Both the position numbers and the translations under genes were made by a program. Source: Catellatospora sp. KI3 (GTDB taxonomy: Bacteria; Actinomycetota; Actinomycetes; Mycobacteriales; Micromonosporaceae). Taken from it: a DNA stretch of 64,000 nt. Each line of letters begins with the position of its first letter. Within the stretch, counting starts at the first letter, position 1. Location of the stretch: assembly GCF_029948125.1 (NCBI RefSeq), contig NZ_JASAMB010000015.1, forward strand, positions 1 to 64,000. Direction: 5' to 3'. This document shows positions 1 through 64,000 of this stretch, in pieces. The notes beneath the pieces are model-generated. The model was not told the origin of the DNA and made no database searches. It was given only the letters and a program-made list of their open reading frames with translations.

Positions 1-64
1 GTCCTGACCGCAAGTGGTGATCTTCGGCTGGCGAAGGGCGAAGATCACCGGTTTGGGTCAGGAC
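1..64. repeat. Nested inverted repeat at the left edge
   Basis: Two nested perfect inverted repeats are visible. The outer arms are GTCCTGACC (1-9) and GGTCAGGAC (56-64). The inner arms are GGTGATCTTCG (16-26) and CGAAGATCACC (39-49), with a 12-base loop. Both arm pairs are separated by 6 bases on each side, so the whole could fold as one long hairpin. Fragments recur at about 114-160 (GATCCTGAC, GAAGATCAC). It may continue left of the window. It could be a terminator of an upstream gene or a dispersed palindrome; I cannot tell which. Confidence 0.6.
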
Positions 65-261
65 CTGGGCCGGGGCGGCTGGTTGGAGCCCGTATTCGGC
101 CCGCAGGCGCCGATCCTGACGAGAGTCGGTTGGAAGATCACGGTGTTGGGCACGAAGCCGCAGTGGGGCGCCGGAGTCAGATGCGCGCCACGCGGCTAGC
201 CGGGTGGTGGGGTGGTGGCGGGAGCCGGGGCGGCGGGTCGGCGGCTACCTATCATGGGCGC

Positions 262-1464
262 ATGACCCTCGCGCGGCCGGAGCCGCTCGCCGCGACGCTG
301 CGCCAGATCGAGCGCGCCGCCGGCGCGCTGGCGACCGCGAGCGTGTCACGGATGGACGAGACGCTGCCGTGGTTCCGCGAGCTGCCCGCCGACCAGCGAT
401 CCTGGGTCATGCTGGTGGCGCAGGCGGGCGTGCAGTCGCTGGTCAACTGGCTGCGTCAGGGCGGCAGCAGCGGCGGCCCGCAGGCGGTGTCGGACGAGGT
501 GTTCGACGTGGCGCCGCGGGCGCTGGCGCGCAGCATCAACCTGCAGCAGACGGTGGCCCTGATCAAGGTGACCATCGACGTGGTCGAGGAGCAGGTGCCG
601 TTCCTGGCGGTCAAGGGCGAGGAGCAGCAGCTGCGCGAGGCGGTGCTGCGATACTCGCGGGAGGTCGCGTTCGCGGCGGCGCGGGTGTACGCGCGGGCCG
701 CCGAGTCGCGCGGCGCCTGGGACGCCCGGTTGCAGGCGCTGCTGGTGGACGCGCTGCTGCGCGGTGACTCCGCCGACGTGCTGGCGAGCCGGGCGGCCGC
801 GCTGGGCTGGACGGACGCGCCGCCGGTGGTGGTCGTGGTGGGCCGCTCGCCGGGCGGGGAGGCGGCGGTGGTGCTGCACGGGGTGCACCGGGCGGCGCGG
901 CGGGCCGATGTCGAGGTGCTGGGCGGCGTACACGGGGATCGGCTGGTGGTGGTGGTCGGCGGGGCGGTCGATCCGCTGACGGCGGCCGGCAAGCTGCTGC
1001 CCGCGTTCGGGCCGGGGCCGGTGGTGGTGGGCCCGGCGGTGCCCGCGCTGGAGGCGGCGACGGAGTCGGCGCGGGCGGCGATGGCGGGGTACCGGGCGGC
1101 GCCGGCGTGGCCCGCGGCACCCCGGCCGGTGAACGCCGATGACCTGCTGGCCGAGCGGGCGCTGGCCGGGGACGGCGAGGCCCGGCGCATCCTGCGTCAC
1201 TCGGCGTACGGGGCGCTGGCGCGGACCAGTGGGGAGTTGCTGGAGACGCTGGATTCGTTCCTGGTGCACGGCGGGGCGCTGGAGGCGACGGCGCGGGCGC
1301 TGTTCGTACACCCGAACACGGTGCGTTACCGGCTGCGACGAGTGGCTGAGGTCACAGGGTTCGCGCCGCTGACTCCGCGTGACGCTTTCACGCTCAAGAT
1401 CGCCCTGGCCCTGGGCCGACTGGAGCCCGGTACGCAGGGCGAACAGCACGCCAAGAACCCCTAA
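262..1464 (+). CDS. fasR: PucR/CdaR-type transcriptional regulator, FasR-like
   Basis: The protein is 400 aa from ATG 262; the frame stays open back to 130, but the added residues are low-complexity Gly/Arg and do not look coded. The C-terminus (about residues 340-395) carries the PucR-type helix-turn-helix, with EATARALFVHPNTVRYRLRR as its core. The middle resembles the GGDEF-like CdaR domain. In Streptomyces a regulator of this family, FasR, lies immediately upstream of fabD-fabH-acpP-fabF and activates that operon. The identical position here makes the same role likely. No clear ribosome site precedes ATG 262. The symbol rests on synteny and family, not on a direct comparison. Confidence 0.75.
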   Translation: MTLARPEPLAATLRQIERAAGALATASVSRMDETLPWFRELPADQRSWVMLVAQAGVQSLVNWLRQGGSSGGPQAVSDEVFDVAPRALARSINLQQTVALIKVTIDVVEEQVPFLAVKGEEQQLREAVLRYSREVAFAAARVYARAAESRGAWDARLQALLVDALLRGDSADVLASRAAALGWTDAPPVVVVVGRSPGGEAAVVLHGVHRAARRADVEVLGGVHGDRLVVVVGGAVDPLTAAGKLLPAFGPGPVVVGPAVPALEAATESARAAMAGYRAAPAWPAAPRPVNADDLLAERALAGDGEARRILRHSAYGALARTSGELLETLDSFLVHGGALEATARALFVHPNTVRYRLRRVAEVTGFAPLTPRDAFTLKIALALGRLEPGTQGEQHAKNP

Positions 1465-1505
1465 ACCAGGACAGAATTCCGCGCCGCCTTACCGATCTTT
1501 GTCGA

Positions 1506-1524
1506 CTACCGACAACAACGGTAG
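1506..1524. promoter_or_regulatory. Palindrome upstream of fabD, possible FasR operator
   Basis: CTACCG (1506-1511) and CGGTAG (1519-1524) form perfect 6-base arms around a 7-base spacer, in the 119-base gap between the regulator and fabD. The position suits an operator of the fab operon. The binding protein is inferred from context only. Confidence 0.35.
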
Positions 1525-1583
1525 GAGGATTTAGTCATCCCCGGCAACGGCGCGCCCGGCCGGGATCCCTCAGGGTGGAATAC

Positions 1584-2522
1584 GTGCTCGCCGTACTCTC
1601 CCCGGGCCAGGGTGCCCAGAAACCAGGATTCCTCAAGCCGTGGCTCGACCTCGAGGGATCCGAGGCGCGCCTGCGCTCCTGGTCCGATCTCGCCGGGGTG
1701 GATCTGGTGCATCTGGGCACCGAGGCGGATGCTGAAGAGATCAAGGACACCGCGAAGACCCAGCCGCTGCTGGTGGCCGCGGCCCTGCTCGCAGCGGACC
1801 ACCTGCCCATGGCGGACGTGTCGGTCGTCGCCGGCCACAGTGTCGGCGAGCTCGGCGCCGCCGCCCTGGCGGGTGTGCTCACCCCGGAGTCGGCGATCAC
1901 GCTGGCCGGGGTGCGCGGCCGGGAGATGGCCGCGGCCTGCGCCGTGGAGCCCACCGGCATGGCGGCCATCCTCGGCGGCGACGAGGCCGAGATCCTCGCC
2001 GCGCTGGCGGAGCACGGCCTCTACCCCGCCAACCGCAACGGCGCCGGGCAGATCGTGGCCGCCGGTGCGCTGAGCGCGCTCGACGCGTTCGCCGCCGCGC
2101 CGCCCGCCCGGACCCGCGTCATCAAGCTGCAGGTCGCGGGCGCGTTCCACACCCCGTTCATGGCCCCGGCCCAGGCCGGGCTCACCGCTGCCGCTGCCGC
2201 GGTCACCCCCGCGCAGCCGCAGCGCCAGCTGCTGTCCAACGCTGACGGTGCGGCCGTCACCGAGGGCGCCGAGGTGCTCAGCCGACTGGTCCGCCAGGTC
2301 ACCTCTCCGGTGCGCTGGGACCTGTGCATGCGCGCCCTGGCCGACCTCGGGGTGACCGCCGTGATCGAGCTGGCGCCCGCGGGCACGCTTACGGGTCTGG
2401 TCAAGCGCGAGCTGAAGACCGGTACCCCCGAGATCGTCAATCTGAACACCCCGGACGACCTGGCCGCTGCCCGCGACCTGATCGCCCGGCACGGTTCGAG
2501 CCCGTCGGGAGAGCACGCATGA
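1584..2522 (+). CDS. fabD: Malonyl-CoA:ACP transacylase FabD
   Basis: This enzyme transfers malonyl from CoA to acyl carrier protein to feed type II fatty acid synthesis. It is 312 aa. The nucleophile motif GHSVGELG is present (Ser about 86), as is the catalytic His in GAFHTPFM and the opening SPGQGAQ typical of FabD. GTG 1584 was chosen over in-frame GTG 1575 because AGGGTGGA at 1572-1579 is a good ribosome site for 1584 and would overlap the earlier start. It is the first gene of fabD-fabH-acpP-fabF-acc, and its stop overlaps the fabH start by 4 bases. Confidence 0.95.
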   Translation: MLAVLSPGQGAQKPGFLKPWLDLEGSEARLRSWSDLAGVDLVHLGTEADAEEIKDTAKTQPLLVAAALLAADHLPMADVSVVAGHSVGELGAAALAGVLTPESAITLAGVRGREMAAACAVEPTGMAAILGGDEAEILAALAEHGLYPANRNGAGQIVAAGALSALDAFAAAPPARTRVIKLQVAGAFHTPFMAPAQAGLTAAAAAVTPAQPQRQLLSNADGAAVTEGAEVLSRLVRQVTSPVRWDLCMRALADLGVTAVIELAPAGTLTGLVKRELKTGTPEIVNLNTPDDLAAARDLIARHGSSPSGEHA

Positions 2523-3469
2523 GCACCACCGCCACTGGCAGCAAGGTCCTGGCCTTCGGGCACTACCAGCCCGCCCGGGTCGTCACCAACGACGACCTGG
2601 CGCAGATGGTCGACACCAACGACGAGTGGATCCAGTCGCGGGTCGGCATCAAGGAGCGGCGCATCGCCGACTCCGAGACGGTCGCCGACATGGCCGGGTT
2701 CGCCGCCGAGAAGGCGCTGGCCGCCTCGGGACTCACCGCCGCCGACATCGACCTGGTGATCGTCGCGACCTGCTCCTCGATCGACCGCAGCCCGAACGTC
2801 GCCTGCCGCGTCGCCGACAAGCTCGGCATAAGCGGGGCGGCCGCGTTCGACCTGAACACCGCCTGCTCGGGCTTCTCGTACGCGCTGGCCAACGCCGACC
2901 ACGCGATCCGCGCGGGCGCGGCCCGGCACGCGCTCGTCATCGGCGCGGAGAAGCTGTCGCAGATCACCGACTGGTCCGACCGGTCCACCTGCGTGATCTT
3001 CGCCGACGGCGCGGGCGCCGCCGTGCTGACGGCCACCGCCGAGGGCGAGGAGCCCGGCGTGGGCCCGGTGGTGTGGGGTTCGGAGCCCAGCGACGCCATC
3101 GCGATCGAGGGCTGGCAGCCGTACATCATGCAGGAGGGGCAGAAGGTGTTCCGCTGGGCCACCGGCACCGCGCCGTCCATCGCGCTGCAGGCCTGCGAGA
3201 AGGCCGGCATCTCCCCCACGGAGCTGGGCGGCTTCGTCCCGCACCAGGCGAACCTGCGCATCATCGAGCCGCTCGCCCGCAAGATCGGCGTCGACCCGGC
3301 GGTGCTGTCCCGCGACATCATCGAGTCGGGCAACACCTCGGCGGCGAGCATCCCGCTCGCGCTGTCCAAGATGATCGAGCGCGGCGAGGTGAAGTCCGGC
3401 TCGCCGGTGCTGCTCGTCGGCTTCGGCGGCGGTCTGACCTACGCGGGTCAGGTCATCCGCTGCCCCTGA
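2519..3469 (+). CDS. fabH: Beta-ketoacyl-ACP synthase III FabH
   Basis: FabH starts fatty acid chains by condensing a short acyl-CoA with malonyl-ACP. The protein is 316 aa. The full Cys-His-Asn triad is visible: Cys116 in LNTACSGFS, His in VPHQANLRI and Asn in ESGNTSAAS. In actinomycetes FabH commonly accepts branched primers (isobutyryl- or isovaleryl-CoA), giving iso/anteiso lipids; that preference is inferred. ATG 2519 overlaps the fabD stop as ATGA, so the two are translationally coupled. The frame is open further upstream, but that part overlaps fabD. Confidence 0.96.
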   Translation: MSTTATGSKVLAFGHYQPARVVTNDDLAQMVDTNDEWIQSRVGIKERRIADSETVADMAGFAAEKALAASGLTAADIDLVIVATCSSIDRSPNVACRVADKLGISGAAAFDLNTACSGFSYALANADHAIRAGAARHALVIGAEKLSQITDWSDRSTCVIFADGAGAAVLTATAEGEEPGVGPVVWGSEPSDAIAIEGWQPYIMQEGQKVFRWATGTAPSIALQACEKAGISPTELGGFVPHQANLRIIEPLARKIGVDPAVLSRDIIESGNTSAASIPLALSKMIERGEVKSGSPVLLVGFGGGLTYAGQVIRCP

Positions 3470-3532
3470 TACGACCGGCCCGCGTTCGCGGGAACGGATC
3501 GAAACCACCAACCCGAAGGGAAACACAGATCC

Positions 3533-3775
3533 ATGGCTACTCGTGAAGAGGTCGTCAGCGGCCTGGCCGAGATCCTCGAAGAGGTCGCCGGCGTGAACCC
3601 CGACGACGTCTCCGAGGAGAAGTCGTTCACCGAGGACCTCGATGTCGACTCGCTCTCCATGGTCGAGGTCGTCGTGGCCGCCGAGGAGAAGTTCGGCGCG
3701 AAGATCCCGGACGACGAGGTCCAGAACCTGAAGACCGTCGGTGACGCTGTCTCCTTCATCGTCGCCAACTCCTGA
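3533..3775 (+). CDS. acpP: Acyl carrier protein AcpP
   Basis: An 80 aa acidic carrier protein. The phosphopantetheine attachment serine is Ser40 in DLDVDSLSMVE. The helical pattern and length are those of a primary-metabolism ACP rather than a polyketide ACP, and it sits between fabH and fabF in the usual order. The ATG at 3533 is preceded by CGAAGGG. The gap to fabH is 63 bases and to fabF 17 bases. Confidence 0.96.
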   Translation: MATREEVVSGLAEILEEVAGVNPDDVSEEKSFTEDLDVDSLSMVEVVVAAEEKFGAKIPDDEVQNLKTVGDAVSFIVANS

Positions 3776-3792
3776 AGTTTGCGAGAACTGAC

Positions 3793-5019
3793 GTGACCAA
3801 GCCTGACGTTGTCGTCACTGGTATGGGCGCGACCTCCCCGCTCGGCGGGGATGTCGCGTCCACCTGGGACGCGATGCTGGCCGGCCGCTCCGGGGTCAGC
3901 GTGATGACCCAGGAGTGGGCCGAGCTGCTGCCCGTGAAGATCGCCGCGCAACTGGCGGTGGAGCCGAGCGAGGTCATCGACCGCGTGAAGCTGCGCAGGC
4001 TGGACCGGTCCGAGGCGACGGCGCTGATCGCCGCCGCCGAGGCGTGGGCCGACTCCGGCCTGGCCGGAGCCGGGATCGACCCGGAGCGGCTCGGCGTCGT
4101 GGTCGGTTCGGGCATCGGCGGGGCGCAGACCCTGCTGGCCCAGGACGACATCCTGGAGGCGTCCGGCGCGCGGCGGGTCAGCCCGCACACCGTGCCGATG
4201 CTCATGCCCAACGGTCCCGCCGCCTTCGTCGGCCTGGAGTACGGCGCCCAGGCCGGGGTGCACGCCCCGACCAGCGCCTGCGCCACCGGCGCGGAGTCGA
4301 TCGCGTGGGGTCTGGACATGATCCGCTCGGGTCGTGCCGACATCGTGATCGCGGGCGGCACCGAGGCGGTCATCCACCCGCTGCCCATCGCCGGCTTCGC
4401 CTCGATGCGCGCCATGTCGACGCGCAACGACGAGCCGGAGAAGGCGTCGCGGCCGTGGGACAAGGGCCGGGACGGCTTCGTGCTGGGTGAGGGCGCGGGC
4501 GTGCTCATCCTGGAGCGCGCCGACCACGCCGCGGCCCGCGGGGCGCGGATCTACGCGCGCCTGGCGGGCGCGGGCATGACCTCCGACGGGTACGACATCG
4601 TGCAGCCGCACCCCGAGGGCACCGGCGCCGCCCGGGCCATCGCCAAGGCGCTGCGCGACGCCGACGTGGCCAAGTCGGACGTGGTGCACGTGAACGCGCA
4701 CGCCACCTCCACCCCGGTGGGTGACATCGCCGAGATCGCGGCCCTGAAGGCCGCCCTGGGCGACCACCCGGTGCTGACCGCGACGAAGTCGATGACCGGG
4801 CACCTGCTCGGCGCGGCGGGGGCGCTGGAGTCGATCGCCACCATCCTGGCGATCCGCGACAGCGTCGTGCCGCCGACGATCAACCTCGACGACCCGGACG
4901 ACGCCCTGACGATGGACGTGGCCGCGCACAAGGCCCGCCCGCTGCAGATCCCGGCGGCGCTGAACAACTCGTTCGGCTTCGGCGGGCACAACGTCGCCCT
5001 GCTCTTCACCCGAGCCTGA
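3793..5019 (+). CDS. fabF: Beta-ketoacyl-ACP synthase II FabF
   Basis: FabF carries out the elongation condensations of acyl-ACP with malonyl-ACP. The protein is 408 aa. It has the Cys-His-His set: Cys163 in PTSACATGAESI, His in VNAHATSTPVGD and His in KSMTGHLLGAAGA. GTG 3793 is the start that fits the family N-terminus (TKPDVVVTGMGATSPLG). It is followed after 31 bases by a carboxylase subunit that supplies malonyl-CoA. Confidence 0.95.
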   Translation: MTKPDVVVTGMGATSPLGGDVASTWDAMLAGRSGVSVMTQEWAELLPVKIAAQLAVEPSEVIDRVKLRRLDRSEATALIAAAEAWADSGLAGAGIDPERLGVVVGSGIGGAQTLLAQDDILEASGARRVSPHTVPMLMPNGPAAFVGLEYGAQAGVHAPTSACATGAESIAWGLDMIRSGRADIVIAGGTEAVIHPLPIAGFASMRAMSTRNDEPEKASRPWDKGRDGFVLGEGAGVLILERADHAAARGARIYARLAGAGMTSDGYDIVQPHPEGTGAARAIAKALRDADVAKSDVVHVNAHATSTPVGDIAEIAALKAALGDHPVLTATKSMTGHLLGAAGALESIATILAIRDSVVPPTINLDDPDDALTMDVAAHKARPLQIPAALNNSFGFGGHNVALLFTRA

Positions 5020-5050
5020 TCGGGCGAGCAGACCCCTCAGGAGACCCGGG

Positions 5051-6463
5051 ATGACCACCACCTCGGCGGCCGCCGACTCGTCGGCGGCCGACCTCCGGGA
5101 CCCGCTGGCACGGCTGCAGGCGCTGTTCGACGCGGGCACCGTACGCACGCTGGCGGCCGCGGACGGCTCCGGTGTGCGCAGCGCGCGGGGCGAGATCGAC
5201 GGCACCGCCGCGATCGCCTTCGCCACCGACGCCCGCAGCATGGGCGGCGCGCTGGGAGCCGAGGGGTGCACGCACATCGTGGACGCCATCGACGCCGCCG
5301 TACGCGAGCGGTTGCCGGTGGTGGGGCTGTGGCACTCCGGTGGTGCCCGGCTGGCCGAGGGTGTGGTCGCCCTGGACGGGGTGGGTCAGGTCTTCGCGGC
5401 GATCGTCCGCGCCTCCGGCCGGGTACCGCAGATCTCTGTGGTGCTCGGCCCGGCGGCGGGCGGGGCGGCGTACGGCCCCGCGCTGACCGACATCGTGATC
5501 ATGAGCAGCGCGGGCCGGATCTTCGTGACCGGCCCCGAGGTGGTCCGCAGCGAGACCGGGCAGCAGGTCGACATGGAGCGGCTCGGCGGCCCCGAGCCGC
5601 ACGGCCGCCGCTCCGGCGTGGTGCACGTGACCGCCGCGGACGACGCGTCCGCGCTGGCCGAGGCGCGCCGGGTCACCAAGCTGCTCGGCGCGCAGGGCCG
5701 CCTGTCCCCCGCCGACGCCGCCGACGCCCGCGACCTGTCCGCGTCCATGCCGCCCGAGTCCACCCGCGCGTACGACGTCCGCCCCGTCGTCGCGGACCTG
5801 CTCGACACCCCCGGCGTCGAACTGCACGCCCGCTGGGCCCCGAACGTGGTCACCGTGCTGGGCCGCTTCGCCCGCCGCACCGTCGGCGTCGTCGCCAACA
5901 ACCCGATGCGCCTGGGCGGCTGCCTCGACGCGTCCGGCGCCGAGAAGGCGGCCCGCTTCGTGCGCATGTGCGACTCCCTCGGCGTACCGCTGATCGTCCT
6001 GGTCGACGCGCCCGGCTACCTGCCCGGCCTGGACCAGGAGTGGGACGGGGTGGTGCGCCGCGGCGCGAAGCTGCTGCACGCGTTCGCCGAGGCGGTCGTG
6101 CCCCGGGTGACCCTGGTGACCCGCAAGGCCTACGGCGGGGCGTACATCGCGATGAACAGCCGCGCCCTGGGCGCCACCGCCGTCTTCGCCTGGCCCGGGG
6201 CCGAGGTGGCCGTCATGGGCGCGAGCGCGGCCGTGAACATCCTGCACCGCCGCCGGCTGGCCGGCGCCCCTCCCGAGCAGCGCGAGGCGCTGCGCCGGCA
6301 GCTGGTCGAGGAGCAGGCCCGGGTCGCGGGCGGGGTGCAGCGCGCCCTGGAGATCGGCGTGGTCGACGACATGATCGAGCCGACGGAGTCGCGCAAACGG
6401 CTCGCCGAGGCGCTGGCCAACGCCCCCGCCGCCCGCGGCGCCCACGGCAACATCCCCCTCTGA
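5051..6463 (+). CDS. Acyl-CoA carboxylase carboxyltransferase (beta) subunit
   Basis: The protein is 470 aa, with the two crotonase-like halves of an acyl-CoA carboxylase carboxyltransferase. The N-half includes LWHSGGARLAEGV and LGPAAGGAAYGPALTD; the C-half includes GYLPGLDQEWDGVVRRGAKLL and TRKAYGGAYIAMNSR. Such subunits pair with a biotinylated alpha subunit, encoded elsewhere, to make malonyl- or methylmalonyl-CoA. Its place at the end of the fab operon argues for malonyl-CoA supply. Substrate preference cannot be read with confidence. AGGAGA precedes ATG 5051, and a palindromic repeat begins 9 bases after the stop. Confidence 0.88.
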   Translation: MTTTSAAADSSAADLRDPLARLQALFDAGTVRTLAAADGSGVRSARGEIDGTAAIAFATDARSMGGALGAEGCTHIVDAIDAAVRERLPVVGLWHSGGARLAEGVVALDGVGQVFAAIVRASGRVPQISVVLGPAAGGAAYGPALTDIVIMSSAGRIFVTGPEVVRSETGQQVDMERLGGPEPHGRRSGVVHVTAADDASALAEARRVTKLLGAQGRLSPADAADARDLSASMPPESTRAYDVRPVVADLLDTPGVELHARWAPNVVTVLGRFARRTVGVVANNPMRLGGCLDASGAEKAARFVRMCDSLGVPLIVLVDAPGYLPGLDQEWDGVVRRGAKLLHAFAEAVVPRVTLVTRKAYGGAYIAMNSRALGATAVFAWPGAEVAVMGASAAVNILHRRRLAGAPPEQREALRRQLVEEQARVAGGVQRALEIGVVDDMIEPTESRKRLAEALANAPAARGAHGNIPL

Positions 6464-6471
6464 CGCAGGGG

Positions 6472-6525
6472 CTAAGGAAGGGACCCTTCTTATCGCTATC
6501 CGTAGTAGAAGGGCCCCTTCTTAAC
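6472..6525. repeat. Dispersed palindrome, GGGACCC/GGGCCCC family (copy 1)
   Basis: The element reads AAGGAAGGGACCCTTCTTAT, a short centre, then TAGAAGGGCCCCTTCTTAAC. Its arms are inverted repeats of each other, and each arm is itself a small palindrome. The centre TTATCGCTATCCGTAG is conserved in the copies at 37057 and 63951. It lies just after the carboxylase stop codon. Confidence 0.85.
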
Positions 6526-6618
6526 GCGCCACTGGCCGCGCCGGCGCGGGCCTTACGCGGGCCGGTAGGGGTGGGCTGGTCGAGGCGCCGGGTGGGGCGG
6601 TCGGCATAGGGTGGCGGG

Positions 6619-7149
6619 GTGGGACATTCGCACATCGACCCGGCCTGTGCGGCGGCGCACGGGCAGACGCGGGAGCCGGCAGGCACCCGTACCCTCGTCG
6701 CGGTCTTCAGCTCTCCGGTCGCCGCGCATCTGCTGCACTTCGGCCGGGACCTCGGCTACCGCACCGTGCTGGTCGAGCCCGACCTGGGGCTGGTCGCCGA
6801 CGGCGGCCACAGCGGACCGGCGCAGCTGGCCAGCAGCGTGGACCCGTCCTTCGCCGACCACGACGCCGACGTGGTGGTGACCGATCACGACCGGCCGGAG
6901 CTGGGCGCGCTGCTGTACGCCGCGCTGCAGACCCCGGCCCGCTGGATCGGCGTCATGGGCAGCCCCCGGCACACCGCCCCGCATGTGGCGGCGCTGCGCG
7001 AACTGGGCGTGGACGAGGCGGGTGTGGCCCGGGTGCACCGTCCGATCGGGCTGAACATCGGCAGCCGTACCCCCGCCGAGATCGCGGTCGCGACCCTGGC
7101 CGGCCTGATCGCCGACCGCAACGCGCGCCCCGGCGGCTTCACCTTCTGA
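6619..7149 (+). CDS. XdhC/CoxI-family Rossmann protein (C-terminal domain only)
   Basis: A 176 aa protein matching the C-terminal Rossmann domain of XdhC. It shows VAVFSSPVAAHLLHFGRDLG, then ARWIGVMGSPRH, then RPIGLNIGSRTPAEIAVATL. XdhC proteins help insert or sulfurate the molybdenum cofactor of xanthine-dehydrogenase-type enzymes. Unlike full XdhC it lacks the N-terminal CoxI domain, and no molybdoenzyme genes lie nearby. It may therefore be a partner of a distant system or have another role. GTG 6619 is the chosen start and the ribosome site is weak (GGCGGGGT). Confidence 0.75.
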   Translation: MGHSHIDPACAAAHGQTREPAGTRTLVAVFSSPVAAHLLHFGRDLGYRTVLVEPDLGLVADGGHSGPAQLASSVDPSFADHDADVVVTDHDRPELGALLYAALQTPARWIGVMGSPRHTAPHVAALRELGVDEAGVARVHRPIGLNIGSRTPAEIAVATLAGLIADRNARPGGFTF

Positions 7150-7166
7150 CCGCCCCGGACCGTCCT

Positions 7167-7243
7167 AGATCGGTCAAGTTGCCGGGCAGATTGGCGTTCG
7201 GGGCACCAAGAAACGCACGACTGCCCGGCAACTCAGATGATCT
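7167..7243. repeat. Dispersed palindrome, AGTTGCCGGGCAG family (copy 1)
   Basis: Perfect 13-base arms AGTTGCCGGGCAG (7177-7189) and CTGCCCGGCAACT (7221-7233) are flanked by a further AGATC/GATCT pair at 7167 and 7239. The loop is about 31 bases. A diverged second copy is at 62828. It lies between the ends of two convergent genes and could also act as a terminator. Confidence 0.8.
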
Positions 7244-7262
7244 GGAACGTCCAGGAGCCGGG

Positions 7263-8954
7263 TCAGGCGCAGGTGGTGCGGGAGAGGCCGACGACCTCGA
7301 CCGGGGCGCGGCCGGTCGCCTTGGACTTGCCCGCCAGCACCTGGGCCAGCGCGTCCATCGACAGGTCGCTGGAGGAGTACGTCGCCAGCAGCACCTTCGC
7401 GTTCGACTGCCCGAGCAGGTACGGCGTGTCCATCGCGACCGTGACCGCCGCCTCGGTGTTCAGGTCGGCCTTGGCGTCGCCGTAGCCGACCAGGTGCACC
7501 ACGCTGCCGCCGGTCTCCACCACGGTCACCCCGGCCTGCTTGAGGGCGCCGGTCAGGCGCGCCTTGGCCTTGTCGCGGCCCTTCGCGGCGGTGACCCGCA
7601 GCGGCCCGCTGACCGGCAGCAGCTTGCACTCGCCGCGCAGCATGGTGATCGCGGCCGCGGCGACCGGGGCCACCTGCGGCCCGTGGGTGCCCACGATGGA
7701 CAGCGCCGGGGCCTCCCGGTCCAGGCTGAGCTTCAGCTTCAGGATCCGGCTGGCGGCCTCGACGATCCGCGCGCGCGACAGCGTGCCCGCGCGGATCGCG
7801 TCGACGATGCCCTTGTGCGCGGCGGCGACGTTGGGCGTCATCAGGATCAGGTCGTTGCCGGCCAGCAGCGCCTTGACGGCCGCGTCACCGGGCGTGTATT
7901 TCATCGCCGGGGCCATGTTCATGCCGTCGGTGACCACGACGCCGTCGTACTTCAGCTCGCCGCGCAGCAGGTCGGTGAGGACCTTGCGGGAGAAGGTCGC
8001 CGCGACACCCGGGTCGACGGCCTGCACGTCCAGGTGGCCCGACATGATCAGCGGCACGCCCGCGCGGATGCCGGCCTTGAACGAGGCCAGGTCGTCGCTG
8101 TCGAGCAGCTGCCGGGTCTGCTTGAGCACGGGCAGGTCGGTGTGGCTGTCGGCGGTGGTGTGGCCGTGCCCGGGGAAGTGCTTGAGGGTGGCGGCCACGC
8201 CACCGGCGCGCAGCCCGCGTACGGCGGCGGCGACCTGCTCGCCCGCGGCGCGCGGGTCGGAGCCGAACGAGCGGGAGCCGATGACGGCGCTGCCCGCCGG
8301 GCCGAGCACGTCGGCCACGGGCGCGAAGTCGACGTTGACGCCGACGGCCGACAGCTCCGCGCCCGCGGCCCGCCAGGCGGTCTCGGTCAGGCCGGGGTTG
8401 CCCGCGGCGCCGAACGCCATCGCGCTGGGCAGCATGGTCACCCCGGCGGTGAGCCGGGTCACCACGCCGTACTCCTGGTCGGTGCCGATGAGCAGCGGCA
8501 GGTCGGCGGCGGGCCCGGTGGCGGCGTTCTGCAGGCCGGTGGTCAGCGCCCGGACCTGGGCCGGGTTCTCCACGTTGTTGACCGGCTGGTTGGCCGCGGT
8601 GGGGTCGCTGCCGCCGAAGCCGACCAGGATGACGCCGCCGAGGTGGAACTTCTGCACCATCTGCGCGGGCGTGTCGACGCCGGCCAGGGCCCGGTTGCCG
8701 GAGGCGGTGCCCGGGGAGACGTCGGTAGCGGAGCGGCCGTACGCGTACGGCATCAGCACCTGCCCGGCGAGCTCCTCGTCGGACATCTGCTTGACGATGC
8801 CGGCGACCTTGGCCGACAGGTCGGACGGGTCCTGCATGGGCAGCGCACCCCCGTTGTCCGGCGCGGTACCGCAGCCGGCCGCCGCGACCGCCACGGCGCT
8901 CAGCGCACAGACGGCGGCACCGAATCCTCTGAGTTTCCGCGTCGACGAGGTCAC
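7263..8954 (-). CDS. GH3 family beta-N-acetylhexosaminidase-like lipoprotein
   Basis: A 563 aa exported lipoprotein: the hydrophobic N-terminus ends in a lipobox (VAVAAAGC). The catalytic domain belongs to glycoside hydrolase family 3 of NagZ type. It has the motif KHFPGHGHTTADSH, whose His-Asp/Ser region serves as acid/base in NagZ, and the nucleophile Asp in VVTDGMNM. The likely substrate is N-acetylglucosaminides of cell-wall or chitin origin outside the cell. GTG 8954 follows GGTGGGAT, and the upstream frame extension lacks a ribosome site. It is transcribed alone, convergent with the XdhC-like gene. Confidence 0.85.
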   Translation of the reverse strand: MTSSTRKLRGFGAAVCALSAVAVAAAGCGTAPDNGGALPMQDPSDLSAKVAGIVKQMSDEELAGQVLMPYAYGRSATDVSPGTASGNRALAGVDTPAQMVQKFHLGGVILVGFGGSDPTAANQPVNNVENPAQVRALTTGLQNAATGPAADLPLLIGTDQEYGVVTRLTAGVTMLPSAMAFGAAGNPGLTETAWRAAGAELSAVGVNVDFAPVADVLGPAGSAVIGSRSFGSDPRAAGEQVAAAVRGLRAGGVAATLKHFPGHGHTTADSHTDLPVLKQTRQLLDSDDLASFKAGIRAGVPLIMSGHLDVQAVDPGVAATFSRKVLTDLLRGELKYDGVVVTDGMNMAPAMKYTPGDAAVKALLAGNDLILMTPNVAAAHKGIVDAIRAGTLSRARIVEAASRILKLKLSLDREAPALSIVGTHGPQVAPVAAAAITMLRGECKLLPVSGPLRVTAAKGRDKAKARLTGALKQAGVTVVETGGSVVHLVGYGDAKADLNTEAAVTVAMDTPYLLGQSNAKVLLATYSSSDLSMDALAQVLAGKSKATGRAPVEVVGLSRTTCA

Positions 8955-9044
8955 GCCGACATCCCACCAGCCGGGCAGTGCGGGGTCAACCGTTACACGC
9001 GATCCCATCGTCCTTACGGACGATCCCGGCCTGGCTACGGTCGG

Positions 9045-9539
9045 CTAACCCGCCCTGGTCAACAGGGTTACCGGGGCTCCCTCGGCGGCGTAGCGGTACG
9101 GCTCCAGCTCGGCGTCCCAGGCGGTGCCCATCGCCTGGTCCAGGGCGTGCGCCAGGGCTTCGGGGCTGCGCGCGGACGCGATGATGCTGCGCAGGCGGTC
9201 CTCGCCGAGCTGGATGTCGCCCGCCGCGCCCATCGCCGCGCGGAACAGGCCGCGACCGGGCACGTGCATGAAGCGCTCGCCGTCCACGCCCTGGCTCGGC
9301 TCCTCGGTGATCTCGAACCGGAGCATCGGCCACTGGCGCAGCTCATGCGCGATCTCCGCCCCGCTGCCGGGGCGGCCGGACCAGCCGCACTCGGCCCGCC
9401 GGGCGCTGGGCTCGACGGGCTGCACGGTCCAGTGCAGGTTCACCGCGCCGCTTTTCAGGGCGCGCGAAATCGCCCACTCGACGTGAGGACACACGGCGAG
9501 CGGGCTCGAGTGGACGTGTACGACGCCACGCGTAGGCAC
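9045..9539 (-). CDS. DUF3145 family protein
   Basis: A 164 aa soluble protein of a family confined to actinobacteria (DUF3145), beginning MPTRGVVHVHSSPLAVCPHV. In other actinomycetes members of this family often lie close to the fab cluster, as here, but no function is established. GTG 9539 has a strong GGGAGG site 6 bases upstream. No membrane segment or known catalytic motif is visible. Confidence 0.8.
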   Translation of the reverse strand: MPTRGVVHVHSSPLAVCPHVEWAISRALKSGAVNLHWTVQPVEPSARRAECGWSGRPGSGAEIAHELRQWPMLRFEITEEPSQGVDGERFMHVPGRGLFRAAMGAAGDIQLGEDRLRSIIASARSPEALAHALDQAMGTAWDAELEPYRYAAEGAPVTLLTRAG

Positions 9540-9807
9540 GTTGACCTCCCGAGAGAACAGGCTCGTCTTCCCCTACGGCCTGGTGCCACGGACGATCTCC
9601 ACCATGATGACGGCTGGGGCGGATGTGGCGCCAGCGAATCGCGAAACTCGCCGGATGAATTGTCCGTGCGGGCCATCACCCGTGCGGCGGACGGTGTCGC
9701 GGGGGTGCCGCAGGGACGCCGGTCACCGGACGGCCCGCCGCCCGTCGAGGTCACCGGCGGTGTCGTGTAGAGTTGGCGGGTCAACCAGACTTTCCAAGGA
9801 GTACGTC

Positions 9808-10134
9808 GTGGCGAGCAACACCTCCAAGACCGCGCGCGCCTCAGTCCGGGCCGGTGAGGCCAAGGGTGGCGCGCTGAGCGTGCTCGGTGAGTTCAAGTAC
9901 CTCATCCCGCTGAACAACGGCAAGCACGCCTACGTTCGCAACCTCACCAACGGCAAGACCGTGCACCTGAGCACGTCGTCGGACGCCTTCGTCGAGGAGA
10001 TCCGCGTCCTGGCCGGTGCCGGCCACGCCGCCAAGATCCGGGCTGAGCTCGCCGCGCTGAACACCGCCCACCCGGGCCACGGCTGGGACGCCACCGAGAA
10101 GCGGCTGGCCGAGGCCGGCGTCTTCGGCGAGTGA
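9808..10134 (+). CDS. Small uncharacterised protein, likely highly expressed
   Basis: A 108 aa protein that I cannot assign to a family. It opens with a basic, Ala/Ser-rich tail (ASNTSKTARASVRAGEAKGG). A core follows (EFKYLIPLNNGKHAYVRNL, then GKTVHLST) that looks beta-rich, and a helical C-terminus. GTG 9808 follows AAGGAG. A possible -10 box, TAGAGT, is at 9768-9773, and a strong intrinsic terminator follows at 10177. Isolated gene, good ribosome site and terminator suggest robust expression. The basic tail could bind nucleic acid, but that is a guess. Confidence 0.8.
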   Translation: MASNTSKTARASVRAGEAKGGALSVLGEFKYLIPLNNGKHAYVRNLTNGKTVHLSTSSDAFVEEIRVLAGAGHAAKIRAELAALNTAHPGHGWDATEKRLAEAGVFGE

Positions 10135-10176
10135 GCTGTTCCAGGTCCGCCCGCGGCTGAGCCGCAGGACAACCTG

Positions 10177-10213
10177 AAAGCCCCGGTCACCTCGCGGTGA
10201 CCGGGGCTTTTTT
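10177..10213 (+). terminator. Intrinsic terminator with T-tract
   Basis: A perfect 15-base stem AAAGCCCCGGTCACC (10177-10191) pairs with GGTGACCGGGGCTTT around a TCGC loop and ends in six T. It terminates the small gene at 9808 and, read in reverse, could serve the carbonic anhydrase gene. Confidence 0.95.
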
Positions 10214-10249
10214 CATGCCCGTGGCAGGGCAGCTCAGTGGACGGGCCGC

Positions 10250-10882
10250 TCAGATCAGGCTGACCACGCCGGTGTCCAGGTCGTACACGGCGCCGACGAC
10301 CTGGACCCGGCCCTCGGCGACCGGGGCGGCCAGGCGTCCGGCGACGCGCAGCCGGTCGGCGGTGCGCTCGACGTGGCGGCGGATCGCGCCGGGAACCGCG
10401 TCCGGGTCGAGCGTGGTGACGGCCGGGGTGATCTCCTCGACCAGGTAGCCCAGGTAGCCGTCCGGACAGGACCCGCTGCGCACGGCCTCGACGGTGGCGG
10501 CCACGGCGCCGCACCGCTCGTGCCCGAGCACCAGGATCAGCGGGGCGTGCAGCTCGGTCACCGCGAACTCGACCGAGCCGATCACGGACCGGTCCAGCAC
10601 GTGGCCGCCGGAGCGCACCACGCAGATCGAGCCGAAGTTCTGGTCGAACACGGCCTCCAGCGGAACCCGCGAGTCGATGCATCCCACGACCACCGCGTAC
10701 GGCTCCTGGGTGCTGGAACGGGCGGCCGCCTCGCCGATGTGGTGGCCGTAACGGGGACGTCCCGCCGCGAACCGGCGGTTGCCCGCCAGCAGGTCTGCCA
10801 GCGCCTCAGCCGGTCCGGGGGCGCTAGGCCCGCGGTCGGGTGCGGTCTGGTGGATCGTCGGCGCAGTCTCGGACAGCGTCAT
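10250..10882 (-). CDS. Beta-class carbonic anhydrase
   Basis: A 210 aa cytoplasmic enzyme interconverting CO2 and bicarbonate. The zinc ligands of the beta class are present: Cys and the Asp-Arg dyad in VVGCIDSRVP, then His and Cys in GHERCGAV. Bicarbonate made here would feed acyl-CoA carboxylases such as the one at 5051. Single gene, convergent with the small gene at 9808. Confidence 0.93.
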   Translation of the reverse strand: MTLSETAPTIHQTAPDRGPSAPGPAEALADLLAGNRRFAAGRPRYGHHIGEAAARSSTQEPYAVVVGCIDSRVPLEAVFDQNFGSICVVRSGGHVLDRSVIGSVEFAVTELHAPLILVLGHERCGAVAATVEAVRSGSCPDGYLGYLVEEITPAVTTLDPDAVPGAIRRHVERTADRLRVAGRLAAPVAEGRVQVVGAVYDLDTGVVSLI

Positions 10883-11157
10883 GCGATCACTCTCGCTGGT
10901 CTGCCGCGCGCGCCGGAAGGTTACGCGAGGGTAGTGCGACGATTCTCACCAGCGCGGACCCCGAGCGCGTCGGGGCACGGGATCACCGGGCGCGGGGTCG
11001 CGGATCCGACTTACGGGAAACCCGGAGATTCGGATGATTCGCTGCTCCGGCGGTGTTGCCGCGTCCCACGGTCGGGTATCTTTCCAGCGGCGCCGACCCG
11101 TCGCGACCGCGACGATCGCGCAACGCGCGTTCCGCGCGGCCGTCGGAGGGGGTGCTC

Positions 11158-11859
11158 GTGGATACCGTGACCGCGTGGCTGGAGACCCTGCCGCCGATTC
11201 TGATCTACCTGATCGTCGGGCTGGTCATCGGCACCGAGAGCATGGGCATCCCGCTGCCCGGCGAGATCGTGCTGGTCAGCGCGTCGCTGCTGGCCGCGAC
11301 GACCGACTACGCATCGCCGTGGGGCGTGGCGATCGGCGCCGCGGTCGGCGCCATCGTGGGCGACTCCATCGGGTACGCCGTGGGCAAGCGCGGCGGCCGC
11401 CCGCTGCTGGAGCGCCTGGGCCGCCGGTTCCCCAAGCACCTCGGCCCGGCGCAGATCGCCCGCGCGGAGACCATGTTCGGGCGCTGGGGCACCTGGGCGG
11501 TGTTCTTCGGCCGGTTCGTGGCGCTGCTGCGCATCCTGGCCGGGCCGATGGCCGGGGCGCTGCGGGTGCCGTACCGCAGGTTCCTGGTCGCCAACGCGGC
11601 CGGCGGCATCACCTGGGCCTTCGGCACCACCTTCGCCATCTACGCGCTGGGCGCGGTGGCCGAGCACTGGATGAAGCGCTTCTCCTGGGCCGCCCTGGTC
11701 CTCGCGCTGGTCTTCGGACTGGGCTCCACCTGGTATCTCAAGCGCCGCGCCCACAAGCACGGGGCCGAGGAGAATCTGGCTGAGACGGTCGAACCGGACA
11801 TCGCGCTCGCGGAGGGCACCCCTGGCGCCGAGAAGCCGGCCAAGCAGCGGGTCGGCTGA
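11158..11859 (+). CDS. DedA family membrane protein
   Basis: A 233 aa inner-membrane protein with the DedA hallmarks: an N-terminal helix, then ESMGIPLPGEIVLV, a second hydrophobic segment (AIGAAVGAIVGDSIGY) and FGRFVALLRILAGPMAGALR with its conserved arginines. DedA proteins include lipid scramblases/flippases for undecaprenyl phosphate and phosphatidylethanolamine. The C-terminal 40 residues are charged and cytoplasmic. GTG 11158 follows GGAGGGGGTGC; an earlier in-frame start at 11053 would add an Arg-rich stretch and is unlikely. Confidence 0.88.
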   Translation: MDTVTAWLETLPPILIYLIVGLVIGTESMGIPLPGEIVLVSASLLAATTDYASPWGVAIGAAVGAIVGDSIGYAVGKRGGRPLLERLGRRFPKHLGPAQIARAETMFGRWGTWAVFFGRFVALLRILAGPMAGALRVPYRRFLVANAAGGITWAFGTTFAIYALGAVAEHWMKRFSWAALVLALVFGLGSTWYLKRRAHKHGAEENLAETVEPDIALAEGTPGAEKPAKQRVG

Positions 11860-11913
11860 CCTCCAGCCTATCGGGTGCCACCACCGGCCGCATCGCCCCG
11901 GTGATCGATCTTC

Positions 11914-11934
11914 GGTACGGGGCGAGCCCGTACC
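11914..11934. promoter_or_regulatory. Palindrome upstream of the HelD gene
   Basis: Perfect 8-base arms GGTACGGG and CCCGTACC around GCGAG, 37 bases before the ATG at 11972. It could be an operator or a leader hairpin. It does not resemble the rifamycin-associated element known upstream of some helR genes. Confidence 0.4.
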
Positions 11935-11971
11935 CTATCGGGGCACCTTTTGCCCGCGGCCCGGGAGACCC

Positions 11972-14185
11972 ATGTCTGACAACACCCTGCACGAAGAGAT
12001 CGCCTCAGAGCAGCAGCACGTGGACCGGGTGTATGCCCGGCTCGCCGGGCTGCGCGCCGAGGCGGCGCAGGCCGAGGCCGACGGCTACCAGCTCGCCCGC
12101 GTCGGCAACTACGGCGCGCTGGTCGAGCGGGACGCGATGGTCTTCCACGCGGCCCGGCGCCGCCACACCTTCGACGCCGAGCACGAGGGCCTGGTCTTCG
12201 GACGGCTCGACCTGCACCCGGATGTGCTGCGGGCGGAGCCCGGCGAGGCGGAGACCGATCCGGAGGCCGCCGGCTGGGACGAGCGGCCGCGCTACATCGG
12301 CCGCCTCGGCGTACGCACCGAGCAGGCCGAGCCGCTCCTGATCGACTGGCGCGCCCCGGCCGCCGCCGCGTTCTACCGGGCCACGGCGGCGCAGCCGCTC
12401 GGGGTGATCCGCCGCCGCATGATCTCGTCGTTCGGCGAGAAGGTCACCGGCATCGAGGACGACCTGCTCGACCCGGCCAACGCGCCCGAGAACATGACCG
12501 TGATCGGCGACGGGGCGCTGCTGGCGGCGCTCAGCCGGGCCAAGGGCACCGGCATGCGCGACATCGTCGCGACCATCCAGCACGAGCAGGACCTGGCCAT
12601 CCGCTCCCCCGCGTCCGGGGTGACCCTGGTCGAGGGCGGCCCCGGCACCGGCAAGACGGCGGTGGCGCTGCACCGCGCCGCATACCTGCTCTACGCCGAC
12701 CGGGCCCGGTTCGCCGGGGGCGGCGTCCTGATCGTGGGCCCGTCGCCGGTGTTCGTGGAGTACATCGAGACGGTGCTGCCCGCCCTGGGCGAGGACTCGG
12801 CGACCCTCAGGTCCACCGGGCAGCTCGTCGTGGGCGTCAACGCCACCCGGGAGGAGACGGCCGCGGTACGGGCGGTCAAGGGCTCGCTGCGGATGCGCCG
12901 GGTGCTGCGCCGCGCGGCCGAGGACGCCCCGCCGAGCAACCCCGACGGCCTGCGCATCCGCTACCGCGGCGAGTGGCTGGTGCTCACCCGGCAGCAGGGC
13001 GAGGAGATCCGGCGCCGGGTCGGTCGCGGCAACCGCCGCAACGAGATCCGCGCCAAGGCGTTCGGCGCGGTGCTGGACCTGCTCTGGCAGCAGGCCAAGC
13101 CGAAACTGGCCCGGCTGGAGCAGTCGCGCTTCGACGAGGAGCTGACCGAGCACGAGGGCTTCCGCGACTTCCTCAAGGCGTGGTGGCCGATCGTGTCGCC
13201 GCTCAGCGTGCTGGGCTGGCTGGGCGACCCGCGCCGGCTGCGCCGCTACGCCGAGGGCACGCTCTCCGGCGAGGAGCAGCGCCAGCTCGTCCGCGCGCTG
13301 GCGCCGCTGCGCGAGCAGGGCCCGAGCATCGACGACGTGCCGCTGCTGGACGAGCTGAAGGAACTGGTCGGCACGCAGCCGGTGCCCAAGCGGCGGCGCC
13401 GGGAGGCGTACACGGTGGGCGGGGTGCGCGAGGTCGCCACGGCGTACGAGCGGGCCCGCGCCAGCCTGGCCGCCGACCCGCGCGAGCGCGACTACCGCGA
13501 CTACGCGCACGTGGTGGTCGACGAGGCGCAGGACGTGACCCCGATGCAGTGGCGCATGATCGGCCGCCGGGGCCACGCGGCCAGCTGGACCGTCGTCGGC
13601 GACCCGGCCCAGACGGCCTGGATCGGCGACCCGCGCGAGCCCGCCCGCGCCCGGGACGAGGCGCTGGGCGGCCGCAAGCGGCACCCGCACCGGCTGACCA
13701 CCAACTACCGCAACTCCACCGAGATCTTCGAGGTCGCCGCCGAGGTGATCCGGCAGGTCTCGCCGGACCTGCCGCTGCCGAAGGCGGTGCGCAGCACCGG
13801 CATCGCCCCGGTGCACCACGTGGTCGAGCCGTCGGAGCTGGAGCGGGCGGTGCGCGCGGCGGTTGCGGCGCAGCTGGGCGAGGTCGAGGGCACGGTCGGC
13901 GTGATCACCGCCGACGCGCGGGTCCGCGCCCGGGTCCGCGACTGGCTGGCCGAGCACGCGCAGGAGCGGCTGCGGGTGGTCACCGCACTGGAGGCCAAGG
14001 GGATGGAGTACGACGGCGTCGTGCTCGTGGAGCCCGCCGCGATCACCGGCAACATCGACGCGGGCCGCCGCACCCTGTACGTCGCCCTCTCCCGCGCCAC
14101 CCAACGCCTGGTCACCGTCGCCACCCAGCCCTGGCGCCGACCAGCGCCGACGAGCGCGGAGCAGGGCACCCCCGGCCCCGCTTAG
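11972..14185 (+). CDS. HelD-family helicase-like ATPase (RNA polymerase recycling factor)
   Basis: A 737 aa superfamily 1 ATPase of the HelD family. The N-terminal coiled arm (residues 1-70) is followed by the HelD signature RYIGRLGVRTEQAEPLLIDW. Helicase motifs follow: Walker A EGGPGTGKTAVALHR, Walker B VVVDEAQDVTPMQW, motif III VVGDPAQTAWIGDP, motif IV TTNYRNSTEIFEV, and VALEA/VALSRATQRL-type motifs V and VI. HelD proteins bind RNA polymerase and pull it off DNA; in some actinobacteria they also confer rifamycin tolerance. The gene stands alone, and a palindromic repeat starts at its stop codon. Confidence 0.9.
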   Translation: MSDNTLHEEIASEQQHVDRVYARLAGLRAEAAQAEADGYQLARVGNYGALVERDAMVFHAARRRHTFDAEHEGLVFGRLDLHPDVLRAEPGEAETDPEAAGWDERPRYIGRLGVRTEQAEPLLIDWRAPAAAAFYRATAAQPLGVIRRRMISSFGEKVTGIEDDLLDPANAPENMTVIGDGALLAALSRAKGTGMRDIVATIQHEQDLAIRSPASGVTLVEGGPGTGKTAVALHRAAYLLYADRARFAGGGVLIVGPSPVFVEYIETVLPALGEDSATLRSTGQLVVGVNATREETAAVRAVKGSLRMRRVLRRAAEDAPPSNPDGLRIRYRGEWLVLTRQQGEEIRRRVGRGNRRNEIRAKAFGAVLDLLWQQAKPKLARLEQSRFDEELTEHEGFRDFLKAWWPIVSPLSVLGWLGDPRRLRRYAEGTLSGEEQRQLVRALAPLREQGPSIDDVPLLDELKELVGTQPVPKRRRREAYTVGGVREVATAYERARASLAADPRERDYRDYAHVVVDEAQDVTPMQWRMIGRRGHAASWTVVGDPAQTAWIGDPREPARARDEALGGRKRHPHRLTTNYRNSTEIFEVAAEVIRQVSPDLPLPKAVRSTGIAPVHHVVEPSELERAVRAAVAAQLGEVEGTVGVITADARVRARVRDWLAEHAQERLRVVTALEAKGMEYDGVVLVEPAAITGNIDAGRRTLYVALSRATQRLVTVATQPWRRPAPTSAEQGTPGPA

Positions 14186-14262
14186 CATTGACGCTGGCCT
14201 ATCCAGAGCATGTTTTTCGCGAAACCGTCTCCCAGATAGGCCAGCGTCAATTTCAAGGCGGC
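14183..14262. repeat. Dispersed palindrome, TTGACGCTGGCCTATC family (copy 1)
   Basis: Perfect 16-base arms TTGACGCTGGCCTATC (14188-14203) and its reverse complement (14235-14250) surround a 31-base centre, itself partly paired. It begins within the helD-like stop codon and ends before the convergent gene at 14264. Homologous copies are at 23671, 41684 and 56301. Confidence 0.92.
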
Positions 14263-14263
14263 G

Positions 14264-15535
14264 TCACCAGTCGGAGTTGGTGCCGCCCAGGCCCAGCCGG
14301 ACCTGGTCGAACTCGTTGCCGTCGTTGTCGTCGGTGAAAGTGAGCGAGATCTCGCCCCACGGGGAGACGGCGACGGCACCCTGCTCCTGGCGGCCGGTGG
14401 TGGTGTCGGTGTACGACTGCGCCGCCAGGCGACCGGCCGTGGTGCCGTCGGGGTTGTAGCCCCGCGCCCACACGTCCAGCCCGTTGGCCGGGACCGTCCA
14501 GGCGACCACGGTGTTGGCCTGGTCGTCGATGCCGACGCTGGGCGAGATCGCCCCGGCCCCGGTGGACACCTCCACGTCGGCGTGCCGGGCGGTGCCGTCC
14601 GCCTTGAACGAGCGCGCCCACACCCCGGCGGTGCCGGTGTGGTCGGACTCCCAGGCGATGGCGAAGTCCCCGGCGAAGTCCGCCGCGATCGAGGCGTGCC
14701 ACTGCTGGTTGCCGCCGTTGACGTTGGCGGAGCGGCGGGTCAGGTTGACCGCGCCGTTGGCCTTGGCCAGGCGGACCAGGCCGATCTGGTAGAACCCGTT
14801 GGCGTCGGAGTCCTCGTCCCAGACCACGAGCGCGTCGCCGGAGGCGGCGACGGCGACGTCGGGGCGGTGGTGGGTGCCGGTGGTCTGGCTGGCGGCCACC
14901 TCGTACGCCTTGGTGGTGACGTTGGTGTAGCCCGCCGCCCGGACCGTGGACACGGTCGCGCCCTCGGCGATGTTCTCCCAGACCACGGTGAAGGCGACAG
15001 CGGCGGCGCTGCCCGGGGTGCCGTCGGGGTCGACCGCCACCTTCGGCACGATCTGCTGCCCGCCGGTGTCGGCGTTGGCGCGGCCGGAGCCGAGCACGGT
15101 GCCTGTCGGCCCGACCACCTGGTACGGCACGTTGAAGAACCCGTTGCCGTCCGGGTCGTCGGCCCAGACCACGACCGCGTTGCCCTTGTCGTCCAGGCCC
15201 ACGTCCGGGGTGATGTGCTTCCAGTTCGTGCCGGCGGTGCCGCCGGTGGACAGCTTCTTCTCGTAGACGGCGGCGCCGTCCTTGAACAGCCGCAGCCAGA
15301 TGTCGGAGTGGCTGCTGTCGGCCGGGGTGGCCGTGTCGCGGTCGTCCTCCCAGACCACGGCGGTGTAGCCGGTGCGGTTGGCGGCGACGGCGGCGCCGTC
15401 CTGGTCGCCGGTGGCGACGCTGTTGGCGGTCGACCAGGTGACGGTGGCGGGCGCCGCGTGCGCCGGGGCGGCCGCGGCCAGGCTCAGTGCGGCGGCGGTC
15501 GCACTGACCGCGGCGAGGGATGCGAGGCGGTTCAT
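14264..15535 (-). CDS. Secreted repeat protein, probably a beta-propeller
   Basis: A 423 aa exported protein with a clear Sec signal peptide ending APAHA. The mature part is built of about six or seven units with the pattern (D/A)-V-G-L/V-DD-x-G-(N/D)-A-V-V-V-W-(A/D)-(D/E)-D-x-D-x-N-G-F, for example NAVVVWADDPDGNGFF and DALVVWDEDSDANGFYQI. That resembles blades of sialidase/FG-GAP-type propellers. The Asp-rich turns may bind calcium. No catalytic motif is recognised. It starts 13 bases after the phoD stop, so the two are likely co-transcribed. Confidence 0.65.
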   Translation of the reverse strand: MNRLASLAAVSATAAALSLAAAAPAHAAPATVTWSTANSVATGDQDGAAVAANRTGYTAVVWEDDRDTATPADSSHSDIWLRLFKDGAAVYEKKLSTGGTAGTNWKHITPDVGLDDKGNAVVVWADDPDGNGFFNVPYQVVGPTGTVLGSGRANADTGGQQIVPKVAVDPDGTPGSAAAVAFTVVWENIAEGATVSTVRAAGYTNVTTKAYEVAASQTTGTHHRPDVAVAASGDALVVWDEDSDANGFYQIGLVRLAKANGAVNLTRRSANVNGGNQQWHASIAADFAGDFAIAWESDHTGTAGVWARSFKADGTARHADVEVSTGAGAISPSVGIDDQANTVVAWTVPANGLDVWARGYNPDGTTAGRLAAQSYTDTTTGRQEQGAVAVSPWGEISLTFTDDNDGNEFDQVRLGLGGTNSDW

Positions 15536-15548
15536 GGTCCGGCTTCTC

Positions 15549-17090
15549 CTATATCTGCTGCAGGCCGGGCTGGCCGTCGTTGATGACGTACGAGCGCAGC
15601 GTGGTCACCGGCGCGCCGTGCTCGGTGACGGTGGCCACCGAGCGGAAGTCGGCCCGGACCTGGCTCGGGCTGATCGTGGTCAGCGTGTAGCCCCGCCGCG
15701 CCGAGTAGAACTTGAGGTGCGGGTTCGTGGCGACGTCCGGGATGGTGGTGGTGGCCGAGCCGTCGCCGCCCGAGGTGATCGAGGTGCAGACCAGCTCCGT
15801 GCCGATGGTGGCCGAGTTGGCGTTGGCGTAGTCGGCCTTGAGGTTGTTGGCCCAGGCCGCGTGCACGTCGCCGGTGAGCACCAGCGGGTTGCGCACCTGC
15901 CGGTCGAGCCAGCCCTGCTGGATCCGGCTGCGCGAGGCGCGGTAGCCGTCCCAGGCGTCCATGCTGGACGCGCCCGAGGCGTCGAAGCGGCGGGCGAAGA
16001 AGACCTGCTGGCCGAGGATGTCCCAGGTGCCGTAGTGCTGGGCCAGGCCGTCGAGCAGCCAGGCCTCCTGCGCGGCGCCGGTCAGACTGCGGGTGGCCAG
16101 GTCGGCGTCGGCGCAGACCTTCCAGCCGTCGCCGCAGGCCTGGTCGCTGCGGAACTGGCGGGTGTCGAGCATGTGGAAGGTGGCCAGGTTGCCCCAGCGG
16201 ATGCGGCGGTACAGCGGAATGCTGTTGCCGGTCGGCGCCTGGGCGGGCCGCAGCGGCATGTTCTCGTAGTACGCCCGGTAGGCGTCGGTGCGGCGCTGGG
16301 TCCACTGCGCGGCGGTCAGCGCGGGGCTGCTGTCGTTGCGGACCATGTTGGCGTAGTTGTTCTCGACCTCGTGGTCGTCGGGCACCACCAGCCACGGCGC
16401 GACGGCGTGCGCGGCCTGCAGGTCCGGGTCGGACTTGTAGAGGGCGTACCGGCGGCGGTAGTCGGCCAGCGACACGATCTCGCTGCCCACGTGCTCGCGG
16501 ACCGAGCCGGCGGTGGCGGCGTCCTCGTAGATGTAGTCGCCGAGGTGCAGGATCAGGCCGGGGTTGTCCTCGGCCAGGCGCCGGTAGGCGGTGTAGTAGC
16601 CCGACTCGTAGTGCGCGCAGGAGGCGAAGGCCATCACCAGGTCGCGGCCGAAGGTGCCGGCGGCCGGGGCGGTGCGGGTGCGCCCGACCGGCGAGATGTG
16701 GCCCTGGGCGCGGAAGCGGTAGTAGTAGTCGCTGTCGGGGTTCAGGCCGCCCGCGACCACGTGTACCGAGTGGGCGTCGGCGTAGCGGGCGGTCACCGTG
16801 CCGGAGGCGACCAGCGTGCCGAAGGCGGCGCTGGTGGAGACCTGCCAGTCGACGGCGACGTCGGCGTTGGGCATGCCGCCCTGGCCGTCGGCGTTCAGCG
16901 GGGTCGGCGCCAGGCGGGTCCACAGGACCACGCTGCCCGCGTCGGGCTCACCGGAGGCGACGCCGAGCTTGAAAGGGAACGGGGCGGCGGCGTACGCGAG
17001 GCTGCCGGCGGTTAGCGCGGACCCGACTGTGGCGAGTCCACCCAGGACGAATGTGCGACGACCGAGGGGGTTCATGGGCCGTAGATTCAT
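15549..17090 (-). CDS. phoD: Alkaline phosphatase D (PhoD family), Tat-exported
   Basis: A 513 aa secreted phosphomonoesterase/phosphodiesterase. The N-terminus RRTFVLGGLA is a twin-arginine signal, followed by a hydrophobic run ending AYA. Metal-site motifs of PhoD are present: VASGEP early, FASCAHYESGYY, HLGDYIYED, VPDDHEVENNY and LTGDVHAAW. These place Ca2+/Fe3+ in the active centre of known PhoD enzymes. ATG 17090 is used; ATG 17075 is an alternative that keeps the whole signal. A possible PHO box lies just upstream. Confidence 0.9.
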   Translation of the reverse strand: MNLRPMNPLGRRTFVLGGLATVGSALTAGSLAYAAAPFPFKLGVASGEPDAGSVVLWTRLAPTPLNADGQGGMPNADVAVDWQVSTSAAFGTLVASGTVTARYADAHSVHVVAGGLNPDSDYYYRFRAQGHISPVGRTRTAPAAGTFGRDLVMAFASCAHYESGYYTAYRRLAEDNPGLILHLGDYIYEDAATAGSVREHVGSEIVSLADYRRRYALYKSDPDLQAAHAVAPWLVVPDDHEVENNYANMVRNDSSPALTAAQWTQRRTDAYRAYYENMPLRPAQAPTGNSIPLYRRIRWGNLATFHMLDTRQFRSDQACGDGWKVCADADLATRSLTGAAQEAWLLDGLAQHYGTWDILGQQVFFARRFDASGASSMDAWDGYRASRSRIQQGWLDRQVRNPLVLTGDVHAAWANNLKADYANANSATIGTELVCTSITSGGDGSATTTIPDVATNPHLKFYSARRGYTLTTISPSQVRADFRSVATVTEHGAPVTTLRSYVINDGQPGLQQI

Positions 17091-17099
17091 TGATACATA

Positions 17100-17126
17100 T
17101 GAACATAATCTTGAACCCAGGTGAAT
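17100..17126 (-). promoter_or_regulatory. Possible PHO box upstream of phoD
   Basis: Read on the minus strand there are three GTTCA-like units, ATTCACC, GTTCAAG and GTTCATA, starting at 17126, 17116 and 17104. Streptomyces PhoP boxes are GTTCACC-type direct repeats every 11 bases. Here the spacing is 10 and 12, so the match is imperfect. Confidence 0.35.
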
Positions 17127-17176
17127 CCAGAATGTCTATGAAAACTCCAGATCGGCCACAGAAGTACTACACGCGC

Positions 17177-17220
17177 GAAGGGCGTCTCCGCTTCATGTTG
17201 CGAAAGCGGAAACGCCCTTC
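17177..17220 (-). terminator. Hairpin downstream of the GH42 gene
   Basis: GAAGGGCGT-TCCGCTT pairs with AAGCGGA-ACGCCCTTC, a 16-bp stem with one mismatch and a 10-base loop. It lies about 30 bases past the beta-galactosidase stop and lacks a T-run. It probably ends that transcript and shields the divergent phoD promoter. Confidence 0.7.
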
Positions 17221-17250
17221 ACCACCTGCGGCGGCGTGACCTGCGCGTCT

Positions 17251-19245
17251 TCAGTGGACGGTCGGCTCCGTCCGCCGGACCGCCCGGACCCCGCCGGCGG
17301 GGACCGTCACCCCGCCGGTCCACAGGCTGCCGTCCAGCAGGTCGACTCCCCCGACGTCGAGGACCGCCAGGTCCTGCTCGCCGTGGTTGATGAGGAAGAC
17401 GACGTCGCCGCGGCGGACGTACTCCAGCTCGTCGGGCAGGCCGGACGGGCGCCGTACCCCCGCGGCGTCCAGGGCCCGGGCCAGCAGCGGCCGCAGCCGG
17501 TCGACGGCGGTCGCGACATACCAGGCCGTGCCCCGGCCCAGGTCGTGGCGGGTGACGGCGGGGTGCCCGGCGTCGGGTCCGGCGGCGAACTCGACCACCG
17601 GCACGGCTCCGGCCGGGCGCACCCGCTCCGACCACACCGCCCCGGTCGAGCCGTCGCCCAGGGCGACCGCCTCGCCCGCGCGCAGCGGGTGGAACTCCTC
17701 GACCGACAGGCCCAGCACCTCCCGCAGCGCCCCCGGGTACGCCCCCGGGTGCACCGTCTCGTGCTCGTCGACGATCCCGGAGAAGTACGACACCAGCAGG
17801 TGCCCGCCCGACTCGACGTACCGGCACAGGTTCTTGGCCGCCCCCTCCCCCAGCAGGTACGCGCTAGGCGCCACCACCAGCTTGTACGCCGACAGGTCCG
17901 CCCCCGGGTGGACGAAGTCCACGGTCGCGTGCTCGCGCCACAGCGCCTCGTAGTACGCGTCGATCCGCTCGCGGAAGCGCAGCTCGACGCTGGGGCGCCA
18001 CTCCAGCTCCAGCGCCCAGAACGACTCCCAGTCCCACACCACCGCCACCTCGGCGGCGACCCGGGTGCCGCGTACCGGCGCCAGCCCGCGCAGCTGCGCG
18101 CCCAGCTCGACCACCTCGCGCCACACCTGCGAGTCCGTCCCGGCCTGCGGCAGCATCGCCGAGTGGAACTTCTCCGCGCCGTAGCGGGAGGCCCGCCACT
18201 GGAAGAACAGCACCGAGTCCGAGCCCCGGGCCACGTGCGCCAGGCTGTTGCGGCGCAGCTCGCCGGGCCGCTTGGCCAGGTTGCGCGGCTGCCAGTTGAC
18301 CGCCCCGGTCGAGTGCTCCATCAGCAGCCACGGGGCGCCGCCCGCCAGCGACCGGCTCAGGTCGGCCGACAGGGCCAGCTCGATGTGGTTGTCGGAGCGC
18401 TCGGCGGTCAGGTAGTGGTCGTTGCTGACCACGTCCACCTCCGGCGCCCACCGCCACAGGTCCATCGACTTGCAGTTGGCCGTCATGAAGTTGGTGGTGA
18501 CCGGGGTGTCCGGAGTGACCTCGCGCAGGATGTCGCGCTGCAGCGTGAAGCAGGCCAGGTGCTCGGCGGAGGTGAACCGGGCGAAGTCCAGGCGCTGGGC
18601 CGGGTTGACCGCGGTGTGGTTGGCGCGCGGGGCGTCGATCTCGTCCCAGTCGCCGTAGCGCTGGCTCCAGAAGTCGGTGCCCCAGGCCTCGTTGAGCGAG
18701 TCCAGGTCCTGATAGGTGGTACGCAGCCAGCCGCGGAACGCCGCGACGCTGGCGTCGCAGTAGCACTCGCCGAGCGGGGCGCCGTACTCGTTGTGCACGT
18801 GCCAGAGGATGACGGCCGGGTGGTCGCGGTAGTGCTCGGCCAGCGCGCGGGCGATGCCGGCGGTGGCCGCGCGGTACTCGGGCGAGCTGGGGCAGGCGTG
18901 CTGGCGGCCGCCGACGCCGATCCGGACGCCCTCGCGGTTCACCGGCAGCGTGTGCGGGTACGCCCGGGAGAACCAGGGCGGCGGGGCGGCGGTGGGGGTG
19001 GCCAGGTCGACGGCGACGCCGTTGGCGTGCAGGCGGTCGACGATCTCGTCGAGCCAGCCGAACTCGTACCGCCCCGGGGCCGGTTCCAGTCTGGCCCAGG
19101 CGAAGACGCCGAGGCTGACCAGGTTGACCCCGGCCGCGCGCATCAGCGCGACGTCCTCCTCCTGCACCTGGCGGGGCCACTGCTCGGGGTTGTAGTCCCC
19201 GCCGTAGGCCAGGCCCCCGAGCCGGGTGCTGATGCTGTCGACCAC
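17251..19245 (-). CDS. GH42 beta-galactosidase
   Basis: A 664 aa intracellular beta-galactosidase (no signal peptide). The GH42 TIM barrel opens LGGLAYGGDYNPEQWP. The acid/base Glu is in LWHVHNEYGAP and the nucleophile Glu in LLMEHSTGAVNWQPRN. The Cys-containing GECYCD segment is typical of the family. A trimerisation domain and small beta domain follow. GTG 19245 has AAAGGGGG at the right distance; the frame upstream to 19344 would run through an operator. It is divergent from a sugar ABC transporter and shares operator sequences with it. Substrates are likely beta-galactosides, perhaps plant galactan oligomers. Confidence 0.9.
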   Translation of the reverse strand: MVDSISTRLGGLAYGGDYNPEQWPRQVQEEDVALMRAAGVNLVSLGVFAWARLEPAPGRYEFGWLDEIVDRLHANGVAVDLATPTAAPPPWFSRAYPHTLPVNREGVRIGVGGRQHACPSSPEYRAATAGIARALAEHYRDHPAVILWHVHNEYGAPLGECYCDASVAAFRGWLRTTYQDLDSLNEAWGTDFWSQRYGDWDEIDAPRANHTAVNPAQRLDFARFTSAEHLACFTLQRDILREVTPDTPVTTNFMTANCKSMDLWRWAPEVDVVSNDHYLTAERSDNHIELALSADLSRSLAGGAPWLLMEHSTGAVNWQPRNLAKRPGELRRNSLAHVARGSDSVLFFQWRASRYGAEKFHSAMLPQAGTDSQVWREVVELGAQLRGLAPVRGTRVAAEVAVVWDWESFWALELEWRPSVELRFRERIDAYYEALWREHATVDFVHPGADLSAYKLVVAPSAYLLGEGAAKNLCRYVESGGHLLVSYFSGIVDEHETVHPGAYPGALREVLGLSVEEFHPLRAGEAVALGDGSTGAVWSERVRPAGAVPVVEFAAGPDAGHPAVTRHDLGRGTAWYVATAVDRLRPLLARALDAAGVRRPSGLPDELEYVRRGDVVFLINHGEQDLAVLDVGGVDLLDGSLWTGGVTVPAGGVRAVRRTEPTVH

Positions 19246-19260
19246 CGATCCCCCTTTGTT

Positions 19261-19276
19261 CTGTGAACGTGCACAG
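19261..19276. promoter_or_regulatory. LacI-type operator, GH42 side
   Basis: CTGTGAACGTGCACAG is a 16-base palindrome with one mismatch, 16 bases upstream of the GH42 start. It is nearly identical to the perfect palindrome at 19389 in front of the divergent transporter operon. LacI-family regulators bind palindromes with a central CG like this, and one is encoded at 22522. Confidence 0.8.
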
Positions 19277-19388
19277 TAGCGGAAGCACCCGGCGCGCGGA
19301 AGCCGCCACCCCTCAAATGCCTGACCATGTAACGAGTTCGCCAACGTGCCTTGACGGGCGCGTAACAGCCACTACACACTGTTGCGCA

Positions 19389-19404
19389 CTGTGAACGTTC
19401 ACAG
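19389..19404. promoter_or_regulatory. LacI-type operator, ABC transporter side
   Basis: CTGTGAACGTTCACAG is a perfect 16-base palindrome, 27 bases before the binding-protein start. With the copy at 19261 it frames the divergent promoter region, separated by 128 bases. The LacI gene at the end of the transporter operon is the natural candidate regulator. Confidence 0.85.
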
Positions 19405-19430
19405 AAACTCGCCATTTCAACGGAGGACCC

Positions 19431-20726
19431 ATGCGCACGAAACGGCTCAGGACGGTGCTCACCGCCCTGCTGGTCGGGGCCCTGGCGGCCGGCTGCTCCA
19501 GCACCCCGGACGAGGCGGCGCCGCAGGAGACCGGGCCGGTCGACCTGACCTTCTGGACCTGGGCACCGAACATGGACAAGATCGCGGCGGTGTGGAACGC
19601 CGAGCACCCCGACATCCACGTCACGGTCAGCAAGCAGGCCGGCGGCGACGAGGCGGCGGCCAAGTTCCTCACCGCGGCCAAGGCGGGCAACGCGCCCGAC
19701 CTGGTGCAGGCCGAGTACCAGATGCTGCCGTCGTTCGTGGCCGCCGAGGCCGTCGCCGACATCAAGGCCGAGGTGTCCGCCGCCAAGGCGCAGTTCAGTG
19801 ACGGCATCTGGGGCCTGGTGACGCTGGGCACCGACGGCGTGTACGGCCTGCCGCAGGACAGCGGCCCGATGATGCTCTACTACCGCACCGACCTGTTCAC
19901 CAAGTACGGCATCGCCGTCCCGAAGACCTGGGACGAGTACGCCGCCGCGGCCCGCGCCGTGCACGCCAAGGACAAGACCGTCTACCTCGGCGGCTTCTCC
20001 AGCAAAGACCCGGGCTGGTTCGCCGGCCTCGCCCAGCAGGCGGGCGGCCAGTGGTGGTCGATCCAGGGCGAGTCCTGGAAGGTCGGCATCGACGAGGGCC
20101 CGACCCGCAAGGTGGCCGACTTCTGGGGCGGCCTGGCCGCCGAGGGCGTCGTGGACACCCAGGCCCCGTGGACCCCGGAGTGGAACGCCGCGCTCAACAA
20201 CGGCAAGGTGCTGTCCTGGGCCTCGGCCGTGTGGGCGCCGGGCGTGCTGAGCAGCAACGCCCCCGACGGCAAGGGCAAGTGGGCCATCGCGCCGCTGCCG
20301 CAGTGGAGCGCCGGGGAGTCGTACAGCGGCTTCTGGGGCGGATCCTCGATCGCGGTCGCCGCGGGCTCCAAGCACCGCGCCGCCGCCGCGCAGTTCGCCA
20401 CCTGGCTCAACACCGACACCAAGGCGCTCGACCTGCTGATCAAGGAGGCCGCGGTCTACCCGGCGGCCAAGGGCGGCCAGGCGCTGCTCACCACCGCGCC
20501 GGACTACTTCGCCAACCAGCCCGACTTCTGGGCCCAGGCCACCGCGATCTCGTCCTCGGCGCGCGGCTTCACCTTCGGTCCGAACGTCAACGTCGCCTAC
20601 AGCGCGTACAAGGACGCCTTCGACAAGGCGGTGCAGCAGAAGTCCTCGTTCGGGGCCGCGCTGACCGCGGTGCAGGAGGCCACCGTGGCCGACATGAAGA
20701 AGTCCGGCTTCACGCTGGTGTCCTGA
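19431..20726 (+). CDS. Sugar ABC transporter substrate-binding lipoprotein
   Basis: A 431 aa family 1 solute-binding protein. The lipobox is at LVGALAAGCSS, so it is membrane-anchored outside the cell. The body shows the usual two-lobed order, with LTFWTWAPNMDKIAAVW near the start and GFWGGSSIAVAAGSKH in the second lobe. Linked to GH42, it probably binds galactosides. CGGAGG precedes ATG 19431. It is followed by two permease genes with a 3-base gap. Confidence 0.92.
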   Translation: MRTKRLRTVLTALLVGALAAGCSSTPDEAAPQETGPVDLTFWTWAPNMDKIAAVWNAEHPDIHVTVSKQAGGDEAAAKFLTAAKAGNAPDLVQAEYQMLPSFVAAEAVADIKAEVSAAKAQFSDGIWGLVTLGTDGVYGLPQDSGPMMLYYRTDLFTKYGIAVPKTWDEYAAAARAVHAKDKTVYLGGFSSKDPGWFAGLAQQAGGQWWSIQGESWKVGIDEGPTRKVADFWGGLAAEGVVDTQAPWTPEWNAALNNGKVLSWASAVWAPGVLSSNAPDGKGKWAIAPLPQWSAGESYSGFWGGSSIAVAAGSKHRAAAAQFATWLNTDTKALDLLIKEAAVYPAAKGGQALLTTAPDYFANQPDFWAQATAISSSARGFTFGPNVNVAYSAYKDAFDKAVQQKSSFGAALTAVQEATVADMKKSGFTLVS

Positions 20727-20729
20727 GCG

Positions 20730-21656
20730 ATGACCAAGGCAAACCGGGGCGCCCGCGCATCGCGCGCGGGCGCCACCCCCTACCTGTACCTGGCCCCGGC
20801 GGTGGTGCTGTTCACCCTGTTCGTGGCCGCGCCGATCGGCTACACCGCGTACCTGAGCCTGCGCCGGGTCAAGTTCTCCGGCCTCGGGCTGGGCAAGAAG
20901 TCGCGCACCGAGATCTTCGTCGGCCTGGACAACTACCGCGCGGCCCTGGCCGACGGCGAGTTCTGGGACGGCTGGGTGCGGGTGCTGGGCTACGCCGCGA
21001 TGGTGCTCACCCTCATGCTCGGCCTGGCACTGCTGTTCGCGCTGCTGCTGGACTCCGCGAGAGTACGGCTGCCGCGCTTCTCCCGCATCGCCATCTTCCT
21101 GCCGTACGCCGTCCCCGGCGTGGTCGCGACGCTGCTCTGGGGCTTCCTCTACCCGCCCAGCATGAGCCCGATCCACGCCGGACTGCACGCCGTCGGTGTC
21201 GACGGCGTAGACCTGCTCAGCCCGTCCACCATCGTCTTCTCCATGGTCAACGTGGCGGTCTGGGGCGGCACCGGCTTCAACATGCTGGTGCTCTACACCC
21301 AGCTGCGGGCCGTGCCCCGCGACTACTACGAGGCCGCCCGCATCGACGGGGCGGGCGAACTGGCCATCGCGCTGCGGATCAAGGTACCGATGCTGGCACC
21401 GGCCCTCGTCCTGACCACCGTGTTCTCGATCATCGCGACGATGCAGGTGTTCACCGAGCCGACCACCCTGCGCTCGATCTCGAACTCGGTCAGCTCGACC
21501 TGGAGCCCGCTGATGAACGTCTACGGCGACGCCTTCGTCACCGGCGACCTCTACTCCGCCTCGGCGACGTCACTGGTCATCGCGCTGATCGCGCTCGTGC
21601 CCTCGCTGGGCTTCCTGCGGCTGGTCCGCCGCCGCGCGTTCGGGGAGGAACGATGA
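20730..21656 (+). CDS. Sugar ABC transporter permease (MalF type)
   Basis: A 308 aa integral membrane protein with six predicted segments, the first at YLYLAPAVVLFTLFVAAPIGY. The EAA loop, YYEAARIDGAGELAIALRIKVP, contacts the ATPase. No ATP-binding subunit is encoded in this operon. Actinomycete sugar transporters commonly share one ATPase (MsiK type) encoded elsewhere. Its stop overlaps the next start as ATGA. Confidence 0.93.
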   Translation: MTKANRGARASRAGATPYLYLAPAVVLFTLFVAAPIGYTAYLSLRRVKFSGLGLGKKSRTEIFVGLDNYRAALADGEFWDGWVRVLGYAAMVLTLMLGLALLFALLLDSARVRLPRFSRIAIFLPYAVPGVVATLLWGFLYPPSMSPIHAGLHAVGVDGVDLLSPSTIVFSMVNVAVWGGTGFNMLVLYTQLRAVPRDYYEAARIDGAGELAIALRIKVPMLAPALVLTTVFSIIATMQVFTEPTTLRSISNSVSSTWSPLMNVYGDAFVTGDLYSASATSLVIALIALVPSLGFLRLVRRRAFGEER

Positions 21657-22522
21657 GCATCACCGCTTCGGCCGAAGGGGCGGGCCGGGTCCGCCGCCCG
21701 CTCGGCCTCATGCCCACCGCCGTACTGCTGCTCGGGGCACTGTACTGCCTGCTACCGGTGGCCTGGGTGCTCATGGCCGCCAGCAAGACCCGGGGCGAGC
21801 TGTTCTCCACCAACGCGTTCGCCCCCGGCACCGGGCTGCTGGAGAACCTGTCCGACCTGTCGGCCTACCGCGACGGCATCTTCTGGCAGTGGATGGCCAA
21901 CACGGCCCTGTACGCCGGAGTCGGCGCCGTCCTGTCGACCGCGGTGTCGGTGCTGGCCGGGTACGCGCTGGCGAAGTTCCGGTTCTTCGGCCAGAACCTC
22001 ATCTTCAACGTGCTGATCGGCGGCATCCTCGTCCCGTCGGTGGTCCTCGCCGTCCCGCAGTACCTGCTGCTGGCCAAGGCGGGGCTCGCCGACACGTACT
22101 GGGCGGTGCTGCTGCCCAGCATCCTGCACCCGTACAGCATCTACCTGGCCCGCATCTACGCCGCCGCCGCCATCCCCGACGCCCTGCTGGAGGCCGGGCG
22201 CATCGACGGGGCGAGCGAGGGGCGGCTGCTGCGGGTGGTGGCGGTCCCGCTCATGGGGCCGGGCATGGTGACGATCTTCCTGTTCCAGTTCGTCGCGATC
22301 TGGAACAACTTCCTGCTCCCGTTCATCATGCTCGCCGACGACCACCGGTTCCCGCTCACCGTGGGGCTCTACACCCTGCTGGTGACCGGTGCCAACCAGC
22401 CCGCCCTGTACAACCTCGTCATCACCGGCGCGCTGCTGTCGATCATTCCGCTGATCGCGCTGTTCCTCACCATGCAGCGGTACTGGCGCACTGACCTGTC
22501 CGGCGGGTCTGTGAAAAGCTGA
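21653..22522 (+). CDS. Sugar ABC transporter permease (MalG type)
   Basis: A 289 aa permease with six membrane segments. The EAA loop is ALLEAGRIDGASEGRLLRVVAVP. It follows the MalF-type gene with a 4-base overlap after GAGGAACG, and its TGA overlaps the LacI ATG by one base. All four genes from 19431 therefore form one operon. Confidence 0.93.
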   Translation: MSITASAEGAGRVRRPLGLMPTAVLLLGALYCLLPVAWVLMAASKTRGELFSTNAFAPGTGLLENLSDLSAYRDGIFWQWMANTALYAGVGAVLSTAVSVLAGYALAKFRFFGQNLIFNVLIGGILVPSVVLAVPQYLLLAKAGLADTYWAVLLPSILHPYSIYLARIYAAAAIPDALLEAGRIDGASEGRLLRVVAVPLMGPGMVTIFLFQFVAIWNNFLLPFIMLADDHRFPLTVGLYTLLVTGANQPALYNLVITGALLSIIPLIALFLTMQRYWRTDLSGGSVKS

Positions 22523-23535
22523 TGCCTGTGACCAACAGCAGGCGGCGGCCGACGATCCACGACGTGGCCCGTGCCTCGGGAGTATCCCGGGGCACGGTGT
22601 CCCGCGCCCTCAACGGCGACCCGTACGTGAGCACCGCCGCGGCGGCGGCCGTCAAACGGGCCGTCGCCGAGACCGGATACGTCGTCAACCGCAACGCGCG
22701 CAGCCTCGTCACCCAGCGCACCGGCACCGTGGTGATGGTGCTGTCCGAGCCGCAGGAGAAGCTGTTCGAGGACCCGAACTTCAGCGTGCTGCTCCGGGTG
22801 GCCACCCGGCGGCTGGCCCAGCGCGACGTGGCGCTGGTCATGATGGTCGCCGGGGACGACGGCGACCGCGAGCGCGTGGTCCGCTACCTGCGCGGCGGCC
22901 ACGCCGACGGGGTGCTGCTGCTGTCCGCGCACGCCGGTGACCCGCTGCTGGAGGAGCTGGAGAGCCTGGCCCTGCCCGCGGTGGCGTGCGGGGCGGTGCT
23001 GGGCCGCGAAGGGCTGCCGTACGCGGCGGCCGACGACCGCGAGGGCGCCCGGCAGATGACCCGCTACCTGGTCGACCTCGGCCGCAGGAAGATCGGCACG
23101 ATCACCGGGCCGCTGGACACCCCGGGCGGGCTGAACCGGCTCGAAGGGTACTGCGACGTCCTCGGGCGCAAGGCGACGAAGAAGCTGATCGCGCACGGGG
23201 ACTACACGCGGCACGGGGGCGAGGCGGCGATGCACGAGCTGCTGGACCGGGTGCCGGGGCTGGACGCGGTGTTCGTGGGGTCCGACCTGATGGCGGCCGG
23301 GGCGCTGGCGGCGCTGCGGGAGCGAGGGCTGCGGGTGCCGGACGACGTGGCGGTGGGCGGGTTCGACGACTCGGCGGTGGCCGGATCGACGCATCCGCGG
23401 CTGACCACGGTGCGGCAGCCGCTGGAGCAGGTGGCCACGGAGACGGTACGGATGCTGCTGGAGCTGATCGACGGCGCGGAGCAGGTCGACTCCGTCGTCC
23501 TCCCCACGGAACTGGTCCCCCGCGAATCCGCGTAA
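22522..23535 (+). CDS. LacI family repressor of the galactoside locus
   Basis: A 337 aa regulator. The N-terminal helix-turn-helix is TIHDVARASGVSRGTVSRAL with the hinge region after it. Residues 60-330 form a periplasmic-binding-like sugar domain (VFVGSDLMAAGALAALRERG and VAVGGFDDSAVAGSTHPRLT are typical). Being last in the transporter operon, it is likely autoregulated. Its proposed operators are the two palindromes at 19261 and 19389. The inducer is presumably a galactoside, by context. Confidence 0.92.
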   Translation: MPVTNSRRRPTIHDVARASGVSRGTVSRALNGDPYVSTAAAAAVKRAVAETGYVVNRNARSLVTQRTGTVVMVLSEPQEKLFEDPNFSVLLRVATRRLAQRDVALVMMVAGDDGDRERVVRYLRGGHADGVLLLSAHAGDPLLEELESLALPAVACGAVLGREGLPYAAADDREGARQMTRYLVDLGRRKIGTITGPLDTPGGLNRLEGYCDVLGRKATKKLIAHGDYTRHGGEAAMHELLDRVPGLDAVFVGSDLMAAGALAALRERGLRVPDDVAVGGFDDSAVAGSTHPRLTTVRQPLEQVATETVRMLLELIDGAEQVDSVVLPTELVPRESA

Positions 23536-23550
23536 CCACCCCAGGACCGA

Positions 23551-23599
23551 CGGCTCACGGCTCACGGCTCACAGCTCACGGGTCGCGGCTCGCGGCTTT
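23551..23599. repeat. Tandem heptamer array
   Basis: Seven consecutive 7-base units: CGGCTCA three times, then CAGCTCA, CGGGTCG, CGGCTCG and CGGCTTT. Units decay from left to right. It lies 15 bases past the lacI stop. A half copy of the CTGGCCTAT palindrome family follows at 23600-23617. Confidence 0.8.
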
Positions 23600-23670
23600 C
23601 CATCGACGGTGGCCTATTACGAGGAAACACACTGGTCCGCGCCCCGGAGCGAGCCCCGGCGGCGGCGACT

Positions 23671-23747
23671 TAGCATCGACAGTGGCCTATCTGGAAGACG
23701 GATTTCGTCGAATCGTCCTCTAGATAGGCCAGCGTCGATCAAAGGCG
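23671..23747. repeat. Dispersed palindrome, TTGACGCTGGCCTATC family (copy 2)
   Basis: Arms ATCGACAGTGGCCTATCT (23675-23692) and AGATAGGCCAGCGTCGAT (23722-23739) differ at two positions. The element starts TAGCAT like copy 1 and ends AAAGGCGGG. It lies between the convergent lacI and amylase genes. Confidence 0.9.
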
Positions 23748-23774
23748 GGCGGTGGCGGGTGCACTGACCAGCCG

Positions 23775-23808
23775 GTCAGCGCACCGCGTCAGCGCACCGC
23801 GTCAGCGC
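23775..23808. repeat. Tandem 13-mers at the amylase stop codon
   Basis: GTCAGCGCACCGC occurs at 23775 and 23788, with a partial third unit at 23801 that carries the amylase stop codon on the minus strand. A simple slippage-type duplication. Confidence 0.75.
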
Positions 23809-25985
23809 CAGGTGTCCGACCGGGTCAGGGTGCACGGGGCCGTGGTCGGGGTCGTCGCGGACCGGTTCGGGTCGCTCTCCCAGGTCACGTTCCCCGACCC
23901 GTCCTTCTTGATGTACTTGTACGTGAACGCCGTCCCCGCCGGCAGCGACACCGACCCGGTCCACACCGGGTACGAGGCACTCGACAGCGCCACCGCACTG
24001 CCGGTGTTCCACGAGCCCAGCGCCGGAATCGACCCGATCACGTACACGTTCTGCCCCCACGTCGTGGTCGCGTTGACCGCGAACGAACCGGCGACGGTCG
24101 AGCAGTTCGCCCCGGTCGGCGACGGCGACGGCGAGACCGACGGCGACGGCGTGGTACCGCCCGTGACGTTCCACGTCTCGCTGTAGGTCACCGCGCACAC
24201 CCCCGTCGGCACGGTACGGCTCCGGTTGGCGATGCTCTCCCAGGTCACGTTCCCGGACCCGTCCTTCTTGATGTACTTGTACTCGAAGGACGTGCCGGCG
24301 GCCAGGTTCACGGTGACGCGCCAGACCGGGTACGCCGCACCCGACATCGCCACCGCACTGCCGGTGTTCCACGAGCCCAGGGCCGCGATGCTGCCCGCGA
24401 CGTACACGTTCTGGCCGGTGGCCGTGGTGGTGTTCGACTCGAACGTGACGGCGACGCTGCTGCACGCGGTCGAGGTCGGGCTGGGGTTGGGGCTGGCCGA
24501 GGCGGTCGGCGACGGCGTGCCGGTGACGCGCGCGCCGGTGTAGATCGCCAGCGCGGTGTCGCCCGCCACGCTGACCGTGGCCTGGCCGGAGCCGTTGACG
24601 GAGACCGTCGCCCCGGAGCAGGTCCCGCCGGAGAAGTTCGCCACGGCCACGTTGCAGTAGGTGCCCGCGGGCAGGCCGGTGCTGAACGTGGTGCTCCAGG
24701 CGGCGCTGTCGCGGTTGAACGCGGCGAAGCCGGTGGCACCGCGGCCGAACGCGATCCGGTTGGCGGCCGGCGAGGTCCAGTTGGTCACGGCCGTACCGCT
24801 GACGGCGTTGTGGAACGCGACCAGGTTGGCCACCGTGGTCTTGCGGTGCTCGCACTCCCAGCCCGAGCCGCAGACCACCTGGTTGGTGGTGCCGTTGGTC
24901 GAGGGCGGACCGGCCTCGTTGTTGCTGAAGGTGAAGCTGCTCATCAGCGCCGGGGTGCCGTACGGGTAGGCCAGGCTGAACGCCGCCGCCAGCGCGTGCG
25001 TCTGCCCGTTCTTGTACGTCAGCCGCGCCCGGCCGTTGCGCTGGGTGTCGTGGTTGTCCACGAAGTTGACCGCGTCGCCGCTGCCCAGGGCCATCTGCGA
25101 GGCGAGGTTGTTCAGGTTGGACAGGTTCGCGTCGCGGAACGCGTTGCCGACCACGTCGCCGTAGCGGAACTCGGTGACGTCGCCGAGCCCGGCGTACTCG
25201 CTGGGCGGGAACGCGGTGTCCTCGATGACCTCCTGGTAGATGTACGGGTTGCCGGTCAGGCCGCCGTAGATCGCCTGCAGGTCGGCGACGGGGATGTGCT
25301 TGGCCGCGTCGACCCGGAACCCGTCCACGCCGATCGAGATCAGGTCGTTGAGGTACGCGGTGAGCTTGCCGCGCACGTACGACGTCTCGGTGGCCAGGTC
25401 GGACAGGTCGACCAGCTCGCAGTTGAACACCTCCCAGCGGTCGCCCCAGTTGGCGATGTCGTCGTTGCCGTTGCGGCCGCAGTGGTGGAAGTCGGCGCTG
25501 GAGTACAGGTTCGGGTAGGCGTAGTGCGAGTACGTCGAACCGGCCGAGCCGATGCCGGTGGAGGCGCCGCCGGCCATGTGGTTGATCACGGCGTCCACGT
25601 AGATCTTCACGCCCGCCGCGTGGCAGGTACTGACCATGCTCGCGAACGCGGCGCGGTCGCCGCGGCGGCTGATCAGCTGGTAGCTGACCGGCTGGTAGTC
25701 CTGCCACCACGGGTAGCCGGAGCCGCTGAGCACGACGTGCTCCTGCGGCGGGCTGACCTGCACCGCGCCGAAGCCCTTCGGGCCGAGCACGGTGGTGCAC
25801 TCGTTGGCGATCGAGGCCCACGGCCACTCGAACAGGTGCACGATGACGTCGCGGGCGCTGGGATTGGCGTCGGCCTTGGCCGGGGTGAGGCGGGGTGCCG
25901 ACTGCCAGCCGGCGAACGCGGCCAGCAGGGCCGCGAGCAGCAGCGACAGTGCTGCTGCGGTGAACGGACGGGTGCGGGTGGTCAC
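23802..25985 (-). CDS. Secreted alpha-amylase with two CBM20 starch-binding domains
   Basis: A 727 aa exported enzyme that cleaves alpha-1,4 bonds in starch. After a signal peptide (hydrophobic run LSLLLAALLAAFAGW) comes a GH13 barrel. Its nucleophile Asp is in GFRVDAAKHI, the acid/base Glu in YQEVIEDTAF and the third Asp in FVDNHDTQR. A C-terminal beta domain is followed by two CBM20 domains of about 100 aa, separated by Pro/Ser/Thr linkers. The CBM20 copies share GQNVYV, ALGSWNTGSAVA and YKYIKKDGSGNVTWES, a recent duplication. GTG 25985 follows AGGAGGAAACCC. Confidence 0.92.
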   Translation of the reverse strand: MTTRTRPFTAAALSLLLAALLAAFAGWQSAPRLTPAKADANPSARDVIVHLFEWPWASIANECTTVLGPKGFGAVQVSPPQEHVVLSGSGYPWWQDYQPVSYQLISRRGDRAAFASMVSTCHAAGVKIYVDAVINHMAGGASTGIGSAGSTYSHYAYPNLYSSADFHHCGRNGNDDIANWGDRWEVFNCELVDLSDLATETSYVRGKLTAYLNDLISIGVDGFRVDAAKHIPVADLQAIYGGLTGNPYIYQEVIEDTAFPPSEYAGLGDVTEFRYGDVVGNAFRDANLSNLNNLASQMALGSGDAVNFVDNHDTQRNGRARLTYKNGQTHALAAAFSLAYPYGTPALMSSFTFSNNEAGPPSTNGTTNQVVCGSGWECEHRKTTVANLVAFHNAVSGTAVTNWTSPAANRIAFGRGATGFAAFNRDSAAWSTTFSTGLPAGTYCNVAVANFSGGTCSGATVSVNGSGQATVSVAGDTALAIYTGARVTGTPSPTASASPNPSPTSTACSSVAVTFESNTTTATGQNVYVAGSIAALGSWNTGSAVAMSGAAYPVWRVTVNLAAGTSFEYKYIKKDGSGNVTWESIANRSRTVPTGVCAVTYSETWNVTGGTTPSPSVSPSPSPTGANCSTVAGSFAVNATTTWGQNVYVIGSIPALGSWNTGSAVALSSASYPVWTGSVSLPAGTAFTYKYIKKDGSGNVTWESDPNRSATTPTTAPCTLTRSDTWR

Positions 25986-26473
25986 GGGTTTCCTCCTGGG
26001 GTCAGGGAGGGTGCGCACTGGAAACTCTTGCGCAAGTTTCATGGATGTTAGCGCCGCATTGCTCGGTCGTGAAGAGTCGGCGACCGCCCGATGTATCCGT
26101 TCTATACAGACATATAGGGGCAGCACTTACAACTGATCAGCACTTGTTGACCATCCGTCAACCATCACCCCAGATCGCCGCCCCCAGCGGGCGCCGAGTA
26201 TCTGCAAAATCTTTCAAAGATTCTTTCGGGGTATGGGCGGAGGCGTGCGCGCCGCTTCAGGAGAGTGTCGGAATCCCGGCGCCGATTCGCGCAGTTTCCC
26301 CGAATCTGCGGCACTCACGTTGCCGATCACGCGCGACGCGACGGAATCCGTGGCGGGTGCGGCCGGTGAGCGCGCACACAGTGTCGTTTTCCAGACCGGA
26401 TATTCGTTTTCATGATTGCGTCACCTGTTCTTACCGTGAGTGCACACCCCTCACCGATACGGAGAACCCTGCA
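25986..26473. other. 488-base divergent control region, amylase / FAD oxidoreductase
   Basis: No gene is supported here. The region is noticeably AT-richer than its surroundings. It holds the palindrome CTTGCGCAAG (26027-26036), 42 bases before the amylase start, and a second one, AATCTTT-C-AAAGATT (26208-26222). Both are plausible operators; the first resembles LacI/MalR-type sites. Open frames reading into it from both flanking genes lack ribosome sites. Confidence 0.5.
26027..26036. promoter_or_regulatory. Candidate amylase operator
   Basis: CTTGCGCAAG is a perfect palindrome with central CG embedded in GAAACT..AGTTTC-like flanks, 42 bases upstream of the amylase start. Maltose-type LacI regulators control amylases in actinomycetes; the assignment is inferred. 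Confidence 0.4.
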
Positions 26474-27847
26474 GTGTCTGCCAAGGAGAAGTCCGGGCAC
26501 GCGATCGTGCTCGGCGCCAGCATCGGCGGCCTACTCGCCGCCCGTGTGCTCAGCGAGTCGTACGCGAAGATCACCGTCTTCGACCGCGACGAGCTGCCGA
26601 CCGCCAACATCGACCGCCGCGGCGTGCCGCAGGGCGAGCACTCGCACGGCCTGCTCGCGCGGGGCCGCCAGGTGCTCGAGGAGCTGTTCCCGGGCTTCGC
26701 CGCCGACCTCGCCGCCACCGGCGCCGTCCCGCTCGACATCCAGGGCGACGTGGTGTGGATCAACGACGGCCACCGCCTCGTCCGCACCCCCACCGGCCTG
26801 CAGGGGCTGGCCGTGAGCCGCCCGGCGCTGGAGTCGTACGTGCGTACCCGCGTGCTAGAACTGCCCAACGTGGAGCTGCGCGCCAGGCACGAGGCGCTCG
26901 GCCTGCTCGCCACCGAGGACCGCGGCCGGATCACCGGCGTGCGGGTGCTGCCGGTCGGCGGCGACGAGGAGCAGCGCCACGAGGCCGAGCTGGTCGTCGA
27001 CGCGACCGGCCGGGGCAACCGCGGCCCGACCTGGCTGGCCGAGCTCGGCTACGACAAGCCGGTCGAGGACCTGGTCGACCCGAAGACGACGTACGTGTCG
27101 CGCAACTACCGGCGGACCCCGGGGCAGGCCGACTTCACCGCGTTCCTCTGCAGCCCCTCGCCGCAGCAGCCGGTCGGCGGCGTGGCGATCGCCGCCGAGG
27201 GCGACCGCTGGATGGTCACCATGATCGCGGCGGGCGGCGCGCCCGCGCCGATCAGCGACCCGGAGACCTACCACGAGTACGCCAAGCAGTTCGCCGGGCA
27301 GGAGATGTACGAGCTGCTCAGCAAGGCCGAGCCGCTCGGCCCGCCGCACCGGATGCGGCTGCCCGTCAGCGTCCGCCGCCGCTACGAGCACATGAAGCGG
27401 CTGCCGATCGGCTTCCTGGCCGTAGCCGACGCGGTGTGCAGCTTCAACCCGGCGTACGGCCAGGGCATGACCGTCGCCGCGGTCGAGGCCGCGGTGCTGC
27501 GCGACGAGCTGGCCAAGGGCCGCGAGAACCTGCAGCGGCGCTTCTTCAAGGCGGCGGCGAAGGTCATCGACGTGCCGTGGGACATCGCGGTCGGCGCGGA
27601 CCTGCGCTACGACGCGGTGCCCGGCAAGCGCACCGGCAAGGTCAAGTTCCTCAACGGGTACGTGGCCAAGCTGCACGTCGCCGCCGCCCGCCACCCCCAG
27701 GTCGGCCACGCCTTCCTCAGCGTCGCCAACCTGATGGCCGCCCCCCAGCGCCTCTTCGCCCCCGCCGTCCTCCGCCGGGTCCTCAACCCCGGCACCCCCA
27801 CCCCCCAGCCCACCCCCACCTCCTCCCCCACCCCCGCCACCGCCTGA
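26474..27847 (+). CDS. FAD-dependent oxidoreductase/monooxygenase (epoxidase LasC-like)
   Basis: A 457 aa flavoprotein. The Rossmann motif is at the N-terminus (AIVLGASIGGLLAARVLSE). The second FAD motif is VADAVCSFNPAYGQGMTVAA near residue 320, as in aromatic-ring hydroxylase-like enzymes and polyether epoxidases. VVDATGRGNRGPTW is the middle motif. The C-terminal 20 residues are Pro/Thr-rich and probably unstructured. No biosynthetic partner genes lie nearby, so the substrate is unknown. GTG 26474 follows GGAGAA. Confidence 0.8.
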   Translation: MSAKEKSGHAIVLGASIGGLLAARVLSESYAKITVFDRDELPTANIDRRGVPQGEHSHGLLARGRQVLEELFPGFAADLAATGAVPLDIQGDVVWINDGHRLVRTPTGLQGLAVSRPALESYVRTRVLELPNVELRARHEALGLLATEDRGRITGVRVLPVGGDEEQRHEAELVVDATGRGNRGPTWLAELGYDKPVEDLVDPKTTYVSRNYRRTPGQADFTAFLCSPSPQQPVGGVAIAAEGDRWMVTMIAAGGAPAPISDPETYHEYAKQFAGQEMYELLSKAEPLGPPHRMRLPVSVRRRYEHMKRLPIGFLAVADAVCSFNPAYGQGMTVAAVEAAVLRDELAKGRENLQRRFFKAAAKVIDVPWDIAVGADLRYDAVPGKRTGKVKFLNGYVAKLHVAAARHPQVGHAFLSVANLMAAPQRLFAPAVLRRVLNPGTPTPQPTPTSSPTPATA

Positions 27848-27860
27848 CCCCCGCCCCTCC

Positions 27861-28039
27861 GACCCGTTGATCATGAGCTTATGGACGTGATGGGCGGCGT
27901 GTCACCACCCTGGCGCCGTGGTCAACTCTCACTACGCGCGGCAGCCATGCCCCGGCGCGCCGCCCGGCGCGAAGGTGATCATGGTGCCGGGGTGGTGACA
28001 CGCCGTCGACAACGTCCATAAGTTCATGATCAACGGGTC
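27861..28039. repeat. Long dispersed palindrome, GTTGATCATGA family (full copy)
   Basis: A 179-base inverted repeat with arms of about 65 bases. The outer 28 bases match with one mismatch (GTTGATCATGAGCTTATGG against CCATAAGTTCATGATCAAC). The inner part, GGCGTGTCACCACCC, is also mirrored. It starts 13 bases past the oxidoreductase stop and its right end contains the SDR stop codon. Homologous sequence occurs at 45268 and 46855. No transposase is present, so it looks like a MITE or an extended REP. Confidence 0.9.
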
Positions 28040-28826
28040 AGAGGGTCGGGGTGTAGCCGCCGTCGATGGTTATGTCGGTGCCGGTCAGGTTGGCGGCGCG
28101 AGGGCCGGCCAGGAAGGCGACCACGTCGGCCACCTCGGCGGGGGTGGTGAAGCGGCCGGTGGGGGCGGCGGCGGCGACCTGCTGGCGGACTTCGGCGGCG
28201 GAGGCGCCGGAGGCCTTGGCGAACTGGTCGGCGACGCCGCCGGAGGCCAGCCACAGCGGGGTCTCGACCGGGCCGGGGCTGACCGTGTTGACCCGGATGT
28301 TCTTCGGGCCGAGCTCCTTGGACAGGGCCTTGGAGAAGTTGGTCAGGGCCGCCTTCGACGAGGTGTAGTCGATGATGGCCGGGTCGGGGTAGAACGCGTT
28401 GATCGAGCTGACCGTCACGATCGCGCCGCCGCCCCGGGCGAGCAGGTGCGGTACGGCGGCCCGCGTCGCCCGTACCGCCGACATCAGGTTGATGTTGAAG
28501 CCGGTCAGCCAGTCCTCGTCGGTGACGCTGGTGAACCCGCCCAGCCGCGGGAACACCGCCCCCACGTTGTTGACCAGCACGTCCATCCCGCCGTACGCCG
28601 AGACCGCCGCCTCGACCAGCTGCCCCGGCCCGTCCGGCGTGCCCAGGTCCACCGGCAGCGCGGTCACCGCCCCGTCGGCGGCCAGCGCGGCCAGTTCGGC
28701 GGTGACGGTACGCGCCCCTGCCGCCACCCGCGCCCCGCGCTCCGTGAGCGCCCGGACCACTTCCAGCCCGATGCCCTTGCTCGCCCCGGTGACCACGGCG
28801 ACCCTGCCCGCCAGCTCCTGCTCCAT
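28038..28826 (-). CDS. Short-chain dehydrogenase/reductase
   Basis: A 262 aa classical SDR. The cofactor motif is TGASKGIG (NADP-type), then NNVGA. The catalytic Ser is in VSSINAF, and Tyr and Lys are in DYTSSKAALTNFSK. The C-terminus ends GTDITIDGGYTPTL. The role is unknown; SDRs of this type reduce ketones or oxidise alcohols. Its TGA stop lies inside the palindromic repeat at 27861-28039. Confidence 0.88.
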   Translation of the reverse strand: MEQELAGRVAVVTGASKGIGLEVVRALTERGARVAAGARTVTAELAALAADGAVTALPVDLGTPDGPGQLVEAAVSAYGGMDVLVNNVGAVFPRLGGFTSVTDEDWLTGFNINLMSAVRATRAAVPHLLARGGGAIVTVSSINAFYPDPAIIDYTSSKAALTNFSKALSKELGPKNIRVNTVSPGPVETPLWLASGGVADQFAKASGASAAEVRQQVAAAAPTGRFTTPAEVADVVAFLAGPRAANLTGTDITIDGGYTPTL

Positions 28827-28877
28827 GGCTGTCGACGCTACGCGCGCGGTGGCGGCCGGGCCGGGGAAACACGCAGG

Positions 28878-29384
28878 TCAGACGCCGGTGGTGCCGTCGA
28901 CGAGCTCGCGTACCACGTCGAGGTGGCCGTTGTGCCGGGCGATCTCCTCGACCAGGTGGAACAGGATCCAGCGCAGCGTGACCGGAGCGTCGTTGCGGCG
29001 GAGTCTGCGCACCGAGAGCGTGTCGAGGTCGGTGGCGGCGACCAGGGCGCGGTAGCGCTCGGACTGGGCGTCGTACTCGTCGAGCAGCTGCGCGATCGGG
29101 TAGTCGAGGGCGACGGTGAACTCGCGGTCCGGCTCCTCCTCGGTCCACGGCCCGGTGTCCTCCTCGCCCAGGAAGACCACCTGGAACCAGTTGTTCTCCA
29201 CCCAGCGGACGTGGTTGACCAGCCCTGCGACGGTCATCAGCGGCGAGCCGGGCAGCGGCGCCGTGCGGGCCGCCTCCTCGGTGATGCCCTCGCACTTGGC
29301 CCGTACGGTGGCGCGGGCGTAGTCGAGGAACGTGGTCAGGGTGGTTCGCTCGTCCCAGCTGGACGGCAGATCGGTTCGCGTCAT
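28878..29384 (-). CDS. DinB/DUF664 family protein
   Basis: A 168 aa four-helix-bundle protein of the DinB-like (DUF664) superfamily. Potential metal-ligand histidines are in VNHVRWVENNW and EEIARHNGHLDVVREL. Relatives include bacillithiol/mycothiol-dependent transferases and many of unknown function. ATG 29384 gives the usual N-terminus MTRTDLPSSWDERTTL; ATG 29396 is an alternative. Ribosome sites are weak for both. Confidence 0.83.
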   Translation of the reverse strand: MTRTDLPSSWDERTTLTTFLDYARATVRAKCEGITEEAARTAPLPGSPLMTVAGLVNHVRWVENNWFQVVFLGEEDTGPWTEEEPDREFTVALDYPIAQLLDEYDAQSERYRALVAATDLDTLSVRRLRRNDAPVTLRWILFHLVEEIARHNGHLDVVRELVDGTTGV

Positions 29385-29498
29385 GGCGCCGATCATGCTG
29401 GCCCGCCGGGGTCGCTGTCGAACCGGTTATGGCCGTCGCGGCAGGTGACGACCGGTCGAGGCGCAGCCGGACAGGTCACGGCCGGACACGACGGGCGG

Positions 29499-30191
29499 TC
29501 AGGCCACACCGATGGCGCGCAGCAGCGCGGCGGTGTCGGCCAGGGACTCGAGCACCGTGTGCGCGCCCGCGGCGTGCAGCTGGGCGACGGTCGCGCCGCC
29601 GGTGGCCACGGCGATCGCGGTGACGCCGTTGTGCAGGGCGCCTTCGACGTCGTGCTCGGTGTCGCCGATGACCACGACCCGGTGGTCGGGCAGGGCGACC
29701 CCGTGCTTGCGCTCGGCGCGGTCGCGGGCCAGCCGCACCAGCACCGACCGGACGGGGTGCTCGCCGCCGTACCCGCCGATGTCCAGGTCCATCGGGCCGA
29801 GCAGGTCGAAGGCGGCCAGCTTGATCCGCGCGGCGTCGCGGATGTTGCCGGTGACCACGGTCTGCACCACGCCCGGAACCTCGGCCAGCGCGGCCACCGC
29901 GGCGGCGGCCCCGGCCAGCGCCACGCCGTTGGCGCGGATCTGCTCGCGGGCGGCCTCGGTGTGCGCGGCGAGGGTGTCCAGGAACAGGGCCGTCAGCCGG
30001 TCGTCGACGCCGCGGCCGTGCCCGGTCAGGGCGGTGGTGAAGATGTAGTGGTCGGTGCGGCCGCCGAAGTCGGGCAGGCTGGGCGGTTCCGCGCCGACGA
30101 CCTCCCGGTACGCCGACAGGAAGATCGCCTTGCCGCCGCCGCCCGCGTTGATCAGCGTCCGGTCGATGTCCCAGAGGACCAGGTGCTCCAC
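29499..30191 (-). CDS. HAD family hydrolase
   Basis: A 230 aa phosphatase-like protein. HAD motif I is LWDIDRTL, with the nucleophile Asp and the second Asp. Motif II is the Thr in TVVTGNIRD, and motif IV is VIGDTEHDVEGA. The helical cap between motifs I and II is of C1 type, as in phosphoglycolate phosphatases and beta-phosphoglucomutases. The substrate is not predictable from context. It is convergent with no partner and appears to be a single gene. Confidence 0.88.
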   Translation of the reverse strand: MEHLVLWDIDRTLINAGGGGKAIFLSAYREVVGAEPPSLPDFGGRTDHYIFTTALTGHGRGVDDRLTALFLDTLAAHTEAAREQIRANGVALAGAAAAVAALAEVPGVVQTVVTGNIRDAARIKLAAFDLLGPMDLDIGGYGGEHPVRSVLVRLARDRAERKHGVALPDHRVVVIGDTEHDVEGALHNGVTAIAVATGGATVAQLHAAGAHTVLESLADTAALLRAIGVA

Positions 30192-30278
30192 GGGGTCAAG
30201 GCATCACACCCGCACACGCGCTGTCAAGCCGCCCGAACTGCGTGGCGTCCCCGGCGGCGGCGGCATAGGGTCGCGGAC

Positions 30279-31190
30279 ATGGTGAGCGTACGGGTGGCGA
30301 CCGAGGCCGAGCAGCAGTCGTGGCAGGAGTCCTGGCGGGAGCGGCTGAACAGCCACTTCGGCTGGTACGCCGATCCGGCCGCGCGGCAGCAGAAGGTGGA
30401 GCGGCGGCTCGGGTCCCGGCAGCGCGCCCTGTCCGCCACGGTGCTGGTGGCCGAATCGGATGGACAGGTCGTGGGGCAGCTCGCCCTCGGCGTCTCCCCC
30501 ACCGCCGACCCGTCCGAGGCGTTCGTCCACGACCTGCACGCCGCCGGCGACGAGCAGGTGGCCGGGGCGCTGCTCGAAGCCGCCCGGCGGTACGCCGCCG
30601 AGCAGGGGGTGCAGCGGCTCGGCGCGGTGACGCCGACCGGTGACCCGGTGGTGGACGCGCTGTTCGGGACGCTGCAACTGCGGGCCCAGCAGATGGTCAA
30701 GGACGTGTCCCTGCCGGTCGTGCTGCCCGACGGCCTCACCGGCCGCCCGATGTCGCCCGAGGAGTACGGACCCTGGCTGAGCGGCGAGATCGTCGGCTAC
30801 GCCGAGGACATCACCGCCTCGGGGTCGGCCACGGCCGAGGCGGCCCGCGCCCGGTCCGACCGCGAGTTCGCCGAGCTGCTGCCCGACGGCCTGGCCACGG
30901 CCGGGCACAGCCTGTGGACGCTGTGCGACGACGGGCAGGCGGTGGCCCACATCTGGCTGCGGCACGGGCACGCGCCCAGCATGGGCTACGTCTTCGGGGT
31001 CAACGTCCACGAGGGACACCGCGGCAAGGGGTACGGCCGGGCGGTGATGCTGCTCGGCGAGCGGGAGACCGCGGCCGCCGGAGACGCCCAGCTCGGGCTG
31101 AACGTCTTCGGCAGCAACACGGTCGCCCGCAACCTGTACGACAGGCTCGGCTACCGGATCGTCGACCAGTTCCGCTCCACCGACCTGTGA
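30279..31190 (+). CDS. GNAT acetyltransferase with two tandem domains
   Basis: A 303 aa protein. The C-terminal half is a canonical GNAT domain with the acetyl-CoA site VNVHEGHRGKGYGRAVM and the closing segment NTVARNLYDRLGY. The N-terminal half (about 1-140) looks like a degenerate GNAT domain. Tandem GNATs include mycothiol synthase and antibiotic or peptide acetyltransferases; the substrate here is unknown. A strong bidirectional hairpin follows at 31191. Confidence 0.85.
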   Translation: MVSVRVATEAEQQSWQESWRERLNSHFGWYADPAARQQKVERRLGSRQRALSATVLVAESDGQVVGQLALGVSPTADPSEAFVHDLHAAGDEQVAGALLEAARRYAAEQGVQRLGAVTPTGDPVVDALFGTLQLRAQQMVKDVSLPVVLPDGLTGRPMSPEEYGPWLSGEIVGYAEDITASGSATAEAARARSDREFAELLPDGLATAGHSLWTLCDDGQAVAHIWLRHGHAPSMGYVFGVNVHEGHRGKGYGRAVMLLGERETAAAGDAQLGLNVFGSNTVARNLYDRLGYRIVDQFRSTDL

Positions 31191-31229
31191 CCGGCGGCCC
31201 CGCCCCGCTGGTCGGGGCGGGGCCGCCGG
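31191..31229. terminator. GC-rich bidirectional hairpin
   Basis: A perfect 17-base stem, CCGGCGGCCCCGCCCCG, with a CTGGT loop begins right after the GNAT stop. It sits between two convergent genes and lacks a T-run, as is common in high-GC actinobacteria. Confidence 0.85.
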
Positions 31230-31239
31230 ATGCTCCGGC

Positions 31240-32442
31240 TCAGGAGCAGTGCCAGACCAGCGCGGCTCCGCGCATGGGCAGCACCTGGTCGGCCGCCGCG
31301 ACGACCCGGCCGTCGTCACTGACGAACACCGGCGCGTACGAGCCGCTCCCGGCCGGTTTCGGCAGCTCCAGCACGTCCGCACCGCGCACGGCCGCCAAGC
31401 CGCCGCCGGAGGCCGCCCCGACCAGCCAGCCCTTCGCGTTGACGACGGGCCGGTTGATGGACGGCGACTCCACCAGCCGCACCTCGTCCGTCGCCAGGTT
31501 CCACAGCGTGGTGATCGAGGTGCCGTTCTCCCGGAAGTCACCGGAGTAGCCGGTCACCCAGCCGCCCCGGATCGCCGTCACCCGGGTGTCGAGCTGTGCC
31601 GCGGTGACGCCGGGTTGCGGCGGGCCGACGAGTTCGCGTACCGATCCGTCCGGCGCCCAGAGGAACGACCTGACGCCCTCGGCCTTATCGTCGGCGAAGA
31701 AGCCGGCGACGGTGCCGTCGTCGTCGATCGCGACCGCCATGCCCCACCAGCGTTCCATGCCCTTCGGCAGCGGGAGCAGCTCCGGTTCGCCGTCCACGGT
31801 GCGCCACCGGACCGGGCGGTCGTGGTGGCCGTCGCCGTCGATGCGCTGGTAGCCCACGACCACCCCGGCGGAGTTGATCGCCATCGGGCTCATCTGGTAG
31901 CCCTTCATCCGGATGACGGCCCCGTTCCGGTAGGCCCACGGCTGCCACACGCTGTCGTCGACGTAGCTCCGGCCGACCGCGGTCCCGGCGCTGTTGACCG
32001 CGGCGAACTCGGCCATGCCGCCCTCGACCGGGACCGCCTGCGGCTCGCCGCCGTCCCAGAGCGCCGGCTGGCTGCCCGGGGCGGCGTCAGTTGAGGGGAC
32101 GACGCCGCCGACGAGGTAGCGGCCGGTCGGGTCGCCGCCGGTCACGGTGGCCCGACCTCCTTCGTACCCGGCGGGGAGTGCCGGGTACTGGGCGACGCAG
32201 TCGCGCGGCGGGGTGAGCGTGCTCGGGGTGGGGGACGGTGGTGGCGGCGGTGCGTCGTCGCGGCGCGCGGCCGCCTGCACCACGACGCCGCCGAGCAGCG
32301 CGGCCGTCAGCGCGGCGGCGATCGAGGCGCCGATCCGGCGGCCCGCCCGGCGCCGTCGGCCGAGCACGAGCGCCCGTTCGGTGAAGTCGCCGGTGCGGGC
32401 GCCTCCGGCCAGGTCGCCGAGCAGTTCCCTCAGGTCGCTCAT
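31240..32442 (-). CDS. Membrane protein with extracellular HAF-type repeats, sigma-factor partner
   Basis: A 400 aa single-pass protein. Residues 1-35 are basic and cytoplasmic, 37-59 (IGASIAAALTAALLGGVVVQ) form a membrane helix, and a Pro-rich linker follows. The extracellular part carries repeats such as AVNSAGTAVGRSY, AINSAGVVVGYQ and AIDDDGTVAGFF, the HAF repeat pattern. It overlaps the ECF sigma gene by 4 bases (ATGA). Genes in that position often encode anti-sigma factors, but I see no zinc anti-sigma motif, so that role is inferred. No lipobox. Confidence 0.7.
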   Translation of the reverse strand: MSDLRELLGDLAGGARTGDFTERALVLGRRRRAGRRIGASIAAALTAALLGGVVVQAAARRDDAPPPPPSPTPSTLTPPRDCVAQYPALPAGYEGGRATVTGGDPTGRYLVGGVVPSTDAAPGSQPALWDGGEPQAVPVEGGMAEFAAVNSAGTAVGRSYVDDSVWQPWAYRNGAVIRMKGYQMSPMAINSAGVVVGYQRIDGDGHHDRPVRWRTVDGEPELLPLPKGMERWWGMAVAIDDDGTVAGFFADDKAEGVRSFLWAPDGSVRELVGPPQPGVTAAQLDTRVTAIRGGWVTGYSGDFRENGTSITTLWNLATDEVRLVESPSINRPVVNAKGWLVGAASGGGLAAVRGADVLELPKPAGSGSYAPVFVSDDGRVVAAADQVLPMRGAALVWHCS

Positions 32443-32963
32443 GCCCGCACCTCCTGCGGCTCGCGGACCAGCACGTGCAGTTCGGGCGCGAGCTCGCGCA
32501 GCTTGGCCAGCGCGTACGAGGTCTGGCTCTTGACCGTGCCCACCGAGACGCTCAGCGCCGCAGCGGTGTCGGCTTCGGACAGGTCCTCGAAGTAGCGCAG
32601 CACGATCACGGCGCGCTGCTTGCGGCTCAGTCTGGCCAGCGCCTGCCCCAGCAGCAGGCGCCGCACGGCACGGGCGGCCATGTCCTCGTCGGCGGGCGTC
32701 TCCGGCAGGTGCTCGACGGCGAACTCGGCCCGCAGGTGACGGCTGCGCCGCCACACCGAGATGTGCTCGTGGTACATGATCTTGCGCAGGTAGGCGTCCG
32801 GACTGCCGTCCCGGGAGATCGAGGGCCACTTCGCGGCGAGCTTCACCAGCGAGTTCTGCACCAGGTCGTCCGCATTGTGATGGTCGCCGGTGAGCAGATA
32901 GGCCACCCGCGACAACCGTTTCATCCGCGCGTGTACGAAGTCGCGAAACTCATCATCGTCCAC
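32439..32963 (-). CDS. ECF sigma factor, SigE family
   Basis: A 174 aa RNA polymerase sigma factor. Region 2 is at residues 10-75 (VAYLLTGDHHNADDLVQNSLVKLAAKW) and region 4 at 110-160 (RKQRAVIVLRYFEDLSEADTAAALSVSVGTVKSQ). This is the actinobacterial SigE/SigM-like group common in Streptomyces and Micromonospora. It is co-transcribed and translationally coupled with the membrane protein downstream, a typical signal-transduction pair. ATG 32963 is used. Confidence 0.9.
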   Translation of the reverse strand: MDDDEFRDFVHARMKRLSRVAYLLTGDHHNADDLVQNSLVKLAAKWPSISRDGSPDAYLRKIMYHEHISVWRRSRHLRAEFAVEHLPETPADEDMAARAVRRLLLGQALARLSRKQRAVIVLRYFEDLSEADTAAALSVSVGTVKSQTSYALAKLRELAPELHVLVREPQEVRA

Positions 32964-33012
32964 CTACGCCGCCTTCCCCGAACCGAGCCCGACCACTGTC
33001 ACGGCACATACG

Positions 33013-33055
33013 CCGGCCGCCCGCGCCGGGGTTGGAAACCGGGGCGGGCGGCCGG
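33013..33055. terminator. GC-rich hairpin after the acyl-CoA ligase operon
   Basis: CCGGCCGCCCGCGCCGG (33013-33029) pairs with CCGGGGCGGGCGGCCGG (33039-33055) with one mismatch. It lies 11 bases past the ligase stop and about 50 bases upstream of the sigma-factor start, so it also separates the two transcription units. Confidence 0.8.
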
Positions 33056-33066
33056 GGCGGCGCAGG

Positions 33067-34620
33067 TCAGGCGGTGCCGGTCTCCTGCGCGACGATCCGG
33101 CGCAGCTCGCGTTTGAGCACCTTGAGGCTGGGCCCCATGGGCAGCTCGGCGACGAACCGGAACCGGCGCGGGTACTTGTGCCGCCCGAGCCGCTCGCGCG
33201 ACCACTCGGTCAGCTCCGCCTCGGTCGGCGCGGCCCGCGCCGGGTCGAGCACCAGCACCGCGCAGATCTCCTCGCCGTGCAGCTCGTCGGGCACCCCGAT
33301 CACCGACACCTGCGCGATGGCCGGGTGCCGGGCCAGCGCCTCCTCGACCTCGCGCGGGTACACGTTGAAGCCGCCCCGGATGATCAGGTCCTTCTTGCGG
33401 TCGACGATGGTGATGAACCCGTCGGCGTCCTTGGTGCCCAGGTCGCCGGTGCGGAACCAGCCGTCGGTGATCGCCTGCGCGGTGGCCTCGGGCCGGTTGA
33501 GGTAGCCCGCGAACACGTTGTGCCCCCGGATCACGATCTCGCCCAGCTCGCCGTCGGGCAGCAGTTCGATCCGGTCCTCCAGGTCCGGGCGGGCGATCTC
33601 GGTCTCCACGCCCCAGACCGTGTGCCCGACCGTGCCGGGGCGCACGCCGAAGTGCGGCTGGTTGGTGGTGGCCGTCGGCGAGGTCTCGGACAGGCCGTAG
33701 CCCTCGTACACGGTGGTGTCGAAGGCGGCGCTGAACCGTTCCAGGGCCGCGACGGGCAGCGCCGCGCCGCCGGAGATGCACAGGCGCAGCTTCGGCAGGT
33801 CGGTGCGGCCGGCGGCGGCTTCGAGCAGCCCCAGATACATCGTGGGTACGCCGTGGAAGACGTCCACCTGCTCCCGCAGCATCAGGTCGATCGCCGCCGC
33901 GCCGTTGAACCGGGCCAGCAGCACCAGCGTCGCGCCGAGCCGGAACGCCCCGTTCATGCCGACGGTCTGCCCGAACGTGTGGAACAGCGGCAGGCAGCCC
34001 AGCACCACGTCGGTGGGCCGGGCGTCGTTGGCGTCGAACACGTTGACCACGGTGTTCATGACCAGGTTCAGGTGCGTCAGCACCGCGCCCTTGGGCTCGC
34101 CCGTCGTGCCGCTGGTGTACAGGATGACGGCCGGGTCGGTCGGCCCGGTCGACTCGTACGACCGCAGCGGCGGCACCCCCGCGCTGACGTCCTCCAGCCG
34201 GGGCGGCACCGCCCCGCCGTCGGGGCGCGGACCGACGCTGACCAGTGCGATCCCGGCCTCGGCGGCGGCCGGGGCGCCGAGGGCCAGCAGCGCGCTGTGG
34301 CACACCACCACCTTGGCGCCGCTGTCGCGCAGCACGTACGCCGCCTCCGCCGGGGTGAGCAGCAGGTGCACCGGCACCACCACGGCACCGGCGGCCAGCG
34401 CCCCGTAGTAGGCGCGCGGGAACTCGACCGTGTTCGGCACCACCAGCGCCACCACGTCGCCCCGGCGGACGCCCAGTTCGCGCAGGCCCGCCCCGTACGC
34501 CAGGGCCTGCTGCCACAGGTCGGCGTAGCTGACCCGCAGGTCGCCGTCGACGACGGCGGTCTTGCCGCGGTGCCGCCGCGCGCCCTCGGCCAGGACGGCG
34601 GCCAGGGACAGCGTGCTCAC
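33067..34620 (-). CDS. Acyl-CoA ligase (AMP-forming)
   Basis: A 517 aa enzyme of the ANL superfamily, activating a carboxylic acid to its CoA thioester. The P-loop is ILYTSGTTGEPKGAVLTH, the A5-like motif EGYGLSETSP, and the hinge GDLGTKDADGFITIVDRKKDLIIRGG. The C-terminal catalytic Lys is in LKVLKREL. Last gene of the SDR-acd-maoC-ligase operon; GTG 34620 overlaps the maoC stop by 4 bases. The operon looks like a beta-oxidation module. The chain type is not predictable. Confidence 0.92.
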   Translation of the reverse strand: MSTLSLAAVLAEGARRHRGKTAVVDGDLRVSYADLWQQALAYGAGLRELGVRRGDVVALVVPNTVEFPRAYYGALAAGAVVVPVHLLLTPAEAAYVLRDSGAKVVVCHSALLALGAPAAAEAGIALVSVGPRPDGGAVPPRLEDVSAGVPPLRSYESTGPTDPAVILYTSGTTGEPKGAVLTHLNLVMNTVVNVFDANDARPTDVVLGCLPLFHTFGQTVGMNGAFRLGATLVLLARFNGAAAIDLMLREQVDVFHGVPTMYLGLLEAAAGRTDLPKLRLCISGGAALPVAALERFSAAFDTTVYEGYGLSETSPTATTNQPHFGVRPGTVGHTVWGVETEIARPDLEDRIELLPDGELGEIVIRGHNVFAGYLNRPEATAQAITDGWFRTGDLGTKDADGFITIVDRKKDLIIRGGFNVYPREVEEALARHPAIAQVSVIGVPDELHGEEICAVLVLDPARAAPTEAELTEWSRERLGRHKYPRRFRFVAELPMGPSLKVLKRELRRIVAQETGTA

Positions 34621-35084
34621 GGCTGCTCCTGGGGGTAGTACACGCGGCTGACCGTCTCGGCCACGCAGGCGGGCTTGTCGCTGTCGTCGGTGCGCACGGT
34701 GGCCTGGGCGACCAGCTGCACCCCGCCCGGCACCGGCTCGACCGACACGATCTGCACCGTGAGCCGCACCTTCGCCCCGACGCGCACCGGCGCGGCGAAC
34801 CGCACCCGGTTCAGGCCGTAGTTGACGCCCATGCTGGCGCCGTCGAACCGGTACAGGTCGCGCACCAGCAGCGGCAGCAGCGACAGGGTCAGGTACCCGT
34901 GGGCGACCGTGCCGCCGAACGGACCGGTGGCCGCCCGCTCGGGGTCGGTGTGGATCCACTGGTCGTCGCCGGTGGCGTCGGCGAACGCGTCGACGCGCCC
35001 CTGCTCGATCTGGTGCCACGGGCCGGGGCCGATGACCTGGCCGACGGCGGCGGCCAGCTCCTGCGGCGAGTGGAAGACTCTCAT
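34617..35084 (-). CDS. MaoC-like (R)-enoyl-CoA hydratase
   Basis: A 155 aa hot-dog fold protein. The hydratase-2 motif is complete (FADATGDDQWIHTDPERA), with catalytic Asp and His, followed by FGGTVAHGYLTLSLL. It hydrates 2-enoyl-CoA made by the dehydrogenase encoded immediately upstream. Overlaps both neighbours by 4 bases (ATGA and GTGA), so translation is coupled. Confidence 0.92.
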   Translation of the reverse strand: MRVFHSPQELAAAVGQVIGPGPWHQIEQGRVDAFADATGDDQWIHTDPERAATGPFGGTVAHGYLTLSLLPLLVRDLYRFDGASMGVNYGLNRVRFAAPVRVGAKVRLTVQIVSVEPVPGGVQLVAQATVRTDDSDKPACVAETVSRVYYPQEQP

Positions 35085-36253
35085 GCCAGGTGACCTCCGA
35101 TCTTCGTGTACCCGCGCAGCAGGTCGCGGGCGATGATGAGCCGCTGCATCTCGTCGGTGCCCTCGTAGATGCGCAGCAGGCGCACCTGGCGGTACCAGCG
35201 CTCGATGGGCAGCTCGCGGGTGTAGCCCATGCCCCCGTGGATCTGCATGACGCGGTCGACCAGCTTGTTGATCATCGCGGCGCCGTAGAGCTTCGCCATC
35301 GACGACGCGTGCCGGGCGTCCAGGCCCTGGTCCACGGTCCACGCGGCGCGCAGGATCAGCCAGCGCGCCGCCTCCAGCTCGGTCTCGGCGTCGGCGAGCA
35401 TCCACTGGATGGCCTGGTTCTCGCCGATCTTCTTCCCGAACGTCTCGCGGGTGCCGGCGTAGTCGACCGCCATCCGCAGCGCCCGCTCGCCGATCCCGAC
35501 CGCGTGCGACGGGATGATGTAGCGCCCCTTGCCGATCCACTTCATGCCCAGCTCGAAGCCCTGCCCGACTTCGCCGAGGATGTTGCGGTGCGGCACCCGC
35601 ACGTCCTCGAACACCAGCGACGCGGGACCGCCCTCGCCCATCGTGGCGATGAACTCCGACCGCCACCCCATCGCCCGGTCCACCAGGAACGCCGTCGTCC
35701 CGCCCCCGCGTACCCCCTTGTCCCGGTCCGTCACCGCGACCACGATGGCGAAGTCGGCGTCGTTGCCGTTGGTGATGAACGTCTTCTCGCCGTTGAGCAC
35801 CCAGTCGTCGCCGTCCCGGCGCGCGCTGAGCTTGATGTTCGCCGCGTCCGACCCGGCCCCCGGCTCGGTGATCGCGAAGCACGAGATCCGCTGCCCCTCG
35901 ATCGTCGGGACCAGGAACTCCTCCCGCTGCGCCGCGTCGGCGTAGAACAGGATGTTGTCGGCCTCGCCGCCGAACCGGAACGGCACCAGCGTGTGCCCGA
36001 TCTCGGTCCAGACCAGCGACTGCAGCACGGCGGGCAGGTCCATGCCGCCGTACTCGGCGGGGGTGGCTAGGCCCCAGAACCCGAACGCGCGCGCCCTGGC
36101 CTGCAACTCGCGCAACTCGTCACGGCGCAGTCCAGGCTGGTGCGCCCGTTCGCGGCGCAGCAGCTCCGCCTCCAGCGGCACGACCTCCTTGCGGATGAAC
36201 GCGCGCGCCGTGTCGCGGATGGCCCGCTCTTCGTCGCTGAGAGAGAAGTCCAC
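35081..36253 (-). CDS. Acyl-CoA dehydrogenase
   Basis: A 390 aa flavoprotein. FAD/substrate motifs are CFAITEPGAGSD and WVLNGEKTFITNG. The catalytic Glu is at the classical position in LRIYEGTDEMQRLIIAR, and QIHGGMGYTRELPIERWYR is a second FAD contact. It oxidises acyl-CoA to 2-enoyl-CoA, passing electrons to ETF. GTG 36253 follows GGAAGGATC. It lies 21 bases after the SDR gene in the same operon. Confidence 0.93.
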   Translation of the reverse strand: MDFSLSDEERAIRDTARAFIRKEVVPLEAELLRRERAHQPGLRRDELRELQARARAFGFWGLATPAEYGGMDLPAVLQSLVWTEIGHTLVPFRFGGEADNILFYADAAQREEFLVPTIEGQRISCFAITEPGAGSDAANIKLSARRDGDDWVLNGEKTFITNGNDADFAIVVAVTDRDKGVRGGGTTAFLVDRAMGWRSEFIATMGEGGPASLVFEDVRVPHRNILGEVGQGFELGMKWIGKGRYIIPSHAVGIGERALRMAVDYAGTRETFGKKIGENQAIQWMLADAETELEAARWLILRAAWTVDQGLDARHASSMAKLYGAAMINKLVDRVMQIHGGMGYTRELPIERWYRQVRLLRIYEGTDEMQRLIIARDLLRGYTKIGGHLA

Positions 36254-36274
36254 GATCGATGATCCTTCCTTGAA

Positions 36275-37027
36275 TTAGCGCGCGCCGCCGTTGACGTACA
36301 GCGTCTGGCCGGTCACGAACGAGGAGTCGTCGCTGCTCAGGAAGGCGACCACGGAGGCGATCTCCGCCGGCTGAGCCACCCGGCGCAGCGGAGTGTGCTC
36401 CGAGGCCCACGCCTGGTGCGCCTCCGGCGTCGACCCGACCCGTTCCGCCGTGGCGGCGGTCATCGCGGTGGCCACGTACCCGGGGGCGACGGCGTTGACG
36501 GTGATGTTGAACGGGCCCAGCTCGATGGCGAGCGTGGCGGTCAGGCCCTGCACCCCGGCCTTGGCTGCGGCGTAGTTGGCCTGGCCCCGGTTGCCCAGCG
36601 CCGACCGGCTGCTCAGATTGACGATCTTGCCGTACTTCGCGGCCACCATGTGCCGCTGCGCCGCCTGGCAGCACAGGAACATGCTGGTCAGATTGGTCTG
36701 CAGGACGGCGTTCCAGTCCGCGTAGCTCATCTTGTGGAGCAGGTCGTCGCGGGTGATGCCGGCGTTGTTGACCAGGATGTCCAGCCGCCCGAACGTCTCC
36801 ACCACCCGCCCGGTCATCGCCCGCACCGCCGCCTCGTCGGTGACGTCGCACGCGATCCCGATCGCCCCGCCCCCGATCTCGGCCGCCGTGGCCTCCGCCT
36901 TCTCGCCGCTCAGATCCACGACGGCGACCCTCGCCCCGTCCGCCGCCAGCCTCCTGGCCGTAGCGGCGCCGATACCTTGCGCGGCGCCGGTGACCACAGC
37001 CACCCGCCCCTCAAAGCGTGCGTCCAT
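36275..37027 (-). CDS. 3-oxoacyl-(ACP/CoA) reductase, FabG-like SDR
   Basis: A 250 aa SDR. It has TGAAQGIG, NNAGITRDDLLHKM, the catalytic Ser in LSSRSALGNRGQ and Tyr-Lys in NYAAAKAGVQG. It strongly resembles FabG, but its place as first gene of an acyl-CoA degradation operon suggests it acts as a 3-hydroxyacyl-CoA dehydrogenase. ATG 37027 follows GGGAGGAACG. A palindromic repeat lies in the 89-base gap upstream. Confidence 0.9.
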   Translation of the reverse strand: MDARFEGRVAVVTGAAQGIGAATARRLAADGARVAVVDLSGEKAEATAAEIGGGAIGIACDVTDEAAVRAMTGRVVETFGRLDILVNNAGITRDDLLHKMSYADWNAVLQTNLTSMFLCCQAAQRHMVAAKYGKIVNLSSRSALGNRGQANYAAAKAGVQGLTATLAIELGPFNITVNAVAPGYVATAMTAATAERVGSTPEAHQAWASEHTPLRRVAQPAEIASVVAFLSSDDSSFVTGQTLYVNGGAR

Positions 37028-37056
37028 TGCTCACGTTCCTCCCAACTCGGTGTGAG

Positions 37057-37110
37057 GTAAGGAAGGGACCCTTCTTATCGGAATCCGTGGTAGAAGGGCC
37101 CCTTCTTAAC
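37057..37110. repeat. Dispersed palindrome, GGGACCC/GGGCCCC family (copy 2)
   Basis: Nearly identical to copy 1 at 6472: AAGGAAGGGACCCTTCTTAT, a centre with TCCGTGGTAG, then GAAGGGCCCCTTCTTAAC, with only a few changes in the centre. It lies between two acyl-CoA genes in the same direction and could act as a terminator or mRNA stabiliser. Confidence 0.88.
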
Positions 37111-37116
37111 TCGGGA

Positions 37117-38268
37117 TCAGACGAAGGCGCTGACGCCGGTGAGGGCGCGGCCGATGAGGAGTTGCTGGATCTGGCTGGTGCCCTCGTAGAGGGTGGTGAC
37201 GCGGGCGTCGCGCAGGTACTTGCCGACCGGGTACTCGTCGATGTAGCCGTACCCGCCGAAGACCTGCAGCGCGTCGTTGGCGCAGCGCACGGCCGCCTCG
37301 CTGGCGAACAGCTTGGCCATCGACGCCTGGGTGGCGTACGGCTCGTGCCGGTCGACCAGGTCGGCGACCTGCCAGACCAGCAGCCGGGCGGCGGCGGTGT
37401 CCACCGCGATCCGGGCCAGCAGCTGCTGGACCAGTTGGAAGCCCGCGATGGGCCGCCCGAACTGGGTCCGCTGCCGCGCATAGGCGACGGCGGCGTCCAG
37501 GCAGCCCTGGGCGATGCCGACGCAGCCCGCCGCCACCGACATCCGGCCCTTGTCCAGGGTCGACATGGCGATGCGGAAGCCCTGGCCGACCTCGCCCAGG
37601 CGGGCGCCGTCGGGCAGCCGCACCCCGTCGAGGACCAGCTCGGCCGTGGGCTGCCCGCGCAGGCCGAGCTTGCCGTGGATCTCGCGCCGGACCAGGCCGG
37701 GTGTGTCGGTCGGTACCAGGAACGCGGTCACGCCGCGCGGGCCGGGCTCGCCGGTACGCGCGAACAGCAGCACCACGTCGGCCCAGGTCCCGTTGGTGAT
37801 GAACAGCTTGCTGCCGTGCACGGTCCAGCCGTCGCCGTCGCGGACCGCCCGGGTGGCCAGCGACCCGGCGTCGGAGCCGGTGCCCGGCTCGGTCAGCCCG
37901 AAGCAGCCGAGCAGCTCGCCCGCGCAGAGTCCGGGCAGCCAGCGTTCGTGCTGCTCGGGTGTGCCGTACGCGGCGATCGGCTTGGCGACCAGGCCGAGCG
38001 AGACCGAGACCAGCCCGCGCACGGACGAGTCGCCCCGGCCCAGCTCCTCCAGCACCAGGCAGTACGCCAGGTGGTCGCCGCCGCTGCCGCCCAGCTCCTC
38101 GGGGATCGTGAGCCCGAGGAGCCCGAGTTCGCCGAGGCGCTTGACCACGCCCCGGTCGACGCTCTCGGCCCGGTCCCAGGCCGCGGCGTGCGGGGCGACC
38201 TCGCGGTCGACCCAGTCGGCGGCCAGGCTGCGCAGTGCGGCGTGTTCGGCCGTCAGTGTCAGGTCCAC
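37117..38268 (-). CDS. Acyl-CoA dehydrogenase (short/branched-chain type)
   Basis: A 383 aa flavoprotein. It has FGLTEPGTGSDAGS, WTVHGSKLFITNG and the catalytic Glu in TTLYEGTSQIQQLLIGR; DALQVFGGYGYIDEYPVGKYLRD fits the family. The start GTG 38268 has no ribosome site. TAGTTT sits 7 bases upstream, so the mRNA may be leaderless. The TetR-like operator at 38272-38296 covers that -10 box, so repression by the divergent TetR gene is likely. Confidence 0.92.
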   Translation of the reverse strand: MDLTLTAEHAALRSLAADWVDREVAPHAAAWDRAESVDRGVVKRLGELGLLGLTIPEELGGSGGDHLAYCLVLEELGRGDSSVRGLVSVSLGLVAKPIAAYGTPEQHERWLPGLCAGELLGCFGLTEPGTGSDAGSLATRAVRDGDGWTVHGSKLFITNGTWADVVLLFARTGEPGPRGVTAFLVPTDTPGLVRREIHGKLGLRGQPTAELVLDGVRLPDGARLGEVGQGFRIAMSTLDKGRMSVAAGCVGIAQGCLDAAVAYARQRTQFGRPIAGFQLVQQLLARIAVDTAAARLLVWQVADLVDRHEPYATQASMAKLFASEAAVRCANDALQVFGGYGYIDEYPVGKYLRDARVTTLYEGTSQIQQLLIGRALTGVSAFV

Positions 38269-38271
38269 GGA

Positions 38272-38296
38272 ATAAAACTAACGCTGGAAGTTTTAT
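38272..38296. promoter_or_regulatory. TetR-type operator 1 (acd/tetR divergent promoter)
   Basis: ATAAAACT and AGTTTTAT form perfect 8-base arms around AACGCTGGA. On the minus strand it reads AAACTTCCAGCGTTAGTTTT, matching the site at 39037 at most positions. It overlaps the presumed -10 box of the dehydrogenase gene. Confidence 0.8.
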
Positions 38297-38367
38297 TTCG
38301 TCCAGACCCCGATATGGGAGAGTTGTTCTCCCACCCCGGACCACCGCCCCCGACCAGGAGGAGAGCC

Positions 38368-39054
38368 ATGCCCCGCCCGAGTCAGGCGCTGCTCAGCCGC
38401 CGACGCATCGTCGAGACGGCCGCCCGGCTCATCGACGCCGACGGGCTGGAGGCGTTCTCCACCCGGCGCCTGGCCGGTGAGCTGGGGGTGCGCGGGCCGT
38501 CGCTGTACAACCACTTCGCCAACAAGGACGAGATCCTGGACGCGGTCGCCGACGCGGTGATCGCCGAGGTGGACGTGTCGGTCTTCGGCACGCACGGCTG
38601 GCGGGAGGCGCTGCTGGGCTGGGGCACGTCCTACCGCGACGCGCTCGCCGCGCACCCGAACATCGTCCCGTACCTGGCCCAGGGCCCGGGGCGGCGCCCG
38701 GCCGCGCTGGCCATGGCCGACGCGGTCTACGGCGGCCTGGTCAAGGCGGGCTGGCCGCCCGCGCGGGCCACCCACATCGGCGCGGTCATGCGCTACCTGG
38801 TCGCGGGCTCGGCGCTGGGCTCGTTCGCGCGCGGCTTCGTCGAGGACCCCGAGCTGTACGCCGCGCACTACCCGCACCTCAGCCAGGCCCACCGCCTGGC
38901 CGGGCACCAGCGCAGCGTCGACGAGGGCGCGTTCCGGCTGGGCCTGCAGGCGCTCATCACCGGCCTGGCCGCCGAGTACGAGGCCACCATCGGCCCCCTC
39001 CCGCCTCTGGAGCCGAGCGCCGACTCGTACTACAGTCGAAACTTGCAGCGCTAG
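38368..39054 (+). CDS. TetR family regulator
   Basis: A 228 aa repressor-type protein. The N-terminal helix-turn-helix is LGVRGPSLYNHFANKDEILDA, preceded by IVETAARLIDADGLEAFSTR; the remainder is an all-helical ligand domain. It is divergent from an acyl-CoA dehydrogenase and upstream of aldehyde and alcohol dehydrogenases. Near-identical palindromes lie before both targets. The ligand is probably an acyl-CoA. ATG 38368 follows AGGAGGAG. Its TAG stop lies inside the second operator. Confidence 0.9.
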   Translation: MPRPSQALLSRRRIVETAARLIDADGLEAFSTRRLAGELGVRGPSLYNHFANKDEILDAVADAVIAEVDVSVFGTHGWREALLGWGTSYRDALAAHPNIVPYLAQGPGRRPAALAMADAVYGGLVKAGWPPARATHIGAVMRYLVAGSALGSFARGFVEDPELYAAHYPHLSQAHRLAGHQRSVDEGAFRLGLQALITGLAAEYEATIGPLPPLEPSADSYYSRNLQR

Positions 39055-39060
39055 TTTTCG
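39037..39060. promoter_or_regulatory. TetR-type operator 2 (before the aldehyde dehydrogenase)
   Basis: CGAAACTTGCAGCGCTAG continues into TTTTCG; the arms are CGAAACT and AGTTTTCG. It matches operator 1 read on the opposite strand, including CAGCG and TAGTTTT. It overlaps the tetR stop codon and a likely TAGTTT -10 box, 57 bases before the next start. Confidence 0.78.
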
Positions 39061-39116
39061 CGGCCCGCCCCCTCCCCCGCACGTGTGCGGCAGGCCGCTC
39101 GACGGGAGGAACAGCA

Positions 39117-40577
39117 ATGGATCTCGACACCGCGGTCGCGCATCCGGGACGGGCCACCCCGATCGCCGACCGCACCGCGCTCTACCTCGACGGGCAGTGG
39201 GCGGCCCCGCACGGCACCGGCCGCATCGCCGTGGTCGACCCCACCACCGAGCAGGTCATCGCGTACGTGCCGGCGGGCGACGCGGTCGACGTCGACCGGG
39301 CTGTGGCCGCCGCGAAGGCGGCCTTCCCACACTGGTCCGGGCTGGCCCCGGCCGAACGGGCCGCCCACCTGGACCGGCTGCATACCGCGCTCAGCGCCCG
39401 CGCCGCCGACATCGCCACCACCGTCGCCCGCGAGCTGGGCACCCCGCTGCGGGTCGCCACCAGGGTCCAGGCCGGGCTGCCGCTGACGGTGCTGCGCGGG
39501 TACGCGGAGCTGGCCGCCGCCCCGCCCGCCGCGCACACCGTCGGCAACTCGCTGATCGTGTCCGAGCCGGTCGGCGTGGTCGGGGCGATCACCCCGTGGA
39601 ACTACCCGCTGCACCAGATCATGGCCAAGGTGGCCGGTGCGCTGGCGGCGGGCTGCACGGTGGTGCTGAAACCCGCCGACCTGACCCCGCTGGTCGCGTA
39701 CCTGCTCTTCGACGCCGTACACGAGGCGCAGCTGCCGCCCGGGGTGGTGAACCTGGTCAGCGGGCCCGGCTCGGCCGTGGGCAGCGCCATCGCCGCCCAC
39801 CCGGACGTGGACCTGGTCTCGTTCACCGGCTCCACCGCCACCGGCGCCCGGATCAGCCACCTGGCCGCCGACCGGATCGCCCGGGTCGCCCTGGAGCTCG
39901 GCGGCAAGTCGGCCAACGTGATCCTCGATGACGCCGACCTGCCCCGCGCGGTCAAGACCGGCGTGGCCAACGCGTTCCTCAACTCCGGCCAGACCTGCAC
40001 CGCCTGGACCCGGATGCTGGTCCACCGCTCCCGCTACGAGGAGGCGCTGGAGCTGGCGGCGGCCGCCGCGAACGCGCAGACCCTCGGCGACCCGCTCGAC
40101 GAGGGCACCCGCCTGGGTCCGCTCTCCTCGGCCGCCCAGCGCGACACCGTACGCGGCTACATCGCCAAGGGCCTGGCCGACGGGGCGCGGCTGGTCGCGG
40201 GCGGACTGGACGCGCCCGTGCCGCCGACCGGCTACTTCGTCGCGCCGACCGTGCTCGCCGACGTGGACCCCGACAGCACCGTGGCGCAGGAGGAGATCTT
40301 CGGGCCGGTGCTGGTGGTGCTGCCCTTCGACGACGACGACGACGCGGTCGCCATCGCCAACAACTCCCGGTACGGCCTGGCCGGGGCGGTCTGGTCCGGT
40401 GACGAGGAGCGCGCGCTGGCCGTCGCCCGGCGGATGCGCACCGGGGCCGTGGACGTCAACGGGGCCGCGTTCAACCCGCTCGCGCCGTTCGGCGGGTACA
40501 AGCAGTCGGGCATCGGCCGCGAACTGGGCGCCCACGGGCTCGCCGAGTTCCTCGAGACGAAGGCGATCCAGCGATGA
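39117..40577 (+). CDS. Aldehyde dehydrogenase (NAD-dependent)
   Basis: A 486 aa enzyme oxidising an aldehyde to its acid. Motifs: ITPWNYPLHQI, FTGSTATGARI, the Glu in LELGGKSANVI and the catalytic Cys in FLNSGQTCTAWTRM, then EIFGPVLVV. GGGAGG precedes ATG 39117. It overlaps the alcohol dehydrogenase start by 4 bases. Together they would convert an alcohol to a carboxylic acid, which the nearby ligase could activate. Confidence 0.93.
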   Translation: MDLDTAVAHPGRATPIADRTALYLDGQWAAPHGTGRIAVVDPTTEQVIAYVPAGDAVDVDRAVAAAKAAFPHWSGLAPAERAAHLDRLHTALSARAADIATTVARELGTPLRVATRVQAGLPLTVLRGYAELAAAPPAAHTVGNSLIVSEPVGVVGAITPWNYPLHQIMAKVAGALAAGCTVVLKPADLTPLVAYLLFDAVHEAQLPPGVVNLVSGPGSAVGSAIAAHPDVDLVSFTGSTATGARISHLAADRIARVALELGGKSANVILDDADLPRAVKTGVANAFLNSGQTCTAWTRMLVHRSRYEEALELAAAAANAQTLGDPLDEGTRLGPLSSAAQRDTVRGYIAKGLADGARLVAGGLDAPVPPTGYFVAPTVLADVDPDSTVAQEEIFGPVLVVLPFDDDDDAVAIANNSRYGLAGAVWSGDEERALAVARRMRTGAVDVNGAAFNPLAPFGGYKQSGIGRELGAHGLAEFLETKAIQR

Positions 40578-41653
40578 GCCGCGTACGGGCGCTGCTGTGC
40601 CGTGAGCCCGGTGCGGCCCTGGAGGTCGCCGAGATCGAGCTGCCCGCGCCGGGGCCGGGTGAGGTGCGGGTGCGCATCGCGGCGGCCGGGGTGTGCCACT
40701 CCGACCTGTCCATGGTCAACGGGACGCTGTCGGCGCCGTACCCGCTGGTCCTGGGGCACGAGGCGGCCGGGGTCGTGGTCGAGGCCGGGCCCGGTGCGCG
40801 CGTCGCGGTCGGGGCCCACGTCGTGCTCGACTGGGCGCCGCCCTGCCGGACCTGCTGGTTCTGCACGCATGAGCAGCCGTACCTGTGCGAGACCGGCGGC
40901 ACCCCGGCCGCCCGACGCGGCACCGTCGACGGGCAGCCGCTGCACGTCACGCTGGGACTCGGGGCGCTGGCCGAGGAGGTCGTGGCGCCGGACCACGCCG
41001 TGATCGAAGTACCGGCCGCGCTGCCGTTCGCCGAGGCGGCGCTGCTCGGCTGCGCCGTGCTCACCGGCACCGGAGCCGTGCACCGGACCGCCGGGGTGCG
41101 CCCCGGGGAATCCGTGCTGGTCATCGGGCTCGGCGGGGTCGGGCTGGCGGCCGTCATGGCGGCGCGGGCGGCCGGGGCGGATCCGGTCATCGCCGCCGAC
41201 CTGTCCGAGGCCAAGCGGGACCTGGCCCTGGCCGCGGGCGCGACCCACTTCCTGGTCTCGGGTGACGAGCTGTCCTCGGGGGTACGGGCGCTGACGGGGC
41301 GGCGCGGCGCCGATCACGCGCTGGAGTGCGTGGGTCGGGCGGCTGCCATCCGTGCGGCGTGGCGGGCGACGCGGCGCGGCGGGCAGGTGACCGTCGTCGG
41401 GATGGGGGCGAAGGACGACCTGCTCACGCTGGGGGCGCTGGAGATCTTCCACAACGCGCGTACGCTGCGCGCCTCGGTGTACGGGTCGTCCGACCCCGAT
41501 CGCGATGTGCCGCTGCTCGCCGAGTCCGTCCTGGACGGGACCCTCGACCTGTCCCCGCTGGTCACCGACCGCATCACACTGGACGAGGCGGCCGACGCCT
41601 TCACCCGCATGTCCCGCGGCGAGGGCGCCCGCTCCATAATCCAGTTCCCCTGA
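40574..41653 (+). CDS. Zinc-dependent alcohol dehydrogenase
   Basis: A 359 aa medium-chain dehydrogenase. Catalytic zinc ligands are Cys in AGVCHSDLS, His in GHEAAGVV and Cys in LLGCAVLTGTGAV. The structural zinc site is CRTCWFCTHEQPYLC. The NAD fold is VIGLGGVGLAAV. Coupled to the aldehyde dehydrogenase by ATGA. It is followed by a palindromic repeat. Confidence 0.93.
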   Translation: MSRVRALLCREPGAALEVAEIELPAPGPGEVRVRIAAAGVCHSDLSMVNGTLSAPYPLVLGHEAAGVVVEAGPGARVAVGAHVVLDWAPPCRTCWFCTHEQPYLCETGGTPAARRGTVDGQPLHVTLGLGALAEEVVAPDHAVIEVPAALPFAEAALLGCAVLTGTGAVHRTAGVRPGESVLVIGLGGVGLAAVMAARAAGADPVIAADLSEAKRDLALAAGATHFLVSGDELSSGVRALTGRRGADHALECVGRAAAIRAAWRATRRGGQVTVVGMGAKDDLLTLGALEIFHNARTLRASVYGSSDPDRDVPLLAESVLDGTLDLSPLVTDRITLDEAADAFTRMSRGEGARSIIQFP

Positions 41654-41683
41654 CGTCTCCTCCGGCCCCGCTCACACACGTTT

Positions 41684-41757
41684 TGAAATTGACGCTGGCC
41701 TATCCAGAGGACGATTTTCCGAAATCCGTCTTCTGGATAGGCCACCGTCAATGCCAA
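41684..41757. repeat. Dispersed palindrome, TTGACGCTGGCCTATC family (copy 3)
   Basis: Nineteen-base arms TTGACGCTGGCCTATCCAG (41689-41707) and CTGGATAGGCCACCGTCAA (41733-41751) differ at one position. It lies between the convergent alcohol dehydrogenase and LuxR genes. Confidence 0.92.
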
Positions 41758-41793
41758 GCCCCGCGCGAGACGGCAGGCACGGGAGTGGGCAGG

Positions 41794-44562
41794 TCAGGTC
41801 AGGGCTTTGTGGAGTTCGATGCGGGAGCGGATGCCCAGGCGGCTGAAGATGTTGCGCATGTGGTGGTCGACGGTGCGGGTGCTGAGGAACAGCTGCGCCG
41901 CCACCTCCCGGTTCGTCGCCCCGTCCACGACCAGCCGGGCGATCTGGAGCTGCTGCGCGGTCAGCACCTCGACCGCGGTGACCTCCGGCGCCTGCACGGC
42001 CTCCCCGGCGGCGCGCAGCTCGGCGCGGGCCTGCTCGATCCAGGTCGGCATGTCCAGCCGGGTGAACGTCTCCAGGCATCGGTGCAGGTGCTCCCGGGCG
42101 TCCCGGGGGCGGCGGCTGCGCCGCAGCTCCTGGCCGTACAGCAGCTCGGTGCGGGCGCGCTCGTAATCGGACTCGGCGGCCCGGTGCAGCAGCAGCGCCC
42201 GCTGGAACCACTCGTCGGCCTCGGCGCTGGCGCGCGGGGCGAGCAGTGCCCGGCACCGGGCCGCCAGTGCCCGCCGGGCCGGGTCGCCGGTGGCGTCGGC
42301 CCAGCTGGAGAAGCTGTTCAGCGCGGGCAGGGCCCGTTCGCGTTCGTCGGCGCGTACCGCGGCCTCGACCAGCCAGGGTGTGGCCAGCGCCTGCACCACC
42401 ACGTGCCCGCGCCCGGTGACCGGGTCGGCGATGGCGGCGATGCGGGTGACCGCGTCGGCGGGGCGCCCGCCGAGCAGGTCGAGCACCGCCTGCGCCCACT
42501 GGGTGAGCGCCTTGGGCCGGTTGGCGCGGCCCGCGCCGGGGGCGAGTTCGATCTCGCGGACGCGGCGCAGGCAGGCGTCGCGGTCGCCGCGTACGGCGGC
42601 GAGCACCGCGAGCATGCCGAGGTGGTCGGCGGCGTAGTTGTCCTGGCCGCCGGCGCGCGCGGCGCGCAGCCCGTGCAGGCTGGTGGCGGTGGCGGCCTCG
42701 TGGCGGCCGAGCCAGTACTCGGCGTACGCGGTCATCTCCAGGGCCAGCGGCAGCTCGCAGACCTCGCCGGTCTCGCGGACCACCTCGACGGCGCGCGCGG
42801 CCAGCCGGTGCGCGCCGATGTCGTCGGCCAGCAGCAGCGCGCTGGCGGCGGCGCAGGTCAGCGTGGTGGCCCGGTCGACCTCCCCGGCCAGCTCGATGAC
42901 CCGCCGCAGCGGCGCGACGGCCCGGTCGTGCCGCCCCAGGAAGGTCGCCGCGAAGCCCGCGAAGTGCTCGAAGATCACATTGAGGTACGGCGGATCGTCG
43001 GCGCGCCGCAGCCTCGCCGCCCGCAGCGCCACCTCGCCGAAGCGCGGGTAGTCGCCGGAGAAGCACAGCGCCTCCCCGACCCGCAGCAGCGCGTGCACGG
43101 CCAGCTCGCGGTCGGTGGCGGCGAGCCGGGCGGCAGTGGCCAGCAGCGTGTCGGCGGCGGTGGCGGTGGCCCCGGCGCGCAGCTCGATCTCCCCGGCCAG
43201 CACCTCGCTCTCGCCCACCACCGCCTGGTCGCGGGTGGCGGGGCGGGCCTGGCGCAGCAGCCGCCGGGCGCGCTGCGGGCTGCCCGACTGCCAGGCGTAC
43301 CGCGCGGCGGTGACCAGCCGGATCGCCGCCCCGACCGGTTCGTCGCTCAGCTGGGCCGCGTGCTCCAGCGCGGTGGCGGCGCGGGAGTAGCCGCCGCAGG
43401 CCGAGCCGCCCGCCGCGGCGGCGTGCTCCAGCTCCTCGGCCAGCGCCGGGTCGGGTCCGTGCGCGGCGGCGGCCAGGTGCACGGCGCGGCGCAGCCGGTC
43501 CCGGTCGGGGTCGAGGACGTCGGCCAGGTGCAGGTGGGCGGCGCGGCGGCGGGCCAGCGGGGCCTCCTCGTACGCCAGGGCGCGCACCATGGGCTGGGCG
43601 AAGACGACGGCGCCCCGGTCGACCCGGACCAGCCCCTGGCGTTCGGCCGGGGCCAGCGCGCCGATGTCGACGCCGTCCGCGCGGGCGGCGCGCAGCAGCC
43701 CGGCGGCGTCCATCTCGTCGTCGGCGGCGGCCAGCAGCAGCAGCCAGCGGGTGTCGGCGGGCAGCCGGTCGAGCCGTTCGCGGTACGCCAGGCGCAGCAC
43801 GCTGCCCTCGGGCAGCCGGGTGGGCAGCGGCGCGTCGCCCTCCCGTTGGGCCGGGGTGAGGCAGCGGGCCAGTTCGGTCAGCGCCTGCGGGTTGCCCGCG
43901 GCGACCGCGGCCAGCGCCGCGGCGGCGTCGTCGTCGAGCGGGGCGTCGCCGTCGGCGAGCAGGTCGGCCAGCAGCTGCCGGGCCGCGTCCGGCGCCAGCG
44001 GTTCCAGCGCGTGGTACGGCACGCCCGCCAGGGTGGTGCCGGGGCCGGCGGTGAGCAGCATGGCGACCCGCTGCCCGCGCAGCCGCCGGGCGGCGAAGCC
44101 GAGCACCGCCATGGACGGCCGGTCGACCGCGTCGGCGTCGTCGACGCAGCACAGCACGGGCCGCTCGCGGCCGAGCGCGCCGAGCAGCGTGAGCACGGCC
44201 ATGGACAGGGCGAGCCGGTCGGGTCCGGCGCAGCCGCCGGCGGTCAGCACCCCGTGCAGCACCTTCGCCTGGTGCGGCGGCAGCAGTCCGGGGCGGTCGC
44301 CGACCGGCTGGAGCAGGCCGTGCAGGGCCGCGTACGGCAGGTCGGCCTCGTCGTGCAGGCCGCCGACCCCGAGCACCGTCCAGCCGGGTGCGCGGGCGGC
44401 GGTGTGGCGCAGCAGCGCGGTGCGGCCGGAGCCCGGGTCGCCGTGCAGCAGCAGCGCGCCGCCGGCGCCCGCCTCGGCGCGTACCAGCAGGTCGGCCACG
44501 GTCTCCCGGAGGCGGTCGCGGCCGCGCAGCATAGGTATGTGCACTGAAGATGCATTTACCAT
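41794..44562 (-). CDS. LAL-type LuxR family regulator (large ATP-binding)
   Basis: A 922 aa regulator. An N-terminal AAA-like domain carries LLHGDPGSGRTALLRH as P-loop and VLCCVDDADAVD as Walker B. A long helical (TPR-like) middle follows. The C-terminal LuxR helix-turn-helix is at about 865-915 (LTAQQLQIARLVVDGATNREVAAQL). The P-loop has Arg where Lys is expected. LAL proteins often activate catabolic or antibiotic operons in response to small molecules. ATG 44562 is used; ATG 44532 is possible. Confidence 0.88.
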   Translation of the reverse strand: MVNASSVHIPMLRGRDRLRETVADLLVRAEAGAGGALLLHGDPGSGRTALLRHTAARAPGWTVLGVGGLHDEADLPYAALHGLLQPVGDRPGLLPPHQAKVLHGVLTAGGCAGPDRLALSMAVLTLLGALGRERPVLCCVDDADAVDRPSMAVLGFAARRLRGQRVAMLLTAGPGTTLAGVPYHALEPLAPDAARQLLADLLADGDAPLDDDAAAALAAVAAGNPQALTELARCLTPAQREGDAPLPTRLPEGSVLRLAYRERLDRLPADTRWLLLLAAADDEMDAAGLLRAARADGVDIGALAPAERQGLVRVDRGAVVFAQPMVRALAYEEAPLARRRAAHLHLADVLDPDRDRLRRAVHLAAAAHGPDPALAEELEHAAAAGGSACGGYSRAATALEHAAQLSDEPVGAAIRLVTAARYAWQSGSPQRARRLLRQARPATRDQAVVGESEVLAGEIELRAGATATAADTLLATAARLAATDRELAVHALLRVGEALCFSGDYPRFGEVALRAARLRRADDPPYLNVIFEHFAGFAATFLGRHDRAVAPLRRVIELAGEVDRATTLTCAAASALLLADDIGAHRLAARAVEVVRETGEVCELPLALEMTAYAEYWLGRHEAATATSLHGLRAARAGGQDNYAADHLGMLAVLAAVRGDRDACLRRVREIELAPGAGRANRPKALTQWAQAVLDLLGGRPADAVTRIAAIADPVTGRGHVVVQALATPWLVEAAVRADERERALPALNSFSSWADATGDPARRALAARCRALLAPRASAEADEWFQRALLLHRAAESDYERARTELLYGQELRRSRRPRDAREHLHRCLETFTRLDMPTWIEQARAELRAAGEAVQAPEVTAVEVLTAQQLQIARLVVDGATNREVAAQLFLSTRTVDHHMRNIFSRLGIRSRIELHKALT

Positions 44563-44627
44563 GCCGCCAGTGTTACCTATAAGTAACGCGATGAAAAGGG
44601 TGTGCACGTGCCGCCTGGGGCGGCCGG

Positions 44628-45242
44628 TCAGCCCAGCCCGGTCGCCATGGCGTTGAGCAGCAGCGCGGTGACCGTACGGGTCATCACCGCCGCCGCCTGC
44701 TCCTCGTCCAGCCCCAGCCCTTCGCGCATCATCGACCACGCGGGCCACATCGTCGACGCGATCAGCGCGTGCAGCAGCTGGTCGCGGCCCGCGCCCGCCA
44801 TCTCCAGCTCGGGCGCGAACAGCACCTCGATCTCCTCGCGCACCCGCGCGATGTGCTTGAGCCGGTTGCGCCGCAGCTGCGCCGAGTACGGCTCACGCAC
44901 CTGCGCCGCCCGCGCCATCGGGGCGATCAGCTGCAGCAGCCGCACCCGCTGGGCGCAGAACTCGGCCACCCGCTGCCGCAGCGGCAGGTTCGGCGGCACC
45001 GGCTGGAACGCCGCGTCCTGCGCCGCCAGCACCTGGCGGCCGCTGGCCTCGAACAGCGTCTCCATGTCGGCGAAGTTGGTCCACAGCGCCCGCAGCGACA
45101 CCCCGGCCCGCTCGGCGATCCGCTCCCCGGTCGGCCGCAGGTCGCCCTCGGCGATCAGCGCCAGGTGCGCGTCCACGATGGCCGCCCGCGTCCGCTCCGC
45201 CCGAGCCGTCCGCCCGTCCACCCGCCCCTCAACCTTCCCCAT
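44628..45242 (-). CDS. TetR family regulator
   Basis: A 204 aa regulator with helix-turn-helix GERIAERAGVSLRALWTNFADMETLFE and an all-helical ligand domain. It is divergent from the thiolase gene. It is the best candidate to bind TGCACT-N3-AGTGCA, since one such site lies in the intergenic region beside it. ATG 45242 was preferred to GTG 45257, which lacks a properly spaced ribosome site. Confidence 0.85.
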   Translation of the reverse strand: MGKVEGRVDGRTARAERTRAAIVDAHLALIAEGDLRPTGERIAERAGVSLRALWTNFADMETLFEASGRQVLAAQDAAFQPVPPNLPLRQRVAEFCAQRVRLLQLIAPMARAAQVREPYSAQLRRNRLKHIARVREEIEVLFAPELEMAGAGRDQLLHALIASTMWPAWSMMREGLGLDEEQAAAVMTRTVTALLLNAMATGLG

Positions 45243-45267
45243 CCCCGGCGCCCCCACCCTTTCACCA

Positions 45268-45330
45268 CGTTGATCATGAACTTATGGACGTGTTTGACGG
45301 CGTGTTCCCACCCTGGCGCCGTGATCACTG
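45268..45330. repeat. GTTGATCATGA repeat family, single-arm copy
   Basis: CGTTGATCATGAACTTATGG followed by ACGTG and GACGGCGTG..CCCACCCTGGC matches one arm of the 179-base palindrome at 27861 over about 62 bases. The second arm is absent. Confidence 0.85.
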
Positions 45331-45416
45331 CGGGGGTGGGCCGGGCCAGGGGTCGAGACCGGCCGGTGTGCTCGCAGAGTGTAGTCGCGCCCGGCGGGCC
45401 GGGGCGCGAATTTAGA

Positions 45417-45431
45417 TGCACTCTGAGTGCT
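45417..45431. promoter_or_regulatory. TGCACT-N3-AGTGCA operator A (thiolase)
   Basis: TGCACTCTGAGTGCT: inverted ACT/AGT halves around three bases, matching sites at 51785 and 54246. It lies 147 bases before the thiolase start, beside a TetR gene. Confidence 0.7.
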
Positions 45432-45451
45432 GACTGTAGCGGTAACCGATT

Positions 45452-45463
45452 TGTGGCGCCACA
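45452..45463. promoter_or_regulatory. Palindrome TGTGGCGCCACA
   Basis: Perfect 12-base palindrome between operator A and the thiolase gene, flanked by CCGATT/CCGATG. Possible second operator; the regulator is unknown. Confidence 0.35.
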
Positions 45464-45577
45464 CCGATGTCAAGGTCGGCGGCATGGTGACGTGATCCAC
45501 GGGTGGGACTCGTTGACACGAGGTGGAAAGAAGTCGCAGCTTTAGTGCACATAGTTTGGCCATACTCCCGAAAGGAC

Positions 45578-46804
45578 ATGCCTGTGCCTGAAGCTGTCGT
45601 GGTCGCCGCCGCCCGCACGCCGATCGGCCGCGCCAACAAGGGGTCGCTCGTCGACCTGAGGCCCGACGACCTGGCGGTCGCCGCGGTGCGCGCCGCCCTG
45701 GCCGCCGTGCCGCAGCTCGACCCGCGCGAACTCGACGACCTGGTGCTCGGCTGCGGCCAGCCCGCGGGCGAGCAGGGCCACAACCTCGGCCGCGTCGTCG
45801 CGGTCATGCTGGGGCTGGACCGGCTGCCCGGCACCACGGTCAACCGGTACTGCGCCTCCTCGCTGCAGTCCACCCGGATGGCCCTGCACGCCATCCGCGC
45901 CGGGGAGGGCGACGCCTTCCTGTCCGTCGGCGTGGAGCTGGTGTCGCACTACGGCAACGGCCGCAGCGACGGCACGCCGGGCACCCGCAACACCGTCTTC
46001 GACGCGGCCGTGGCCCGCACCGAGCGGCGTACCGGCGAGGGCACCGGGCCGTGGCAGGACCCGCGCGAGGACGGCGAGCTGCCCGACGTGTACATCGCCA
46101 TGGGCCAGACCGCCGAGAACGTCGCCGAGAGGTTCGGCGTGTCCCGGCAGGAGCAGGACGAGTTCGCCTGCCGCTCGCAGAACCTGGCCGAGCAGGCCGT
46201 CGCGGCCGGGTTCTGGGCGCGCGAGATCACCCCGGTGACCAGGCCGGACGGTACGGTCGTCAGCGCCGACGACGGCCCGCGCCCCGGCGTCACCATGGCG
46301 GCGCTGGCCGGGCTCGCACCCACGTTCCGGCCCGACGGCACGGTGACGGCCGGCAACTGCTGCCCGCTCAACGACGGCGCCGCCGCGGTCGTCATCATGT
46401 CGGACCGGCGGGCCCGGGAGCTGGGCATCACGCCGCTGGCCCGGATCGTGTCCACCGGCGTGTCCGCGCTGTCGCCCGAGATCATGGGCATGGGCCCGGT
46501 CGAGGCGTCGCGGATGGCGCTGGCCCGCGCGGGCATGTCCATCTCCGACGTCGACCTGGTCGAGATCAACGAGGCGTTCGCGGCGCAGGTGGTGCCCAGC
46601 GCCCGCGAGCTGGGCCTGGACTGGGACCGCCTGAACGTCAACGGCGGCGCCATCGCGGTCGGTCACCCCTTCGGCATGACCGGCGCCCGCATCACCACCA
46701 CCCTGCTCAACTCCCTGAGCTGGCACGACAAGACCATCGGCCTGGAGACCATGTGCGCCGCCGGCGGCCAGGGCATGGCCATGGTCCTCGAACGCATCTC
46801 CTGA
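45578..46804 (+). CDS. Thiolase (acetyl-CoA C-acyltransferase)
   Basis: A 408 aa thiolase. The nucleophile Cys92 is in VNRYCASSLQSTRMA, the His in GGAIAVGHPFGMTGAR and the second Cys in LETMCAAGGQGMAM. It closes the beta-oxidation cycle by cleaving 3-ketoacyl-CoA and would complete the pathway set of this region. ATG 45578 follows GAAAGGAC. A strong hairpin follows its stop. Confidence 0.93.
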   Translation: MPVPEAVVVAAARTPIGRANKGSLVDLRPDDLAVAAVRAALAAVPQLDPRELDDLVLGCGQPAGEQGHNLGRVVAVMLGLDRLPGTTVNRYCASSLQSTRMALHAIRAGEGDAFLSVGVELVSHYGNGRSDGTPGTRNTVFDAAVARTERRTGEGTGPWQDPREDGELPDVYIAMGQTAENVAERFGVSRQEQDEFACRSQNLAEQAVAAGFWAREITPVTRPDGTVVSADDGPRPGVTMAALAGLAPTFRPDGTVTAGNCCPLNDGAAAVVIMSDRRARELGITPLARIVSTGVSALSPEIMGMGPVEASRMALARAGMSISDVDLVEINEAFAAQVVPSARELGLDWDRLNVNGGAIAVGHPFGMTGARITTTLLNSLSWHDKTIGLETMCAAGGQGMAMVLERIS

Positions 46805-46812
46805 CGGCAGGC

Positions 46813-46851
46813 CGGCCGCCCCGGCACCCGTCGAGGGTGCCGGGGCGGCCG
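46813..46851. terminator. GC-rich hairpin after the thiolase gene
   Basis: CGGCCGCCCCGGCACCC pairs perfectly with GGGTGCCGGGGCGGCCG around GTCGA, a 17-base stem starting 9 bases after the stop. No T-run. Confidence 0.85.
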
Positions 46852-46854
46852 CCT

Positions 46855-46917
46855 AGTTGATCAGGAACCTGTGCACATGACACGCCGTCGAGCCGTGCCA
46901 TAGGTTCATGATCGACA
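46855..46917. repeat. GTTGATCATGA repeat family, short diverged copy
   Basis: GTTGATCAGGAACCTGTGCA, then TGACACGCCGTCGA, then TAGGTTCATGATCGAC. Both ends resemble the outer arm of the element at 27861 and the middle matches its inner TGACACGCCGTCGA, so it is a contracted palindrome of about 62 bases between convergent genes. Confidence 0.75.
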
Positions 46918-46919
46918 CG

Positions 46920-48200
46920 TCAGGGGAGGGTGACCGCCGGCGGGGTGGGGCGGGGGGTGGGGTATTCGGTGACGGGGCTGGTGGGGGTGTCGTCGGTGGT
47001 GTAGACGGGGCCGAAGAAGACCTGGGTGCCGGCCTCGATCTTGGTGAGGCGGTAGCCGCCGTAGCCGGAGTGGTCGGTCTTGCTGTAGCGGAACGGGGCG
47101 TAGCCGGGGCCGGTGAAGCCGTTCTTCTCGACGGCGGCGAGCAGGCCCTCGCGGGTCAGGTCCTTGCCGGCGTTCTGCAGGGCCTGGACGAAGGTGTACG
47201 CGACCGACATGCCGTAGACGGTGTTGCCGTTGAACGGGGCGCTGCCGTTGTACTTGTCGTGGATCTTCTTGAACATCGCGGTCCACGGGTCGTTCAGGTC
47301 CAGCGGCGCGGGCAGGTTCGAGGCGCCCACGACGCCCTCCAGCAGCACCTTGCCCTCACCGAGCAGCTTGGACAGGGTCTGGTAGTCCGAGCCGACGTTG
47401 GAGACCACCCACTGCGGCCTGAAGCCCAGGCGGGCGGCGGTGCCGACGGACAGGGCGGTGAAGCCGGGCACGGTCGCCAGCACGACGACCTCGCACCCGG
47501 CCGCCTTCAGGGCGCCGATCTGCGGGGCCACGTTCTGGTTGGTGACGACGTACTTCTCCTTGGCGACCACGGCACCGGCGCCGAGCACCGCCTCGACGCC
47601 GACCAGGCTGTCACGGCCGAAGTCGTCGTCCTGGCCGAAGAAGCAGGTCTTCTTGCCCGCGAAGTTCGCCTTCACGTGGGTGGCCAGGATCTTGCCCTCG
47701 ACGGTGTAGTCGGTGTTGAAGCCGAACGTGCCCGGGTACTTGTCGGGCTGGTTCCAGTTGCGGCTGCCGGAGGCGACGAACAGGTCCGGCACCCGGTTGG
47801 TCTTGAGGAAGTCGAGCACGCCGCTGTGGGTGGGGGTGCCCAGCCCGTTGAGGATCGCGAACACCTTGTCCTGGAGCACCAGCTGGCGCACCACGGTCTG
47901 GGTGTTGGCCGGGTTGTACCCGTCGTCCATGATCTTGTACGTGATCTTGCGGCCGTTCACCCCGCCGTTGGCGTTGACGTAGTCGAAGTACGCCTTGCTC
48001 GCCGGGGCGATCTCGGAGTATCCGGCCGAGGCGGGACCGGTCAGCGGCATGTGCGTGCCGACGACGATCTCGGTGGCGGTGACGCCGGGGACCTCGACGC
48101 CCGCGGGCGGGGTCTGGCCGTCGTCGCTGCACGCCGCGGCGGCGGTGAGCAGTGCGGCCGCGGTGGCGATTGCCAGCGTACGGCGCATCAGGCGGTTCAT
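46920..48200 (-). CDS. Branched-chain amino acid-type ABC transporter binding lipoprotein
   Basis: A 426 aa periplasmic-binding protein of the LivK/type I group (Peripla_BP_6). The lipobox is LLTAAAAC, and the body begins EIVVGTHMPLTGPASAGYSE. With LivHMGF genes upstream in the same direction it completes a Liv-type importer. Members of this class import amino acids but also aromatic and short-chain acids. ATG 48200 follows AAGGGTG. An AT-rich 30-base stretch upstream may hold its own promoter. Confidence 0.9.
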   Translation of the reverse strand: MNRLMRRTLAIATAAALLTAAAACSDDGQTPPAGVEVPGVTATEIVVGTHMPLTGPASAGYSEIAPASKAYFDYVNANGGVNGRKITYKIMDDGYNPANTQTVVRQLVLQDKVFAILNGLGTPTHSGVLDFLKTNRVPDLFVASGSRNWNQPDKYPGTFGFNTDYTVEGKILATHVKANFAGKKTCFFGQDDDFGRDSLVGVEAVLGAGAVVAKEKYVVTNQNVAPQIGALKAAGCEVVVLATVPGFTALSVGTAARLGFRPQWVVSNVGSDYQTLSKLLGEGKVLLEGVVGASNLPAPLDLNDPWTAMFKKIHDKYNGSAPFNGNTVYGMSVAYTFVQALQNAGKDLTREGLLAAVEKNGFTGPGYAPFRYSKTDHSGYGGYRLTKIEAGTQVFFGPVYTTDDTPTSPVTEYPTPRPTPPAVTLP

Positions 48201-48282
48201 GACGACACCCTTCTGTCGCAATAAATTGATTGTTATCGATGTTGTTCCGTGGAGCCGTGCCGGTTGAGGAGGGAAGTCGAGG

Positions 48283-49329
48283 TCAGCGGCTCGGCAGCCG
48301 CCGCCGGGCCCAGCCGGTGACGCGGTGCAGCAGACCCTGCACCCCGCCCGGCATGGCGATCATGACGACGATCAGGGTCAGCCCGAAGACGAGCAGCGGC
48401 AGGTTGCCCTCCAGCCGCTGCGCCGCCGCGGGCGACGAGGCGACCAGCCCGCTGCTCACCTGGTGGGCCAGGTCCGGCAGCGCCACCAGCAGCAGCGCGC
48501 CCCAGACCGCCCCGGACAGGCTGCCCAGGCCTCCGATCACCACCGCCATCAGCAGGAACAGCGACAGCGTCAGCGAGAACGCGCCGGGCGAGACGCTCTG
48601 CGCCAGCACGGCGAGCAGTCCCCCGCCCAGCCCCGCCCCGGCCGCGCTGACCACGAACGCCTGCACCTGGGCGCGGGCCACGTCGATGCCGGACAGGCGG
48701 GCGGCCACCTCGTCGTCGCGGACCGCGCGCAGGGTCCGGCCGAACCGGCCGCGGACCAGGTTGGCCAGCAGCAGCATGGTAAGCAGGGCGCCGAGCAGCG
48801 CGATCCAGGCCTGCCAGCGCTCGTTCGGGAAGTACGGCCCGAGCGACAGCGGCGGCGGTTCGACGTACACGCCGAGGCCCTGCTCGCTGTTGAACAGCTC
48901 GTCGAAGGTGACCGTCGCGGCGGGCACCGCCACGGCCACGGCGAGGGTGACGCCGGCCAGGTACGGCCCGCGCAGGCGGGCGGCGGCCAGCCCGATCACG
49001 AAACCCGCGGCCATGGTGACCAGCACCCCGGCCAGCAGCGACAGCGGCAGCACGCCGTTGCCGGTCACGTCGTGCTCGGCCAGCGTGTTCTGGCACAGCG
49101 CCACGGTGTACGCGCCGACCGCCATCAGCGCCCCGTGCCCGAGCGACAGCTGCCCGCTGAGCCCGGTCAGCACGGTCAGCCCCGCCGTGGCGCACAGGTA
49201 CGCCGCGACCGTGGCCAGCTGGAAGTTGCGGAACGGGTCGAGTTCGAGGCTCAGCAGGTACAGCGCGAAGCCGGCGAGCAGGGTCAGCGCCAGGTGGCGC
49301 AGCAGCGTGGCGGAGCGCAGCAGGTTCAT
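48283..49329 (-). CDS. livM: Branched-chain-type ABC transporter permease LivM
   Basis: A 348 aa permease of the LivM group with about nine membrane segments. The family motif is GLSGQLSLGHGALMAVGAYT near the N-terminus. It has RAVRDDEVAARLSGIDVARAQVQAFVVSA as the ATPase-contact loop. It overlaps the livH stop by 4 bases. The symbol denotes the family; the substrate is unproven. Confidence 0.9.
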   Translation of the reverse strand: MNLLRSATLLRHLALTLLAGFALYLLSLELDPFRNFQLATVAAYLCATAGLTVLTGLSGQLSLGHGALMAVGAYTVALCQNTLAEHDVTGNGVLPLSLLAGVLVTMAAGFVIGLAAARLRGPYLAGVTLAVAVAVPAATVTFDELFNSEQGLGVYVEPPPLSLGPYFPNERWQAWIALLGALLTMLLLANLVRGRFGRTLRAVRDDEVAARLSGIDVARAQVQAFVVSAAGAGLGGGLLAVLAQSVSPGAFSLTLSLFLLMAVVIGGLGSLSGAVWGALLLVALPDLAHQVSSGLVASSPAAAQRLEGNLPLLVFGLTLIVVMIAMPGGVQGLLHRVTGWARRRLPSR

Positions 49330-50204
49330 GCCTGCCTCGCCACGGTCGCCGCGAACAGGCCGCCCGGCCGGACCAGCAGCACCACCAGCAGCAGCGCGAG
49401 CACCGCCATCGGGGTGACGTCGCTGCCGAGGTAGCCGCTGACGTAGGACAGGATCAGGCCGACCGACAGTCCGCCGACGACCGCGCCGGGCGGGCTGTCC
49501 AGCCCGCCGACCACAGCGGCGGTGAACGCCGACACGAAGACCAGGTCCATCGCGTGCGGGTGCAGGCCCAGCTCGGTCGGCAGCACCAGCATCGCGGCCA
49601 GCGCGCCGACCGCCGAGGCCAGCGCCCAGCCCAGCGTCAGCATGCCGCCGACGTTCACCCCGAGCAGCCGCGACACCTCCGGCGCGAAGGCGGCGGCGCG
49701 CATGCGCAGGCCGACCCCGGTACGGGTGAACAGCAGCGCCAGCCCGAGCAGCACCAGCAGCACCGCGCCGAACACGAACAGGTCGTAGCGCGACAGCAGC
49801 GGCACCCCGCCGACCTCCAGCGCGGTACGGCTGAACGGGGCGGCCGCGGCGCGGAACTCGTTGCCGTACACCATGCCCAGCGCGGCCTGCACCACCAGCA
49901 CCAGCCCGAGCGCGACGATGACCTCGGCCAGCGGCGAGCGGTGGTCCACGAAGCGCATCACCGCCCGCTCGACCAGCGCCCCGAGCAGCAGCCCGCCGAC
50001 CAGCGCCGCAAGCAGGCCGAGCCAGTACGACCCGGTCGCGGTGGTGACGGTGTACGCCGCGTACGCGGCGGCGACGGCCATCGCGCCCTGGGCGAAGTTG
50101 ACGATGCGCGCGGCGCGCCAGATCAGCACCAGTGCCAGCGCGAACGCCGCCAGCACCGCACCCTTGGACAGGCCGTCGAAGGTCAGGAACACGAACCGGT
50201 CCAC
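49326..50204 (-). CDS. livH: Branched-chain-type ABC transporter permease LivH
   Basis: A 292 aa permease of the LivH group, with the motifs RIVNFAQGAMAVAAAY and AAVVGGLDSPPGAVVGGLSVG. It has about eight membrane segments. GTG 50204 follows GAGGAGGTGCCCG. It is followed by livM with a 4-base overlap and preceded by livF with 27 bases. Confidence 0.9.
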   Translation of the reverse strand: MDRFVFLTFDGLSKGAVLAAFALALVLIWRAARIVNFAQGAMAVAAAYAAYTVTTATGSYWLGLLAALVGGLLLGALVERAVMRFVDHRSPLAEVIVALGLVLVVQAALGMVYGNEFRAAAAPFSRTALEVGGVPLLSRYDLFVFGAVLLVLLGLALLFTRTGVGLRMRAAAFAPEVSRLLGVNVGGMLTLGWALASAVGALAAMLVLPTELGLHPHAMDLVFVSAFTAAVVGGLDSPPGAVVGGLSVGLILSYVSGYLGSDVTPMAVLALLLVVLLVRPGGLFAATVARQA

Positions 50205-50231
50205 CGGGCACCTCCTCTCGGGGTCGGACGG

Positions 50232-50948
50232 TCAGAAGCCGAGGTACGCATGGCGCAGCTCCTCGTCGTCGCGCAGCCGGTCGGCGCCGGTGGCCGCGAC
50301 CACGCGGCCCAGCGCCAGCACCACGCCGGTGTCGGCGACCGACAGGGCGCTGCGCACGTTCTGCTCGACCAGCAGCACGGTCAGCCCGGTGCGGTCGCGC
50401 AGCTGCTTGAGCAGCGCCATGATCTGCGCGGTCACCTTCGGGGCCAGGCCCAGCGACGGCTCGTCGAGCAGCAGCAGCCGGGGCCGGGCCACCAGGGCGC
50501 GGCCCAGTGCCAGCATCTGCCGCTCGCCGCCGGACAGCTGGTGCCCGGCGCTGCGGCGGCGCTTGGCCAGGGGCTCGAACAGCTCGTACACCTCGGCCAG
50601 GGCCTTGTTCGCGTCGGCGCGGTCGCGGCGCCACAGGCCGCCCAGGCGCAGGTTCTCCTCGACGGTCAGCTCGGCGACCACGCCCCGGCCCTCCGGCACG
50701 TGCGCCATGCCCAGATGCACCAGCTTCTCCACCGGGACGCCGGTCAGCGGCCGCCCGTCCAGCAGCACCCGCCCGGCCGACGGCCGGACCAGGCCCGACA
50801 GCGTACGCAGCAGCGTCGTCTTGCCCGCGCCGTTGGCGCCGAGCACCGCCGCGATGGTCCCGGCGGGCACGGACAGGTCGACCTCGTGCAGCACCGGCGC
50901 GGCGCCGTACCCGGCGGTCAGCCCTTCGACCCGCAGCAGCTCGCTCAC
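50232..50948 (-). CDS. livF: ABC transporter ATP-binding protein LivF
   Basis: A 238 aa ATPase. Walker A is VLGANGAGKTTLLRTLSG, the signature QLSGGERQMLALGRAL, Walker B LLLLDEPSLGLAP. The H-loop position holds Gln in LLVEQNV, typical of LivF. GTG 50948 overlaps the livG stop by 4 bases. Confidence 0.93.
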   Translation of the reverse strand: MSELLRVEGLTAGYGAAPVLHEVDLSVPAGTIAAVLGANGAGKTTLLRTLSGLVRPSAGRVLLDGRPLTGVPVEKLVHLGMAHVPEGRGVVAELTVEENLRLGGLWRRDRADANKALAEVYELFEPLAKRRRSAGHQLSGGERQMLALGRALVARPRLLLLDEPSLGLAPKVTAQIMALLKQLRDRTGLTVLLVEQNVRSALSVADTGVVLALGRVVAATGADRLRDDEELRHAYLGF

Positions 50949-51742
50949 GCCTGCGCCCCTTCCTCGACCGCCGCGCCGAGGTACGCCTCGGCCACGGCGG
51001 GGTCGTCGCGGATCTCGTCCGGGGTGCCCTCGGCCAGCAGCCGGCCGAAGTCGAGCACCACGATCCGGCCGCAGACCCGCATCACCAGGTCCACGTGGTG
51101 CTCGACCAGCATCACCGCGCACCCGCCGTCCCCCGGCAGGCTCGTGATCACCTCGGCCAGCTCCTCGATGTCCTGCGCGCCGAGGCCGCCGGCGGGCTCG
51201 TCCAGCAGCAGCAGGCGCGGCCGGGCGGCCAGCGCGCGAGCCAGCGCGACCCGCTTGCCCACCGCGTACGGCAGCGTGCCGGGCAGGGCGTTCGCGTGCC
51301 CCGCCACCCCGAAGCGGTCCAGCAGCGCGAGCGCCTCCTCCCGCAGCCGCCGCTCGTCGCGGTCGCCGCGCGGCAGGGCGAGCAGGCCGGCGAGGAATCC
51401 GGCGCGCGCGGTGTGCCCGGCGCCGGTCATCACGTTCTCCAGCACGGTCATGCCCTTGAACAGGCCGACGCCCTGCAGGGTGCGGGCGATGCCGAGCCGG
51501 GCCAGCCGGTGCGGGCGCGGGGCCAGCGGCGCGCCGTCGAGCGCGATGGTGCCGCCGGTGGGGCGGACCAGGCCGCAGACCACGTTGAACAGGGTGGTCT
51601 TGCCCGCGCCGTTGGGGCCGATCACGCCGACCACCTGGCCGGGCGGTACGCGCAGGGACACGCCCTCCAGTGCGGTCAGGCCGCCGAACCGCACCGTGAT
51701 GCCGTGCAGGGCCAGACCGGCGGAGTCGTCGAGCGGTGTCAT
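50945..51742 (-). CDS. livG: ABC transporter ATP-binding protein LivG
   Basis: A 265 aa ATPase, first gene of the livGFHM operon. Walker A is VIGPNGAGKTTLFNVVCG, Walker B LLLLDEPAGGLG and the H-loop MLVEHHVD. The signature reads PYAVGKRVALARAL, diverged from LSGGQ but usual for LivG. ATG 51742 was preferred to GTG 51748 because GAGGTGA is correctly spaced for it. An operator palindrome lies 44 bases upstream. Confidence 0.92.
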   Translation of the reverse strand: MTPLDDSAGLALHGITVRFGGLTALEGVSLRVPPGQVVGVIGPNGAGKTTLFNVVCGLVRPTGGTIALDGAPLAPRPHRLARLGIARTLQGVGLFKGMTVLENVMTGAGHTARAGFLAGLLALPRGDRDERRLREEALALLDRFGVAGHANALPGTLPYAVGKRVALARALAARPRLLLLDEPAGGLGAQDIEELAEVITSLPGDGGCAVMLVEHHVDLVMRVCGRIVVLDFGRLLAEGTPDEIRDDPAVAEAYLGAAVEEGAQA

Positions 51743-51784
51743 CGTCACCTCGATGTGGACGCGAGCCGGAAGGGATCAAGTAAT

Positions 51785-51799
51785 TACACTTGGAGTGTA
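51785..51799. promoter_or_regulatory. TGCACT-N3-AGTGCA operator B (livG operon)
   Basis: TACACTTGGAGTGTA, a perfect inverted repeat with a three-base centre, upstream of livG. Same ACT-N3-AGT geometry as the sites at 45417 and 54246, with A/T instead of G/C at one symmetric position. Confidence 0.75.
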
Positions 51800-51901
51800 T
51801 GTTTGTGCAACGTCTCGTCAATAGCTTCGTTACCGGGCCGTGATTTCCGCTGGTGGAGCGCTGATCCGCGCCAGGCTTCACGCACCGGTGGTGTAGGAAG
51901 A

Positions 51902-53017
51902 TCAGCTCGGCGGCAGGTCGACCAGCTCCGCCAGGCGGGCCCGGTGCCGTCCCGCGCCGCCCAGCGCCAGCGCCGCGCTGCGGGCCCGCTTCAGGTGCAC
52001 GTGCGCCGGATGCTCCCAGGTGAACCCGATCCCGCCGTGCAGCTGCACGCACTCCTCCGCCGCGCGTACCGCCAGCGGCGAGCAGTGCGCCTGCGCCAGC
52101 GCCGCCGCCACCGGCGCGTCCGGATCATTCGCGGCGGCACAGGCAGCCGCGTAGCGGGCCACCGCCCGCCCCTGGGCCAGCTCCACCCACAGGTCCGCCA
52201 GCCGGTGCTTGATCGCCTGGTACGACCCGACGACCCGCCCGAACTGCCGCCGCGTGCGCAGGTGCTCGACCGTGGCGTCCAGGCACCACTGCGCCGTGCC
52301 CAGCTGCTCCGAGGCGAGCAGCGCCGCGCCGGTGACCAGCGCCGCCTCGACCGCACGGGCGGCGGTGGCGCCCAGCGCCAGCGGCCGGGCGGGTACCGCC
52401 GACAGGGTCAGGTCGCACAGCGGCCGGGTCTGGTCCAGCGACACCACGGCGGTGCGGCGCACCCCGGCGGCCGCGGCGTCCACCGCGTAGAGGCCGCTCT
52501 GCAGGCCGGTCGCGGCGGGCACCAGCAGCACGTCCGCGCCGAGCGCGTCGGCCACGCTGGTGACCGGGCCGGCCAGCACGTTGCCGGTGGCGGCGACGGT
52601 CGCGGTCAGGCCGGAGCCGGGCGCGGTGCTGAACGGGACCGCCAGCGCGACCACCGCCCCGCCCGCGATCCGGGCCAGCAGCTCGGCCGCTTCGGGCACC
52701 TCCGCGCAGGTGGTCAGCGCGGCGACCGCCAGTCCGGCCGTACCGAGGAACGGCACCGGCGCGGCGGCGCGGCCCAGCTCCTCCAGCACCACGGCCAGCT
52801 CGCAGGCCCCGGCGCCCGCCCCGCCCAGCGACTCGGGCACGGCCAGGCCGGACAGCCCGAGGTCCGCGGCGAGCAGGCGCCACAGGCGCGGGTCGGGCGC
52901 GCCGGACCGCTCCAGCCCGGCCAGCACGGCCGCGGGCGCGCAGTGGTCGGCCAGCAGCGCGCGCACCGAGGCGCGCAGCTGCTCCTCCACCTCGCCGTAG
53001 CGCAGGTCCAGGCTCAT
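51902..53017 (-). CDS. Acyl-CoA dehydrogenase-like subunit without catalytic Glu
   Basis: A 371 aa member of the acyl-CoA dehydrogenase family. The C-terminal YEGT motif is replaced (HLKRARSAALALGG), and the alternative helix position (ERxxI) is also lacking. HLRTRRQFGRVVGSYQAIKH and CVQLHGGIGFTWEHPAHVHLKR are retained FAD contacts. Adjacent to an active-looking partner with a 4-base overlap, it fits the non-catalytic subunit of the alpha2beta2 dehydrogenases known from mycobacterial steroid degradation (FadE28/FadE29 type). Confidence 0.85.
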   Translation of the reverse strand: MSLDLRYGEVEEQLRASVRALLADHCAPAAVLAGLERSGAPDPRLWRLLAADLGLSGLAVPESLGGAGAGACELAVVLEELGRAAAPVPFLGTAGLAVAALTTCAEVPEAAELLARIAGGAVVALAVPFSTAPGSGLTATVAATGNVLAGPVTSVADALGADVLLVPAATGLQSGLYAVDAAAAGVRRTAVVSLDQTRPLCDLTLSAVPARPLALGATAARAVEAALVTGAALLASEQLGTAQWCLDATVEHLRTRRQFGRVVGSYQAIKHRLADLWVELAQGRAVARYAAACAAANDPDAPVAAALAQAHCSPLAVRAAEECVQLHGGIGFTWEHPAHVHLKRARSAALALGGAGRHRARLAELVDLPPS

Positions 53018-54216
53018 CGGGGCAGGTCCTTCCAGGCGAGGTCGAGGTCGACCCGGGGTTCGGCGGGCAGGCCGAGCACCCGCTCGGCGATGATGTTGCG
53101 CAGGATCTCCGAGGTGCCGCCCTCGATCGAGTTGCCCCGGGCGCGCAGGTAGCGGTACGTGGCGCCCCGGCCGGTGAAGTCGACGACGTCCGGGCGGCTG
53201 AACTCCCAGCTGTCGTGGCGCAGCCCGGCCTCGCCGAGCAGCTCCACCTCCAGGCTGCTCAGCTGCTGGGCGAGGGTGGCGAAGGACAGCTTCACCGCTG
53301 AGCCCTCCGGTCCGGGCTCACCCGCGGCGAGCTGCTGGCGCAGCCGAACGCCGGTCAGCCGGACCGCCTCGGCCCGCACCCACAGCCGCAGCAGCTCGTC
53401 GTGCAGGGCCGGGGTGCGCAGCTCCGGGTGCTCGCGCCAGGTCCGCGCGAGCAGCCCGACCAGGCCGCCCTCGCGCGGCACCGGGCCGCCGCCGATGGCG
53501 ACCCGCTCGTTCATCAGCGTCGTCTGCGCCACCGCCCAGCCCTGGCCGACCTCGCCCAGCCGCAGCTCATCACCCAGCCGTACGTCGGTGAGGAACACCT
53601 CGTTGAACTCGGCCTCGCCGGTGAGCTGCCGCAGCGGCCGCACCTCGACGCCGGGGGCGTGCATGTCGCAGACGAAGTACGTCATGCCCCGGTGCTTGGG
53701 CACGTCGGCGTCGGTACGGGCGAGCAGGATGCCCCAGCGGGCCCGGTGCGCCATCGAGGTCCACACCTTCTGCCCGCTGACCAGCCAGCCGTCGCCGTCG
53801 CGCACCGCCCGGGTGGCCACCGCGGCCAGGTCCGATCCGGCACCGGGCTCGCTGAACAGCTGGCACCAGATCTGCTCGCCGGTCCACAGCGGACGCAGGA
53901 AGCGCTCGTGCTGCTCAGGCGTGCCGTGGCGCAGGATCGTCGGGGCGGCCATGCCCAGGCCGATGCCGATGCGCCGGGGCGTGTTGTCGGGTGCGCCCGC
54001 CGCCGCGAACAGCGCGTCCGCCCGGGGCTGCAGCTCGCGCGGCCCGGCCAGGCCGCCCAGGCCCACGGGGTAGTGCACCCAGGCCAGGCCGGCGTCGAAG
54101 CGGGCACGCAGGAACGCCAGGCGGCCGTCCTCGTCGCCCGGCGCCGGAACCGGCCGCCCGGCGAGGAACTCCTCGACCCGGCGGCGCACCTCGCCGTCGG
54201 TGACCGTGTCGTCCAC
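53014..54216 (-). CDS. Acyl-CoA dehydrogenase, catalytic subunit of a heteromeric pair
   Basis: A 400 aa dehydrogenase. It has CQLFSEPGAGSDLA, WLVSGQKVWTSMAH and a Glu at residue 237 in TLMNERVAI. That is where isovaleryl-CoA-type and FadE29-type enzymes carry the base; the C-terminal IEGGTSEIL has Gly at the classical Glu position. GTG 54216 follows CAGGGG; the open frame further upstream would run through operator C. It is translationally coupled to the partner gene downstream. Confidence 0.9.
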   Translation of the reverse strand: MDDTVTDGEVRRRVEEFLAGRPVPAPGDEDGRLAFLRARFDAGLAWVHYPVGLGGLAGPRELQPRADALFAAAGAPDNTPRRIGIGLGMAAPTILRHGTPEQHERFLRPLWTGEQIWCQLFSEPGAGSDLAAVATRAVRDGDGWLVSGQKVWTSMAHRARWGILLARTDADVPKHRGMTYFVCDMHAPGVEVRPLRQLTGEAEFNEVFLTDVRLGDELRLGEVGQGWAVAQTTLMNERVAIGGGPVPREGGLVGLLARTWREHPELRTPALHDELLRLWVRAEAVRLTGVRLRQQLAAGEPGPEGSAVKLSFATLAQQLSSLEVELLGEAGLRHDSWEFSRPDVVDFTGRGATYRYLRARGNSIEGGTSEILRNIIAERVLGLPAEPRVDLDLAWKDLPR

Positions 54217-54245
54217 TCGTACCCCTGCCTCAGCTCGTGGAAATC

Positions 54246-54260
54246 TGCACTGCCAGTGCA
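54246..54260. promoter_or_regulatory. TGCACT-N3-AGTGCA operator C (heteromeric dehydrogenase)
   Basis: TGCACTGCCAGTGCA, a perfect palindrome around one central base. It lies 29 bases before the dehydrogenase start and next to a TATATT -10-like box on the minus strand, so a bound protein would block transcription start. Confidence 0.78.
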
Positions 54261-54414
54261 ATATAGGCGAGGCGCCGCCACCGGGGAAGGGCCGGACCGC
54301 TCCGGCATACCGGCCTTCACCAGCCAGTACGGCAGACCGGTGATTTCGCCGATGGCGCCGGTCGATTACCGGCCGACACTGCGCTGATCACCCTGCGTCC
54401 TGAGAGGAGACATC

Positions 54415-54630
54415 GTGGTCGACCGTCCCGGACCCGCCCGCCGGGGGCGCGCCTGGCAGTCGCTGCTGCTGGTGCCGGTGCTCGCACCGCTGCCGGTGGG
54501 GCTGTACAACCGGCTGGAGCCGCGGCTGTGGGGCATGCCCTTCTTCTACTGGTACCAGCTCGCCGACGCGCTGCTGGCCATGCTCGTGATCACCGTCGTG
54601 TACCAGGCGACCAAGGCGCGGCGCCGATGA
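54415..54630 (+). CDS. DUF3311 small membrane protein
   Basis: A 71 aa protein with two hydrophobic segments (SLLLVPVLAPLPVGLYN and LADALLAMLVITVVYQ), ending in a basic tail. DUF3311 proteins are typically encoded directly before SSS-family solute transporters, as here with an ATGA overlap, and are thought to be accessory subunits. GTG 54415 follows GAGAGGAG. Confidence 0.88.
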   Translation: MVDRPGPARRGRAWQSLLLVPVLAPLPVGLYNRLEPRLWGMPFFYWYQLADALLAMLVITVVYQATKARRR

Positions 54631-56261
54631 CCGACCGGGGACTGGAGCTCGGCGTCTTCGCCGCACTGCTCGCCGTACTGCTGCTGCTCGGCTTCTACGC
54701 CGCCCGCTGGCGCCGCCCGCACACCCCGCAGTCGCTGGAGGAGTGGGGCGTGGGCGGCCGCGCGTTCGGCAACTGGGTCACCTGGTTCCTGCTGGGCGGC
54801 AGCATGTACACCGCGTACACCTACATCGCCGTGCCCGCCCTGGTGTACGGCGTCGGCGCGGTCGGCTTCTTCGCCGTGCCCTTCGCGATCATCACCGCGC
54901 CCATGGCGTACGTCATCAGCACCCGCACCTGGTCGGTGTCGCACGCGCACGGCTTCGTCACCTCGGCCGAGTTCACCCGCGCCCGGTTCGGCTCGCGCAG
55001 CCTCGCCGCGCTGGTGGCCGTCACCGGCATCATCGCCACCCTGCCCTACATCGCGGTGCAGCTCATCGCACTGCAGGCGCTGCTCAAGACGCTCGGCGTG
55101 GACGGCGAGTGGCCGCTGCTGCTGGCCGTCGGCACCGCCTCGCTGTGCACGTTCCGGGCCGGGCTGCGCGCCCCGGCGCTGCTGTCCATCGCCAAGGACG
55201 CGCTGCTGCTGTGGCTGCTGCTGTCGGTCGCGCTGCTGGTGGCGATGTCCGGCGGCTGGACCGCGGCGTTCCGCGGCGCCGGGGTGCGGCTGGACGGCGA
55301 CGCCTCCCCCGCCACCGGCCTGCTGCTGCCCCAGGGCGGGTCGCTGGGCTACCTCACGCTGGTGTTCGGGTCGGCGCTGGCCGTCTTCGCGTACCCGCAC
55401 GCGCTCACCGGCATCCTCGCCGCCCGCGACCGGGCCACGGTGCAGCGCAACACCGCCGCCCTGCCCGTGTACTGCCTCGCCCTCGGGCTGCTGGCACTGC
55501 TCGGCTTCTTCGCCATCGGCCAGGGCGTACGCCCCGTCGGCGGCGACCTCAACACCGTGATGCCGCAGCTGTTCCACGAGGCGTTCCCGGCCTGGTGCGC
55601 GGGCATCGCGTACGCCGCCGTCGCCGTCGCCGCGCTCATCCCGGCCGCGGTCATGTCCATCGCCGCGGCCAATCTCTTCACCCGGGGCGTCTACCGCGAA
55701 TACCTGCGCCCGCACGCCACCGCCGCCGAGGAGGCCGCGGTCAGCCGGTGGGTGTCGCTGCTGGCCAAGGTCGGCGCACTGGCGTTCATCGTGCTGCTCG
55801 ACCCGCGCTTCTCGGTGGAGCTGCAGCTCATCGGCGGCGTGATCGTGCTGCAGACGGTGCCTGCGGTGGTGCTCGGGCTGTGGACCGGCTGGTTCCACCG
55901 GTACGCGCTGATCAGCGGGCTGCTGACCGGGCTGGGCACCGGGGTGCTGCTGCTGTGGCGGGTGCCGCAGCGGGCCGCCGACGGGAGCGTGGTGAAGGCG
56001 CACTTCGGCGGATCGAACCTGCCGCTGTCGGAGTTGGGGCTCGGCGGGGGCGGCGCGGTGTACGTCGGGCTGCTCGCGCTGGCGGTCAACCTGGTCGTGG
56101 TGGTCGGCGCGACGGTGCTGCTGCGCGGGCTGCGGGTGCCCGGCGGGGTGGACCTGACCCGGCCGGCGGACTACTACGCCGACGCGGGTGACGGGGCGGC
56201 CGGCCGCGCCGAGGAGCTGATCGACGGCCGCAGCGCCCGCTCCCCCGCCCACGCCCGCTGA
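54627..56261 (+). CDS. Sodium:solute symporter (SSS), MctC-like monocarboxylate transporter
   Basis: A 544 aa transporter with about 13 membrane segments. SSS features include EEWGVGGRAFGNWVTWFLLGG, FGSRSLAALVAV and AVAALIPAAVMSIAAANLFTRGVYREY. Together with the DUF3311 partner this matches the group containing the acetate/propionate/pyruvate carrier MctC. It would suit the acid metabolism of the region. The C-terminal 40 residues are hydrophilic. Confidence 0.88.
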   Translation: MTDRGLELGVFAALLAVLLLLGFYAARWRRPHTPQSLEEWGVGGRAFGNWVTWFLLGGSMYTAYTYIAVPALVYGVGAVGFFAVPFAIITAPMAYVISTRTWSVSHAHGFVTSAEFTRARFGSRSLAALVAVTGIIATLPYIAVQLIALQALLKTLGVDGEWPLLLAVGTASLCTFRAGLRAPALLSIAKDALLLWLLLSVALLVAMSGGWTAAFRGAGVRLDGDASPATGLLLPQGGSLGYLTLVFGSALAVFAYPHALTGILAARDRATVQRNTAALPVYCLALGLLALLGFFAIGQGVRPVGGDLNTVMPQLFHEAFPAWCAGIAYAAVAVAALIPAAVMSIAAANLFTRGVYREYLRPHATAAEEAAVSRWVSLLAKVGALAFIVLLDPRFSVELQLIGGVIVLQTVPAVVLGLWTGWFHRYALISGLLTGLGTGVLLLWRVPQRAADGSVVKAHFGGSNLPLSELGLGGGGAVYVGLLALAVNLVVVVGATVLLRGLRVPGGVDLTRPADYYADAGDGAAGRAEELIDGRSARSPAHAR

Positions 56262-56300
56262 CCCCACCCGCCCCGCCCCCCGCCCCCGGCCCCCACCCCG

Positions 56301-56377
56301 CTTTACATCGACGCTGGCCTATCCAGAGGACGAATGGAGATCATCCGTGCTCCAGATAGGCCAGCGTCAATGCTAAG
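56301..56377. repeat. Dispersed palindrome, TTGACGCTGGCCTATC family (copy 4)
   Basis: Arms ATCGACGCTGGCCTATC (56307-56323) and GATAGGCCAGCGTCAAT (56355-56371), one mismatch. The right end ATGCTAAG mirrors the CTTAGCAT at the left end of copy 1. Located between convergent transporter and cutinase genes. Confidence 0.92.
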
Positions 56378-56411
56378 TCGGGCGGGGTCCGACCGCCGCT
56401 CCGGTTGGGGG

Positions 56412-57305
56412 TCAGCTCACCAGGGGGCAGGTGATGCGGAACTCCTCGATGGAGGAGCTGCTCGGGGCCGGGCAGAGGAACTGCTCGTACCGGGTGTCGT
56501 TGTCCACGAACCGCTTGTACCAGGAGATCATGTTCCGGGCGACAGTCGTGTTCGGCGCCTGCGGGAAGAAGTGGCTGGCGCCGTTGAGCTCCACGTACGC
56601 CTTCTCGGTCGCGGACGGGATGCTGTTGTAGAACGGCTCCGAGTGCGAGGACACCGACGCGACGGTGTCGTCCTCACCCCCGATGATCATCGTGGGTACG
56701 CTCAGCGTCGACCACGACTTGGTCAGGTTCCACGGCGCCAGGGGCACCGCGGCCTGCAGCGACGGCCGGGACCGCGCCGCCTCCAGGGTGCCGCCGCCGC
56801 CCATCGAGTGGCCGCCGACCGCCAGCCGGGACGAGTCCACCCGAGACCGGACGGAGCTGGAGTTGACCAGGTAGTCCAGCGCCGCCAGCAGCTGCCGGCC
56901 GCGGCTGTCGGGCTGGTCGTACACGGAGTTGGTCTCGATGCCGATCACCACGAAGCCCTGCGAGGCCAGGCGCGGACCGAGCCAGCTGATGCTGGACCAG
57001 CTCGCCGTGTAGCCGGGGCACAGCGCGATCGCACCGAAGGTGCCCGCGCTGGTGGTGGTCGGGTAGTAGATGACCCCGCCGCCGAAGCCGCTGACCTGCA
57101 GTCGGGACACGCTGACCGAGGACGTGGCGAACGGGCCCTGGGCGGCCTCGACGCTGGCGGTGGTCGGGGCCGGACCCCGCTCGTACGGGTTGTCGGCGGC
57201 CTGCGCCGGGGACGCGGCGACGGCACCGGCCGCCAGCGCGAGCGTGAACGCGAGCAGCGTCCGTGCGCCGAGGGAGCGGCGCGTACCTGGTAGCGATGTC
57301 TGCAC
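56412..57305 (-). CDS. Secreted cutinase / polyester hydrolase (PET-hydrolase family)
   Basis: A 297 aa exported alpha/beta hydrolase; removal of a signal ending SPAQA leaves about 260 aa, the length of the Thermobifida cutinases. The similarity to TfCut2-type enzymes is strong from memory: NPYERGP start, [23 protein letters not shown] end. The triad is Ser167 (GGHSMGGGG), Asp213 (GGEDDTVA) and His245 (NGASHFF). Oxyanion residues Tyr99 and Met168 and substrate-cleft Trp192 are conserved. A C-terminal disulfide (Cys278-Cys293) is kept. It probably cleaves cutin and other polyesters. Confidence 0.92.
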
Positions 57306-57435
57306 GGGGGTGCCTCCAGCCACGGGCGGAGCCGGGCGGCTCCGGTCTACATTGACGATCGCCAGTCTTTGCGGTCGGGCACTCCCGGCGCATCGGCACA
57401 ATCGCCCGTATCGGATGGGCACGGAGCAACGCAGA

Positions 57436-57469
57436 CGCGAGGACCCCCGGGTGTCCGGGGGTCCTCGCG
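57436..57469. terminator. Perfect GC-rich hairpin
   Basis: CGCGAGGACCCCCGG pairs perfectly with its reverse complement around GTGT. It lies 34 bases past the end of the transglycosylase-like gene on the minus strand and upstream of the cutinase promoter. Confidence 0.88.
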
Positions 57470-57502
57470 AGGGGTGACTTCAGGGATGGGTCAGGTCAGG
57501 CG

Positions 57503-58168
57503 TCAGCCGGCCAGCGGGCCCTTGCCGTACTCGGCCAGCACCAGGTTGGCGGCCAGCTTCTCCCACTTGGCGTAGTGGTACGGGAACGCCGAGACCTGCA
57601 CGGCCTGCGCGGCGTCGGTCAGCGCCATGTCCTGCCAACCGGGCACGTTGACCAGGCCCTCGTAGAAGGCGCGGGCGGCGTACTCCGGGTCGGTCAGCTG
57701 GTCCGGGCTGCCCCAGCCGGCCGACGGACGCTGCTGGAACAGGCCCAGCGAGTCGTGGTCGTTCTGGTCGCCCAGGTGGCCCAGGTTGTTCAGGGTCGAC
57801 TCCTGCGCGGCGGTCGCCACGGCGATCACCCACGCGCGGGGCGGGAGCTTCATCTCCTTGCCGACCTTGATGATGGCGTCGGCGTTGGCCTTCTGCTCAC
57901 CGGTCGGGGCGAAGGACGCCTGCTCGGCGTTGACACCCAGCGGCATCAGCTGCGAGGCGGTCGGCGCCTTGACGGTCTTGGCCTTCTTGTGAGTCTCAGC
58001 CTTCTGCTCGGACTTCACGACGGGCTTTGCGTCGGTGGCCTGCGGCGCGGCCGTCGCCGGGGCGGCGAAGCCGGTCAGCACGGCCATGCCGGTGGCGGCA
58101 AGGACGGCGCGGACGCTGGCGCGCTTGACGGCGGGCATGTGCTTGCGGATCAGGTCGACGTTGACCAC
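57503..58168 (-). CDS. Secreted lytic-transglycosylase-like protein
   Basis: A 221 aa exported protein. The signal region (VRAVLAATGMAVLTGFAAPATA) is followed by a Lys/Ala-rich linker (35-75). The C-terminal domain resembles transglycosylase/SLT-like modules of actinobacterial cell-wall proteins, with the presumed catalytic Glu in VATAAQESTLNNL and the conserved DSLGLFQQRPSAGWG. It probably trims peptidoglycan. GTG 58168 is chosen; ATG 58138 is a possible alternative. Tandem 17-base repeats lie just upstream. Confidence 0.8.
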   Translation of the reverse strand: MVNVDLIRKHMPAVKRASVRAVLAATGMAVLTGFAAPATAAPQATDAKPVVKSEQKAETHKKAKTVKAPTASQLMPLGVNAEQASFAPTGEQKANADAIIKVGKEMKLPPRAWVIAVATAAQESTLNNLGHLGDQNDHDSLGLFQQRPSAGWGSPDQLTDPEYAARAFYEGLVNVPGWQDMALTDAAQAVQVSAFPYHYAKWEKLAANLVLAEYGKGPLAG

Positions 58169-58494
58169 GGGTGGAGATCCCTTCGTTGGGTTCACGTACG
58201 AAGTGCGATGTGCGTTCACGTACGAAGTGCTGACACCAACTGTGCAGGTCCGACATGTCGGATGGGTACCCCTTGTGAACCAGGTCTCAGGCATGATCAC
58301 CTAGTGCCGAAACCCCGATTACACAGCGTGATTCCGAGGCCGGACGAGCGGGCGCAACCGGACATACCGAGTCGCCAAGGCCGCATATCTCCGGCGCACC
58401 CCTCCGAACCGCGATAACGTACATGAAAACATGTCATACTCGGTTAATTCGGGCTAGCGCGACTGCCCGGCTTGGCCGCGCCGGAAGGAGGAGC
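58169..58494. other. 326-base divergent control region, transglycosylase / GGDEF-EAL
   Basis: No gene is supported. It holds two 17-base direct repeats (58190 and 58214), the perfect palindrome CCGACATGTCGG (58250-58261), and a comparatively AT-rich stretch around 58415-58450 that may carry the promoter of the GGDEF-EAL operon. I do not see a c-di-AMP (ydaO) riboswitch, which often precedes wall-lytic genes in actinobacteria. Confidence 0.5.
58190..58230. promoter_or_regulatory. Two 17-base direct repeats upstream of the transglycosylase gene
   Basis: GTTCACGTACGAAGTGC occurs at 58190-58206 and identically at 58214-58230, a 24-base period. Each contains the palindromic core CGTACG. The pair is within 65 bases of the GTG start, so it lies in the leader or promoter. 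Probably a tandem binding site. Confidence 0.6.
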
Positions 58495-61400
58495 GTGTCC
58501 GCCCGCAAGGTGATGGCCTGGTACGGCGCCTGGATGGCGCTCCTGGCCGCTGCCTTCTACCGCTACCCCGCCCAGCACATCCTCATCTGGAGCCTGATCG
58601 GGTTCAGCGGAGTGGGGGCGATCGTCTGCGGCATCGTGCGCTACCGGCCCCGCCGCTGGACGCCGTGGCTGTGGCTGATGCTCGGGATGGCGCTGCTCTG
58701 CGTCGGCGACACGCTCTACAACGTGCTGACCGACCTGTACGGGGAGGTCAACCCGTTCCCTTCCCTGTCGGACATGCTCTACCTGGCCATGTATCCGCTG
58801 GTCACCCTGGGCATGCTCGGCCTGTCCAAGGCGGGGGCGGCCAGCCGGGACCGCACCGTGCCGCTGGACGCCATCATCGTCACCGCCGGGCTGGGACTGC
58901 TCTCGTGGGTCTTCCTGATCAGCCCGCAGATCTTCAACGAGCAGCTGACCGTGAGCCAGCGCCTGGTCTCGGTGGCCTACCCGCTGGGCGACATCCTGCT
59001 GCTGGCCACGGTCGGCCGGCTCATCGCGGTGGTGCCGTTCAGCCCCACCGTTGCCCTGCTGACCACCGGCGCGCTGGGCCTGCTCGCCGCCGACGTCTTC
59101 TACGGCCTGGTCCAGCTGCACGGCTTCTGGCGCGTGGGCGGCCCGGTCGACCTGGGCTGGATCGTCTTCTACGCCTGCTGGGGTGCGGCCGCCCTGCACC
59201 CGTCGATGGCCGACCTCACCACGCCCCGGGTGGTCCGGCCGCGCGAGATGACCACCTTCCACCAGGTACTGCTGACGCTTTTCGTACTGATCCCGCTGAT
59301 CGTCCTGATCTTCGGGGTGGGCCAGGGCCGGCTCCAGCACCCAATGGTGATCGTGGCGTTCGTGGTGGCCACCTTCCTGCTGGCGCTGATCCGGCTGTTC
59401 GGGGTGATCAACAGCTACCGGGGCGACACCATCCGCACCGCCGGCATCCGCTCCAGCAACGCCGCGCTGATGTCGGCGACCACGGTCGACGGGGTGACCT
59501 GGGTGCTCAAGCGCACCGCCGAGCGGCTGCTGCCGGCGGGCACGCCGTACCGCGCGGTCATGGTCATGAACGACGGCAGCGAGCCCGAGCTCTTCCCCGC
59601 CACCCCGACCACCGGCTCCCGGATGCGCTTCACCGGCTCGCTGCCGCCGCAGATCGCGCGCCAGCTCGGCGACTTCGAGATCACGCTGCTGTGCCCGCTG
59701 GCCCTGGACGACCGGCCCATCGGCGACCCGAACATCGGTGTGCTGCTGCTGTCGGCCGACGAGATGTCGCTGAGCTACCTGCAGCTGCCGATGGAGGTGG
59801 TGGCCTCGCAGGCGGCGCTGGCCATCGAGCGCATCATGCTGAACAACGAGATCACCCGGCACAACAGCGAGCAGTACTTCCGCACCCTGGTGCACAACAC
59901 CGCGGACGTGATCCTGATCGTGGAACCGGACGGCGGGCGCATCCGGTACGCCAGCCCGTCCGCGCCGACCGTCTTCGGCACCGGCGACCTCGACGGCAAG
60001 AACCTGGCCGACCTGGTCGACAGCCCGCACCACACGCTGGTCACCGACCTGCTGGCGCTGGCCGCCAGCGAGGACGAGGCGGTCGACACGGCCGACTGGA
60101 CCGTACGCCGCCCCGACGGCACCTCGGTGCGCACCGAGGTCTCCTGCCGCGACCTGCGCGACGAGCCGACGGTCGGCGGCCTGGTGCTGACCCTGCGCGA
60201 CGTCACCGACCAGCGCCGGATGGAGGCGGAGCTGACCCACCTGGCGTACCACGACTCGCTCACCGGGCTGGCCAACCGGGTCCGGTTCTCCGAGCGCATC
60301 GCCCAGGCCATCGCCCGCGCCGAGCACGACGGCACCGTCGTCGGCGTGCTCTTCATCGACCTGGACGACTTCAAGGTCGTCAACGACACCCTGGGCCACG
60401 AGCACGGCGACCAGCTGCTGCGCGCGGTCGGCGACCGGCTGGCCGAGGTGCTGCGCTCCGACGACATCGCCGCGCGGCTGGGCGGCGACGAGTTCGCCGC
60501 CCTGATCGAGGGCGCGCACGACGCCGCCACCATCGACGAGGTCGCCGGGCGGATCGTGGCCGCGCTGAGCGAGCCGTTCACCATCGACAACCGGCTGGTC
60601 TCCGGCATGGCCAGCATCGGCATCTCCACCAGCGCCGACGCGAGCAACGCGCAGGACCTGCTGCGCCAGGCCGACATGGCGCTCTACGTCGCCAAGGGCG
60701 AGGGCAAGGGCCAGTGGCGGCGCTACCTGCCGGAGCTGCACACCGCGATCGTGGAGCGGCTGGAGCTGCGTACCGAGCTGGACCAGGCCATCGCCGACCA
60801 GTCGTTCACGATCGAGTTCCAGCCGATCGTGGAGCTGCGCACCGGCATCACCGCCGGGTACGAGGCGCTGGTGCGCTGGTACCACCCGACCCGCGGGCGG
60901 CTGCTGCCCGGCGAGTTCATCGAGGTCGCCGAGGAGTCGGGGCAGATCGTGTCGATCGGCGACCAGGTGCTGCGCAAGGCGATCCACGAGGCGGCCCGGT
61001 GGCGGCGCGAGGCGGGGCCCGACGCGCCGTACGTCAGCATCAACGTCTCGGCCCGCCAGTTCCGCGCCCCCGGCTTCGTCGAGAGCGTGCACGACGCGCT
61101 CACCGACGCCGGGCTGCCCCCGCACCAGCTCATGCTGGAGATCACCGAGAGCCTGCTGCTGCGCGACGACGACCAGATCTGGGAGGACCTGACCGAGCTG
61201 CGCGCCACCGGCGTCCGGGTGGCCATCGACGACTTCGGCACCGGCTACTCGTCGCTGAGCTACCTGCGGCACGTACCGCTGGACGTCGTCAAGATCGACC
61301 GCCTGTTCACCAGCACCATCGCCTCCTCGGCCCAGCAGGCGGCCCTCGTGGACGGCATCGTCCGGCTCGCGCACACCCTCGGCCTCCAGGTCATCGCCGA

Positions 61401-61536
61401 GGGCATCGAACGCACCGTCGAGCGCGACCTGCTGTCGCGCATCGGCTGCCGGTACGGCCAGGGCTTCCTCTTCGCCCGGCCGCTCACCAGCGAGGACGCC
61501 CTGAAGTTCATGACCGCCCAGCACGTGCCGGCCTGA
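58495..61536 (+). CDS. Membrane GGDEF-EAL protein (c-di-GMP turnover) with GAF-like and PAS domains
   Basis: A 1013 aa signalling protein. Residues 1-305 form about ten membrane helices, then a GAF-like region (about 330-455) and a PAS domain (458-580). A GGDEF domain follows, with intact RLGGDEFAAL near 663 and an RxxD (RSDD) inhibitory site just before it. The EAL domain has intact YEALVRW near 790 and DDFGTGYSSL. It could both make and break c-di-GMP. GTG 58495 has a near-perfect GGAAGGAGGAGC. A 22-base gap separates it from an alpha-oxoamine synthase gene. Confidence 0.93.
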   Translation: MSARKVMAWYGAWMALLAAAFYRYPAQHILIWSLIGFSGVGAIVCGIVRYRPRRWTPWLWLMLGMALLCVGDTLYNVLTDLYGEVNPFPSLSDMLYLAMYPLVTLGMLGLSKAGAASRDRTVPLDAIIVTAGLGLLSWVFLISPQIFNEQLTVSQRLVSVAYPLGDILLLATVGRLIAVVPFSPTVALLTTGALGLLAADVFYGLVQLHGFWRVGGPVDLGWIVFYACWGAAALHPSMADLTTPRVVRPREMTTFHQVLLTLFVLIPLIVLIFGVGQGRLQHPMVIVAFVVATFLLALIRLFGVINSYRGDTIRTAGIRSSNAALMSATTVDGVTWVLKRTAERLLPAGTPYRAVMVMNDGSEPELFPATPTTGSRMRFTGSLPPQIARQLGDFEITLLCPLALDDRPIGDPNIGVLLLSADEMSLSYLQLPMEVVASQAALAIERIMLNNEITRHNSEQYFRTLVHNTADVILIVEPDGGRIRYASPSAPTVFGTGDLDGKNLADLVDSPHHTLVTDLLALAASEDEAVDTADWTVRRPDGTSVRTEVSCRDLRDEPTVGGLVLTLRDVTDQRRMEAELTHLAYHDSLTGLANRVRFSERIAQAIARAEHDGTVVGVLFIDLDDFKVVNDTLGHEHGDQLLRAVGDRLAEVLRSDDIAARLGGDEFAALIEGAHDAATIDEVAGRIVAALSEPFTIDNRLVSGMASIGISTSADASNAQDLLRQADMALYVAKGEGKGQWRRYLPELHTAIVERLELRTELDQAIADQSFTIEFQPIVELRTGITAGYEALVRWYHPTRGRLLPGEFIEVAEESGQIVSIGDQVLRKAIHEAARWRREAGPDAPYVSINVSARQFRAPGFVESVHDALTDAGLPPHQLMLEITESLLLRDDDQIWEDLTELRATGVRVAIDDFGTGYSSLSYLRHVPLDVVKIDRLFTSTIASSAQQAALVDGIVRLAHTLGLQVIAEGIERTVERDLLSRIGCRYGQGFLFARPLTSEDALKFMTAQHVPA

Positions 61537-61558
61537 CGGCGAACAGCAAGGAGACCGC

Positions 61559-62818
61559 GTGAGCCCCGCCGCATCCGGAGTGCACACCCCCGACGCCCAC
61601 CGGGTGCCCTCCACCGACCAGCTCGACCGGCTGCGCGCCGGCACCCGCATGTACGACGCGGTCATCGACGAGATCGACGGCCGCCGCATCCGCATCGGCG
61701 ACCACTGGCTGGTCGACTACGCCTCCTGCAACTACCTCGGCTTCGACCTCGACGAGCAGATCATCGAGGCGTCGGCCGCGGCCATGCGCCGGTGGGGCAC
61801 CCATCCGAGTTGGTCCCGGCTGCTGGGCAACCCCCGGCTGTACCCGCAGATCGAGGAGCGCCTGACCGAGCTGCTCGGCGCCCCGGACACCCTGGTCCTG
61901 CCGACGATCACGCACATCCACATGTCGGTGCTGCCCGCGCTGGTCGACGGCGGCACGGTCTTCGTCGAGGCGACCGCGCACAAGACCATCTACGACGGCG
62001 GCGCCTACGCCCGGGGCCTGGGCGCCCGGCTCTACCGCTGGCACATGAGCGACCCGGAGGAGCTGGTGCGGCTGCTGCGCTCGGCCGACCCGGACCGCCC
62101 CCGCGTGGTCTGCCTCGACGGGGTGAACAGCATGACCGGCAACGTGCCGGACCTGCCCGCCCTGGCCGCGATCTGCCGCGAGCACGACGCCCTGATGTAC
62201 GTCGACGACGCCCACGGCTTCGGCGTCATCGGCGAGCTCGACGGCGCGCCGACCACCCCGTACGGCTCGCGCGGCAACGCGGTGGTGCGCCACTGCGGCG
62301 AGAGCTACGACAACCTGGTGCTGGTGGGCGGGTTCTCCAAGGCCTACTCGGCGCTGCTGGCGTTCGTCGCCGCGCCGACGCAGGTCAAGGAGCACCTGAA
62401 ACTCGCGGCGCCGCCGTACCTCTACTCTGGGCCGTCGCCGACCGCGTCGCTGGCGGGGGTGCTGGCCGGGTTCGACGTCAACGCCGAGCGCGGCGACGCG
62501 CTGCGCGCCCACCTGTACCAGCTGACCAAACGGGTGCTGGACCACCTGCGCGGGCTCGGCGTGCACACGCCCAACCGGCACGGCACACCCGTGCTGGAGC
62601 TGCCGCTGGCCGCCGGGCGGGACCTGGCCGAGGTCGCCGACCTGCTGTGGCGGCGCGGGATCTACGTCACGCTCGCCGCATACCCCCTGGTCCCGCGCGG
62701 CCAGGTCGGCTTCCGCCTGCAGCTCACCGCCGCCCACACCCACACCCAGGTCGACCACCTCAACGCCGCCCTCACCGAACTGGCCGCCGCCGGCGCCCTC
62801 CGCCCCACCACCCCGTGA
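61559..62818 (+). CDS. PLP-dependent alpha-oxoamine synthase family enzyme
   Basis: A 419 aa fold-type I PLP enzyme related to 8-amino-7-oxononanoate synthase, KBL, serine palmitoyltransferase and the autoinducer synthase CqsA. It has the N-terminal YASCNYLGFDLDE, the PLP-ring Asp-Ala-His in VDDAHGFGVIG and the Schiff-base Lys261 in GGFSKAYSALLAF. These enzymes condense an acyl-CoA/ACP with an amino acid. No biotin genes are near, and the tight link to a c-di-GMP protein makes a signal or lipid product plausible. GTG 61559 follows AGCAAGGAG. Confidence 0.85.
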   Translation: MSPAASGVHTPDAHRVPSTDQLDRLRAGTRMYDAVIDEIDGRRIRIGDHWLVDYASCNYLGFDLDEQIIEASAAAMRRWGTHPSWSRLLGNPRLYPQIEERLTELLGAPDTLVLPTITHIHMSVLPALVDGGTVFVEATAHKTIYDGGAYARGLGARLYRWHMSDPEELVRLLRSADPDRPRVVCLDGVNSMTGNVPDLPALAAICREHDALMYVDDAHGFGVIGELDGAPTTPYGSRGNAVVRHCGESYDNLVLVGGFSKAYSALLAFVAAPTQVKEHLKLAAPPYLYSGPSPTASLAGVLAGFDVNAERGDALRAHLYQLTKRVLDHLRGLGVHTPNRHGTPVLELPLAAGRDLAEVADLLWRRGIYVTLAAYPLVPRGQVGFRLQLTAAHTHTQVDHLNAALTELAAAGALRPTTP

Positions 62819-62827
62819 ACCCCTGGC

Positions 62828-62896
62828 CAAGTTGCCGGGCAATCGGGGAAAGAGAGGTCAAGATACGCCCGCCTGCCGGGCGACTCGCGCGATCTC
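62828..62896. repeat. Dispersed palindrome, AGTTGCCGGGCAG family (copy 2)
   Basis: AAGTTGCCGGGCA (from 62829) and TGCCGGGCGACT (62874-62885), with a GATCT further right, match the element at 7167 in both arms and in part of the loop (CAAGATACGCCCG against CAAGAAACGCACG). Arms are imperfect here. Confidence 0.75.
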
Positions 62897-62920
62897 GGGC
62901 ACGGGCACCAAGATGGGGGA

Positions 62921-63397
62921 ATGGGAGAACGACGCGACCGGGACGGGGCCGGTCGCCCACGCAACGCCCGCCCCCGCGACGAGCTGGGCCGACCGCTGCC
63001 GCACGGGGCGGCGGGCATCGCCACCACCCCCGACGACCTGCACCTGTCCCCCGCCGAGTCACTGGCCGAAGCACAGCGCCTGCTCGACGCGGGGCGCCCG
63101 TTCCACGCCCACGAGGTGCTGGAGGCGGCCTGGAAGGACGCGCCGGAGCCGGAACGGGAGCTGTGGCGCGGGCTGGCGCAGCTGGCGGTCGGGCTGACCC
63201 ACGTCCGGCGCGGCAACGCCACGGGCGCGGCCCGGCTGCTGAACCGGGCCGCCGACCGCATCGCCGCGTACGGCGCCGAGCCCCCGCACGGCATCGCCGC
63301 CGACGAACTGGCCACCTGGTCCCGCACCCTGGCGACCCGGATCACCCGCGCGGACGCAGCCGCCCCCGACCTGGCCCCCCGCCTGATGAACACCTGA
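62921..63397 (+). CDS. DUF309 family protein
   Basis: A 158 aa protein. The DUF309 core is PFHAHEVLEAAWKDA, followed by ERELWRGLAQLAVGLTH and RGNATGAARLLNRA, an all-helical metal-binding-like fold of unknown function. The first 35 residues are Arg-rich and probably disordered. The start at ATG 62921 is uncertain; it lies just after a palindromic repeat. Confidence 0.82.
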   Translation: MGERRDRDGAGRPRNARPRDELGRPLPHGAAGIATTPDDLHLSPAESLAEAQRLLDAGRPFHAHEVLEAAWKDAPEPERELWRGLAQLAVGLTHVRRGNATGAARLLNRAADRIAAYGAEPPHGIAADELATWSRTLATRITRADAAAPDLAPRLMNT

Positions 63398-63451
63398 CCC
63401 CGCCCCGCCCGCCCCGCCGCGCGCCCCGCCCCGCCGCGCCGCGGGGGCGCT

Positions 63452-63913
63452 TCAGGCGATCTTGATGCTGCCGATGGGGGTGCCGGGTGGGAGGGCGCGG
63501 ATCTGGTCGTGGATCTGGCCCGCGATGTCCACCGCGACGACGAAGTCGGCCACCTCGACGGTCTCCAGGCCGACCTTGCCGCCCAGCACCGGCGGCGGCA
63601 TGAACGTGAAGACCTGGTCGGGGCCGAGGGTCAGCCCCTTGGCCTGCGCACCCAGCGCCAGGCCGCCGAGCAGGTAGCGGTCCTCCCCCGCCTCGGTGTT
63701 CAGCATCGCCTCGAGGGCGGCGCCGTCCGGCCAGATGCCGGCCAGCAGCTTGCCCTCGATCACGTCGAGGTAGCTGACGCCGTCGGTGCCGACGAGGAAG
63801 ACGTCGCCGAACAGCGAGGTGAAGACCGGCTTGCGCCCGGCCAGATCGAGCCACGCCCACGACTCCAGCGCGCGGGCGAACTGCTCTTCGGTGAACGTCT
63901 TCGTGAGCTGCAT
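63452..63913 (-). CDS. DUF1851 / T6SS immunity Tdi1-like domain protein
   Basis: A 153 aa cytoplasmic protein resembling the GAD-like/DUF1851 group, with the Tdi1-like features FTSLFGDVFLVGTDGVSYLDV and a conserved acidic C-half. In proteobacteria such domains act as immunity proteins to effectors. No effector or type VI genes are seen here and actinobacteria lack T6SS, so here it may be an orphan immunity or housekeeping protein. It is convergent with the DUF309 gene. Confidence 0.7.
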   Translation of the reverse strand: MQLTKTFTEEQFARALESWAWLDLAGRKPVFTSLFGDVFLVGTDGVSYLDVIEGKLLAGIWPDGAALEAMLNTEAGEDRYLLGGLALGAQAKGLTLGPDQVFTFMPPPVLGGKVGLETVEVADFVVAVDIAGQIHDQIRALPPGTPIGSIKIA

Positions 63914-63950
63914 CCAGGCATTATGCCCCGCCCCCGCCCCGGACCGCGCG

Positions 63951-64000
63951 GTTAAGAAGGGCCCCTTCCACTACGGAAAGCGATAAGAAGGGACCCTTCC
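63951..64000. repeat. Dispersed palindrome, GGGACCC/GGGCCCC family (copy 3, inverted, reaches the edge)
   Basis: GTTAAGAAGGGCCCCTTCCA, then CTACGG..CGATAAGAAGG, then GACCCTTCC. It is the reverse complement of the copies at 6472 and 37057, including the CTACGGA centre. It lies 37 bases upstream of the Tdi1-like start and runs to the window end. Confidence 0.85.

Follow-up and report, generated by a model that had tools for sequence, protein, structure and literature searches.

A predicted TetR-type operator shared by thiolase, Liv-transporter and acyl-CoA dehydrogenase promoters in Catellatospora and related genomes

Two described TetR repressors are closest to the system considered here. The palindrome of KstR2, the regulator of a cholesterol-catabolism regulon in mycobacteria and Rhodococcus, is given as AnCAAGnnCTTGnT in the portion of its description that concerns us (PMC3068626), and the operator core of BkaR (Rv2506/MSMEG_4718), which governs the branched-chain keto-acid regulon, is given in the corresponding passages as GTTA(N)T(N4)A(N)TAAC (PMC3920632). 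Like KstR2, the regulator proposed below, named T1, would be a TetR repressor encoded near its targets and acting through one palindrome at several local promoters of acyl-CoA-type catabolism; like BkaR, it would be autoregulated, bind a palindrome as a dimer, and control local acyl-CoA genes. Two enzyme systems are also relevant. The first is the LvaA/LvaC and ACAD10/ACAD11 module for 4-hydroxyacyl-CoA, and the passages of PMC11342911 dealing with these enzymes mention neither a T1-like regulator nor a Liv transporter. The second comprises the two-subunit acyl-CoA dehydrogenases of known structure, 6wy8 (Tcur3481-Tcur3483) and 4x28.

The analysed stretch (the window) comprises 64,000 nucleotides of a contig of the soil bacterium Catellatospora sp. 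KI3, and its relevant features are listed in Table 1. T1 shows the N-terminal helix-turn-helix and the all-helical ligand domain of TetR-family proteins, as judged from a match to PF00440 just below the cut-off of 24 bits (23.1 bits, E 6.4e-05) and from an all-helical AlphaFold model with a mean pLDDT of 89. In a fold search with this model, TetR-type regulators came out on top (best E 1.9e-03, no match at E <= 0.001), and sequence comparison with solved structures gave three weak matches (best E 5.5e-04); neither search offered a clue to the ligand. T1 proteins share a well-conserved helix-turn-helix region. The Liv genes match LivM/LivH/LivF/LivG and urea-transporter models best, all under their cut-offs, and the MctP-like symporter scores 553.6 bits against NF046076, under the cut-off of 625. 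The acyl-CoA dehydrogenase had been described as heteromeric, which its sequence supports, since the two adjacent genes encode proteins whose best matches fall on separate subunits within the same complexes of known structure.

Table 1. Genes, predicted operators and promoter elements in the window (mismatches are counted against TGCACT-N3-AGTGCA)
Feature	Position	Strand	Details
Acyl-CoA dehydrogenase gene	37117-38268	-	divergent from T2
T2-type palindrome	38276..38292		AACTAACGCTGGAAGTT; between T2 and divergent acyl-CoA dehydrogenase gene
T2, second TetR-family regulator	38368..39054	+	PF00440 + PF02909
T2-type palindrome	39040..39056		AACTTGCAGCGCTAGTT; precedes aldehyde and alcohol dehydrogenase genes
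Aldehyde and alcohol dehydrogenase genes	39117-41653	+	
LuxR-type ATPase transcriptional regulator	41794..44532	-	912 aa; PF13191 + PF00196
Predicted operator D	44540-44554		TGCACTGAAGATGCA; precedes LuxR-type ATPase regulator gene
T1, TetR-family regulator	44628..45257	-	209 aa; proposed regulator at the motif
Weak T1-proximal site	45369-45383		TGCTCGCAGAGTGTA; 3 mismatches; precedes T1; read directly from sequence
Predicted operator A	45417-45431		TGCACTCTGAGTGCT; 1 mismatch; between divergent T1 and thiolase genes
Thiolase	45584..46804	+	NF005890, 738.4 bits (cut-off 580)
LivK-type substrate-binding protein	46920..48200	-	PF13458
LivM, LivH, LivF, LivG	48283..51748	-	branched-chain-amino-acid-type ABC transporter permeases and ATPases
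Predicted operator B	51785-51799		TACACTTGGAGTGTA; 2 mismatches; LivG/Liv promoter
-10 hexamer in operator B	51799-51794	-	left arm, TACACT
-35 element	51816..51821	-	TTGACG; 16 bp from the -10 of operator B; read from sequence
Acyl-CoA dehydrogenase subunit a (FadEa)	51902..53017	-	best PDB matches 6wy8_A, 4x28_D
Acyl-CoA dehydrogenase subunit b (FadEb)	53014..54216	-	best PDB matches 6wy9_A/6wy8_B, 4x28_A; start codon 54216 is our choice, reading frame extends to 54261
Predicted operator C	54246-54260		TGCACTGCCAGTGCA; 0 mismatches; FadEb promoter
TATATT box	54265-54260	-	
MctP-like Na+/solute symporter gene	54627..56261	+	divergent from operator C

The preliminary description had placed three copies of a palindrome (A, B, and C) before separate transcription units and a TATATT box at the third; all three were found there letter for letter, and the box is present as a -10 element on the - strand, with one base common to operator C. 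The window holds two further sites absent from that description, operator D and the weak site preceding T1, the latter having a counterpart, TGCACGCAGAGTGTA, in six of the eight other Catellatospora loci fetched. The MctP-like gene may be co-regulated via operator C.

Counting the motif says little about its function. At up to two mismatches the window contains five matches against 1.59 expected, a number reached by 3 of 100 shuffles, and at up to one mismatch the whole genome contains 11 places against 28 for the reversed control. Of the nine one-mismatch matches outside the window, eight lie inside open reading frames that a simple script predicted and one (contig C2, 97704) lies outside them; no acyl-CoA promoter was seen among the nine. 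Genome-wide counting, which gives no excess over the control, was dropped as evidence. When the own genome was scanned at E <= 10 with a sequence-only profile made from 63 sites, operator C alone was recovered; such a profile is not informative enough to scan 8 Mb. Since counts prove little alone, conservation across relatives has to decide.

Conservation was scored in 41 loci, namely the window and 40 fetched ones. At up to two mismatches, the motif was found upstream of LivG in 25 of 33 cases, FadEb in 19 of 21, thiolase in 14 of 14, the LuxR-type gene in 17 of 18, and T1 in 15 of 41; at up to three, the numbers are 30/33, 20/21, 14/14, 18/18, and 18/41. The same upstream scan of the control genes LivK, LivM, LivH, LivF, FadEa, and MctP gave 0/164 and 6/164, respectively. 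Sixty palindromes with permuted arms matched the five target genes at up to two mismatches 0.1-0.3 times on average and at most 1-3 times, compared with 14-25 matches for each gene; upstream of T1 at up to three mismatches, the observed 18/41 compares with a permuted mean of 2.7 and maximum of 10. When exact palindromes with 6-base arms and spacers of 0-8 were enumerated freely, TACACT-N3 ranked first at LivG (24/32 overall, 15/23 outside the genus, best unrelated palindrome 3) and TGCACT-N3 ranked first at FadEb (10/21, mostly within the genus); for the LuxR-type gene and T1, no exact palindrome was prominent. The consensus is a 15-bp palindrome, TRCACT-N3-AGTGYA. Random occurrence, which the preliminary description had named as grounds for refutation, thus holds for raw counts and fails for promoter positions, given the permuted-arm controls. 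The comparison with relatives indicates that the predicted operators A, B, and C are real.

The palindrome at the Liv promoter is at the same time promoter sequence. The left arm of operator B is the -10 hexamer of a promoter that reads TTGACG-N16-TACACT, and in T1 genomes 39 of the 41 LivG promoters have TTGAC followed after 16-18 bases by TxCAC. The symmetric changes at site B, previously taken as the hallmark of a dimer-binding site, have to be read with this in mind: conservation extends to the mirrored right arm, but the G-to-A change in the left arm is partly promoter-driven, as that arm is the -10 hexamer itself. It might be argued that the palindromes arose by chance or merely reflect promoter sequence, TACACT being simply a -10 box, as it is at LivG, and the motif excess is indeed weak in the window and absent genome-wide. 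However, in 30 promoters from outside the genus the right arm keeps its outer TGTA at a level of at least 90% (inner A 60-69%, inner G 80-89%), though no promoter element requires these outer bases; the whole palindrome is missing from genomes that lack T1, and the permuted palindromes fall short of the observed counts. We regard this explanation as having hardly any chance of being correct.

An operator that overlaps the -10 element fits repression. The -10 lies within operator B, and at operator C the two have one base in common, which favours occlusion by a repressor. Activation by T1, or a mixture of both modes, is more conceivable at the thiolase promoter, where in Catellatospora loci the site precedes the thiolase match by 156-200 bp and need not overlap the promoter; given the arrangement at LivG and FadEb, activation appears very improbable.

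The assignment of the sites to T1 comes from their distribution among 150 genomes of the family, 83 of which have a T1 orthologue (one partial) and 67 of which do not. The exact sequence TACACTNNNAGTGTA occurs 47 times in 46 of these genomes, and all 47 occurrences lie 2.5-6.5 kb upstream of an orthologous LivK on the same contig; its reversed control gives five sites in four genomes. T1 is present in all 46 genomes, and none of the 67 T1-less genomes has the site. The remaining 37 T1 genomes do not contain the exact sequence, and some of them carry variants. Fisher's test of T1 against the site gives 6e-16 for the 150 genomes and 0.009 for the 68 genomes with LivK, values whose significance is overstated because the genomes share ancestry. 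The site is kept in two genomes where Liv and T1 are on different contigs (G110 and G052); a third candidate, G006, was dropped, as its Liv contig ends 1.1 kb past LivK and a contig break is possible. The T1-type site is absent from all four T1-less genomes that have a Liv operon (G043, G021, G025, and G005; LivK 63-68% identical), two of which are incomplete (80% and 69%). Outside the family, 6 of 12 fetched loci with T1 homologues have a site with up to two mismatches in the 230 bp preceding the TetR gene. Some T1 homologues (L065, L067, and L068) are accompanied in the 20 kb fetched by neither a Liv operon nor a FadE pair nor a convincing site. A scan of named genomes for T1 found five loci, all in Catellatospora. 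The earlier proposal of a single regulon belonging to the neighbouring TetR gene is thus well supported by a Liv-promoter site found only in T1 genomes, kept when Liv and T1 are on different contigs, absent from four relatives without the regulator, and related to sites at half of the distant homologues.

The sites could also belong to another regulator, with T1 merely co-occurring. The LuxR-type ATPase protein comes into question through the conserved site at its own promoter, and T2 through its location 5.6 kb away in the window. Against the former, four loci (L050, L058, L063, and L064) keep sites and show no LuxR-type match in the fetched 20 kb (tblastn, 60 bits), although divergent or distant copies are possible and one ATPase-like ORF (L069) escaped this search; the loci with sites outside the family show no LuxR-type match either. 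Against the latter, the palindrome flanking the T2 genes is a different one, and T2 is above threshold in G021, G005, and G025, with a partial T2 (L075) in the fourth T1-less Liv genome, all four being devoid of the T1-type site. We consider ownership by another regulator, such as either of these proteins, unlikely.

It is therefore proposed, with good though not full confidence, that T1 is an autoregulated TetR-type repressor whose dimer binds TRCACT-N3-AGTGYA and blocks these promoters until an inducer releases it. A dimer would occupy the palindrome at the thiolase/T1, LuxR-type, Liv, and two-subunit acyl-CoA dehydrogenase promoters, and by covering the -10 region, as the site positions at Liv and FadE suggest, it would block RNA polymerase. 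The inducer releasing T1 would probably be a CoA ester formed as an intermediate from the acid that is taken up. Site positions, conservation, -10/-35 overlap, and co-occurrence with T1 were computed; binding by T1, its dimeric form, repression, inducer, and substrate are inferred.

T2 has homologues (E <= 1e-45) in 97 of the 150 genomes, and it is proposed to control the aldehyde and alcohol dehydrogenase genes. In the four T1-less relatives, the Liv promoter carries a palindrome other than that of T1; it matches the window sites flanking T2, whose palindrome reads AACTNNCRNYGNNAGTT. The site of such a relative has the form AACT-N9-AGTT. Control of the Liv promoter has thus apparently been handed over between T1 and T2. 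These regulators have little sequence similarity and different palindromes; the promoter would be under a T1 operator in T1 lineages and under a T2-type operator, often with T2 adjoining, in T1-less ones. In several related genera, the cluster adds an LvaA/LvaC-like kinase, an ACAD11-like dehydrogenase, and short-chain dehydrogenases; the best PDB matches of this dehydrogenase are ACAD11, and the kinase matches the ACAD11 kinase domain. This weakly suggests a 4-hydroxy or similarly blocked acid as the substrate. A wider reading, in which T1 and T2 jointly govern one acid-catabolic route, with the Liv promoter handed over and a hydroxy acid requiring the ACAD10/11-type kinase route as substrate, is tentative and to our mind falls somewhat short of an even chance.

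The analysis provides an operator, a probable owner, and a list of targets for an uptake-and-degradation pathway that appears to be undescribed and is retained by roughly half of the sampled family genomes. The apparent operator swap at one promoter may serve as a natural experiment on a catabolic operon changing its repressor. The identity of the inducer would reveal which acid is taken up and might tie the breakdown of 4-hydroxy acids to a Liv-type transporter.

When compared with the described systems, the likeness of T1 to KstR2 concerns mode of control and gene context, and the KstR2 operator, as quoted above, differs from TRCACT-N3-AGTGYA in arms and spacing; the BkaR core, in the form quoted, is likewise not found in this consensus. 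The 4-hydroxyacyl-CoA module adjoins T1 in several relatives, whereas in the window genome its genes are on another contig (C78), unlinked from T1; the 19 kb fetched around them contain no site at up to two mismatches, and three 3-mismatch matches nearby were taken as chance. A description of the T1 regulon or its motif did not turn up in searches of open PMC papers. The two acyl-CoA dehydrogenase subunits each have a separate counterpart in 6wy8 and 4x28. In the genomes compared, the occurrence of the Liv-promoter site only where T1 is present argues for a genuine, if conventional, pathway under repressor control, of a kind already known.

All three sites of the 15-bp motif TGCACT-N3-AGTGCA that the preliminary description had placed in the window were found in the sequence at the coordinates reported there (see the table). 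In the window, the motif is mildly enriched, with five matches at up to two mismatches versus 1.59 expected, a number reached by 3 of 100 window shuffles. Genome-wide, it did not stand out: one-mismatch places number 11 versus 28 for the reversed control, and of the nine outside the window, eight fall within ORFs called by a simple script, the ninth falling outside them. Since these counts are weak, the case for operators rests on position and conservation.

Features of the two regulator neighbourhoods in the window, and T2-type palindromes at Liv promoters of genomes lacking T1
Feature	Position	Strand	Remark
Acyl-CoA dehydrogenase	37117-38268	-	divergent from T2
AACT-N9-AGTT palindrome	38276-38292		flanks T2
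T2 (second TetR-family regulator)	38368-39054	+	left of T1 cluster
AACT-N9-AGTT palindrome	39040-39056		flanks T2
Aldehyde and zinc alcohol dehydrogenase genes	39117-41653	+	other side of T2
LuxR-type ATPase regulator	41794-44532	-	
T1 (TetR-family regulator)	44628-45257	-	
Site A	45417		
Thiolase	45584-46804	+	
LivK/M/H/F/G	46920-51748	-	
Site B	51785		
Two acyl-CoA dehydrogenase subunits	51902-54216	-	
Site C	54246		
MctP-like symporter	54627-56261	+	
PF12740 (PET-hydrolase-like) gene	56412-57422	-	recurs near cluster
T2-type palindrome, L075	10887		script orientation
T2-type palindrome, L076	11425		script orientation
T2-type palindrome, L077	4754		script orientation
T2-type palindrome, L078	10492		script orientation

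T1, the regulator adjacent to site A, has orthologues in 83 of 150 genomes of the family, a set that includes the window genome; 40 loci were hand-picked from those 83 genomes and fetched. Upstream regions were scanned over about 260-320 bp, and the window is counted in the totals. At up to two mismatches, a site precedes LivG in 25/33, FadEb (acyl-CoA dehydrogenase subunit b) in 19/21, thiolase in 14/14, the LuxR-type gene in 17/18, and T1 itself in 15/41; at up to three, the counts are 30/33, 20/21, 14/14, 18/18, and 18/41. A single match serves as both T1 site and thiolase site in L035, L036, and the window, and in three LivG rows (L052, L054, L059) the scan took a neighbouring match, not the TACACT site. 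Upstream of six control genes (LivK, LivM, LivH, LivF, FadEa, and MctP), the motif was found in 0/164 cases at up to two mismatches and in 6/164 at up to three. Sixty permuted-arm palindromes averaged 0.1-0.3 hits at the five targets at up to two mismatches, with maxima of 1-3; at up to three, their maxima rose to 8-14 for four targets and 7 for thiolase, which makes this threshold the weaker test. Within the coding stretches of Liv and FadEa, individual permuted motifs scored as high as 23/33 at up to two mismatches, and conserved codons can be the source of such counts. Motif-free enumeration of every exact palindrome with 6-base arms and spacers of 0-8 ranked TACACT-N3 first at LivG (24/32, and 15/23 outside the genus; best unrelated palindrome, 3) and TGCACT-N3 first at FadEb (10/21), where the palindrome outside the genus is mostly imperfect; the same enumeration yielded none prominent upstream of the LuxR-type and T1 genes. 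One Liv promoter (L088) carries tandem exact TACACTGGGAGTGTA operators at 10628 and 10645 (script orientation), 17 bp start-to-start.

The LivG promoters of T1 genomes read TTGAC, 16-18 bases, and TxCAC in 39/41, one of the two misses (L046) being cut by the locus end. TACACT serves as the -10 hexamer and the left operator arm at once. Among 30 promoters from other genera, the right arm keeps its outer TGTA in at least 90%, its inner A in 60-69%, and its inner G in 80-89%. This arm is conserved though needed by no promoter element, which supports the prediction of a true dimer site. Site B's G-to-A change had been read as compensatory, but the -10 accounts for part of it. At FadEb, the last base of the -10 TATATT is common to the operator. 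The overlap at both promoters fits repression by occlusion, by which T1 would act.

The exact sequence TACACTNNNAGTGTA occurs at 47 sites in 46 of the 150 family genomes (reversed pattern: 5 sites, 4 genomes), with LivK on the same contig 2.5-6.5 kb downstream in 47/47; within the fetched loci, it lies immediately upstream of LivG. All 46 genomes carry T1, versus 0/67 T1-less genomes with the site, test values being uncorrected for shared ancestry. Among the 68 genomes with LivK of at least 60% identity, the site is present in 46/64 with T1 and 0/4 without, and G110 and G052 retain it though the Liv operon and T1 are on separate contigs. In a class sample of 296 genomes, a T1 homologue (E <= 1e-25) was found in 18, two of which are the window genome and another member of the family. 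Of the 16 loci outside the family, 12 were fetched; in six, a site at up to two mismatches lies no more than 230 bp upstream of the TetR gene, and the other six have none so close. L126 has TTGACG-N15-TACACT, and L123 a site, ahead of a divergent LivG gene. The proposal that T1 owns the motif is well supported by co-occurrence, its binding to the sites being predicted.

In the T1-less genomes with a Liv operon, an AACT-N9-AGTT palindrome stands at the LivG promoter where the T1 operator would be (4/4, versus 0/41 in T1 genomes); this promoter may have changed hands between the two regulators in evolution. L076 and L078 have T2 orthologues (62-64% identical) adjoining the Liv operon, and L075 has a partial one there; in G025, T2 is on a different contig. 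The own genome has exactly two AACTNNCRNYGNNAGTT matches, both at T2, which probably controls the flanking aldehyde/alcohol dehydrogenase genes and the divergent acyl-CoA dehydrogenase. Among the matches listed, sites of this type are often at T2 genes, but the pattern alone is nonspecific, being present in 112/150 genomes, with many occurrences of the reversed control as well. T1 and T2 align weakly and only over a short stretch (36-69 residues at about 28-31%); they may serve one pathway, with T2 as the predicted binder of the second palindrome.

As to this pathway, the acyl-CoA dehydrogenase had been described as heteromeric, and its two proteins best match different subunits of solved hetero-complexes, in line with that prediction. 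In several relatives, sites also lie upstream of a short-chain dehydrogenase operon, which can hold kinase and ACAD11-like genes; the clusters of several relatives include an ACAD11-like dehydrogenase, with ACAD11 as its best PDB matches (E 1.4e-122), together with a kinase that has the ACAD11 kinase domain among its matches. Such a pair is assigned to 4-hydroxyacyl-CoA entry into beta-oxidation in the available portions of PMC11342911 and PMC12440821. In the own genome, the LvaA/LvaC or ACAD11-like pair is on another contig (C78, locus L107), unlinked from the regulon, and the motif at up to two mismatches was not found nearby, so a 4-hydroxyacyl-CoA-type pathway is only weakly indicated for this genome. 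A MaoC-like ORF lies some 5 kb from that pair. The PF12740 gene stands beside the cluster in the window and in L044, L047, L049, and L052, from several genera, and no operator was noticed at it.

No description of the T1 regulon was found in the open-access literature searched. Control of local acyl-CoA regulons by TetR repressors is well known, with KstR2 and BkaR as examples; the operators given for these two in the accessible parts of PMC3068626 and PMC3920632, respectively, differ from the one predicted for T1.
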